Of a DNA stretch of 37,192 nt, positions 1-37,192 are shown in pieces. The first letter of the stretch is position 1. Every line of letters starts with the position of its first letter. This DNA is from Blastocatellia bacterium (GTDB lineage Bacteria > Acidobacteriota > Blastocatellia > HR10). A program made the position numbers and the translations under genes. The stretch spans positions 1 to 37,192 of the forward strand of contig DATLZR010000158.1 of NCBI GenBank assembly GCA_035573895.1, written 5' to 3'. The notes under the pieces were generated by a model, which saw only the letters and a program-made list of their open reading frames with translations, did not search any database and was not told where the DNA came from.

Positions 1-763
1 TCAGATCTTCGGCCGTGATGAGGCCCCCGCCGCGCCTCATCTCCTCGACGATCAGGCGGGCCGTCTCGCCTTCATAAAATTCTCGTGGCCCGTGCTCGAT
101 CAGCCGACGAAGGGTCGCCGCCAGGTCCGGCTGGCGAAAGACCTCGCCCTCACCATAGTAGTCACCGTTGCGGAGAAAAATGCGACTGCTTTCAGGAAAA
201 CGACGAAGCAGTCGGGCTGCCCGCCGCAGGCTTTCGGCCTCGAAATGTGACAGTACCACGCCTTCGCGAGCCAGCTTCTCGGCTGGTCGGCAGACGTCGG
301 CGAAGGTCATCGTCCCGTACTTCTCCAGCGCCAGAGCCAGACCCGCGACCGTGCCCGGCACAGCGACCGCCCGATGACCGACCGTAGAAGCTTCGGGGAT
401 GACATTGCCCTTATGGTCGAGATACATCTCGCGGGTGGCCTGGGCGGGAGCCATCTCCCGGTAATCAATGAGGGAGGTGCGGCCGTCAGCCAGTCGGATG
501 AGCATGAAGCCGCCTCCGCCGAGATTACCCGCTGCCGGATGCACCACGGCCAGCGCCAGCGCCACGGCGACAGCAGCATCCACGGCATTTCCGCCCCGTT
601 GCATGATCTCCACACCGACGCGTGAAGCCACCTCGTGGGTCGAGGCCACCATCCCGTGCTGCGCCCTCACCGGCCGTCGGGAAGCGGTCTCCACCGCCGG
701 CCCGTGACCCAACACCAGAATGAGAGCGACCACTGAGTGAAGAGCCCGTCTGAGCAGCATCAT
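1..763 (-). CDS. ggt: Gamma-glutamyltransferase, N-terminal part (runs off window)
   Basis: The reading frame opens with ATGATG behind a GGCGGAGGTG ribosome site and continues to the window edge without a stop, giving 254 residues. A hydrophobic N-terminus resembling a Sec signal is followed by a segment typical of the gamma-glutamyltranspeptidase large subunit: GMVAS, GGNAVDAAVA, HPAAGNLGGGGF, then VPGTVAGL and a final GGLITAEDL. Enzymes of this family remove or transfer the gamma-glutamyl group of glutathione and related peptides, usually in the periplasm, and self-cleave at a threonine. That threonine and the small subunit lie outside the window, so activity cannot be judged. The gene sits 122 bases downstream of the C25 peptidase gene on the same strand, so co-transcription is possible but not shown. 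Confidence 0.93.
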   Translation of the reverse strand, partial: MMLLRRALHSVVALILVLGHGPAVETASRRPVRAQHGMVASTHEVASRVGVEIMQRGGNAVDAAVAVALALAVVHPAAGNLGGGGFMLIRLADGRTSLIDYREMAPAQATREMYLDHKGNVIPEASTVGHRAVAVPGTVAGLALALEKYGTMTFADVCRPAEKLAREGVVLSHFEAESLRRAARLLRRFPESSRIFLRNGDYYGEGEVFRQPDLAATLRRLIEHGPREFYEGETARLIVEEMRRGGGLITAEDL

Positions 764-885
764 AAATTTCACCTCCGCCATAACGCCCACCAAGATAGTC
801 GGCTGAACCGCATTTGTAAATTGTTCCGGCGCAGGGGAACGGAGAAGAACCGCTGCCCGCTGAGACGCGTCGCTTTGCCCGAGCT

Positions 886-3800
886 TTAGCGGAGTCGCGT
901 GGCAGGATCGCCCACCAGAATCCAACTGCGACGCAGGTCCTGCACCTCGCTACCCATTTTTGCCCGCAGCACAGCTTCGCCCACAGTCGCCAGGGTTTCA
1001 TCAAAAAGGGCGCCGATCAAAGCGCGATTTAATCGCGCCTGGTCATCCGGGAAGGTGAGACCCGACGATGCCCAGACGGCAATTGCTCCGCCGCGCGATG
1101 ATTTGACCAGGGCTTCGGCCAGGCTCTCCGTGTAGAGATCATGAAACATCCCGTTCAGGCAGGTCATGGCGACGACCAGTGGGAACCGTGGAGCATTTGT
1201 CAGCGTCTCGGCATCGGCGCTCGTAAGGACTCCCCCTCGCCACAACTCAACCGAGCCATGTCCCATATAATTGATCAGCCACTGGCCTCGAGCGAGTGCC
1301 TCAAGAAGTTTCTCCCGGGCGGCACTCGTCTGACCGCGATAAATCGTCTCGACGCGCACTTGCTCCGGCAGCAACGAGCGAAGCCGCTCACTGGCAGCCT
1401 CAAAATCGTAGCCCTCGTTGGCGTCCGCAACCAAAAGCACGCTCCGCCTCCAGTCGGCGTCCGCCAGGTTTCGTTCATAGGCGACCAGCTTGGCCACGAC
1501 GGTTTCCACTTCGGCCTCCGTCCTCACCGGGAGACGACCGATGGGAATATCAGCGACGTCATCTCCGTCGAAATCCACGAACCAATCATCCGAGGCTGTT
1601 TCCAGAAAAGTCGTGGCGACGAGCTTGGTCGGCACGTAATCGAAATCGCCAAGGCCGAGATAATTTCTCGGGTCGAAGCTGGCATCACCAACCAAAAGTA
1701 CAAAGCGGGGCGGGGTCGCCCACCGCGCACGGGCCCATGTGAGAAAACTGCGAATGGCCCAGGGACTCCTGGCTCCGAAGGCGAACTCATCGAAGATATC
1801 CTCTACATCAACCACGGCCACCGCGTATCCCTGGGATTGCCGGAGAGCCACAAGGGGAGTCAGCGCCGGGATGAATGCGCCATGCGCGATCATGACGATG
1901 TCAGCTCGATGCCGAGAATCATTCCAGTTCGACGGAGTATTTGCCGCGATCGCTCTCGGCGAAAGCACTGTGGAACGAGTAAAAGCAAAGAGCGTTCGTG
2001 GCTGTCCGCTCCCCCAGGGAACACTCGCGGTCACCGCATACTCTCCTCCGGCCCTCCGCACATGACCCGGCAAAATTTGCGGGGCTTCGGGAACCGTCAC
2101 GTCAACGACGGTGATCTCCGAATGCGCGAACCCACCAATGGTAATCTCTCTCCCCGCAGGAGCGGTCAGCCAGAGCCGATCCCCATCGGCCATGTAAGCG
2201 CGCGTGTAGGTCAGGCGAACGACGTCGAGCACAGTGATATCATTCTCTCCACCCTGACGCGTCAGCACGACCGTGTTATCCCCCTCGCGCAGCCGCGATT
2301 GCGGCACAGCGATGGAAACCGTCGTCGCCTGCTGACCGCTTAGCACGGCTTCGCCAACCGGAGTGCCGTTGAGCGCAATCTGAACGCGATGCTCGACCTC
2401 GGTGACGCCCTGAAGCGATACCTCGAGCAAAGCCTGCTGAGGAAGAGCCTGACTTCGGTGGTCCACGCGCAAAGTGATGACCACGGGTTCGGCTTCTATC
2501 GCCGGGCCGAAGAAATTGTCGGCCTCGCCGTTTTTCAGATTGGCGAAGTAGACCGTTCGTTCCTTCCGCTCAACCGTGTAGCGAAAACCATCCACAATCG
2601 AGGGTAACCCCCCGGTGAAGGAGGACACGGTCATGCGGCTCCCGGCCTCCCCGTCCGCAACGAGCCAGTAGACGCGCCGGTCGGTCCAGGGCGTATCCTG
2701 TCCCACGCCGTAAAACTCAAGGGCATCGGTCGGATCTAACCGCCCGTCCTCCTGTCCCAGCACCCGGATGGCCACTTCTCTTCCCTCCACATAGAGGCGA
2801 AGATTACGGGGATCGGTCTGAGGATTAAGTCCGGCGGCCAGAAGCTCTGGTTGCGAGATGCGATACCACCCGGGTTCAGCCACTTCAATTTTAATGGCTG
2901 CACCTGCGGCCAGCCGCCATTGGGCGGAAAGACTCTCGGCAGGGATGTTGGATGTTCTTCGAGAACGGGCACCCGATACACCGGGTGGTGAAAACATGTC
3001 CAACGGTCCTGCGCGAGTGCCCGAGGGTTCGCTGGTTCTAACCGATGCCAGAGAGCGCCCCAGCCGGCTGAGTACCGGCGTGGAGGCGACTTTTCGCGGC
3101 GGTCCGAGCCCAACCGTCGGTACAATTGGCCCATGGAGAGTGCGTTGACCGCTGACGTCAATCTCCTCGATCCAGTACCGTGGTGGACCTGTCTGTCGCG
3201 GGAGTTCATCCCACCAGATGTACTTTCGTCCGGCCGTCAATCCGATGCGCGGACCGGCCAGTAAAACCGATCCGGCAATGAGCGACTCGTTGAGGCGCCG
3301 CCGCACGCCGTCGTCTTCCCGATAAATCCGAAAGCCCAATGTATCTACTTCGTAGCCGGTGCGCCACTCCAGCAGTACACGATCCCCGTATTGGGTTGCC
3401 GTCGCTTCCTCCATCGGAGCCGTTGTCGGAAACACAGGACACGCAATATCCTCAATATCAATGTGCGAGCCGAAATTGATGTTGCTGAGCAACGTCACCT
3501 GACACGTATTGCGATTATCAACGCGATAGATACGATTCGGATTCGACGAGGAATTGCCCGTACTGATGTACATCGTCCCATCGTTGGCAATGGTAATGCC
3601 TTCGACATCGGTCAAAGAACCAAAATTGCAAAGCTCTGTCGCCACGCCATTGGATGTGTTTATAGTGATTAATTCCGATTCCCCTACTTCCGACGCATTG
3701 GTGACAGCGTAAAGCGTCCCATCAATATCCATGACGATGTCTTCGATGTGGTCGAAGACCCCATCACCGCCTCTCCCAATTTCAACGTAGTCATTTCCTC

Positions 3801-4392
3801 CGCCGAAAGCATTATTGACATGCTGGCCTGTTGTCGGGTTGATCCGGAACAAGCGGTCCCGGTTGCCCCCACAGCCCCCATTCTGGCTGACATGCCGAAC
3901 AGCCCAAAGGTTCGCTCCGGCCGTCCGTGGATCAGTGGCCAATCCATCAACACGATCGAAATTGACGGGATCATCGCAAGGACCTTGATTGGCCTGCCCC
4001 ATGGTATTATTCGATACGGCCGACCATGCGCCGGTTGTTTTATTGAGCGTCCCCAACCGTCCCGGATTGAAATCGGTCGTTCCCTCTCCGCTCAATGTTG
4101 TGGTATTGACAGCGTACAGATTCCCATTGCTCCGCTCGTAGGCCAGACTCTCGATGCCGTCCGTATTATTCTGCCCGGTTCCCGTCGAACCCACGACATT
4201 GACCTGGCCCGTCACGAGGTTAAAGGTCAGAAGCGTTTGCGGCTGATCATCGGTGGCGATGGCCCAGCAGACATTGGGGTTGGGTAAACCCTGACCCATT
4301 AATTCGTTGGGGTGCCACCAGAGGATCGCATTCAGAGTCAGAAGACAAATAAGGATGAGACCCCAAGACCACCTACGCCAACTGCGTCGCAT
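886..4392 (-). CDS. Secreted C25 (gingipain-type) cysteine peptidase, multidomain
   Basis: This 1168-residue protein begins with a positively charged, hydrophobic signal sequence (residues 1-30). Residues about 40-315 contain repeated blade-like units (GTLYAVTNAS, GTMYISTGNSS) suggesting a beta-propeller-like domain. A fibronectin-III-like segment follows at about 330-425, then pro-domain or Ig-like regions. The catalytic domain spans about 828-1168 and matches peptidase family C25: VLLVGDASFDPRNY, DFDGDDVADIPIGRLP, then the dyad His1045 in NYMGHGSVELW and Cys1078 in VAMTCLNGMF. The His-Cys spacing of 33 residues equals that of gingipain R (His211/Cys244 in mature numbering, from memory). The protein ends directly after this domain with DPATRLR, so no C-terminal sorting domain of the type IX kind is seen. 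It lies 117 bases downstream of the small peptide gene on the same strand. Processing of that peptide or general extracellular proteolysis are both possible; neither is shown. Confidence 0.9.
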   Translation of the reverse strand: MRRSWRRWSWGLILICLLTLNAILWWHPNELMGQGLPNPNVCWAIATDDQPQTLLTFNLVTGQVNVVGSTGTGQNNTDGIESLAYERSNGNLYAVNTTTLSGEGTTDFNPGRLGTLNKTTGAWSAVSNNTMGQANQGPCDDPVNFDRVDGLATDPRTAGANLWAVRHVSQNGGCGGNRDRLFRINPTTGQHVNNAFGGGNDYVEIGRGGDGVFDHIEDIVMDIDGTLYAVTNASEVGESELITINTSNGVATELCNFGSLTDVEGITIANDGTMYISTGNSSSNPNRIYRVDNRNTCQVTLLSNINFGSHIDIEDIACPVFPTTAPMEEATATQYGDRVLLEWRTGYEVDTLGFRIYREDDGVRRRLNESLIAGSVLLAGPRIGLTAGRKYIWWDELPRQTGPPRYWIEEIDVSGQRTLHGPIVPTVGLGPPRKVASTPVLSRLGRSLASVRTSEPSGTRAGPLDMFSPPGVSGARSRRTSNIPAESLSAQWRLAAGAAIKIEVAEPGWYRISQPELLAAGLNPQTDPRNLRLYVEGREVAIRVLGQEDGRLDPTDALEFYGVGQDTPWTDRRVYWLVADGEAGSRMTVSSFTGGLPSIVDGFRYTVERKERTVYFANLKNGEADNFFGPAIEAEPVVITLRVDHRSQALPQQALLEVSLQGVTEVEHRVQIALNGTPVGEAVLSGQQATTVSIAVPQSRLREGDNTVVLTRQGGENDITVLDVVRLTYTRAYMADGDRLWLTAPAGREITIGGFAHSEITVVDVTVPEAPQILPGHVRRAGGEYAVTASVPWGSGQPRTLFAFTRSTVLSPRAIAANTPSNWNDSRHRADIVMIAHGAFIPALTPLVALRQSQGYAVAVVDVEDIFDEFAFGARSPWAIRSFLTWARARWATPPRFVLLVGDASFDPRNYLGLGDFDYVPTKLVATTFLETASDDWFVDFDGDDVADIPIGRLPVRTEAEVETVVAKLVAYERNLADADWRRSVLLVADANEGYDFEAASERLRSLLPEQVRVETIYRGQTSAAREKLLEALARGQWLINYMGHGSVELWRGGVLTSADAETLTNAPRFPLVVAMTCLNGMFHDLYTESLAEALVKSSRGGAIAVWASSGLTFPDDQARLNRALIGALFDETLATVGEAVLRAKMGSEVQDLRRSWILVGDPATRLR

Positions 4393-4509
4393 AAATCACG
4401 CTCCCTTTCCCCAGGCCGATTCTTTCTGGTGGGTTCGGACAATATCATCGTCCATGGGCTTGTCACACTCGCACAGGACGCCAGCGGGTTTCGACAGCGC
4501 CCAGGGACG

Positions 4510-4674
4510 TCATGTACCCACCGTGTAACATCCTCCCAGGCTGGTGCACTGTGACCGCATCGGCCCGGCTACCTGTTGCATCTTACAGTTGCCGAGCACG
4601 GCTTCTTCCGGTCTCAGATCAATCTTGCGGATCTCCGGCCTGACGTAGGTTTTTTTCCTTTGTCCGTTCTCCAT
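4510..4674 (-). CDS. Candidate RiPP precursor peptide, 54 residues
   Basis: A short frame starts with ATG at 4674, 23 bases after the stop of the radical SAM gene, behind AGGTGGAGG with a 4-base gap. The peptide has a charged N-terminal half (residues 1-27) with KKTYVRPEIRKIDLRPEEAV, then a C-terminal half with three cysteines (Cys30, Cys43, Cys49), glycines, and a short tail CYTVGT. Leader-like plus Cys/Gly-rich core-like organisation, size and position beside a SPASM-type maturase are what is expected of a radical-SAM-modified peptide. The PEEAVLGNCK segment gives the impression of a recurring leader/core boundary motif, but I cannot verify this. Which residues are modified (thioether, epimer or other) is not predictable from sequence alone. 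The alternative is a small unrelated protein. The start is supported by the ribosome site and the tight spacing. Confidence 0.72.
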   Translation of the reverse strand: MENGQRKKTYVRPEIRKIDLRPEEAVLGNCKMQQVAGPMRSQCTSLGGCYTVGT

Positions 4675-4697
4675 TGGTCCTCCACCTGTTTTCGGGC

Positions 4698-5987
4698 TCA
4701 GACGAGCCCTTCAGGGAAAGTGGCAAAGTGACAGGAAGAACAGGCCGTGCTGACGCAACCGCCCGAACTTCCCAAGTGAGATGCCGAAACGACCGGCAAC
4801 GGATGTCGTCGGGATTGTCCCTGTTGCAACACTTTCACGGCGCTTTGACGAAGAGCGTTATACCCTGAGCCTCCGTTGCAATATTCACAATCCCCGTGCG
4901 GAGGAACAGGAAGCCCGAAAACATAGGCTCTCAAGTGGGCCACCTGACAGAGGAAATCCACCGGCTTTTCCGGATGCCCGCTCTCGAGTTCGCCATTGGC
5001 CGGACACATCCCACACATCGGCTTTAAAGCGCAAAGGACACACTTGGTCACCTGCGTGATCTCCTTCTGGCGAACCTTCAGCAAGAACTCCTGCCAGCCC
5101 TCGCGGAAGCTGCCCCGGCGCAAATCGTACGTATCGGCGTGGGATAAAACGCAGATGCTCATTCGCCCGTATGGATCAATGGCAAATGACGTCATTCCTC
5201 CGCCACAATGGTAAATATGTTTGGTGGTTTCAGCCGAGGGAGGCAACATCTCTTTCTCGAAGAACCGCTGCCACTCGCTCGCCCGGTCGGGATCACACAC
5301 GTCCAAAGCGACAATCTCTTCCGGCGTCAACCGCACGGCCAACGGGCTCCGGGAGCAGTCAATACGCGGGTTGATCATGGCATCAAACTTGAACTGGAGG
5401 CCCAGCTCATCTTCAACGAAGCGTTTCATTTCCCACAGCTCGTGGACGTTGAGGGTTACCGCTACTGTCTTCAGCCGCAACGGTAGTCCCCGTTCAAGAA
5501 GCAACTGGATGCCTCGCAGACACCTCCGGTAAGAGCCGGGAATGCCCGTGAGCCGTTCATACGTCTCGCGGGTTCGACCATAGAGGGTGATCTCGATGGC
5601 AAATGGTCGCCACTCGGCAAGATAATCGGCCACCTTTTCGGTAATGAGTGTGCCGTTAGTAAACAGAGTAATCAATAGACCCTTTTGTTTAGCATAGGTG
5701 TAAATGTCCAGGAAATCCCGCCGGGCAAAAATCTCCCCGCCGGTGTAAAGGAGCCACAAACACCCCGCCTCAGTGATCTCATCGAGGATGCGGCAGTGTT
5801 CCTCATAGCTCAGCTCATTGTGTCGAGCTTCCACGTCATCCATCGGGAGGTTGTTATAACAGTGGGCACACGTCAGGGGACATCGCCGCGTCACCTCAAT
5901 GACGCCCTCGACGGGAATTCGCTCCCGAAGAACACGTTGATGAAATTGCCGGCTGAATTCGCTGTACCGTTGAGTCTCCATTGCCAT
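4698..5987 (-). CDS. Radical SAM/SPASM peptide maturase
   Basis: This 429-residue protein carries the radical SAM cluster motif CPLTCAHC (Cys36, Cys40, Cys43) and the GGE motif (YTGGEIF, about residue 83), with a TIM-barrel pattern following (LFTNGTLIT, FAIEITLYG). A SPASM domain at about 261-350 shows Cys261, Cys279, Cys316, Cys319, Cys325, Cys328 and Cys347, including KCVLCALKPMCGMCP, enough for one or two auxiliary iron-sulfur clusters. Such enzymes modify peptides or activate enzymes by radical chemistry. No PqqD-like recognition domain is evident at the N-terminus. An unusual C-terminal extension (about 360-429) adds CEYC (367-370) and GGCVSTACSSCHF (Cys411, Cys416, Cys419). The start at 5987 follows GGTGAGG about 8 bases upstream; a second ATG two codons later is an alternative. 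A small Cys-containing peptide gene follows 23 bases downstream, which makes peptide maturation the best inference. Confidence 0.9.
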   Translation of the reverse strand: MAMETQRYSEFSRQFHQRVLRERIPVEGVIEVTRRCPLTCAHCYNNLPMDDVEARHNELSYEEHCRILDEITEAGCLWLLYTGGEIFARRDFLDIYTYAKQKGLLITLFTNGTLITEKVADYLAEWRPFAIEITLYGRTRETYERLTGIPGSYRRCLRGIQLLLERGLPLRLKTVAVTLNVHELWEMKRFVEDELGLQFKFDAMINPRIDCSRSPLAVRLTPEEIVALDVCDPDRASEWQRFFEKEMLPPSAETTKHIYHCGGGMTSFAIDPYGRMSICVLSHADTYDLRRGSFREGWQEFLLKVRQKEITQVTKCVLCALKPMCGMCPANGELESGHPEKPVDFLCQVAHLRAYVFGLPVPPHGDCEYCNGGSGYNALRQSAVKVLQQGQSRRHPLPVVSASHLGSSGGCVSTACSSCHFATFPEGLV

Positions 5988-6136
5988 TGGCCGACCTCAC
6001 CGAACCGGTGAACGGGCCCACGCCCGCTCTGGTTTCAATCTATCGCTCCCCTCCAGGAAACGAAGCCGTCATCAACCCGTCCTCTGATAAGCTGCCTTTC
6101 ATGCGACCCCTTCACAAGGCTGATCAGGCTCTCTTT

Positions 6137-6165
6137 TTGTCCCCCTGGCGTGGTCAAAATAATAT
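6137..6165 (+). promoter_or_regulatory. Possible sigma70-type promoter for the M14 carboxypeptidase gene
   Basis: TTGTCC (6137-6142) and TAATAT (6160-6165) are separated by 17 bases; each matches four of six consensus positions. It overlaps the opposing promoter candidate, so the two genes may share an AT-rich divergent control region. The leader to the ATG at 6292 would be about 120 bases. Confidence 0.3.
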
Positions 6166-6184
6166 TCAATTACCGTCATGTCAA
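6156..6184 (-). promoter_or_regulatory. Sigma70-type promoter candidate for the radical SAM/peptide operon
   Basis: Read on the minus strand, a perfect TTGACA (6184-6179) is followed by a 17-base spacer and TATTTT (6161-6156, four of six matches). It is the best promoter in the 304-base divergent gap 5988-6291, which otherwise holds no convincing gene, only frames of 20-26 codons without ribosome sites. The leader to the radical SAM start would be about 165 bases. Confidence 0.5.
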
Positions 6185-6291
6185 GGCGGGAAACCCTGGA
6201 GGGCACTCATCTCTTTGCCATCCGATGGGGGCACCGTAAAATAAGACTCTCGGTTTTGACATACGCAAGCGATATTTCGGCGGAGGTGAGA

Positions 6292-7515
6292 ATGGCACGC
6301 ATGCGACGACCATGGCTTTACGTGCTTGTGCTGGCTCTTCTTGTGACGCCAGCGACGGCTCGGCGGAGCATGGGCCATGGGCCCGTCACTGCTTCCGTCC
6401 AATACCTGGATTATCCGGAGATCGTCGCCCGCCTGAAGCGATATGAAGCCGACTATCCCGCAATTGCTCAGGCCGTGAACCTTAACGAATATCTGCGAAC
6501 ACCTCTGACGGCTGAGGGACGGCCGCTATGGGCGCTCAAGATCTCCGATCATGTGTCCGCAGAGGAGGACGAGCCGGCCATTGTGGTAGATGGTGCACAC
6601 CACGCGCGTGAGCTGATGACCCCACTGGCAGTTTTGGATATCGCCACTGTCTTGACCGGGCAATACGGTGTGAACCCCGCAGTGACCCGGTGGGTTGATG
6701 AGTATGAAATCTGGCTTGTCCCTTGCGTCAATCCCGACGGAGTCTCTTACGTTTTCTCTCAATCTCGGAACTGGCGAAAGAACCGGCGCCCCAATGGCGA
6801 CGGAACCTTTGGCGTGGACCTTAACCGGAATTATCCTTTCGGTTGGGGCAAATGCGGGCAGACAAGTCCCCAACCGGGATCGGACACCTATCGCGGTCCT
6901 GCCCCGGCGTCGGAACCGGAAGTTCAAACGCTTCTGGCTCTGGGCGAACGGAAGCGCCCCTTGATTTACTTGAGCTACCACAGTGCCGGCGAAGAAGTCC
7001 TCTATCCCTACCGCTGCGCCCGCCTGGCCGAGCCTGAGACATACTATGCCATCCGAGATCGCTATGCGGCCCGCATGGGGTACGGGATGCGGGTGGCCTC
7101 TGCCAGCGGGGAAAGCTTCGAACACTTCTACAATCAGTTTGGGTCACTGGCCTTTTTGACGGAAATCGGAACAAGTTTTCAACCGCCACCCACCGAGGTC
7201 CCGGCCGTGCTCGACCGGATCCGTCCCGGGTGGCAGTATCTGTTTGACCGCGGCCTGGGAGCGTCGCTACGGGGCCACATTATTGACGCCCAAACGGGTG
7301 CGCCAATCGGTCGGGCGACGATCAACCTTGACCGCGTGATCTTCACCGAAGGCGAAGTGCGACGACCCGAGCCCGTCTTTGGGCGGTTTCACTGGATCGT
7401 TGAACCGGGCATTTACACTGTGCGCATCGCGGCTCCGGGATTTCAACCTCAATCACATACCGTCATCGTCGGTGAGCAACCGGTCAGACTAGAGGTGCGT
7501 CTGGACCCCCAGTAA
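6292..7515 (+). CDS. Secreted M14 zinc carboxypeptidase with C-terminal regulatory-like domain
   Basis: This 407-residue protein starts at the ATG at 6292, just behind GGCGGAGGTGAG; the open frame extends 38 codons upstream but that part precedes the ribosome site and signal peptide. A hydrophobic signal (WLYVLVLALLVTPATA) leads into an M14 catalytic domain. Zinc ligands are His104 and Glu107 in GAHHARELMTP and His230 in YLSYHSAG; the catalytic glutamate is Glu291 in FLTEIGTSF. VNPDG and DLNRNYPFGWG are also family hallmarks. Residues about 325-407 form a carboxypeptidase-regulatory-like beta-sandwich (GHIIDAQTGAPIGRATI). The enzyme should remove C-terminal amino acids from peptides outside the cytoplasm. 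It stands divergent from the radical SAM operon. Confidence 0.93.
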   Translation: MARMRRPWLYVLVLALLVTPATARRSMGHGPVTASVQYLDYPEIVARLKRYEADYPAIAQAVNLNEYLRTPLTAEGRPLWALKISDHVSAEEDEPAIVVDGAHHARELMTPLAVLDIATVLTGQYGVNPAVTRWVDEYEIWLVPCVNPDGVSYVFSQSRNWRKNRRPNGDGTFGVDLNRNYPFGWGKCGQTSPQPGSDTYRGPAPASEPEVQTLLALGERKRPLIYLSYHSAGEEVLYPYRCARLAEPETYYAIRDRYAARMGYGMRVASASGESFEHFYNQFGSLAFLTEIGTSFQPPPTEVPAVLDRIRPGWQYLFDRGLGASLRGHIIDAQTGAPIGRATINLDRVIFTEGEVRRPEPVFGRFHWIVEPGIYTVRIAAPGFQPQSHTVIVGEQPVRLEVRLDPQ

Positions 7516-7650
7516 TGCCCAGCCATCTGTAATCCTGCCTCGGCGAGAAAACGGCGATTTCCCTCTCTTTCAGCCACTGACGGACTCGTTCGCTGGTAAA
7601 AGGATCGGCGAGCCCAATTCTTCGCTCCATAAGCTATCGGAACAAACAAT

Positions 7651-7680
7651 TTGACTCGCGGCGCGAGATCATGCTATTCG
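7651..7680 (+). promoter_or_regulatory. Possible promoter for the porin gene
   Basis: TTGACT (7651-7656) lies 18 bases before TATTCG (7675-7680), which has an upstream TGC resembling an extended -10. The leader to the GTG start at 7718 would be about 30 bases. The -10 match is weak. Confidence 0.35.
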
Positions 7681-7717
7681 ATGCGCCTCACATCAACAGC
7701 GCTCGGGAGGCGGTGAG

Positions 7718-9112
7718 GTGACAAAACATGGGTTGCAGTTGATTGTGCTTTTTGGACTCGTCGGGGTTGTCTTTCCTGTTCAGGCACAAAATCCGTCGCA
7801 GGAAGCTGAGATCGAACTGCTCAAGCAGCGGGTGCGCGAGCTGGAGGAGCAAAATCGCGCCATCCTGAAGGCGCTCGAAGAACTTCAGAGCCAGAGGCGC
7901 CAGACCGAAGGGGCTGCGCCCAAACCGGACATCCCAACAACGCCCGCCGGTACCGGTTCCCAAACGAATACATCCTCTTTTCGACAAGAGCCCGTTCGCT
8001 GGGGTGATCTCGTGACGGGCGAGAGCCGCTTGAAATTTTATGGATTCCTCCGTCTCGATCTGATTGCCGATGATTCTCGACCGGATAACAGCCAGATTCC
8101 TTTCTTCATCCTTTCGGAAGATCCACGCGTGGGACAAAAGGACAGTGGAGCATTTACGCTCCATCCTCGGCTCACCCGTCTGGGACTGAACTACAGGGGG
8201 CCCGTGGTGGATCGCCTCGGTCACGTGCAACTCGGCGGTCAGCTGGAACTCGATTTTCAAAACGGTGGTCGCGAGTCACGTCAGATCATTCGGATTCGTC
8301 ATGCCAACCTGAGACTGAGCCGTGGCGCCTTCGGGCTACTCGCCGGGCAGACGTGGGATGTTATCTCGCCGCTTTTCCCCACGGTCAACAACGATACGCT
8401 CATGTGGAATGCGGGAAATCTGGGTGATCGGCGACCGCAGGTGATTTTCTCTTATGAACCGGCGTTTGAGCAGGGGCAACTCTCGGTCACGGGCGGGATA
8501 GGTTTGACGGGAGCCGTGGACGCGCTGGACCTCGACAATAACGGCTTTCGCGACGGAGAGGAATCGGCCCGGCCTCACGTCCAATTGCGCCTGGGAGCGG
8601 CTCGCAACAGTTGGGTGAAGGGACAGCGGGTGAGCATCGGGATCTGGGGACATCGAGGATTTGAACGGACGAGCCGACCGATTGCCGGTCGAACCGAGTT
8701 CCGCAGTCAATCGCTCGGATTGGACTATACGCTCCCGCTCCATGAACGCGTTGGCGTGCGAGGCGAAGCCTGGTTCGGCCGGAACCTCAGCGACATGCGT
8801 GGCGGTATCGGTCAGGGAATTAACACCGTGACCGGGAGCGCCATTCGCAGTCGAGGCGGATGGATCGAAGCGAGCATCAAGGTTCACTCGATCTTCACTC
8901 TTCACCCCGGTTTCACCATTGATGATCCCCGCGACGAGGATATTCCCCTGCAGGGGCGCACGCGCAATCGCGCCATCTGGATCGCCAACCGATTCGCTCT
9001 CGGCGGAGGATTTCTCATCGGAGCGGACTATCTCCGCTGGATCACCGATTACAAAGGGCTTCAGCGCGGTGCTGACCACCGGTTCAATCTCTTTCTGCAA
9101 TACAGCTTTTAA
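7718..9112 (+). CDS. DcaP-like outer-membrane porin
   Basis: The 464-residue product begins with GTG behind GGGAGGCGGTGAG; the nearby ATG is out of frame. A signal peptide (IVLFGLVGVVFPVQAQ) is followed by a short coiled coil (about residues 28-62, EIELLKQRVRELEEQNRAILK). A beta-barrel then opens with LKFYGFLRLDLIADDS and contains AGQTWDVISPLFP and alternating aromatic strands. The protein ends in a C-terminal phenylalanine (LFLQYSF), the usual outer-membrane insertion signal. Coiled coil plus barrel resembles DcaP-type trimeric porins, which pass anionic or dicarboxylate-like solutes. The substrate here is unknown; uptake of small peptides or amino acids released by neighbouring peptidases is only an inference from context. 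Confidence 0.8.
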   Translation: MTKHGLQLIVLFGLVGVVFPVQAQNPSQEAEIELLKQRVRELEEQNRAILKALEELQSQRRQTEGAAPKPDIPTTPAGTGSQTNTSSFRQEPVRWGDLVTGESRLKFYGFLRLDLIADDSRPDNSQIPFFILSEDPRVGQKDSGAFTLHPRLTRLGLNYRGPVVDRLGHVQLGGQLELDFQNGGRESRQIIRIRHANLRLSRGAFGLLAGQTWDVISPLFPTVNNDTLMWNAGNLGDRRPQVIFSYEPAFEQGQLSVTGGIGLTGAVDALDLDNNGFRDGEESARPHVQLRLGAARNSWVKGQRVSIGIWGHRGFERTSRPIAGRTEFRSQSLGLDYTLPLHERVGVRGEAWFGRNLSDMRGGIGQGINTVTGSAIRSRGGWIEASIKVHSIFTLHPGFTIDDPRDEDIPLQGRTRNRAIWIANRFALGGGFLIGADYLRWITDYKGLQRGADHRFNLFLQYSF

Positions 9113-9205
9113 CTGACGCGCCACGCGCCGATCCGAGCAGGCGCAGCAATCTGAGGCGACACATAAGGGCTTCTCGATGAATCATGAAATGGAGGTGGAA
9201 GCAAG

Positions 9206-10222
9206 ATGACCAGGAAAAGGAGCCTTGCCTTCGCATCGGTCCTGCTGGTCGCAGTTTTCGCGGCTGGCGTTCCGGTTCGACCGGATAGCCCGACCCCTCG
9301 TCTTCGCACCTTCGAGTTCACCTACGTCACGGAAGTAAAGGATATTCCGGCGGGTGCTCGCGAACTTTCGCTGTGGATCCCCTACCCCCAAAGCGATGAA
9401 AATCAAACGATCCGCAACATGACGGTCCGGTCCCCCTTTCCCACTCAGTTGACGCGCGAATCTGAATACGGCAACCAGATGCTCTATCTGCATCTGTCAC
9501 CGCCACCGGAGAAGGGGTTCACTGTCGAAATGCGTTTCACCGTCGAGCGCCGGGAATACGTCCGAAAAGATTTTTCTCTGGTCAAGGCCGGCTATCAGGA
9601 TCATTCCGATCCGAAATTGCGGCGCTGGCTGGAGCCCGATAAGCTCGTGCCCATTGACGGCAAGATTCGTCAAATGGCGCTTGAGGTGACGCGCGGTCAC
9701 AAGACCGATCTGGAGAAGGCCCGCGCCATTTACGATTACGCAGTGACAAACCTCAAATACGACAAAAGTGGCACCGGATGGGGACGCGGCGACATTTACT
9801 ACGCCTGCGATGTCAAACGGGGCAATTGCACCGATTTTCATGCCGTGTTCATTGGCTTCAGTCGCGCCGTCGGCATCCCTGCCCGCTTTGAGATCGGGTT
9901 TCCCCTGCCCCCTGATCGCACCGAGGGAGAAATCGCCGGCTATCATTGCTGGGCGCAGTTTTATCTCAAAGGCTACGGCTGGGTCCCCGTGGATGCCTCG
10001 GAAGCGAGCAAGAATCCGGCCCTGCGCGACTATTTCTTCGGGGCTCATGATGAGCATCGGGTACTGTTCACCATCGGTCGGGATATTCGCCTGAGTCCGC
10101 CGCAAAAGGGCGAACCCCTCAACTACTTCATCTATCCGTATGCTGAGGTGGATGGCAGGCCGTTCGCCCAGATCGGCAGGAAATTCTACTTCCGCGACGT
10201 TCGCGCGGAGACCCGAAATTAG
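9206..10222 (+). CDS. Secreted transglutaminase-like cysteine hydrolase
   Basis: This 338-residue protein starts at an ATG behind GGAGGTGG and has a signal peptide (LAFASVLLVAVFAAG). An N-terminal beta domain (residues about 35-120, ELSLWIPYPQ) precedes a transglutaminase-core domain with a complete triad: Cys208 in RGNCTDFHAVF, His247 in GYHCWAQFY and Asp263 in VPVDASEA. Bacterial members of this fold are usually proteases or amidases rather than cross-linking enzymes. The target cannot be read from sequence. It follows the porin gene by about 90 bases on the same strand and could share its transcript. Confidence 0.87.
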   Translation: MTRKRSLAFASVLLVAVFAAGVPVRPDSPTPRLRTFEFTYVTEVKDIPAGARELSLWIPYPQSDENQTIRNMTVRSPFPTQLTRESEYGNQMLYLHLSPPPEKGFTVEMRFTVERREYVRKDFSLVKAGYQDHSDPKLRRWLEPDKLVPIDGKIRQMALEVTRGHKTDLEKARAIYDYAVTNLKYDKSGTGWGRGDIYYACDVKRGNCTDFHAVFIGFSRAVGIPARFEIGFPLPPDRTEGEIAGYHCWAQFYLKGYGWVPVDASEASKNPALRDYFFGAHDEHRVLFTIGRDIRLSPPQKGEPLNYFIYPYAEVDGRPFAQIGRKFYFRDVRAETRN

Positions 10223-10254
10223 AGGAGTGTAGAGCGATTCTGCTCCTTTCCTGG

Positions 10255-10298
10255 GAGCGCCCGCATCGCCGGAACAAGCGCGCCGGATGCGGACGCTC
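10255..10298. terminator. Stem-loop between convergent genes
   Basis: GAGCGCCCGCATC on the left pairs with GATGCGGACGCTC on the right, with extra CGG/CCG pairs, one mismatch and a bulge, and a loop of about 10 bases. It lies between the convergent transglutaminase and cystathionine enzyme genes and may stop transcripts in both directions. There is no T-tract, so it is not a classical intrinsic terminator. Confidence 0.45.
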
Positions 10299-10368
10299 TC
10301 AGGAGAGACTCCTCTGCAAACTGTTTTGGAACATCGCGAGCCCGCCGAGAGGCTCCCGGGCGGGGGCA

Positions 10369-11511
10369 TCAGATTCGCGCAAGCGCCTGATCGAGGTCGG
10401 CGATGATGTCCTCCACATCCTCGCAGCCGACGGACACACGCACCAATCCGTCGGTGATTCCCAGCCGTTGACGCTCCTGCGGAGGAACAATCGCGTGCGT
10501 CATGGTCGCCGGATGCGAGATGAGCGTCTCCACACCGCCGAGACTCTCGGCCAGAGAGCACAGGCGCACGCTTTCGAGCACCGTCCTGGCCTTCTCCAGC
10601 GATCCCACATCGAAGGAGATCATTCCGCCGAAACCCGACATTTGACGACAGGCCAGCTCATATTGCGGATGCGATGGCAACCCCGGATAGTGCACGCGGG
10701 TGACTTTGGGATGCTCGCTCAAGAAGGCCGCCACCGCCCGCCCGTTAGCATCGTGCTGGCGCATCCGTAACGGCAACGTCTTCACCCCTCGAAGGACGAG
10801 CCAGGCATCCATCGGTGAGATGATCGCTCCGGCGGCGTTTTGAACGAACTTCAGTTTGAGGGCATCCTCCTCATCCTTGACGATGACCGCTCCACCGACG
10901 CCATCGCTATGGCCGTTGAGGTATTTCGTCGTCGAGTGGATGACAATGTCCGCTCCGAGTTCCAACGGCCGTTGAAAATAGGGGCTCATAAATGTGTTAT
11001 CCACCGCCACCTTCACGCCGGCGCGATGAGCAATCTCCGATGCCGCCCGGATGTCGGTCAACACCATGACGGGATTGGTCGGTGTTTCCAGAAAGACCAT
11101 CCGGGTCGAGGGGCGGAGAGCACGCTCAATATTCTCGGCAACCGACGTATCCACGTAGCTGAATTCCAGGCCGTACTTCCGCAGCACATACTCGAAGAGG
11201 CGAAACGTTCCACCATACGTGTTGTCGGAGACGACGACATGGTCGCCCTGCTTAAGCAACGCCTGCATGAGTGCGTTAATGGCCGCCAACCCGGAGGCGA
11301 AGGCGAAGGCCGCCGTCCCCCCTTCGAGGGCAGCGAGATTGCGTTCCAGTGCAAATCGGGTCGGGTTCTGCGTCCGCGCATACTCGTAGCCCTTGTGTTT
11401 GCCCAACCCCTCCTGAGCATAGGTTGACGTCTGGTAGATGGGAACCGTTACGGCTCCGGTAGCGGGGTCGGGTTCGCTTCCGACGTGAATTGCTTTGGTT
11501 GAAAATTTCAT
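10369..11511 (-). CDS. Cystathionine gamma-synthase/gamma-lyase family PLP enzyme
   Basis: The 380-residue product belongs to the Cys/Met-metabolism fold-type I PLP family. It shows the cofactor-binding Lys196 in HSTTKYLNGHSD, YARTQNPTRFALE near the N-terminus, the SDNTYGGTFRLF loop, ETPTNPVM and SLGGVETLISHPATMTH. Members make or cleave cystathionine in the methionine/cysteine pathways; synthase and lyase cannot be separated by eye, so no symbol is given. The ATG at 11511 is preferred because GAGGAG lies 8 bases upstream; the in-frame GTG at 11520 overlaps that site. A TATAAA element at 11540-11535 (minus strand) may be its -10 box. Confidence 0.93.
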   Translation of the reverse strand: MKFSTKAIHVGSEPDPATGAVTVPIYQTSTYAQEGLGKHKGYEYARTQNPTRFALERNLAALEGGTAAFAFASGLAAINALMQALLKQGDHVVVSDNTYGGTFRLFEYVLRKYGLEFSYVDTSVAENIERALRPSTRMVFLETPTNPVMVLTDIRAASEIAHRAGVKVAVDNTFMSPYFQRPLELGADIVIHSTTKYLNGHSDGVGGAVIVKDEEDALKLKFVQNAAGAIISPMDAWLVLRGVKTLPLRMRQHDANGRAVAAFLSEHPKVTRVHYPGLPSHPQYELACRQMSGFGGMISFDVGSLEKARTVLESVRLCSLAESLGGVETLISHPATMTHAIVPPQERQRLGITDGLVRVSVGCEDVEDIIADLDQALARI

Positions 11512-11764
11512 GGCCGACACTCCTCTGTCCCATATTTATAGAGATGGTTCTCGCACATCTGGCAGCCGTGATACTACAGGGGCCGCTCGCTGAGCGTCAA
11601 GAAAGAACGCGGGAGAGACCGGTCGAGGAGCAGAAGCTTGTGCAACACTTTTCCATCGCTGTTGACCGAAAGCGGACGGGCATCTTCGTTGACAGAGGGG
11701 ACGAGCGTCCCTAGAATTGCCGCTCGTGTGATGAAAAAATGCCGAGTTCGCTGTGAGAAATTTG

Positions 11765-12859
11765 ATGCAGATCCAAGACCTGGAGACACCGGCCGTCATC
11801 GTTGATCTCGACGTTGTGGCGCGAAATCTTCGGCGAATGGCCGAGTACTGTCGGCGTCACGGACTTGCTCTCCGTCCGCACACGAAGACGCACAAAATTC
11901 CCGAACTCGCTCGCCGACAGATTGAGAGCGGAGCCGTCGGCATCACCGTGGCCAAACTGGGTGAAGCCGAAGTGATGATTGACGCTGGACTTGACGATGT
12001 GCTCATCGCCTATCCGATTGTCGGACAGAGGAAGGCCCGGCGGTTGGCCGAGCTGGCGAGCCGAGCGCGATTGACCGTCTCGCTTGATTCGGAGGAATCG
12101 GTTCGGGCCATCTCCGACGAAGCCGCCCGCTGCGGCGTCACCGTAGGCGTTCTCGTTGAACTCGACGTGGGATTCCGCCGCTGCGGCGTGACGAGGGCCG
12201 AGGAGGCGGTGGCTCTGGCCCAAACGACGCTTGATCTCCCGGGCGTGGAATTTCGCGGTCTCATGTTCTACCCCGGGCATTTCTGGGTCGTTGGCGAGGC
12301 CCGCCAGCGACTTCTCGGCTCCGTCAACGACTTTCTCCGGCGCGTCTACGATGCGTTCGAGCGCGAGCGCATTCCCATCCCCGTGGTCAGCGGTGGCTCG
12401 ACGCCGACGGCCTTCATTTCTCACGAATTCGCAGGCGTCACCGAGATCCGCCCGGGCATGTACATTTTCAACGATCGCAATATGGTGGCGCTGGAGGTCG
12501 CTCGACCGGAGGATTGTGCTCTCTCGGTCATCACGACCGTTGTCAGCACGGCCGTTCCCGGTCGCGCCATCGTGGACGCGGGATCCAAGACGCTGTCGTC
12601 CGATGGATTCCGCGCCGGTGACCGGCAGGGCTTCGGCTACGTTCGTGAGGACCCGGACGCGGTGATCGAGTCGCTGTCGGAAGAACATGGGATCATCAAC
12701 ATCAGCCGGTCGTCCCGTCGGTATCGCGTAGGCGAGCGGCTGACCATCATTCCCAATCATGTTTGTGCCACGGTGAATCTGCATGATGAGATCTATGCCG
12801 TGCGTGGGGATGGGGTTGAGACCGTGTGGTCGGTGGCCGCGCGAGGAAAGGTCCGATGA
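11765..12859 (+). CDS. DSD1/D-threonine aldolase-type PLP enzyme (alanine racemase N-terminal fold)
   Basis: The 364-residue product starts DLETPAVIVDLDVVARN and carries RPHTKTHK with the likely PLP lysine Lys41, GITVAKLGEAEVM, SGGSTPT (phosphate binding) and, near the C-terminus, PNHVCATVN with His332 and Cys334. That last pair matches the metal site of eukaryotic-type D-serine dehydratase and D-threonine aldolase. The enzyme probably deaminates or cleaves a D-beta-hydroxy amino acid in the cytoplasm; the exact substrate is open. The ATG at 11765 is chosen on homology-like spacing to the TPA motif. GTG at 11753 is an in-frame alternative, and neither has a strong ribosome site. An M19-family dipeptidase follows. 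Confidence 0.85.
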   Translation: MQIQDLETPAVIVDLDVVARNLRRMAEYCRRHGLALRPHTKTHKIPELARRQIESGAVGITVAKLGEAEVMIDAGLDDVLIAYPIVGQRKARRLAELASRARLTVSLDSEESVRAISDEAARCGVTVGVLVELDVGFRRCGVTRAEEAVALAQTTLDLPGVEFRGLMFYPGHFWVVGEARQRLLGSVNDFLRRVYDAFERERIPIPVVSGGSTPTAFISHEFAGVTEIRPGMYIFNDRNMVALEVARPEDCALSVITTVVSTAVPGRAIVDAGSKTLSSDGFRAGDRQGFGYVREDPDAVIESLSEEHGIINISRSSRRYRVGERLTIIPNHVCATVNLHDEIYAVRGDGVETVWSVAARGKVR

Positions 12860-12968
12860 TGTTGCTCACATCCCCATCGCCCCCGGCCCGGGGGACCGCC
12901 GATGCCGAGCGGATCTTCCCCACATCCCCCGACCCCGAAAGCCAATGGACTTACGGAGGTGGAGACGT

Positions 12969-14123
12969 ATGAATCGCCGCCAGGCTCTCACAACTATTGC
13001 CGGATCATGTCTTGTTGCCGGGATGGCCCCGATGATCAATCGCGGGCGGTATCGCCTCTTCGCTCAGTCGGCCCGCGAATACTCCGCACGAACAATCGAA
13101 CTTGTCGGTCGCTCACTCGTCATAGACATGCTGAGCCCGCTCGTCCTCAGTCAGTCGAGGATGCGCAAGCTGCTGAGCGATCCGGCCAGCCTCACTCCGG
13201 CTGATATTCAACGCTACAAGGAGTCCGGCATCACCGTCTTTCACGTCGCCGTGGGAGTGGGGGGCCGGGAGGCCACGCTCAATGTGCTGCGGTATGTGGC
13301 CGGATGGAACGGGTTCATCGCTCACCACAGCGACCATTTCACCCGCATTGATAGCCCGGCCACACTCGACGCCGTCAGGCGATCGGGAAAAATCGGCATC
13401 CTCATCGGCGTTCAGAATTCCGAGCATTTCCAGACGCTCGACGATGTGGATATGTTTTTCGGACTCGGCCAGCGAGTCTCTCAATTGACCTATAATGCCC
13501 GCAATCTCATCGGCAACGGAAGCACCGAACGCCGGGACGATGGCCTCAGCGATTTTGGCGTGGCGATTGTTGAACGGATGAACAAAGTGGGGATGGCTGT
13601 TGATGTTTCCCACTGCGGCGATCGCACGACGCTCGATGCGTGTGAGGTCTCGAAAAAACCCGTTCTCATCACTCACTCCAACTGTCGCGCCCTGAATCCT
13701 AATCATCCCCGGTGCAAGACGGACGAGGCCATCACTCGAATGGCCAAGACCGGCGGGGTGATGGGGATCACCGGCGTGCGCATGTTCGTGAAGGCCGATG
13801 AACCCACGACCATCGAGCACGTCCTCGATCATTTCGACCATGTCGTACGGCTGGTTGGGATCGAGCATGTCGGCATCGGGAGCGACGTTGATCTCGATGG
13901 CTATGACGACCTGCCCCCGGCGGAACTCAGAGCGTTGAGGGCGAGCTATAAAGGGAGTTATGCCTTCCGCGACAAGATTGACATTGAGGGGCTCGACCAT
14001 CCCAAACGCATTTTCGATTTGACCGAAGGACTCATCCGTCGAGGCTACAGCGATCGGCACATCGAGCTTATCCTCGGAGGGAATTTCGCTCGCGCTCTTA
14101 AAGAGATCTGGACCGTTGGTTAA
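12969..14123 (+). CDS. M19 membrane dipeptidase-family protein, altered metal site
   Basis: The 384-residue protein starts at the ATG at 12969 behind GGAGGTGGAGAC; the frame is open 62 codons further upstream, but that part has no support. The N-terminus MNRRQALTTIAGSCLVAG resembles a Tat or Sec export signal. The M19 fold is supported by VDVSHCGDRT (metal His), ITHSNCRALNPNHPR (metal His), GVMGITGVRMF and GIGSDVDLDGYDD, close to the family's GSDFDG. The first metal motif, normally HxD (for example DGHND), is replaced by VIDMLSP, and the bridging glutamate region reads IGVQNSEHF. Family members cleave dipeptides, often with a D-residue at the C-terminal position. Changed ligands leave the reaction uncertain. 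Confidence 0.83.
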   Translation: MNRRQALTTIAGSCLVAGMAPMINRGRYRLFAQSAREYSARTIELVGRSLVIDMLSPLVLSQSRMRKLLSDPASLTPADIQRYKESGITVFHVAVGVGGREATLNVLRYVAGWNGFIAHHSDHFTRIDSPATLDAVRRSGKIGILIGVQNSEHFQTLDDVDMFFGLGQRVSQLTYNARNLIGNGSTERRDDGLSDFGVAIVERMNKVGMAVDVSHCGDRTTLDACEVSKKPVLITHSNCRALNPNHPRCKTDEAITRMAKTGGVMGITGVRMFVKADEPTTIEHVLDHFDHVVRLVGIEHVGIGSDVDLDGYDDLPPAELRALRASYKGSYAFRDKIDIEGLDHPKRIFDLTEGLIRRGYSDRHIELILGGNFARALKEIWTVG

Positions 14124-14291
14124 TGTCGTGGGTGGGACCGCCGGCGCCGCCTCACGTTAGGACGAGCGGTGACACCGACCGTATATGAGGGCATGGCCCC
14201 GAAGAGGGTGTGCACATAGTGAGCACCGATGACGACGCACCGTAACCGCTCCCGTGTGCGCAAGAATCACAATGAGGGGAGGTCTGCAACT

Positions 14292-16103
14292 ATGAAACAG
14301 CGACTATGGATTCGAGCACTTCTTGCTGTCCTTATAACATCGTGCGTCGTGGCCGGACAGCAACCCTCATTCCAGAGCCTGGACGAGTACATCACGCGCG
14401 CGATGCGAGAGTGGGAGGTCCCCGGTCTGGCCCTCGCCATCGTCAAAGATGATGCTCTCGTTTATGCCAAAGGGTACGGCGTGCGCACCCTGGGCCGGCC
14501 GGAGCCGGTCACGGAACACACGATCTTCGCCATTGGCTCCGCCTCCAAGGCATTCACGGCCGCCGCGCTCGGAATGCTGGTGGATGAGGGAAAAATCTCC
14601 TGGGATGATCCCGTCACAACTCACCTGAAAGGATTTCAACTCTTCGACCCCTATGCTACCCGCGAATTGACCGTGCGGGATCTTCTGTGCCATCGGAGCG
14701 GGCTCGACCGCGCGGAAATGCTCTGGTACGGATCCGACTACAGCCGGGAGGAAATTCTCCGTCGCGTGCGCTTCCTCAAACCGAGCTGGAGCTTTCGCAG
14801 CCGATTCGGCTACCAGAACATCATGTACCTGGCAGCCGGCCAGATCATTCCCGCCGTCACCGGCAAGAGCTGGGATGAATTCATCCGCGAGCGCATCTTC
14901 ACACCGCTCGGCATGAGGGAGAGTACGACGAGCATCACCGAACTGAAGAAATTCAGCGATGTCGCCACGCCGCACGCCAAAATTGACGATGTGGTGCGAG
15001 CCGTTCCCTGGCGCAATATTGATAACATCGCGCCGGCCGGTTCCATCAATTCCACCGTCGTGGATATGGCCCAATGGGTGCGCCTCCATCTGAACGAGGG
15101 GCGCGCGGGAAAGGAGCGCCTGCTCAGTTCCGGCGTGGTGAAGGAGATGCAAAAATCCCATACCATCATCCCCTATGAGCCCCCGTTCTCACTGGGCACG
15201 CCGGAAGCGCACTTCCTCGATTACGGTCTGGGCTGGTTCCTTCACGACTATCGCGGTCGCAAAATCGTTCAGCACGGGGGTAACATTGATGGCATGAGTG
15301 CGCTCGTGGCGCTCGTGCCGGAGGAGCGATTGGGACTTGTCATTCTCACCAATCTCAATGGAACGTTCTTGCCCTATGCGCTCATGTATCGGATCTTCGA
15401 CCTCTACTTTGGTGGGGGAGAGAAGGATTGGAGCGCCGAACTTCTCAAAACATTCAAGGCCTTTATGGCCGAGCAACGAGAAGCCGAGAAGAAGATTGAA
15501 GAGAGCCGGGTGTCCGGAACAAAGCCCTCGCTCGCGCTGGAGCAGTATGCCGGAACCTACACCAATGAGATGTACGGGGAGATGAAAGTGGAGACGGAGG
15601 CGGGAAAACTCACCCTTCGATTCGGCAGCGGGCGGGTCGCCGATCTCGAGCACTGGCACTACGATACATTCCAGGCGCGCTGGCGAGACCCTCTATTTGG
15701 GAAAACGCTCGTGACGTTTCGGCTCAATCCCCGGGGCAAAGCGGAAGAGGTGACGGCTGCGCTTCCCGGCATGAGCGATGTTATTTTCAAACGAACGGCG
15801 GAGAAGGCCGAGGCCGTCCCTGCAATCACCCTGACTGAAACTGATCTCCAGCGATTTGTCGGACGCTATGCCCTTGACGCTCCGCCTCTAGAGATCAGCA
15901 TCGAACTTGTTGGCGGCCGGCTCAAAGCGGTCGTGCCGGGCCAGCCCGTGTACACGCTCGTGCCCGTCGCCCCCACGCGCTTTCAGATTCAAGGGGCGCC
16001 GCCCGGTTTCTTCATCCAGTTCGATCTAGCGGAGGGAAAGGTCAAAAGCCTGACTCTCGAACAGGGACCGGGTCCGAGGGTAACGTTCCGACCGAAGAGC
16101 TGA
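14292..16103 (+). CDS. Secreted S12 beta-lactamase-family serine hydrolase
   Basis: The 603-residue product starts at the ATG at 14292 behind GAGGGGAGG; the open frame begins 21 codons earlier. A signal peptide (LLAVLITSCVVAG) precedes a penicillin-binding-protein-like domain (about residues 28-400). This has Ser83-x-x-Lys86 in GSASKAF, Tyr174-x-Asn in FGYQN and the third motif His328-Gly-Gly in VQHGGNIDG. Residues about 435-603 form two C-terminal beta-rich segments of the DUF3471 type (YAGTYTNEMYG and FVGRYALD). Relatives include D-aminopeptidases, esterases and D-Ala carboxypeptidases. Its place after a D-amino-acid enzyme and an M19-family protein favours a D-peptide substrate, as inference only. 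Confidence 0.9.
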   Translation: MKQRLWIRALLAVLITSCVVAGQQPSFQSLDEYITRAMREWEVPGLALAIVKDDALVYAKGYGVRTLGRPEPVTEHTIFAIGSASKAFTAAALGMLVDEGKISWDDPVTTHLKGFQLFDPYATRELTVRDLLCHRSGLDRAEMLWYGSDYSREEILRRVRFLKPSWSFRSRFGYQNIMYLAAGQIIPAVTGKSWDEFIRERIFTPLGMRESTTSITELKKFSDVATPHAKIDDVVRAVPWRNIDNIAPAGSINSTVVDMAQWVRLHLNEGRAGKERLLSSGVVKEMQKSHTIIPYEPPFSLGTPEAHFLDYGLGWFLHDYRGRKIVQHGGNIDGMSALVALVPEERLGLVILTNLNGTFLPYALMYRIFDLYFGGGEKDWSAELLKTFKAFMAEQREAEKKIEESRVSGTKPSLALEQYAGTYTNEMYGEMKVETEAGKLTLRFGSGRVADLEHWHYDTFQARWRDPLFGKTLVTFRLNPRGKAEEVTAALPGMSDVIFKRTAEKAEAVPAITLTETDLQRFVGRYALDAPPLEISIELVGGRLKAVVPGQPVYTLVPVAPTRFQIQGAPPGFFIQFDLAEGKVKSLTLEQGPGPRVTFRPKS

Positions 16104-16260
16104 GCGAATGGTCGGCTGAGAATCTCCCCGCTGCGACGTGAGGATCAACTGCCGGTGAACAGGGACCGATTTCCCATTTGGCTCCCCGCCGGATCACCCC
16201 CTCGTCCGGCAGGGGAAGGCACGAAGGTTTGTGCTACACTGTCGGCGCCGATGTAGCGCA

Positions 16261-16334
16261 GACTTTCGAGTTCGCGAAGCGGCGCACGCGGGATGGCCTG
16301 CACTACAAACGGCGTAGGTGCGAAAGTCCGCACC
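16261..16334 (+). promoter_or_regulatory. Leader region with mutually exclusive stem-loops upstream of the S9 peptidase
   Basis: Upstream of the ATG at 16357, GACTTTCG (16261-16268) is the exact reverse complement of CGAAAGTC (16321-16328). The second copy also forms the loop of a local hairpin, GGTGCG/CGCACC (16317-16334). The two pairings cannot coexist easily. No known riboswitch or attenuator was recognised in the 253-base gap 16104-16356. Confidence 0.25.
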
Positions 16335-16356
16335 ACACTTTCGGAGGAGGTGAACG

Positions 16357-18465
16357 ATGGGAAAGAAACTCACAGTAAAGGTCGTGGTCGCACTCGTCTG
16401 CTGCGCCCTGATGGGCACGGCTCTCGGTTTGGCTCAATCGCCGTCGGCAGCGGCCAATCGCCTGACGGCTATGGATGTTTTTCAGTTGGAGCTGGCGAGC
16501 GATCCGCAAATTTCGCCCGACGGAAAGCGCATCGTCTACGTTCGCCAGTTCAGTGATGTCATGACGGACCGTCGCTACTCGAACCTCTGGATCATTAATG
16601 TGGATGGGACAGACCATCGTCCATTGACGACGGGCAATTACAACGACACGTCGCCGCGATGGTCTCCCGATGGGACGCAGATCATCTACATCTCGAATCG
16701 CGACGGCTCGCCGCAGATCTATCGCCGGTGGATGGACACGGGACAGACGGCCAAGGTCACGAATGTGACGTCACCCCCAAGTGGCATCGCCTGGTCACCT
16801 GACGGCAAGTGGATTTCCTTCGCCATGCATGTTCCCGAACCGCCGCCGACAATTGCCAAGCTTCCCACGCCGCCCGAAGGAGCACGGTGGGCCGAGCCGG
16901 CCCGTGTGATTGATAAGCTCGTTTATCGGTTCAATGGCATCGGCTATCTCAAGCCGGGATACACGCATCTGTTCGTCGTTCCGGCTGACGGCGGCACGCC
17001 GCGTCAAATTTCCAGCGGGAAATTTCATCACGGGGGCATCGGCTTCAATGCCAGTGAGGCGGTGTGGACGCCCGATGGCAAATTCCTCATCATATCGGCC
17101 AATCGCCACGAGGACTACGAGGTGGAAGCTCGCAACACCGACATCTACGAATTCTCGGTGACTGACGGATCGGTACGGGCGCTGACCACCCGTAAAGGAC
17201 CCGACGGCTCGCCGGCCATTTCGCCCGATGGACGACTGATCGCGTATGTGGGCTATGATGATCGTTATCAAGGCTACCAGGTGACCAAGCTCTACGTGAT
17301 GAACCGTGATGGGAGTGGCTCGCGCGTCATTTCGGCATCGCTGGATCGGGATGTGGCCAGCCCCCGCTGGGCGCCGGACGGAAGCGCCATCTACTTCCTC
17401 TCGGACGATCAGGGGAATACCGGTCTGTACGTTGCCAGCCTGGACGGGAAAATCCGGCGACTCGTGAACAACGTCGGCAGCGGGATGAGCGCCTACAGCG
17501 GAGGGGGAGCGTTCACCCTGGCCCGGAATGGGACCTTCGCCTTCACCTATAAGACGCCCTATATCCCCGGTGACATCGCAGTGGCGAGCATCACCGATCC
17601 GACCCCGCGCATCCTCACCGCCGTTAACGAGGATCTCTTCGCCACCCGGAAGCTCGGACGGGTGGAAGAAATTTGGTACACATCATCCAAGGACGGTCGG
17701 CGGATTCAGGGATGGATCATAACGCCGCCCGATTTCGATCCCACCAAGAAGTATCCCCTCATCCTGGAGATTCATGGCGGACCCTTCGCCAACTATGGCG
17801 ACCGATTCGATCTGGAGAAGCAACTGATGGCTGCCAGCGGCTACGTCGTGCTTTATACGAACCCGCGAGGGAGCACGAGCTATGGTGAAGAGTTCGGCAA
17901 CCTCATCCATCACGCCTATCCCGGCGATGATTTTTACGATCTCAATTCCGGCGTGGACGCCATGGTGGCCAAAGGGTACATTGATCCCGATCAGCTTTTC
18001 GTGACCGGCGGCAGCGGCGGTGGCGTGCTGACCTGCTGGATGATCGGGCGTACGACGCGATTTCGCGCTGCTGTCACGGTTTATCCGGTGATCAACTGGT
18101 ACAGTTTCGTTCTCACGACCGACATCCCCTGGACGGTGAAATACTGGTTCCCCGGTTTCCCCTGGGACCACGTCGAGCACTACGAGAAGCGATCTCTTTT
18201 GTCGGTGGTGAAGAACGTCAGGACGCCGACGATGATTCTCACGGGCGAGGCCGATTATCGCACGCCGATGTCGGAGTCGGAGCAATACTATGCGGCGCTC
18301 AAGCTGCTCGGTGTGGAGAGCGTTCTCGTGCGTGTTCCGGACGAGCCGCACGGGATTTCGCAGCGACCCAGTCACCACATCTCAAAAATCCTCCACATCA
18401 TCGGGTGGTTCGATCGGCACCGGAAACCCTCAGGCGTTGTCGAAGCAAACACCACCTCACGGTGA
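16357..18465 (+). CDS. S9 prolyl-oligopeptidase-family peptidase (first copy)
   Basis: This 702-residue secreted protein starts behind GGAGGAGGTGAACG. A signal peptide (VVVALVCCALMGTALGLAQ) is followed by a seven-blade beta-propeller with repeated WSPDGT/WSPDGK units (about residues 45-430). An alpha/beta hydrolase domain has the triad Ser553 in GGSGGG, Asp633 in GEADYRTP and His665 in DEPHGI. The oxyanion-side motif EIHGGPFANYG is also present. S9B/S9C enzymes release dipeptides or acylated residues from short oligopeptides. It resembles the second S9 gene at 32102-34120 closely enough to be a paralogue. The likely site of action is the periplasm. Confidence 0.94.
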   Translation: MGKKLTVKVVVALVCCALMGTALGLAQSPSAAANRLTAMDVFQLELASDPQISPDGKRIVYVRQFSDVMTDRRYSNLWIINVDGTDHRPLTTGNYNDTSPRWSPDGTQIIYISNRDGSPQIYRRWMDTGQTAKVTNVTSPPSGIAWSPDGKWISFAMHVPEPPPTIAKLPTPPEGARWAEPARVIDKLVYRFNGIGYLKPGYTHLFVVPADGGTPRQISSGKFHHGGIGFNASEAVWTPDGKFLIISANRHEDYEVEARNTDIYEFSVTDGSVRALTTRKGPDGSPAISPDGRLIAYVGYDDRYQGYQVTKLYVMNRDGSGSRVISASLDRDVASPRWAPDGSAIYFLSDDQGNTGLYVASLDGKIRRLVNNVGSGMSAYSGGGAFTLARNGTFAFTYKTPYIPGDIAVASITDPTPRILTAVNEDLFATRKLGRVEEIWYTSSKDGRRIQGWIITPPDFDPTKKYPLILEIHGGPFANYGDRFDLEKQLMAASGYVVLYTNPRGSTSYGEEFGNLIHHAYPGDDFYDLNSGVDAMVAKGYIDPDQLFVTGGSGGGVLTCWMIGRTTRFRAAVTVYPVINWYSFVLTTDIPWTVKYWFPGFPWDHVEHYEKRSLLSVVKNVRTPTMILTGEADYRTPMSESEQYYAALKLLGVESVLVRVPDEPHGISQRPSHHISKILHIIGWFDRHRKPSGVVEANTTSR

Positions 18466-18581
18466 CCGATGGGGAGTGAACCCTCGGCGAAGGTCGGGGG
18501 CCCGAACTGGCTCCCGACCCAGGAGGAGTGATATGAAGCTCACGCACTGTCAGAGAAGTGGAGGCTCAACCTGGCTGGGCT

Positions 18582-20804
18582 TCAGGAAGATTCCTGTTGT
18601 GCGAGAAGCGTTCGCATCAGTCGCACGACATCCTGCTGGTGGAAGGGCTTCTCCAGGAAGCGACTTCCAGTCTGCTGCAAAAAGGCGCGTGTATCCGTAC
18701 TGATCACATCGCCGGTGATGAAGACGATTTTCTTAGCCAATGTCCCATTGAATCGCTTCAGTTCCTGGTAAAGCTGCTGGCCATTGACCAGCGGCATCTT
18801 GACGTCGCAGAAGATTAAGTCGTAGACCCGGCTCCTGAGTTTGGCCAAAGCTGCGCGGCCATCGGTGGCCGTTTCAACCGAGTGACCTTCGCTCGCGGCG
18901 ATAGTCTGGAGAAGTCGGACGATGCTCGGTTCATCGTCAATGACGAGAATCTGTTTGGGCGCAGTCGGCGGAAGAGACTGAACCTCGTCCGGTTCCGATG
19001 AAGGGTGTTCATTGAGTTCCGTAACGAGGGGAAGCTCGATGACGAACTCCGCTCCTCCCTCGGAGCGGTTTCCGGCGGAGATTCTTCCGCCATGCTGCTC
19101 GATGATGCTATGGGAGATGGACAAGCCCAGGCCCGTTCCCTGACCGACCGGCTTGGTGGTGAAGAAGGGCTCGAAAATACGATGGAGAAGATCTGGCGGA
19201 ATTCCCGGTCCGTCGTCCGCCACGATGATTTCAACCAGGGTATTTGTGTGCGATGGCAGATCGGCGGACGCCGGTCGTTGGCCGTTGGAAGGCTGTGAGG
19301 CCGGCGAGACTTCACCCGTGAGGGACTTGCAGTCGTGCTCCGGTCGAAGAGCCTTCACCCGCGTGCGAACGAATAGATGGCCGCCACCATGCGCCTGCAT
19401 GGCCTGTTCCGCGTTAATGATGAGGTTGAGGAAAACCTGCTGAAGTTGCGCTCCATCAGCGACGATGAGAGGCAATTGCGGGTCGAAGTCAGTGACGATC
19501 TCAATGTTATTCACCTTCAGTTCGTAGGAGCGCAGGGCCAGGGTGCGCTCCATCAGCTCGTTGATGTTGACGGGGGATCTCTCCACTGGATGCTGGCGAG
19601 CGAAGGCGAGCAAGTTGCGGACAATCTGACTGGCCCGTCGAGCTGCTTCGTGGATGGCCGTGAGTCCTTCTTCCAGCAACTCTTCTGGCGGATGGGACTG
19701 CTGGCACAACAACTCGCTGTAGCCGATGACAGTGGTCAGCGGGTTATTCAACTCGTGAGCGATCCCCGAAATGAGCTGCCCGAGGGCAGCCATCTTCTCG
19801 GTGTGAAGGATCTGCTGCCGGAGCCGGTGTGACTCCGTCATATCCCGAACGATGATCAGAACAGCCGGTTTTCGCCAGTAGTCAATGGCGCAGGCGTTCA
19901 GGTTGACGGGGATCGCCGTCCCGTCTTTGCGCACCATCATGATATCTAGCGGAGCAGTCATCCCCTGAGGAGATCTCCACAGGTGGTGACGAGCAACCGT
20001 TTCCCGATCACGAGGATGAACCAGATCAAGGAAGCAGAGGTGGCGTATTTCCTCCGCCGTGTAGCCGAACAAGGCCAATCCGAAGGGATTGAGATATTGG
20101 AACCGTCCGTCCTGAACGATGGCGACGGCATCGTTGGCACTATCAATGAGTGTCCGGAACTGACGCTCAGACTCGCGGAGCTTTTCCGCTTGATGACGGG
20201 TTTCGTTGAGGAGTTCGGCGACATCTCGATATAAGGCGGCATTTTCAATGGCCACACCGATGATATCGCCCGCGGCGGTGAGGAACTGCCGGGCATCAGC
20301 ATCAACCTGTTTGGGGTGAGGGTGAACTATGAGCAGGACTCCCAGGGTGCGACCCTTCGACCGAAGAGGGATGGCGGCGAAAAACCAGTATCCCTCGCGC
20401 CGCAAGGATCGGCTGAGCGGATGACCATCTCCGGTGGGTATTTCGCCGACAGCCGGTTCTCCTGTCTGCATCACCCGGCCGATACAGGTGTCGCCGGGAT
20501 TAATGCGTTCGATCTGCGATACCGTGGCCGGTGAAATTCCCGCAGACGCCTTCAGAGTCAAATCCCCCGTAAAAACATCGGTGAGGAAAATCATCCCCGC
20601 ATCACACTCCATCAGATGGAGGACTTGCGAGATGGCGCTCTCGAGCGTTTCCTGAAAATCGAGAGACTGACTGACCGATGAGGCGATGGAGTTAAGGGCA
20701 GCCAGTTGTCGGCTATGTTCGACGATGCGGCGACTCCACTGGAGGATCCGCTCGTGCGTCTGAGTCGAAGCGACATTCTCTTGCATCCGATCTTGCCACA
20801 TCAT
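18582..20804 (-). CDS. Hybrid sensor histidine kinase (GAF-PAS-HisKA-HATPase-receiver)
   Basis: The 740-residue protein has no signal peptide or membrane segment, so it is probably cytoplasmic. In order: a GAF domain (about 40-195), a PAS domain (about 215-325, ending IIVRDMTE), a HisKA domain with phospho-acceptor His350 in GIAHELNNPL, an ATPase domain (about 440-595; NLIINAEQAM, DDGPGIP, GTGLGLS) and a C-terminal receiver (about 615-735) with phosphorylatable Asp667 in FCDVKMPLVNG and Lys in LEKPF. It may sense a small molecule or redox cue. It is the last gene of the minus-strand run that begins with the sigma factor, 127 bases after the subtilase. Membership of that operon is uncertain. 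The start codon follows AAGGG. Confidence 0.94.
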   Translation of the reverse strand: MMWQDRMQENVASTQTHERILQWSRRIVEHSRQLAALNSIASSVSQSLDFQETLESAISQVLHLMECDAGMIFLTDVFTGDLTLKASAGISPATVSQIERINPGDTCIGRVMQTGEPAVGEIPTGDGHPLSRSLRREGYWFFAAIPLRSKGRTLGVLLIVHPHPKQVDADARQFLTAAGDIIGVAIENAALYRDVAELLNETRHQAEKLRESERQFRTLIDSANDAVAIVQDGRFQYLNPFGLALFGYTAEEIRHLCFLDLVHPRDRETVARHHLWRSPQGMTAPLDIMMVRKDGTAIPVNLNACAIDYWRKPAVLIIVRDMTESHRLRQQILHTEKMAALGQLISGIAHELNNPLTTVIGYSELLCQQSHPPEELLEEGLTAIHEAARRASQIVRNLLAFARQHPVERSPVNINELMERTLALRSYELKVNNIEIVTDFDPQLPLIVADGAQLQQVFLNLIINAEQAMQAHGGGHLFVRTRVKALRPEHDCKSLTGEVSPASQPSNGQRPASADLPSHTNTLVEIIVADDGPGIPPDLLHRIFEPFFTTKPVGQGTGLGLSISHSIIEQHGGRISAGNRSEGGAEFVIELPLVTELNEHPSSEPDEVQSLPPTAPKQILVIDDEPSIVRLLQTIAASEGHSVETATDGRAALAKLRSRVYDLIFCDVKMPLVNGQQLYQELKRFNGTLAKKIVFITGDVISTDTRAFLQQTGSRFLEKPFHQQDVVRLMRTLLAQQESS

Positions 20805-20931
20805 AGGTCATCCCTTTGCGGGAGAGAGTCCCCCCTGGGGTCTCCCCTGCTCTCCCTGTCCTCTTCTCCTCCTACTTGGATGGATGAGCGGCCGAGCGAA
20901 TTTAATACACGTCCATTGCAAAAATTCTCGA

Positions 20932-22173
20932 TTAGCGGACGGCTCCGAGGACATCAATGCGGCCCCGTCCGAGGAGTCCGGCATAGCCGGGATTAAGACG
21001 GTCAATATTGACGGCGCTTCGGAGGATGGCCCAGCGGACGTTCCACCGCCCGGCTGAGATCACCAGAGCTGCTTCGCCGCTGACGAAAGCCGCCGCGTAG
21101 GATGTACCGCTGCCCCAGCCAAAGCGCCCACCGGGAAAGGCGCTGTAGATGGAGACGCCGGGGGCAGAGACGTCAATATGGCTGCCGTAATTGGAGAAGG
21201 GGGCCTTGACATCACCGCTGTCCGTTGCAGCAACGGCCAAAACATCGTCGTCCGAAGCCGGATACTCAGGAGAACTCGTGCTGTCATTGCCGGCTGAGGC
21301 GACGAGAATGACGCCGTGTCGAGCAGCATAGTCAACGGCCGCCCGCAGGACTTCAGGTCCGGAGGAACCGGGGATACCGAAGCTCATGTTGATCACATCG
21401 GCTCCCGCGCGGACGGCGTACCGGATCGCCGTTGCCACCTCGGAGATCTTCCCGATCCCGTCTGGGTCGAAGGCCCGAATCGGCATCAATCGGGCACGCG
21501 GAGCGATGAGACCAACAATGCCAGCGACCATCGTCCCATGCCCGTAGGCCATCCCGCCGGGCACTTCTGCCGGGTTCCGATCCTTATCAACGAAGTCGAA
21601 GCCCCTGACCAGCCGTCGTGCCGCGATGGCCGGATGACCGGCATCAATGCCGGTATCTATGACGGCGACTGTGACGCCTTCTCCTTGAGCAATAGCCTGT
21701 GCCTCCTCCGCCCGAATGAGGGTAACCGCGTACTGCCCGAAGTAATCCGTCGGGGACAAGCCATCAACAAAAGCTACGCTGCGTTGATCAACAAACGCGA
21801 CACTGCGTTGTTCTACTTCCGGCACTCTCACCCAGTAGTTGGGTTCGGCGGACCGCACGTCCCCGTCGGCCCGCAGTTGGTTGATTACCTGCCAGGCAGT
21901 TGCGGGTGAGGTGTAGGAGAAGACATAGAAATCATCCTCCAGATCGCCGATGAGTTGCAGGTTATGTCGTCGCGCAACGGTCAACGCACTCCGACCCGGC
22001 CTGAGCTGGCAGATCACCTCTCCCCCGCCTCGCTGACGCTGCGCGTGAGCCACGAGCTGATCCCCCGATGTCGTTCCTTCGGAGGGAACCAGCATGGGTG
22101 CTCCGGCAAGAAAGAGCATGAGGATCGAGCCTCCGACGACCATCACGACTCTACTCTTCCCTCTCCTTTTCAT
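20932..22173 (-). CDS. Secreted subtilase (S8) with I9-like pro-domain
   Basis: The 413-residue protein starts at the ATG at 22173 behind AAGGAGGAG; a longer open frame upstream overlaps the CHAT gene and lacks support. A signal peptide (residues 8-28) is followed by an inhibitor-I9/fervidolysin-like pro-domain (about 50-117, ending VRSAEPNYWVRVPE). A linker with the octapeptide QRSVAFVD twice (122-137) precedes the subtilisin domain, whose triad is Asp173 in VIDTGID, His212 in GHGTMVAG and Ser358 in GSGTSYAAA, with oxyanion Asn297 in SAGND. All catalytic residues are present. The gene follows the CHAT gene by 50 bases on the same strand, so the two proteases are likely co-expressed. Confidence 0.94.
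   Translation of the reverse strand: MKRRGKSRVVMVVGGSILMLFLAGAPMLVPSEGTTSGDQLVAHAQRQRGGGEVICQLRPGRSALTVARRHNLQLIGDLEDDFYVFSYTSPATAWQVINQLRADGDVRSAEPNYWVRVPEVEQRSVAFVDQRSVAFVDGLSPTDYFGQYAVTLIRAEEAQAIAQGEGVTVAVIDTGIDAGHPAIAARRLVRGFDFVDKDRNPAEVPGGMAYGHGTMVAGIVGLIAPRARLMPIRAFDPDGIGKISEVATAIRYAVRAGADVINMSFGIPGSSGPEVLRAAVDYAARHGVILVASAGNDSTSSPEYPASDDDVLAVAATDSGDVKAPFSNYGSHIDVSAPGVSIYSAFPGGRFGWGSGTSYAAAFVSGEAALVISAGRWNVRWAILRSAVNIDRLNPGYAGLLGRGRIDVLGAVR
21763..21810 (-). repeat. Tandem 24-base repeat encoding QRSVAFVD twice
   Basis: Two adjacent 24-base units (21810-21787 and 21786-21763, minus strand) are 21/24 identical. All three differences are at third codon positions and are silent, so the peptide is conserved while the DNA has drifted. 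The repeat sits at the pro-domain/catalytic-domain junction of the subtilase. Confidence 0.9.
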
Positions 22174-22223
22174 ATGAAAACTCCTCCTTCTCGCAGTTGT
22201 CGTTCTGTTTGGAGGCGTCGCCA

Positions 22224-25103
22224 TTAAGATGCTCCCATGAGGATAAATGGTGCCCAAAAATAAGGGTGATGGTACTGACCCTTGACCGCCAGTTGAGCCT
22301 GTCGCAGAGCTGCCCGCTTCGAAAGCCCCCCTTTCAATCCGGCGTAAAACTCCCGCATGAGTTCCGCCGTCGAACGATCGTTCACCATCCACAAGCTGAC
22401 AACAAGTGACGGAGCACCGGCGTAGAGGAATCCACGCATCAACCCGAAGAGCTCATCTCCCGGGAAGACCTCGTTCATTCCCGTCTCGCATGCGCTCAGG
22501 GTGACAAGCTCCGCCTGGAGGTTGAGGGTGAAAATATCATAGAAATTCAGCCACCCATCACCGACCTTCAAGGCAGAGAACATGGGATTATCCCGGCGAA
22601 AGACTCCATGAGCAGCCAGATGAACGAGGCGACATCGAGAGGCGCAGTGTCGCACTTTCTCCAGCGTCGCCTCGGGGCCGCGCAGAACTTGTGCCTCTTC
22701 CCACAGTGATTTCACCGCCGCCACTTCCTCCTCGATGAAAGGGGCGTTTTCGTCAGGGACGCCAACGATGAGAATTTCCGTCCCCACGCGCTGCGTGCGC
22801 GCTTTATCCGAACAGAGTTTGTAGACGCTGGCGCTGGGGCAATAGGAAATCTCATACTGTTCGATCAAATAGCGCTCACCATCATGGAGGGCGTGGAAGG
22901 GGACATAGTGCAGGAAATCATGGGGAACAAAAATAATCTTCTTTCCCGCCAGCACCGGGGCAATAGGTTGAACGAGGGCTTCATGCAGCTTTTGCAGATA
23001 GCGACGAGTGAGAAACTCGACGTTCTCCTGATGAGCGCGGATGTAGCTTTCGCTGAGAGTAAACTTGTCCAGGTAAAACTTCAACCGCCGGAGTAAGGGC
23101 GTGATGACATGCAAGCTGGTGATGTCATTGAAAACGTGAATCTCCTCGCGGCTGAGGCTGAAAGCCTTAACTCTTCCGTCAACTGAAAAGTACTCGATGA
23201 GAACTTCATCCGGGGCCAGGCACTGGCGGACCTCACGGGCATCAAACTGAGGTGCCGTATGAAGCAAAGCATACTCAGCATCTTCCAAAGAGAGGCGGCG
23301 TGCCAGGCGGGCCAGTTGTTTCTCCCGCTGGCGTACCTCCTCATGCAGATGCATGCCAAGCCAGGCGGGACGCTGTTGCGCCCGGCTCTCATAATGGTTC
23401 ATCCGGTTGTAATACCAATCCAGCTCTTCGCGGAGGCGATTCCACTGGCGATAGAGGCGCTCGACCGACGGGTCCTTGACTTTGCCGGGAATGGTGCGAT
23501 TCATCGCCAGCAGTTCGACGAGCGACCGCGATTTTGCCGCTTCCACATAGGTGAAGGCTTCTTCTACCTTCGCTTGGGTTCCCGCGCGCAAACACAGCTC
23601 GACCAGATCCTCGTAGACGCGCAACTTGTCCTTGAGAAACGAACACTTGTACTCATCCAAACGGATGCTCGAGCGCAGGGACTCCAGATAGGTGATCGCC
23701 TGCCGGTAATGATGATAGGCCTGTTGCTCCTGACCGGCCTTTTGCATCGAATGGCCGAGCAGATGCAAGCACTGATACTTGAGCCAGGGGACCTCGGCAT
23801 CGCCGATCAGTTGAAGGGCCGACTGACAGAGGGTTCCCGCTTCGTCCAGATCACCCAGGAAGAATTTCAACCGCGCCAGTTGCAATTCGGCATAAGCGGC
23901 TTTGGCCGACAGATTCTGTTCTCCGAAGAGCCGGCGCGCTTCAGCGCATAACCGCAGCGCCTGATCCCACTCATGCCAGTGCGTGAGCAGATCGCTCAGA
24001 TAGATATCGGTCAGCGCCGTATAGACATCATTGCCTTCGGCGAGGAAGCCGCGCCGGGCTTCCTGAAGAGCTTGTTCGGCTGCCCGGAAGTTGTTCAGAT
24101 GCGTGTACGCAATCCCCATGTACATCTGGGCCTTGGCGCGCTCATAGGTCATCCGCATCTCGGAGAATTTTTCCGCCGCCAATCGGGCGGATTCGAGCGC
24201 GTCCTCATAGGTGTTAAGTTGAAGATAGACCTCGGCCATATCAAGATCGCACAGGGCATCGAGAAGTGTATCCCCAAGCTCCAGCGCCCGCGCTCGCACC
24301 GAGGTGAACAACTTCAAACTTTCCTGAAAGCGCCCGCGGAGGAAGTACAACCAGGCAATGCTGTAGTCGGTCTGGTTGACAAGCTGTGGCATGTCCAGGC
24401 GCTCGTAGCCCTGCCGCGCCTGTGCGTAAAGCGCCAGGGCCTTTTCAAATTCGTTGAGCTGCGTGTACTGATTGGCCATGCTGAAGCGGGCGTGAGCCAG
24501 CCCGAACTCATCCTCGTGAGCGGCAAACGTCGCCTCCGCGCGCCGGTAATAGTCCAGAGCCTCTCGGTAGCGGTCTTGCCGGTGATAAATATTGCCGACG
24601 TTGAGTTCAAGTTGCGCCAGGAGAATCTCCTCGCCGTGACGATGAAAGACTTCGCGGGCGCGGGCGGCAACCTCCAGGGCTTCCTCATAGCGACCCAGAT
24701 ACATCAGGGCGTCTACCTTCGCACGGGCAATGCGGGCCGCATCCACTTCACGTCCCGCTTCCTCATAGATCCGCTCGGCCTGCTCGTAAAACTCAACCGC
24801 TTCGGGGTAGCGGCCGGTAAAGTGCATGGCCAGCGCACAAGCATGATGCGCCTGAGCCAGGCCTAAAGGATCATCACAAAACCGGGCGGCTGCTTGAGCG
24901 ATCTCCGCCAGGGCAACTGCTCGATGCAGGTCCGCCCGGATCAGACGAGCCACTTCCTCCTTGAGGCGTTGAATGACCGAGGCGCTTATCGGCCCTCGCC
25001 GATACCGCAGAAGCCGGTTGAACTCCTCCACTCCCGAGAGCCGCAAAAGCTGCTGTGAAAATTCCCCCTCGGTCCATGCCATCGGTGAAGCAAACTGTTC
25101 CAT
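22224..25103 (-). CDS. TPR-CHAT caspase-like cysteine protease
   Basis: This 959-residue protein has no signal peptide and is probably cytoplasmic. The N-terminal half (about residues 40-480) is a run of tetratricopeptide-like repeats (for example GRYPEAVEFYEQAERIYEEA and DRYREALDYYRRAEATF). A helical stretch follows. The C-terminal CHAT domain has the catalytic dyad His832 in LVHLAAHGVF and Cys872 in LSACETG, with GDELFGLMRGFLYAGAPSLV and the terminal WAPFILMG typical of the family. CHAT proteins are clan CD proteases related to caspases and separase. The ATG at 25103 begins two bases after the stop of the upstream zinc-finger protein; this near-overlap suggests coupled translation. The TPR part probably senses or binds a partner. 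No substrate is known; the subtilase encoded next is a candidate. Confidence 0.93.
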   Translation of the reverse strand: MEQFASPMAWTEGEFSQQLLRLSGVEEFNRLLRYRRGPISASVIQRLKEEVARLIRADLHRAVALAEIAQAAARFCDDPLGLAQAHHACALAMHFTGRYPEAVEFYEQAERIYEEAGREVDAARIARAKVDALMYLGRYEEALEVAARAREVFHRHGEEILLAQLELNVGNIYHRQDRYREALDYYRRAEATFAAHEDEFGLAHARFSMANQYTQLNEFEKALALYAQARQGYERLDMPQLVNQTDYSIAWLYFLRGRFQESLKLFTSVRARALELGDTLLDALCDLDMAEVYLQLNTYEDALESARLAAEKFSEMRMTYERAKAQMYMGIAYTHLNNFRAAEQALQEARRGFLAEGNDVYTALTDIYLSDLLTHWHEWDQALRLCAEARRLFGEQNLSAKAAYAELQLARLKFFLGDLDEAGTLCQSALQLIGDAEVPWLKYQCLHLLGHSMQKAGQEQQAYHHYRQAITYLESLRSSIRLDEYKCSFLKDKLRVYEDLVELCLRAGTQAKVEEAFTYVEAAKSRSLVELLAMNRTIPGKVKDPSVERLYRQWNRLREELDWYYNRMNHYESRAQQRPAWLGMHLHEEVRQREKQLARLARRLSLEDAEYALLHTAPQFDAREVRQCLAPDEVLIEYFSVDGRVKAFSLSREEIHVFNDITSLHVITPLLRRLKFYLDKFTLSESYIRAHQENVEFLTRRYLQKLHEALVQPIAPVLAGKKIIFVPHDFLHYVPFHALHDGERYLIEQYEISYCPSASVYKLCSDKARTQRVGTEILIVGVPDENAPFIEEEVAAVKSLWEEAQVLRGPEATLEKVRHCASRCRLVHLAAHGVFRRDNPMFSALKVGDGWLNFYDIFTLNLQAELVTLSACETGMNEVFPGDELFGLMRGFLYAGAPSLVVSLWMVNDRSTAELMREFYAGLKGGLSKRAALRQAQLAVKGQYHHPYFWAPFILMGAS

Positions 25104-25105
25104 GA

Positions 25106-25789
25106 TCAACTCTCGCGCCCCTCGCGGGTCGTTTTCTGCCCGAAAGATCGAACAATCGCCGGAAGGTCGGGGATGTAGATGGCCTGATCCTTCAATCGAA
25201 TCCTCAGATCGTAGACCCCTTCCTGCACGCCATCGAGAATGAACTCGCCGAAGACATTGGCCTGCGTGATATGGGCCAGTGTCGAAGCCTTCACCAGCTC
25301 GACGGTCGCATGGGCGACCGACCGAAGGTCATTGGTGATGGGCATGGATTGGCCGATGATGTCAACGGCATCCTTGGCTTCAATATAGTCCACCGACAGG
25401 TCAACATCGTAGTCGCCCGCCCGATAGAGGAACTGTCGAGACATCGGCCAGGTACCTCGTAAGCCCAGAAGCCGCCCCTCCGCAAAGCTATCCACAACGA
25501 GCACGGCCAGCGTGGCCCGTTCCTCGGCCGATGGCTGCAACTGCCGATGGTGCCGATACAGGGCTTGTGCCTGACGCCGCAACCAGATTGGAGGGTCAAT
25601 AAGACAGGGATCCCAAACTGCCGAAAGGAGCTTCCGAATCTGGGTCAAGCGATGGCGACAGCTTTCACACCCCGCTTCCAGATGTCTGCGAATCTCCTCA
25701 AACGACCGTGAGAGAGGGTCAGGCCAGGTCGCCCTCTCATCGTCGTTTTGCTGGGCGAAGGCTAAAAGCTCTTCCACCGTCGGACACAT
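25106..25789 (-). CDS. Zinc-finger anti-sigma-like protein, soluble
   Basis: The 227-residue product starts at the ATG at 25789, behind AGGAGG; an upstream in-frame ATG at 25807 precedes that site. The N-terminus carries HLEAGCESCRHRL (about residues 36-48), the HxxxCxxC signature of zinc-binding anti-sigma factors (zf-HC2/ZAS). The middle is charged and helical, and the C-terminal part (about 165-215, HITQANVFGEFILDGVQEG) looks like a small beta-sandwich. No membrane segment is seen, unlike most anti-sigma factors, so it would act in the cytoplasm. It lies between the sigma factor gene (85 bases upstream) and the CHAT gene (2 bases downstream). Control of the sigma factor and a link to the CHAT protein are inferred from this order. 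Confidence 0.7.
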   Translation of the reverse strand: MCPTVEELLAFAQQNDDERATWPDPLSRSFEEIRRHLEAGCESCRHRLTQIRKLLSAVWDPCLIDPPIWLRRQAQALYRHHRQLQPSAEERATLAVLVVDSFAEGRLLGLRGTWPMSRQFLYRAGDYDVDLSVDYIEAKDAVDIIGQSMPITNDLRSVAHATVELVKASTLAHITQANVFGEFILDGVQEGVYDLRIRLKDQAIYIPDLPAIVRSFGQKTTREGRES

Positions 25790-25874
25790 GATGCCGCCTC
25801 CTCGCATTGAACGACTAACCTGCTTTCCAATTTAATGGTGCAGCTACCCACCAGGAAAAATTCCCCCAGAATGA

Positions 25875-26501
25875 TTAAAAACCCAGTTCCGTTAGGATTC
25901 GCAGGAGTTTCCTCAAGCAACGCCCCCGCTTGGGGCCGATAGTCGAGACCGATAATCCCAGCTCCCGAGCAATCTCCTCGTAAGACCAGAACTCTTTCTC
26001 ATAAAAGAGGTATGTGAGGAGCCGACGGCACGGCTCCTGCATCATGGAGAGTGCTCGCCGGACCAGATGCTCCCGCTCCATTCGCTCGATGACTTCATCG
26101 GGAAGGAGTTGTTCATCGGGCAGCTCAGCGACTTCTTCCTCAACCTGATCCAGGCTGACAACCGGAGCCGATTGTCTCCGCCGCACCCGATAACACTGCC
26201 GCAGCGTCACCGTCGTCAACCAGGAACTCAGTTTGGATTCATCGCGCAGATTCTCCAGATCCTGCAGCAGGACCAGGCAGACCGACTGGAAGACATCAGC
26301 TACATCTTCTGGAGGAAGGTTCGCCCGCCACGCAATGGAATAGATGAGACTCCCATAGCGGTCGAGCAAAGCTTCCCAGGCGTCGGCGTCACCTTTCAAG
26401 CATCTCTTGATTAAAGCGCGATCTGATTCCTGGTGATAACCCGTGGTGTGCGAGAGATCGGCCAGATAGAGGTCGAGACCTTCACTCGTTCGATTCGCCA
26501 T
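25875..26501 (-). CDS. ECF-type sigma factor
   Basis: The 208-residue product contains region 2 (about residues 28-100; GDADAWEALLDRYGSLIYSIAWR, then DVADVFQSVCLVLLQ and KLSSWLTTVTLRQCYRVRRR) and region 4 (about 145-205; LLTYLFYEKEFWSYEEIARELGLS, then GRCLRKLLRIL), with no region 3. That is the layout of an extracytoplasmic-function sigma factor. The ATG at 26501 is chosen over an upstream in-frame GTG because the sequence from MANRTSEG is more typical; the ribosome site is weak either way. It is the first gene of the zinc-finger/CHAT/subtilase run and probably directs its expression. No promoter motif for it was identified. Confidence 0.9.
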   Translation of the reverse strand: MANRTSEGLDLYLADLSHTTGYHQESDRALIKRCLKGDADAWEALLDRYGSLIYSIAWRANLPPEDVADVFQSVCLVLLQDLENLRDESKLSSWLTTVTLRQCYRVRRRQSAPVVSLDQVEEEVAELPDEQLLPDEVIERMEREHLVRRALSMMQEPCRRLLTYLFYEKEFWSYEEIARELGLSVSTIGPKRGRCLRKLLRILTELGF

Positions 26502-26776
26502 AAATGATCTCACTGACACGCGACGCTCCACCAGGCGGGTTGACCCCACTTTCTACTCCTTCGCTCCCATCTGGTTGATTATAACCGCGTGGCCATGGCA
26601 AAGGCATCCGCCTTCTGGAGTATTCTCGTCGGAAAGATGGAGTGTTTTCTGAGAGATTTTTCGAATAAGTCCTCACCTCCAGCCCGCTGGCTTGTCTTCC
26701 GCGTGCAGACTCACAAGGATACTCCCGGGCCGACGTCGCTTTCGCCGATGACGACGGAAAGCCGATCTCCATCGCT
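26502..26776. other. Intergenic region upstream of the sigma factor gene
   Basis: No gene is supported here; the plus-strand frame of 72 codons at 26589-26807 has no ribosome site and overlaps the tRNA promoter. On the minus strand a perfect TATAAT (26583-26578) lies about 77 bases before the sigma factor start, but no good -35 box is found at 16-18 bases, so promoter assignment is weak. Confidence 0.4.
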
Positions 26777-26805
26777 TGAAGAAGAGAAGCCATGTTCTTT
26801 ATACT
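26777..26805 (+). promoter_or_regulatory. Promoter candidate for tRNA-Ser
   Basis: A TTGAAG-like -35 (first T at 26776) and TATACT (26800-26805) are about 18 bases apart and place the start of transcription roughly 11 bases before the tRNA. The -10 box matches five of six consensus positions. Confidence 0.55.
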
Positions 26806-26822
26806 GACAGCGACGTGAGCGC

Positions 26823-26908
26823 GGAGGGTTAGCCTAATTGGTAAGGCACCGGTCTTGAAAACCGGCGGGCGAAAGCCCTTGTGGGTTCGAGTCCCTCACC
26901 CTCCGCCA
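26823..26908 (+). tRNA. tRNA-Ser (anticodon UGA)
   Basis: An 86-base class II tRNA can be folded completely. The acceptor GGAGGGT/ACCCTCC has discriminator G and encoded CCA. The D-stem is GCC/GGC and the anticodon stem CCGGT/ACCGG with loop CTTGAAA, so the anticodon is TGA (26856-26858). The long variable arm is GGGC-GAAA-GCCC, and the T-loop is TTCGAGT. The T-stem GTGGG/CCCTC contains one T-T mismatch at its second pair. The long variable arm and G73 are serine tRNA features. Confidence 0.95.
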
Positions 26909-27257
26909 TTCGGTGAGATTGAGTGGAAAGATTATTCCCCCGCGCGCTTAGGATCCCTGGGAGGCTTCCCTGTCGGGAGAGTTCATTCAGGAAGTCCGGG
27001 CTGCCGCCGTGGAGCGCTGAATTCTCGCCATACGGGATAGATACGGCAGGAGGAGGCGATCGCCGATCATCCGTTGTGCATCTGTGGTCATTTCAGGAAG
27101 GGCTCACTCACATGGCCCACGCGACAAAAGAACGATTGGAAAAGGGTACGATAGAGACGATCGGAAAAACGGTGTCAATCCGTGAACCCCGTGACATTCG
27201 AGCGTATAGTAGATGACAGAACTCCCGCATCACAATTTCGATTGTTCGCTGCCGGAG
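26909..27257. other. Gene-free region after tRNA-Ser
   Basis: No convincing gene is seen. A 34-codon frame at 27113-27217 (MAHATKERLEKG...) has only a weak upstream GGAAGG and no recognisable features. No remnant of an integrase or a repeat of the tRNA 3' end was noticed. Confidence 0.5.
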
Positions 27258-27295
27258 GTAATCGCCGATGACCGGTCTCGGTCATCGGCGATTAC
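27258..27295. terminator. Perfect 17-bp inverted repeat with 4-base loop
   Basis: GTAATCGCCGATGACCG (27258-27274) and its exact reverse complement (27279-27295) flank GTCT. It begins 10 bases after the stop codon of the TonB receptor, which suits a transcription terminator or mRNA-stabilising hairpin for that gene. No T-tract follows on either strand, so a protein-binding site or repeat element is possible. Confidence 0.55.
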
Positions 27296-27305
27296 AGGAC
27301 CACGA

Positions 27306-30300
27306 CTACCACTCCACTCGGAAGCCGAACTGGATAAAGCGCGGCTGATTGAACTGGGTGTTGAGGACTCCGAACGCCGTCGGGTTTTGTAGATCGAGCG
27401 TCGGATCAGCTAGCTCCAGGTGGTTGAAGGCGTTCAGCATATCGAAGGTGAAGACAAGGCGCACGCTCTCGGTGATGGCCGTCTTCTTCCCCACGGAGAT
27501 GTCGGCGTTCCAGCGCGGCAGTCCTCGCAGCACGCCACGACCCTGCCGACCATCCTCGCTAATGCGAATCTTGCGAAAGCTGTTGAACACCGCCTCAGGA
27601 TTGGAGAAGAGATTCAACCCCGTCCCACGAGCTTTCGGATCGCCGGCAGTACCGATGCCGTTGGAGCCCGCCACACCGCGTTTCACATCGTTGGCCTCAT
27701 CAATCTTACGGGTGGGGATAGCGCCCGCAGCTACCGAAAAGTTGAGCGGATCACCGCCCCAGACCTGGTTACTCTGTCGCACCGTCAGGGGCAGGCCGCT
27801 ATTAGCCGTGTAAATTCCCGACACGTACCATCCGCCAATGACCTTATCGAACCACGATCCCGTGTTCCACCGCTGGCCGCGTCCGAAAGGCAGGTCATAA
27901 AACCAGAGGACGTTCAGCACATGACGACGGTCGAAGAAGGCCGGACCGTAGTCAATATCGGGATCATAGGCGGAGGAGAACGTCCCGATGAAATTCTGGA
28001 TCAGCCCCGCTTGATCGAGCGTCTTGGACAATGTGTAGTTGACGTCGAACGTGAGGTTGTGCGAGAACCGCTTTCGCAGAGTGGCAAAGAACGAGTGGTA
28101 ATTGGAACGTCCCCCGTCGGTGCGAATCCACAGGTCGAGCACCTGGAGATTGGTGATCGGCCCACCAGGACGGCTGAACTGAATGAGCGTCCAGAGATCA
28201 TTGAGCAATCCATCGCGGAACGCTGCCGTTCGAGCAGTGGCGACGTTCACAGTACCTCCAGGACCGAGCTGGTTCTCGAACCAGGGTTGCGGCGTGACAG
28301 CACTCGGCGCGACCCCGGCGCGAAGTTGAGCGGCGACGGCATCGAACGCCTGAGCGAACGTCTGGCCCGAAGTCTTGTCCCGCATGAAATAAGGAACTGC
28401 GCTCAGTTGGACGTTCTGGTTGAGATTGCGACCGAGCCGGCCCGCGTACCCGACCTCCAGAATCATATTGGCGGGCAGTTCCCTCTGAATGGTGAAGTCA
28501 ATGCTGTGCGAGCGACCGACCTTGATGTCGGGATCAACCTGGAACGAGAGCAACTCGCCAAAGGGACTTCCCGGCACTACCGGAGGCGCTGCCGGAGGAA
28601 TTGAGGGAATTGGAGCCGGACCGTCCACACCGATGCGGAAGCCATTGGTCGGATTGTTATTGTTGGCGCACTGACCGCCGATGACCGGACCCCGACAATT
28701 AATCGTCTGGGCAAATCCGACACCGAGCAGAGGAATGACCACCGTCTGGACCGTATTCAAGCGGTCGAAGAGAACGGCATAACCGCCCCGGAAGACCGTT
28801 TTTCGCTGACCGAACAAGCGGCCGGCCAGCCCGCTGTCAAACGAGGGATTCCAGGCGATGGCCAGACGGGGACCGAAGTTCGTGCGATCCACGTCGAAGA
28901 TGCGGTCGCGGGTCGCGTTGCGGATCGGCTGAAAGGCGAGATCGGGATTGAAGATGTCGCCGGCCAGCGCCGCTCGCCGTCGCGCTTCGAGATACTGACT
29001 GGAGGTAATGATCGAACCAGACGCTTTCTCGATCATGAACGTCTGACGACCTTCTTTCTCCACCGGTGGAGTTTGCCACTGGTAGCTGGCTCCCAACGTG
29101 ATGGTGAGCGAAGGTCGGATGCGCCAGATGTCGCTGTAGTAAAATTCGTAGGCGTTAATCGTCGCGTCCACTTCGAGGGCCGTTCCGATGGGTTTGGGCC
29201 GAAGCGAGCCATCGCGCACGATCATGACGCCCACGTTATCAATGATCCCGAGCGTGCCCGCGAGCAGCCGATTCCACCGGCTGACATCGCCCGCCTGCAG
29301 GCAGTTGGTGCGCACGGTCGCCGTGCAATCCGGCGGGCGGTTCTGCGGAGGGATCGTCACGGCGCCGGCAACATCCAGTTCCGCCACCAGGGACGAAAGC
29401 GATCCGACGACCTTATCGTTGCGCAGGTGGAAGAGGCTCAGCCGGCGGATCGAAGTCCCGAATTGCATGGTGTGTGAACCTTTGATCCAGGTGGCATTAT
29501 CCACCCATTGCCAGACGTGATCGTTGACCCCCTGCGTGCGCGCCAGTTGCGTGTGGACATCAATGGGCTGCGACACGATGCCGCCGAACTGAGGATCACC
29601 GGCGACCTGGATTGCCACGTTCGTCCCCTGAACCTGCGGGAACGGCGTCACGCGCGTCAACCACCAGAAATTCCGCTGGTAGGAGAAGCGAAATTCGTTG
29701 GTCAGACGAGGTGTGATCTGGCCGGTCAATCCCCCCACAACGTAGCGCGGTTCCACCGGAACTTTGGCGAGCGAGGCCGGCACGCCCTTGGTATTACCTT
29801 GCAACAAACCGCCGATGTCGAGCTGCGTTGGGGAAGCCGACTCCTGGCGGAAGTAGCGATAGCTTCCGTCAAATCGCCACCGATCGCTGAAGTTGTGATC
29901 GAGTCGAACGACGGCGAAATCGTTATTGATCGAAGCATCGGCTGTGCCACGAAAGCCGATCGTGTTGAGTCCATCGCCGAGCGAGGCATCATTTCCGGCG
30001 GGGAGGAAATCCCACAGTCGCTTCACGACCGGATTGATGCCGATGCCGCGCGGGTCACAGGGATCAGAGTTCGAGGGACCGCACAACCGCGAGGTCTTCA
30101 GATCGTAGCTGACGACGTTACCGCTGGCATCGCGGAAGCGAAGAATCCCCGCCCGCAACGTATCGGTTGGAACAATTCGGGTGATGTTGGCCGTCTGGGG
30201 GAACCGGCGCCCTTCGTAGTTACCGAAGATGAAGGTTCGGTTCTTCCAGATCGGTCCGCCCGCCGAGAAGCCGAAACGATTGTCCTTCAACTCGGGCTCC

Positions 30301-31202
30301 TGGATTTTGTGTCGTCGCTCGGGATCCGTTTCCGTCAACCCGAGCGAGCGCTTGTTGGTCCAGGTCGCCGCATTGAGCGCATCATTTTGGTGATACCAGT
30401 AGGCGGATCCGTGAAACTCGTTGGTTCCACGTTTGGTCACAAAGATGATCTGTCCACCGGAACTCCGCCCGAACGTCGCGTTGGGATTGGTCGTACCCAC
30501 GCGAAACTCCTCGACGCTCTCAATGGGGACGGGAATGATCGGCTCGACGCCGCTATTGAGCGGTTTCACCGGGTGGGTCCCCACCGTGTTATCGGTGACG
30601 TCCGCGCCATCAAGGATAAAGGTGTTTTGATCGCTGCGCGCGCCGGCCACCTGACCGCCCACGTTATCATTGACGCCAACTCCTCGATAGGGCATCGTCA
30701 TCGGCTGAAGCAGATAGACTGATACCGCATTGCGATTGGGATTGGGCAGGCGTAGCAGCGTCTCCCCTTTAATCACGTTGCCCACGGTGGAATCGAGCGT
30801 TTGCAACTCTACTCCCGCAGCGGCTGTCACTTCCACCGTCTCGGCGATCTCGCCGACCTCGAGCGTGAAATTGACCGAGTAGCTCTTCGCCACGTCCACT
30901 TTCAGCTCCGGGATGACCGCCTGACGAAATCCCTTGGCGCTTACCGTCAGCTTGTAAACGCCGGGCGTGAGCGTGGGAAAGATGTACTGACCGCTTTCAT
31001 TGGTTTGAGTCGTCACGCTGCGACCCGTCGAAATCAAAGTGGCTGTCACTTCGGCTCCAGGAATGACGGCGCCGGCCTGATCCGCCACCACGCCGGTGAC
31101 AGTGGCCGTCGTCGCCGTCTGCCCTCGCAGCGAAGCAACGCCGAGAAGCACCACGAGGCATGCCCCACCAATTAAGCGAAATGTTCGTACACCGCGCTGC
31201 AT
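27306..31202 (-). CDS. TonB-dependent, Oar-like outer-membrane receptor
   Basis: The 1298-residue protein starts at the ATG at 31202 behind a perfect AAGGAGGTGA; the open frame extends 46 codons upstream without support. A signal peptide (FRLIGGACLVVLLGVASLRGQ) leads to a carboxypeptidase-regulatory-like domain (about 30-115; TVTGVVADQAGAVIPGAEVT). A plug domain follows (NTFILDGADVTDNTVGTHPV, VESVEEFRVGTTNPNATFGR, SSGGQIIFVTKRGTNEFHGS). A long beta-barrel ends in a C-terminal tryptophan (IQFGFRVEW). Oar-like receptors are abundant in Acidobacteriota and take up or present large substrates using TonB energy. With peptidases on both sides, peptides are a plausible substrate, as inference. Confidence 0.94.
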   Translation of the reverse strand: MQRGVRTFRLIGGACLVVLLGVASLRGQTATTATVTGVVADQAGAVIPGAEVTATLISTGRSVTTQTNESGQYIFPTLTPGVYKLTVSAKGFRQAVIPELKVDVAKSYSVNFTLEVGEIAETVEVTAAAGVELQTLDSTVGNVIKGETLLRLPNPNRNAVSVYLLQPMTMPYRGVGVNDNVGGQVAGARSDQNTFILDGADVTDNTVGTHPVKPLNSGVEPIIPVPIESVEEFRVGTTNPNATFGRSSGGQIIFVTKRGTNEFHGSAYWYHQNDALNAATWTNKRSLGLTETDPERRHKIQEPELKDNRFGFSAGGPIWKNRTFIFGNYEGRRFPQTANITRIVPTDTLRAGILRFRDASGNVVSYDLKTSRLCGPSNSDPCDPRGIGINPVVKRLWDFLPAGNDASLGDGLNTIGFRGTADASINNDFAVVRLDHNFSDRWRFDGSYRYFRQESASPTQLDIGGLLQGNTKGVPASLAKVPVEPRYVVGGLTGQITPRLTNEFRFSYQRNFWWLTRVTPFPQVQGTNVAIQVAGDPQFGGIVSQPIDVHTQLARTQGVNDHVWQWVDNATWIKGSHTMQFGTSIRRLSLFHLRNDKVVGSLSSLVAELDVAGAVTIPPQNRPPDCTATVRTNCLQAGDVSRWNRLLAGTLGIIDNVGVMIVRDGSLRPKPIGTALEVDATINAYEFYYSDIWRIRPSLTITLGASYQWQTPPVEKEGRQTFMIEKASGSIITSSQYLEARRRAALAGDIFNPDLAFQPIRNATRDRIFDVDRTNFGPRLAIAWNPSFDSGLAGRLFGQRKTVFRGGYAVLFDRLNTVQTVVIPLLGVGFAQTINCRGPVIGGQCANNNNPTNGFRIGVDGPAPIPSIPPAAPPVVPGSPFGELLSFQVDPDIKVGRSHSIDFTIQRELPANMILEVGYAGRLGRNLNQNVQLSAVPYFMRDKTSGQTFAQAFDAVAAQLRAGVAPSAVTPQPWFENQLGPGGTVNVATARTAAFRDGLLNDLWTLIQFSRPGGPITNLQVLDLWIRTDGGRSNYHSFFATLRKRFSHNLTFDVNYTLSKTLDQAGLIQNFIGTFSSAYDPDIDYGPAFFDRRHVLNVLWFYDLPFGRGQRWNTGSWFDKVIGGWYVSGIYTANSGLPLTVRQSNQVWGGDPLNFSVAAGAIPTRKIDEANDVKRGVAGSNGIGTAGDPKARGTGLNLFSNPEAVFNSFRKIRISEDGRQGRGVLRGLPRWNADISVGKKTAITESVRLVFTFDMLNAFNHLELADPTLDLQNPTAFGVLNTQFNQPRFIQFGFRVEW

Positions 31203-31243
31203 AAGCTTCACCTCCTTGCCTAGTGAATGGGCTGACAGCGGCC

Positions 31244-31271
31244 AGTATATCAACAGGCCATCGGGTGTCAA
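31244..31271 (-). promoter_or_regulatory. Sigma70-type promoter for the TonB receptor gene
   Basis: On the minus strand a perfect TTGACA (31271-31266) is followed by a 16-base spacer and TATACT (31249-31244, five of six matches). The predicted start is about 35 bases before the receptor's ATG. This is the strongest promoter match noticed in the window. Confidence 0.65.
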
Positions 31272-31429
31272 GAATCCAGTGGTCCCGGCGGTGTGCAACA
31301 GGCTGTGGAAAATGTTGCACGATGCCATGGTGAGGGTCACGGAGGAGCGGGCCTACACAGCTTGAAGCTTCCTCTCCGACTTGGTTATTCTATAAGCCCC
31401 TTAGCTCATAATTGAGGGAGGAGATGGCT

Positions 31430-31981
31430 ATGAGCGCAGTGACGGCGGATGTTAGTCGGCCCGATCCCGCTCGAGGATTCCTCGCTAAACTCCGTTCACT
31501 GACACGGCTCTTTTTCGTTACTTCATTGACCGAGAAAACGGCGGATTCCCCGACAAAGGAGAATGCGCAAACCGCTCCGGAGTTGAGTCCGGAGCGAGAG
31601 CAATTACGTCTCCGGCATGGGGTCCGCCTGGTAACCCCTGAGGAGGAAGGCACTGGCATGGATCGCCTTCCGCCAGGTGTTTACGGCTTCACCTATACTC
31701 CGACGCAGTGGGATGGGCCGCTCTTTCGCACGAAAAAATATTTGACCTTTGAAGTCCACAAGTGCCCGCAGGGGGACGATTATCTCATCGCCTACGCCTC
31801 GGAGGAGGATGCTCGGCGAATCAACGATCCCGGACGCGTGACGATCACCGTCTCGCCTGATCCCGAACCAGGCTCATCGGTATTGGTGGTCGTTCCCCTG
31901 GACCGGGTCAACGGAGCAATTAACATCTCCAAGCCGATGCAGGGGAAGTTCCTGCCCCTTCACCTTGAACCTTTGGAATAA
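31430..31981 (+). CDS. Hypothetical protein, 183 residues
   Basis: I do not recognise a family. The ATG at 31430 has GGGAGGAG six bases upstream; the ATG at 31424 lies too close to that site. The N-terminal about 65 residues are basic, then Ser/Thr/Glu-rich and probably disordered (LTEKTADSPTKENAQTAPE). Residues about 75-183 look like a compact beta-rich domain (LPPGVYGFTYTPTQWDG, KYLTFEVHKCPQGDDYLIAYAS, VTITVSP, SSVLVVVPLDRV). There is no signal peptide or membrane segment, so it is probably cytoplasmic. It is divergent from the TonB receptor and convergent with the second S9 peptidase. Confidence 0.75.
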   Translation: MSAVTADVSRPDPARGFLAKLRSLTRLFFVTSLTEKTADSPTKENAQTAPELSPEREQLRLRHGVRLVTPEEEGTGMDRLPPGVYGFTYTPTQWDGPLFRTKKYLTFEVHKCPQGDDYLIAYASEEDARRINDPGRVTITVSPDPEPGSSVLVVVPLDRVNGAINISKPMQGKFLPLHLEPLE

Positions 31982-32043
31982 AGCGTCAGGGCGTGGCCCG
32001 CGCCAGTAGACATACGGCGTTGACCGCGAATGCTCGGATAGAT

Positions 32044-32078
32044 CCCGGCCGCGCACAAGAGTGGTGTGCGCGGCCGGG
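32044..32078. terminator. 13-bp GC-rich hairpin between convergent genes
   Basis: CCCGGCCGCGCAC and its exact reverse complement are separated by nine bases. It sits 63 bases after the hypothetical protein gene and 24 bases after the stop of the opposing S9 peptidase gene, so a two-way terminator is likely even though no T-tract follows. Confidence 0.6.
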
Positions 32079-32101
32079 CTCATCTCGTCCCTGCAGGGAT
32101 A

Positions 32102-34120
32102 TTACTTTCGCCGATATTTCTCGAACCAAGCCAGGAGGTAGAGCTGTTGAGCGAGCTGGTGTGTGGGTCTCCGCCAGCCGTGGTATTCCTCGGGCATGCG
32201 CACGAGAAGCGTCTCTTTCTTGAGCATTTTCAGAGCCCGATAGAACTCCTCGCTCTGTCCGATGGGCGTGCGCAGATCGGCTTCCCCGGTCATGATCATG
32301 GTCGGCGTTTTGACGTTGGCCACGTAATGGAGCGGTGAGCGCACGGCATATTCCATCGGATCTTCCCAGGGGAATTTCTGGAACTGGTCGTACCAGCTCG
32401 CGCCGTCAGTTGTGCCGACGAACGAGTGCCAGTTGATCACCGGTCGCATGGAGACGGCCGCCGCAAACCGATCGGTATGACCGACGATCCAGGCCGTAAG
32501 CACACCGCCTCCACTCCCTCCACAGACGAAGAGATTTTTCTCGTCAATATATCCTTTGGCAATGGCTGCGTCCACCGCTGCCATGAGATCGTCATAGTCT
32601 TTGCCCGGATACGAGTACTGAATTCCGTTGACGAACTGCTGTCCGTAGCCAGTGCTGCCGCGCGGATTGGTATAAAGCACGACGTAGCCATTGGCGGCAA
32701 AGTTCTGGAACGCCCAGTTGAAGGCCACCGAGTACATGGACCAGGGACCACCGTGAATCCAGAGGACCATCGGATATTTCTTGTTCGGATCGAAGTCCGG
32801 CGGGCGGATGAGCCATCCCTGAATCTTCCAGCCATCGGGAGATGTTGCCCACAGCTCTTCGGCCTCACCCAGAGTGATGTCCCCGAGCACGTCCTCATTG
32901 ACATCCACGAGCTTCTTCAGGTTGTTTTCTCCTCGCAGATTGAACGTCACCAGATGCGGCGGTTCTTTGAACGTCGAGCGAATGGCGGCGACCTGACCGT
33001 TCTTCGCCACCGAGAGAGAGCTGAGCGTGTGCACGCCCTCGAGGACCTTCCGCATAGGCCCGCTGACGGGAGCAAAATAGACGGTTGTAACGCCTCGCTC
33101 GCCCACCGTGAAGTAGACGCCCGAGCTATCGGGGGCCCAGGTGATGTCTCCCGGTGAGTTGTTCAACCCCTCCGCCCAGGCCCGTTTCGACCCACCGTTT
33201 TTATCCATGAGGTAGAGATTCGACAGGTGGTAGGTGTAGTTTTTGTGATCGTACCCGGTGTAGGCAATCCACTCGCCGTTGGGCGAGACGCGAGGATTTC
33301 CATCGGGCCCTTTTCGGTCCGTCAGAGCTTTGATCTCAAGCGTGCGCAGATCCACAGCGTAGATTTCGCTATCCCCTCGAAGGTATTCGGCATCGGGCTT
33401 GCGAATGGCGGAAACGTAGAGGGTTTTCCCGTCGGCGGACCATTCGGGGTTACTGTGATTGTACTTGCCCGAGGTGATCTGTTTGGGCGTGCCGCCGAGC
33501 GTCGCGTCAATGACGAACACATGGGTGTAGCCTTTGGGAATGAAGCCCTGGCCGTCGCGCGCCCAACTGAGGCGGTCCACGACCACGGCGGGTCGCGCCC
33601 ATTCCGCACCCCGCGGACGTTCGGGCAAACGAATGGGAAGGATGGGGTCCTCGTCCGGCACCATCTGGGTGAACGCGATGAACTTTCCGTCAGGCGACCA
33701 GCGGAGATTACTCGGCGGCCGCTGCAGGTGCGTGAGCTGTGTGACTTCGCGCGTCTCCACCCAGAGCACGTGAATCTGCGTGGATCCGGACCGGTCGGAC
33801 AGAAACGCCACCCGCTTGCCGTCGGGCGACCAGACGGGATTGCTGTCCCGCCACAACCCCTCGGTCAACTGGCGCACCCGCGTCCCTTCTACATCTACGA
33901 TCCAGAGGTTACTCCGGTACTGATCCTTCAACTTGTCCACCCAGGTACGGGTGAAGACGATCTGTCGTCCGTCCGGGGATATTTCCGGATTTCCCACGCT
34001 TTCCATCTCGAGGAAAGTTTCTTTGTCAAGCACGCGCAGCTTTTGCTGTGCGGCCAGGAGAGTGAGATTGCTGCTGACCACCACGATGATCGTGACGAGA
34101 GAAAGAATCGCTCTTCTCAT
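32102..34120 (-). CDS. S9 prolyl-oligopeptidase-family peptidase (second copy)
   Basis: The 672-residue product starts at the ATG at 34120 behind AAGGAGGAG. A signal peptide (AILSLVTIIVVVSSNLTLLAAQ) precedes a beta-propeller with WSPDGK repeats (about residues 35-410). The hydrolase domain has Ser536 in GGSGGG, Asp615 in GEADLRTP and His647 in EEYHGW. LWIHGGPWSMY and YTNPRGSTGYGQQF are close to the equivalent parts of the first S9 copy, so the two are probably paralogues. It should cleave short oligopeptides outside the cytoplasm. The tricorn-type protease gene lies upstream on the same strand (138 bases, with a hairpin between them). Confidence 0.94.
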   Translation of the reverse strand: MRRAILSLVTIIVVVSSNLTLLAAQQKLRVLDKETFLEMESVGNPEISPDGRQIVFTRTWVDKLKDQYRSNLWIVDVEGTRVRQLTEGLWRDSNPVWSPDGKRVAFLSDRSGSTQIHVLWVETREVTQLTHLQRPPSNLRWSPDGKFIAFTQMVPDEDPILPIRLPERPRGAEWARPAVVVDRLSWARDGQGFIPKGYTHVFVIDATLGGTPKQITSGKYNHSNPEWSADGKTLYVSAIRKPDAEYLRGDSEIYAVDLRTLEIKALTDRKGPDGNPRVSPNGEWIAYTGYDHKNYTYHLSNLYLMDKNGGSKRAWAEGLNNSPGDITWAPDSSGVYFTVGERGVTTVYFAPVSGPMRKVLEGVHTLSSLSVAKNGQVAAIRSTFKEPPHLVTFNLRGENNLKKLVDVNEDVLGDITLGEAEELWATSPDGWKIQGWLIRPPDFDPNKKYPMVLWIHGGPWSMYSVAFNWAFQNFAANGYVVLYTNPRGSTGYGQQFVNGIQYSYPGKDYDDLMAAVDAAIAKGYIDEKNLFVCGGSGGGVLTAWIVGHTDRFAAAVSMRPVINWHSFVGTTDGASWYDQFQKFPWEDPMEYAVRSPLHYVANVKTPTMIMTGEADLRTPIGQSEEFYRALKMLKKETLLVRMPEEYHGWRRPTHQLAQQLYLLAWFEKYRRK

Positions 34121-34144
34121 AGCTCCTCCTTGGGGATGTCGTAC

Positions 34145-34183
34145 GGGAGCGTCCCGTCCGCTCCTAACGGACGGGAACGCCCC
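34145..34183. terminator. Stem-loop between tricorn-type and S9 peptidase genes
   Basis: GCGTCCCGTCCG and CGGACGGGAACGC pair with a small offset around the 7-base loop CTCCTAA. The hairpin is 75 bases after the tricorn gene stop and before the S9 gene. It may end or attenuate the upstream transcript; there is no T-tract. Confidence 0.4.
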
Positions 34184-34258
34184 GCGACATGCTGATATAG
34201 AGCAGGTCATCGCGCCTGCACGGAGTTTCGCATCGAATGCTTCCGCTTCCAGGGCGGT

Positions 34259-37192
34259 TTATTTCTTCGTTGCCGTGACCGAGCCCACGCGCGAATTCCC
34301 TCCATGATAGTTTGGGTAGGCGGGCAGTTTCGGGCGCGGCAAGGGTGTCTTCCTGAGCGCGTCCATCACGACTTCGACCGCCTTCTCCAGTTGAGGATCG
34401 CGGCCTTCGCGCCAGGCCTTCGGGTCCAGTTCGACTTCAATATCGGGAGCGACCCCATGATTTTCGACGTCCCAGACACCATCCGGGCTGAAGAAGGCCA
34501 CGCGGGGAGCGGTCACCATTCCGCCATCTATCAATTGGGGATAGTCGTAGATGCCCACCAGCCCGCCCCACGTCCGCTTGCCGATGAGCGGTCCCAGACC
34601 GGCTCGCCGGAAGAGCCAGGGCATGAGATCACCTCCCGAACCGGCATATTCGTTGATGATCATCGCCTTGGGACCGAAGATGGCAGTGGCGGGCGTGGTG
34701 AAGATTTTCCCCTCGCGCGTCACCCAGTAATTCATCAACGGTCGCCGCAAGTAGTCAATGATGTAATCGGCAGCCGTACCCCCGCCGTTGAACCGCTCGT
34801 CAATGACAGCTCCCTCCTTGTGAATCTGAGCGAAGTAGTAGCGATTGAAATTCGTGTAGCCGCCGACGGCTGTATCGGGCAGATAGATATAGGCCACCCG
34901 TCCTCCGCTCAACTCTTCGACGCGACGACGGTTGGCCTCGATCCAGGCGAGGGCGCGGAGACCGGTCTCACTTTCGACGGGCACGACCGTGACCTCGCGG
35001 GAATTTGCTCCCGTGGGATCAGGGCCGACGCGAAGGACGACCGCTCGTCCCGCGGTCGCTTCAAAGAAGCTGTAGATATTGTCCGTCGCGCGCAACTCAC
35101 GTCCATTGACCGCCAGCAGATACTCGCCCACCTGCACATTGACTCCCGGTTGGGTGAGCGGCGCACGAAGCTGTGGGTTCCAGTTCTCCCCGCTGTAGAT
35201 GCGGGCGAAGCGATACCGTCCGTTTTCGATGGTGTAATCGGCGCCGAGAAGTCCCACCTTCACGCGCTTCACCGGTGGTAAATCTCCCCCTCCAACGAAG
35301 AGATGACCGACTGAGAGTTCGCCGAGCATCTCAGCAAACAGGTAGGTGAGATCCGTCCGGTGCGCGACGGCATCGAGGAAGGGTTTATATTTCTCCTCCG
35401 CCGCTTGGAGATCAAGACCGTGAAAGCCAGGATCGTAGAAGAAATCGCGCTGGATGCGCCAGACCTCGCGATACATCTGCCGCCACTCGGCGCGGGGATC
35501 AACGAGGACTTCCATCTCATCGGTTCGGAGGGCTCCTTCCCCCGGCTTCACCGGCTGTGCGATGGCGGCGATGAACCAGCGATCCCCTTGCTTATAGAGC
35601 ATTTTCTCCCCGTTGTGGGAAAGGTCGAAGGCCGTGATCCCCTCGAGGACCTTATCCACCTTTCGCTTCTCCAGCGTGAAACTGTAGAGCGTCAACGCTG
35701 CCGTATCGGCGAGCGGGGTGAGCCGCTGAGGAGCCTCCAGCAGAAAGAGCGTCCCCGCCTTCCCCGCTCTCAGGCTGACATAATTGCGGGCGGGAATCGG
35801 CAGGGCTAAAATCCGCTGGCCGATGTTGTCGAAATCAATCGTCACAGTGATCGCCTCTTTTGACGAAGAAGCCGCCGGTTCCGCTTTCTTCGCCTCCGGT
35901 GTTTTCTCCTCATCGCTTTCGGGAGCGAGTGGAGAGGGCAGGTCCTTCCGCAACACGATCAGATAGACGCTACGGGTGACCGGACGATTAAAACTCGACA
36001 TATCGAGCCAGCCGGTCGCCGGGCCGACATCGGTGCTGGCCGTGAAGAAAATGTATTTGCCACTGGCATCGAAGACAGCAAAGCGCGCGTCACTCATTCC
36101 ATCAGTGAGTTGATGACGCTCGCCCGTCTCCAGCGAGTAGACCATGACGGCGCACAACCGATTGTCCAGCTGTTTGGTATAAACAATCCAGCGGCTATCG
36201 GGCGACCAGGCCGGATCCAGAACCCGCCAGGGATTCTCGTAGGTATTTGTATCCACCTTCACCGGCGTGGCTTTCTCAATGTCCACGTACCAGAGCGTCA
36301 GCCGCTTATCGGTGTAGGCAATTTTCTTGCTATCAGGCGACCAGGTGGGAGCATAGAAAAACGAGGGGGGTGTGCCCAGGGGAATTTTCTTGACCTCCCC
36401 CATTCCGCTCTGCGGGCGGAGATGCAAGGCATATTCGCCCGACTCATCGGAGAAGTAGGCAATCCATTGACCGTCGGGCGACCAGGCCGGATCGCGCTCG
36501 GCCACGCCAGGCGTATTGGTGAGATTGCGAACGTCCCCTTTCTCCGCCGGAACGGTGAGAATCTCTCCTCGGGCTTCAAACACGGCCCGAACGCCTGAGG
36601 GCGAGAGTCGTCCGCGCACAATCCGATCCGAGACCCGCTCGTAGCGTGGACGCACGGTGAGCACATCGCCAGCGATGCGCACGCGCAGAGGGCGCGTCTT
36701 GCCTGATGCCAGATCGTAAAGATGCAACGATCCGAACTGCTCGTAGACGATTGCTCCAGGGCCCGCACTGGCCGACTTCAGGTCGAAACCGCGATTTTCG
36801 ATCACGCGGCTGACTCGCTTGGTCCGCGTGTCATAGACAAAGAGGGTCACCGGCCCCTCCCGATCAGAGAGGAAGTAGATTTTGTCGCCGATCCACATCG
36901 GATTGAAATCGTTCGAGTTTTGGCGGGGAATCTTCTCGATGCTCGAATCCGAGAGTGTGGCGATCCAGATCGGTGTGGCCAATCCTCCCCGATACCGCTT
37001 CCAGGCTTGAACGAGACCCTGTCCCGGAAAGGGATCGCGTGGCAGCGGTACATAGGCGAGTCGTCTCCCGTCCGGCGAGTAAGAGGCTTCATATCCCATC
37101 GGCAGGGGAATCTCCTTGGGGAATCCCCCATCCACCGAGATAGTGAACAATCGGTTAAAGCGCGGCGAGAAACTCGATCGGTTCGAGGTGAA
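34259..37192 (-). CDS. Tricorn-type S41 protease, N-terminus outside window
   Basis: The frame is open to the window edge, so the protein's start is missing; 977 residues are present. The part before the first listed start codon (FTSNRSSFSPRFNRLF) continues the domain, which confirms truncation by the window and not a start at 37150. Propeller repeats (WSPDGQWIAYF, WSPDSKKIAYT, WSPDSRWIVYT) fill the first half. An acidic, Ala/Lys-rich linker, a helical C1-like region (FYDPGFHGLDL), a PDZ domain (VGEYLLAVNGREL) and an S41 catalytic core follow, with RFNGGG and the nucleophile motif NEYAGSGGD. Tricorn proteases degrade oligopeptides to short peptides. The C-terminus ends GSVTATKK. An N-terminal signal cannot be assessed. 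Confidence 0.94.
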   Translation of the reverse strand, partial: FTSNRSSFSPRFNRLFTISVDGGFPKEIPLPMGYEASYSPDGRRLAYVPLPRDPFPGQGLVQAWKRYRGGLATPIWIATLSDSSIEKIPRQNSNDFNPMWIGDKIYFLSDREGPVTLFVYDTRTKRVSRVIENRGFDLKSASAGPGAIVYEQFGSLHLYDLASGKTRPLRVRIAGDVLTVRPRYERVSDRIVRGRLSPSGVRAVFEARGEILTVPAEKGDVRNLTNTPGVAERDPAWSPDGQWIAYFSDESGEYALHLRPQSGMGEVKKIPLGTPPSFFYAPTWSPDSKKIAYTDKRLTLWYVDIEKATPVKVDTNTYENPWRVLDPAWSPDSRWIVYTKQLDNRLCAVMVYSLETGERHQLTDGMSDARFAVFDASGKYIFFTASTDVGPATGWLDMSSFNRPVTRSVYLIVLRKDLPSPLAPESDEEKTPEAKKAEPAASSSKEAITVTIDFDNIGQRILALPIPARNYVSLRAGKAGTLFLLEAPQRLTPLADTAALTLYSFTLEKRKVDKVLEGITAFDLSHNGEKMLYKQGDRWFIAAIAQPVKPGEGALRTDEMEVLVDPRAEWRQMYREVWRIQRDFFYDPGFHGLDLQAAEEKYKPFLDAVAHRTDLTYLFAEMLGELSVGHLFVGGGDLPPVKRVKVGLLGADYTIENGRYRFARIYSGENWNPQLRAPLTQPGVNVQVGEYLLAVNGRELRATDNIYSFFEATAGRAVVLRVGPDPTGANSREVTVVPVESETGLRALAWIEANRRRVEELSGGRVAYIYLPDTAVGGYTNFNRYYFAQIHKEGAVIDERFNGGGTAADYIIDYLRRPLMNYWVTREGKIFTTPATAIFGPKAMIINEYAGSGGDLMPWLFRRAGLGPLIGKRTWGGLVGIYDYPQLIDGGMVTAPRVAFFSPDGVWDVENHGVAPDIEVELDPKAWREGRDPQLEKAVEVVMDALRKTPLPRPKLPAYPNYHGGNSRVGSVTATKK

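Follow-up and report, generated by a model that had tools for sequence, protein, structure and literature searches.

Phosphorylated lasso peptides such as paeninodin, pseudomycoidin and bsf have precursors with a C-terminal Ser and a leader carrying a YxxP motif, which is the recognition motif of the RRE in lasso and other RiPPs (PMC12710340), and their partner proteins include a discrete PqqD-type RRE (B1) and an HprK-like kinase. Lasso kinases phosphorylate the C-terminal Ser (PMC8498205, PMC10368454), those of the paeninodin type accepting the linear precursor largely irrespective of its remaining sequence (PMC8498205), and in pseudomycoidin a nucleotidyltransferase puts sugars on the C-terminal phosphate (PMC8498205). 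The characterized lasso kinase BsfK targets Ser3, not the C-terminus (PMC10368454). SkfB, CteB, AlbA, StsB and SuiB are SPASM/Twitch radical SAM maturases of small peptides, the PqqE/PqqD/PqqA system pairs a SPASM enzyme with a discrete PqqD, and SynChlorMet comprises an HprK-like protein (ScmC), a PqqD-like protein (ScmD) and radical SAM enzymes (ScmE/F). The locus described here and its relatives resemble each of these systems in part. With the phosphorylated lasso peptides they share the YxxP leader, the discrete PqqD-type RRE, the C-terminal Ser and a kinase with the same motifs, as well as a B2 peptidase and a nucleotidyltransferase in some loci; with the radical SAM maturases, the enzyme type, its fold and an apparent small peptide substrate; with PQQ, the discrete PqqD beside a SPASM enzyme; and with SynChlorMet, all three kinds of protein.

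The window, the whole 37,192-nucleotide stretch that we analyzed, is the entire contig C158 of a 3.9 Mb draft genome. A 429-residue radical SAM/SPASM maturase with an ATG start is encoded on its minus strand (4698-5987; Pfam PF04055, E=2.2e-17). Just 23 bases further on, on the same strand, follows a 54-codon frame that also starts with ATG (4510-4674, minus), is preceded directly by its own ribosome-binding site (AGGTGGAGG, 4679-4687, minus) and encodes Cys30, Cys43 and Cys49. This arrangement was read in the sequence exactly as the original prediction had described it, and the promoter that it placed upstream was found as well: a sigma-70-like TTGACA-17-TATTTT about 170 bases upstream of the enzyme gene (6156-6184, minus), which matches the consensus at 10 of 12 positions and is a consensus match only.

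Both the CxxxCxxC motif that binds the [4Fe-4S]-SAM cluster (Cys36, Cys40 and Cys43; 5859-5882, minus) and a complete seven-cysteine SPASM domain (C261-x12-G274-x4-C279, C316-x2-C319-x5-C325-x2-C328, C347; 4947-5207, minus) are present in the enzyme, and these cysteines, together with G274, are invariant across 31 enzyme sequences, which identifies it as a SPASM radical SAM protein whose SPASM domain is predicted to hold two auxiliary clusters. Its best NCBIfam models (AhbD, NirJ2, mycofactocin, PqqE and ScmE) gave weak and mixed matches, all far under cut-off. An AF2 model (pLDDT 87.5) has anSME, SuiB, SkfB, CteB, ChlB and PqqE as its nearest folds, with the ranking tied among the first five. 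The maturase of the window ends in a disordered Gly/Cys-rich tail (4698-4800; SSGGCVSTACSSCH), as do those of L045, L046 (AGCGTGGCGSCS), L050, L060, L066, L067 and L072; such a tail could bind metal or serve as a redox-sensitive tether.

The peptide has a charged N-terminal part with a YxxP motif (Y10-V-R-P13; 4636-4647, minus), expected to be the sequence recognized by a PqqD/RRE, and a predicted core that runs from Cys30-Lys31 to Thr54, with three cysteines and a C-terminal Gly-Thr (4513-4587, minus). We searched for its family with a profile built from six peptides and iterated over 43 regions around related enzymes. In 34 of these regions a relative directly follows the enzyme on its strand; L049 also has one, divergently oriented. 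P13, C30, K31 and C43 are invariant in the family and Y10 is conserved in at least 90% of members, giving a signature of Y/W-x-x-P, a hydrophobic and acidic stretch (LRPEEAVLG in the close branch), Cys-Lys, two further cysteines and a C-terminal Gly/Ala-Ser/Thr that directly precedes the stop codon in all 33 complete precursors. The cores of these 33 hold three conserved cysteines, and none of their Trp, Tyr or His residues is conserved. PEEAVLGNCK, which had been proposed to mark the boundary between leader and core, is indeed the best-conserved segment within the close family; a cut at this point is conjectural, and the invariant Cys30-Lys31 could be the first core residues.

Synonymous change exceeded nonsynonymous change (pN < pS) in 539 of 561 peptide pairs, with dN/dS of about 0.15-0.4 in the closest pairs. 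From these codon comparisons the family is under purifying selection. Used as a pattern, the peptide motif was absent from 694 kb of shuffled sequence, and most related loci carry a copy of it. This null, the conserved adjacency and the excess of pS over pN together argue that the frame of the window is a real gene and not a chance frame. Neither the peptide alone nor a 24-member alignment gave a convincing match in NCBIfam or Pfam, and the peptide had no match in plasmids. One family member matched the paeninodin lasso model, but at an E-value (0.056) too poor to be relied on. Variant precursors of the types MKKQWQTPELVVLFKGRPEETLLCHCK... and KRVKWTTPKLKILSRLTPEEFILTRCK... are found in L081 (10079-10264, plus) and L077 (14497-14736, minus), and suggest a wider family in which W may replace Y and four or more cysteines occur.

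Relatives of the enzyme are found in Acidobacteria, Candidatus Aminicenantes and MAGs of Deltaproteobacteria/Desulfobacterales. Within the phylum, the enzyme is encoded in 48 of 396 genomes and the peptide in 49: 43 genomes have both, five the enzyme only, six the peptide only and 342 neither (Fisher p about 3e-45, a value that overstates independence because the genomes are related). A small precursor is thus conserved with the enzyme, in 43 of its 48 genomes, as well as beside it. Five of the 43 enzyme regions hold no recognizable peptide (L007, L010, L073, L078 and L083). Two of them, L078 and L083, are truncated because their contigs are short, and in the other three the adjacent peptide seems genuinely missing, so that enzyme homologues without a nearby peptide, an outcome that the original prediction had named as refuting it, form a small minority. 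The L007 and L010 enzymes, from Desulfobacterota, are 61-67% identical and are the only examples from beyond the phylum in this analysis. Their surroundings (L007:2332-5546 and L010:1028-4526, in Deltaproteobacteria/Desulfobacterales MAGs) encode an S24-like protein in both cases, PqqD and a kinase in L007, and an ABC transporter. Conserved adjacency, genome co-occurrence, conserved cysteines and the leader-type YxxP, to which the signs of selection can be added, make it almost certain from comparative sequence evidence that the peptide is the substrate of the SPASM enzyme, as had been predicted.

Partner genes were counted by tblastn with representative neighbours, since simple gene calling is unreliable in these high-GC loci. 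A small PqqD-type protein is encoded in at least 33 of the 43 regions, mostly 0.65-1.3 kb upstream of the enzyme centre. It belongs to Pfam PF05402 (E=3e-15), and its nearest NCBIfam models are those of lasso PqqDs, below their cut-offs. An HprK-like protein, in most cases the next gene after the peptide, is present in 38 of 43 regions. Matches to HprK models are weak, and the proteins keep a His, a GxSGxGK(S/T) P-loop and an Asp-Asp, the kinds of residues that are important in a lasso kinase (PMC10368454); a predicted structure (pLDDT 92.9) has the HprK/PEPCK fold. By sequence and model, they are predicted to be kinases of the lasso type. S24/S26 (signal-peptidase-like) proteins occur in 23 of 43 regions. 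Few loci have the remaining lasso-type genes: a B2-type leader peptidase adjoins the enzyme in L049, L055 and L056 (NF033537, above the curated cut-off) and probably also in L080, and NTP_transf_5 was found with Pfam in L054 and L066. ABC exporters accompany the module in some related loci. The statement that the system has no RRE or ABC exporter therefore holds for the window, and does not extend to its relatives, with their discrete PqqD-type RRE, or to its genome, which encodes PqqD elsewhere. The kinase, the B2 peptidase and the C25 peptidase that adjoins the peptide gene (below) had been missed.

Unlike the phosphorylated lasso peptide systems, these loci combine a radical SAM/SPASM enzyme with a precursor containing three cysteines, and an Asn synthetase-type lasso cyclase (PF00733) was absent within 9 kb of the enzymes in 17 genomes, as far as their contigs reach. 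The radical SAM enzyme seems to replace the cyclase, and with this defining protein absent we did not file the system among the lasso peptides. Filing with the sactipeptide and ranthipeptide maturases was also rejected, with scores far under cut-off for StsB (78 of 625 bits) and AlbA (62 of 850 bits). The present enzyme may work like these maturases, from which the loci differ in having no fused N-terminal RRE, a discrete PqqD and a kinase in the cluster. The same holds for SynChlorMet (ScmE 94, ScmC 18-21 and ScmD 22-40 bits against cut-offs of 400, 125 and 100); here, as far as seen, each locus has one radical SAM enzyme, and the precursor matches no model. The Cys-rich core and the kinase and peptidases of the cluster set the system apart from PqqE/PqqD/PqqA, even with PqqE among the nearest structures. 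A search of the literature, mostly of papers outside subscription, gave no account of the combination of peptide, maturase and HprK-like kinase or C25 peptidase, although an earlier description is possible. With no NCBIfam or Pfam family either, the claim that the system is undescribed stands for the sources searched.

The locus in the window itself lacks PqqD, kinase, exporter and S24 or B2 peptidase, and a B2 peptidase is absent from the whole genome. A second enzyme, 52% identical to that of the window, is encoded on contig C156 together with its own peptide (MKKKPYRKPEIQEV...CALLGT), a PqqD and an S24-like protein; the one kinase of this type in the genome is encoded there too. In addition, an orphan PqqD on contig C30 (19125-19328; L086:1471-1797, minus), between BirA-like and GNAT-like genes, resembles the PqqDs of radical SAM loci and is a candidate, on sequence grounds, for the in-trans partner of the window enzyme. 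Since RRE and kinase are both encoded on other contigs, any action that they have on the window peptide must be in trans. A further cassette lies on contig C5 (about 18,000-20,500; L088:519-3053, plus), with overlapping frames for an HprK-like protein, a PqqD-domain protein whose C-terminal tail is Cys-rich and signal-like, and an NTP_transf_5-like protein; a radical SAM enzyme was not seen within the short stretch read. Other neighbours in the window (gamma-glutamyltranspeptidase, M14 carboxypeptidase, porin-like and transglutaminase genes) are not conserved at related loci and are thus not considered part of the system.

The gene directly behind the peptide encodes a C25 (gingipain/PorU-like) peptidase of 1168 residues with a signal-peptide-like N-terminus (886-4392, minus; PF01364, E=2.3e-88). 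Its relatives in the PDB are PorU (6za2) and the gingipains, and its catalytic dyad, His1045 and Cys1078, has a 33-residue spacing (1159-1260, minus; GHG...MTCLNG in the translation). With 259 bits against a cut-off of 420 for the PorU type IX secretion sortase (NF033707), we file it as a C25 peptidase and not as PorU. The N-terminal region of the window protein (3200-4392) has weak phytase-like/DUF4394 matches, unlike its relatives, where this part is a different, beta-rich-looking region. It is the only C25 gene of its genome. In 18 of 43 regions the enzyme has a C25 gene no more than about 9 kb away, on the strand of the enzyme, or on that of the peptide in L049; this gene is found downstream in the close branch (+4 to +6 kb) and immediately upstream in a distant branch (-1.3 kb). 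Genomes with close enzymes have a C25 gene in 15 of 17 cases. C25 genes are widespread in the phylum (135 of 396 genomes) and their co-occurrence with the enzyme is modest (28 of 48 genomes with the enzyme versus 107 of 348 without, p=3e-4), so the weight of the link rests on proximity. Gingipains cleave after Arg or Lys; Lys31 is invariant, and the C25 peptidase might cut after this residue. Neither C25 peptidases nor gingipains appear in a review of the proteases that remove RiPP leaders.

Thioether formation is the chemistry that we favour for the enzyme, because Cys is, besides Lys31, the only conserved reactive side chain of the core, and crosslinking of the core cysteines is on this comparison probable. 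The peptide may instead be modified without thioethers, through C-C or C-O bonds or epimerization, or its cysteines may serve only to anchor it at Aux I. The chemistries of SPASM enzymes are diverse, the similarity of this one to characterized families is weak and mixed with tied folds, and CteB binds a leader Cys at its Aux I cluster (PMC6231123). The three conserved cysteines of every core, set against the lack of any conserved Trp, Tyr or His in 33 precursors, make such a chemistry fairly unlikely. Less likely still, and by a wide step, the peptide could be the source of a small cofactor, as PqqA and the mycofactocin precursor are, and not a secreted peptide. The nearest enzymes include PqqE and mycofactocin maturases, and PqqD is a partner here too, but what is retained is the whole three-cysteine core with its fixed C-terminal Ser/Thr and not a short Glu-Tyr or Val-Tyr end, and the precursor is accompanied by a kinase, S24/S26, B2 and C25 peptidases and, at some loci, ABC exporters.

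That the window pair is a stranded remnant of a system that now functions from the complete paralogous locus on C156 has only a small chance of being right. The window locus lacks the PqqD and kinase that C156 combines with enzyme, peptide and S24-like protein. Yet its enzyme and peptide frames are intact, with all catalytic and cysteine residues kept, and so is its C25 gene; moreover, the enzyme shares about 60-68% identity with its orthologues from other families of this phylum against 52% with its own paralogue, and has thus been maintained as a line of its own. The C25 link in relatives could mean something besides processing. The position of the gene on either side of the module, depending on the branch, the signal-peptide-like N-terminus and long extra regions of the protein, and the presence of alternative leader peptidases (B2, S24) at some of these loci would fit a cell-surface partner that is inhibited or labelled by the mature peptide or becomes joined to it, whereas the intact gingipain-type His and Cys and the invariant Lys31, a site of the gingipain kind, point to a protease acting on the peptide. 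We regard the surface-partner role as rather doubtful and processing of the peptide as a possible but tentative assignment.

Our combined findings suggest a Cys-crosslinked RiPP with lasso-type partners in its family, a probable phosphorylated C-terminus and possible C25 processing, an overall reading that we consider likely. A discrete PqqD-type RRE, supplied from elsewhere in the window genome, would hold the YxxP leader and present it to the SPASM enzyme, which would form a 5'-deoxyadenosyl radical and join sulfurs of core cysteines to carbons as thioether crosslinks. The HprK-like kinase would phosphorylate the invariant C-terminal Ser/Thr, a step that by analogy with lasso kinases is slightly favoured for the family and that is conceivable, with less assurance, for the window genome, by the kinase in trans. 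Leader removal in the family would fall to a lasso-B2-type or S24/S26-type peptidase. In the least certain step, the secreted C25 peptidase, the strongest candidate in the window for this role, would finish the exported window peptide, possibly cutting after Lys31. Our guess is that the product is secreted and serves at the cell surface or in competition.

The new points that emerge are a lasso-type partner set without the cyclase, an invariant C-terminal Ser/Thr and the C25 link. They raise the speculative and, at present, doubtful idea of a separate RiPP class in which the lasso support set (PqqD-type RRE, B2-type peptidase, C-terminal-Ser HprK kinase and NTP_transf_5) serves a radical SAM/SPASM enzyme, yielding a peptide with Cys crosslinks and a phosphorylated C-terminus, to be completed extracellularly by a dedicated gingipain-like C25 peptidase. 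The precursor signature, YxxP ... EEAVLxxCK ... C ... C ... Gly/Ala-Ser/Thr-stop, is recognizable together with its partner set and is unnamed in the libraries searched. Its occurrence suggests that the lasso kinase and leader machinery are portable and can work as a module with another ring-forming enzyme. It also suggests that secreted C25 peptidases may help RiPPs to mature in Acidobacteria-type bacteria, from which few peptides have been characterized.

Follow-up and report, generated by a model that had tools for sequence, protein, structure and literature searches.

A conserved cassette of sigma factor, zinc-type regulator, TPR-CHAT protease and subtilase suggests a protease-operated gene switch outside CRISPR

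The window analysed here, a 37,192-nucleotide stretch from a Blastocatellia bacterium, carries four consecutive genes on its minus strand. An ECF-type sigma factor of 208 aa (25875-26501; TIGR02937 4.6e-25, PF04542 1e-10) is followed by a soluble regulator of 227 aa (25106-25789, characterised by profile matches and an AF2 model), a TPR-CHAT protein of 959 aa (22224-25103; PF12770 5e-72 plus TPR repeats) and an exported S8 subtilase of 413 aa (20932-22173; PF00082 4e-42). This tightly packed set and its order had been described in an earlier, sequence-only reading, and we confirmed both order and coordinates, as well as the 2-base coupling of the regulator and TPR-CHAT genes, in which just TC stands between the TGA of the regulator and the ATG of the protease (25103). 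The starts of the regulator and subtilase probably need correction: AGGAGG lies 7 bases upstream of the regulator's second ATG (25789) and also precedes the subtilase ATG at 22173, so both proteins are probably slightly shorter than their longest frames. With a start at 25807 the regulator would have 233 aa, and residues are given below in this numbering; the alternative subtilase start at 22224 forms a TAATG overlap. Behind the subtilase, a soluble hybrid histidine kinase with a GAF-PAS-HisKA-HATPase-REC architecture, identified by domain matches (18582-20804, minus strand), counts as the cassette's fifth gene in this order. The earlier reading did not include this kinase, nor the regulator's beta-sandwich half or the relation to group ECF54 (both discussed below). 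Within the order, homologues of the kinase directly follow CHAT, in place of S8, at L045, L046 and L053, and one follows S8 at L052 as it does in the window.

The surroundings of the cassette have features of their own. Immediately upstream of the sigma gene, at 26823-26908, the plus strand carries a tRNA-Ser (tga) gene. The contig encodes many peptidases between 886 and 37150, including a C25 gingipain-like protein (886-4392), an M14 (6178-7515), an M19 (12783-14123), two S9 (16357-18465 and 32102-34210) and a tricorn-type S41 (34259-37150) in addition to the S8 at 20932-22173, and it also encodes a transglutaminase (9206-10222). A search of the window proteins with PADLOC returned no defence-system label: the TPR and subtilase matches were generic, and those to IetS were weak.

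To judge how far such a grouping could arise by chance, base rates were counted in the same 3.9 Mb genome, which holds five S8 matches, eight CHAT matches (about seven genes), 21 matches to sigma-70 region 2 and two regulators. Both regulators are found in sigma-regulator-CHAT-S8 cassettes, one in the window and the other on contig C40; with rates this low, the association of these genes goes beyond chance. Other CHAT genes of this genome (L012-L014 and L016) are far more distant and have no regulator. At L015 (genome G000, contig C30, 5951-9199), a CHAT gene is split over two frames and a sigma-70 region 2 ORF (8999-9199) lies directly downstream, with no regulator found at this locus. The locus may be a second type of neighbourhood for CHAT and sigma genes, or one that has decayed.

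Conservation was surveyed from two directions. When the regulator was used as the query against 58 relatives and the DNA around each match was read, it was present in 19 of them, at up to eight places per genome, and nearly all matches belonged to a sigma-regulator-CHAT cassette, usually with the subtilase next to it. For a selection of loci independent of the regulator, we also scanned an alignment of cassette CHAT proteins against genome contigs. Among the best 80 loci selected in this way, some of which were already part of the regulator survey, 42 had enough flanking DNA on both sides; a sigma gene was present in 38 of these, the regulator in 40, the subtilase in 34 and all three in 34. 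The association of the four families, for which the sequence-only reading had named conservation in related genomes as the check, is therefore borne out. Two gene orders predominate, namely sigma-regulator-CHAT-subtilase (the window, Chloroflexota and Rubrobacter) and sigma-CHAT-regulator-subtilase (Terriglobia). The regulator profile matched in 15 of 296 sampled Actinomycetota genomes, with full cassettes at most of the loci read. The hosts span Acidobacteriota, Chloroflexota and Actinomycetota, from habitats that include soil and hot springs, and we regard the cassette and its conservation as firm. On plasmids, CHAT relatives were limited to partial matches covering at most 58% of the query.

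The regulator has two parts. Its N-terminal 90 residues contain the zinc ligands C8, H42, C47 and C50, in a motif of the form C..H-x4-C-x2-C, and the HxxxCxxC-type motif, its upstream ligand and the helical N-terminal domain in the model are those of class-I (ASDI/ZAS) anti-sigma domains. Profiles of the domain matched anti-sigma domains in the PDB (RsiW at 2.5e-7, DdvA at 1.1e-5 and ChrR at 7e-4), and zf-HC2 was matched by 5 of 31 regulator relatives. H42, C47 and C50 are present in 92 of 102 aligned rows, and the zinc motif occurs in 79 of 111 tallied regulators. The domain can also persist after its ligands are gone: in Actinomycetota the protein aligns over its whole length to the regulator (203 columns, E 3e-37) with the zinc ligands absent, and some Chloroflexota regulators likewise keep the domain without them. 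There is no membrane segment in the regulator of the window, and 101 of 105 regulators have no N-terminal hydrophobic export segment. The earlier proposal of a dedicated sigma factor paired with a soluble, zinc-type anti-sigma protein is upheld by these features, and homology strongly supports the N-terminus as a class-I anti-sigma domain, through which the regulator would bind and inhibit its cognate sigma factor. We scored the anti-sigma half as present or absent in 111 regulators by profile coordinates. Of the 99 loci with this half, 94 have a sigma gene in the vicinity, versus 6 of 12 without it (Fisher p 1.5e-4, calculated over lineages that are non-independent).

In 17 of 31 relatives, PF13620 (carboxypeptidase regulatory-like) is matched by the C-terminal half, and in the AF2 model of the regulator (pLDDT 84) it forms a confident, transthyretin-like beta-sandwich. 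Fold searches with the regulator gave generic beta-sandwich matches (best Z 8.4), and Foldseek returned nothing below 0.01. At the start of the sandwich is a loop with the pattern DS-x(7-8)-G-x-R, running from D106 to R117. The model is uncertain here (pLDDT of about 66 for the block 111-120), yet D106 (104 of 106 rows) and R117 (all 108 rows that are not gapped at this position) belong to the family's most conserved residues, and the motif is retained whether the anti-sigma domain is present or absent. Planctomycetota loci keep CHAT and the C-terminal half of the regulator in the absence of sigma, so that this half stays with CHAT after both the anti-sigma domain and sigma are lost, as at L148 and L158. 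The short Planctomycetota proteins (L148/L201, L158, L202 and L203) consist of the C-terminal domain alone, with neither a sigma gene nor an anti-sigma domain; they adjoin CHAT at three of four places, and L203 has two tandem copies together with a subtilase. These patterns are most naturally understood if the C-terminal half is the partner of CHAT and the N-terminal half that of sigma. At five loci of Pyrinomonadaceae type (L147, L152, L198, L199 and L200), sigma, CHAT and the subtilase are kept next to a regulator that has no anti-sigma helices or zinc motif.

The TPR-CHAT protein combines a TPR array with a CHAT domain carrying an intact His-Cys dyad. The catalytic Cys872 named in the sequence-only reading is the correct residue when translation starts at the ATG at 25103 (H832/C872; H834/C874 from 25109), and 32 of the 33 cassette members compared keep this dyad. 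In the AF2 model (pLDDT 87) the protein starts directly with TPR helices, and no signal sequence was seen in it. Among solved folds the nearest is that of Csx29, in its complex with Csx30 (Z 32.5); the catalytic part also resembles the catalytic domain of separase (Z 28.3, 2.9 A over 314 residues), while fold searches liken the TPR superhelix to the Rap/NprR peptide sensors. In separase, D2151 reads the Arg at P1, and its counterpart in Craspase is K670 (PMC9729208). We considered R117 as a separase-like P1 Arg, which would fit its invariance, and rejected this idea: the residue aligned to D2151, through K670 of Csx29 and by sequence alignment only, is the non-acidic Ala915, which leaves the invariant Arg unsupported in that role. 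The subtilase likewise has an intact triad (D173/H212/S358), with D, H and S invariant in 27 of 27 sequences, and in the window it begins with a hydrophobic export or anchor segment.

To ask how specifically the partners belong together, pairwise distances were compared across 29 cassettes, with 2000 within-genome partner swaps as the null. Sigma and regulator distances correlate with an r of 0.59, which 4 of the 2000 swaps reached, and 20 of 2000 reached the correlation between regulator and CHAT. The subtilase co-diverges with CHAT (4 of 2000) and with sigma (5 of 2000), and sigma-CHAT distances correlate weakly (189 of 2000). These values fit cassettes that are inherited as units and in which sigma is specifically partnered with the regulator, and the regulator with CHAT. 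In two-block EM scans of the regions upstream of the sigma genes we did not find a shared promoter motif; they yielded a weak motif without fixed spacing, and the signal from Terriglobia looks like coding sequence.

Taken together, the gene set suggests a protease-operated gene switch that resembles the one in type III-E CRISPR but is free of CRISPR. The N-terminal anti-sigma domain of the regulator would keep the ECF sigma factor inactive until a cue, sensed through the TPR superhelix, switches on the cytosolic TPR-CHAT protease. The protease may then engage the C-terminal beta-sandwich of the regulator and cut it, probably in the conserved flexible loop, and the cut fragment would let go of sigma. 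Once free, sigma would transcribe a regulon that probably includes the cassette itself and the exported subtilase, which may work outside the cytoplasm. We put the probability that the cassette is a conserved signalling unit in which CHAT acts on the regulator and thereby frees sigma at roughly 0.5. Proteolytic release of sigma by CHAT is the best reading and, by analogy with the close precedent of Csx29, Csx30 and CASP-sigma, a good inference. In favour of this model we counted the conservation of both the CHAT-selected loci and the regulator-selected Actinomycetota loci, the anti-sigma homology of the regulator's N-terminus, the co-occurrence of sigma with the anti-sigma half, the co-divergence of sigma with the regulator, of the regulator with CHAT and of CHAT with S8, the persistence of the C-terminal half beside CHAT where sigma is gone, and the fact that the closest fold, Csx29, cuts the sigma inhibitor Csx30. 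DdvA and HetF, described below, were counted on the same side. Counted against it were five regulators that have the anti-sigma domain with no sigma gene nearby, the Pyrinomonadaceae-type loci with sigma and no anti-sigma domain, the non-acidic Ala915 at the place of the separase Asp, and the weak correlation between sigma and CHAT. The lack of a shared promoter motif leaves autoregulation unproven and was also counted against this explanation. A more far-reaching form, in which a separase-like TPR-CHAT protease cuts the invariant loop of a previously unrecognised anti-sigma factor and releases an ECF sigma factor across several phyla, as a widespread and CRISPR-free switch, is put forward more tentatively, at somewhat under even odds.

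The main rival is a securin-like relation without cutting, in which the C-terminal domain binds CHAT stably, as a partner or as an inhibitor of the pseudo-substrate kind, and the activated TPR-CHAT protein strips the regulator from sigma by binding while its true substrate lies elsewhere. This would account for the way in which the C-terminal half and its loop accompany CHAT even in the absence of the anti-sigma domain and sigma, and an invariant residue in a flexible loop fits a pseudo-substrate as well as a cut site. The separase-like fold of CHAT points in the same direction, as separase is held by securin (PMC9729208). However, Csx29, the nearest fold, cuts its own sigma inhibitor (PMC10028731), and the conservation of the catalytic dyad implies that some substrate exists, so we consider binding alone unlikely, albeit a serious contender. 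Another possibility, which we hold to be improbable, is a redox or metal switch, in which the zinc anti-sigma domain senses an oxidant and frees sigma, as is thought for ChrR and RshA, while CHAT and the subtilase are mere members of the regulon. Redox sensing is common among soluble zinc anti-sigma factors (PMC8999054), and most of the tallied regulators have the motif, but 20 loci in Actinomycetota and Chloroflexota keep the domain together with sigma, CHAT and the C-terminal domain in the absence of zinc ligands.

Two further explanations give the proteases other targets. In PMC8999054, the gene neighbourhood of ECF54 is taken to mean that a neighbouring protease sets the level of sigma directly, with no anti-sigma factor involved. 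Applied to the cassettes studied here, this idea has to contend with a carboxypeptidase-type neighbour that bears an anti-sigma domain and with the finding that sigma and CHAT are the pair with the weakest co-divergence, and we judge it highly improbable. The earlier suggestion of a two-protease cascade, in which CHAT cuts and activates a pro-subtilase or the reverse takes place, is now less supported and strikes us as very improbable indeed. S8 does lie closely behind CHAT at most loci, and the two co-diverge, but 82 of 92 subtilases have an export-type N-terminal hydrophobic segment, whereas CHAT and the regulator look cytosolic, so that CHAT is unlikely to act directly on the mature enzyme; in several cassettes, moreover, S8 is missing or located elsewhere.

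Several characterised systems share parts of this arrangement, and type III-E CASP/Craspase is a particularly close one. There, the cut that Csx29 makes in Csx30 falls within a small flexible loop of the C-terminal domain of Csx30, and CASP-sigma is freed from inhibition (PMC10028731). Both systems have a TPR-CHAT protease, an ECF sigma factor (CASP-sigma, RpoE) and a soluble sigma inhibitor whose sigma-binding part is distinct from its C-terminal part, while the cassette differs in its extra subtilase and longer TPR region. No Cas7-11/gRAMP or other cas gene was found among the window proteins scanned with Pfam and PADLOC, and no Csx30 chain was among the regulator's sequence matches up to E 1 or listed in the fold searches, a result still compatible with a Csx30-like fold. 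A second parallel comes from the PDB entries 8rot and 8rw5, which bear the title "transmembrane anti-sigma factor DdvA" and match the anti-sigma profile at residues 1-48 and the cassette CHAT profile at residues 833-973, so these two modules also occur fused. The system is DdvS/DdvA of Myxococcus xanthus (PDB 8rot, 8rw5, 8rlz). Anti-sigma and CHAT domains are thus tied together in both cases, but DdvA is a single protein titled as transmembrane, whereas the regulator and protease described here are separate and soluble. HetF of Anabaena, the namesake of CHAT, can cut the regulator PatU3 (PMC12288457) and is likewise a CHAT-type protease that removes a regulator, although it acts in a divisome context and has no sigma/anti-sigma pair. 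A looser parallel is found in the cyanobacterial ECF sigma/DUF1822/EACC2-caspase systems, in which an ECF sigma factor lies beside a caspase-fold protease and an extra partner (PMC8195603), but DUF1822 was matched by none of 31 regulators here.

The comparison with ECF54 bears on what is new. For this group, the review PMC8999054 (citing Casas-Pastor 2021 and Huang 2015) describes a neighbourhood of CHAT, a subtilase and a "carboxypeptidase", proposes proteolytic control, recognises no anti-sigma factor and names an actinobacterial model member. A CHAT, a subtilase and a carboxypeptidase-type protein also lie near sigma in our cassettes, a likeness in gene content, and Actinomycetota carry the cassette with the same gene content. 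The difference is that the PF13620-type protein here has a clear anti-sigma domain, which is zinc-bearing in Acidobacteriota. We infer that the ECF54 "carboxypeptidase" is the PF13620-bearing regulator, and hence a hidden anti-sigma factor. With ECF54 already described, the gene content is less novel; what is new is the recognition of the PF13620-type protein as an anti-sigma factor, together with its loop. If this reading is true, ECF54-type sigma factors would gain their missing inhibitor, the company that CHAT proteases keep with sigma factors outside CRISPR would be accounted for, and a puzzle about the control of these sigma factors would turn into a three-protein experiment. The type III-E circuit of Csx29, Csx30 and sigma would in that case be a single, RNA-triggered example of a much broader and possibly older type, a member of a wide family of non-CRISPR switches.
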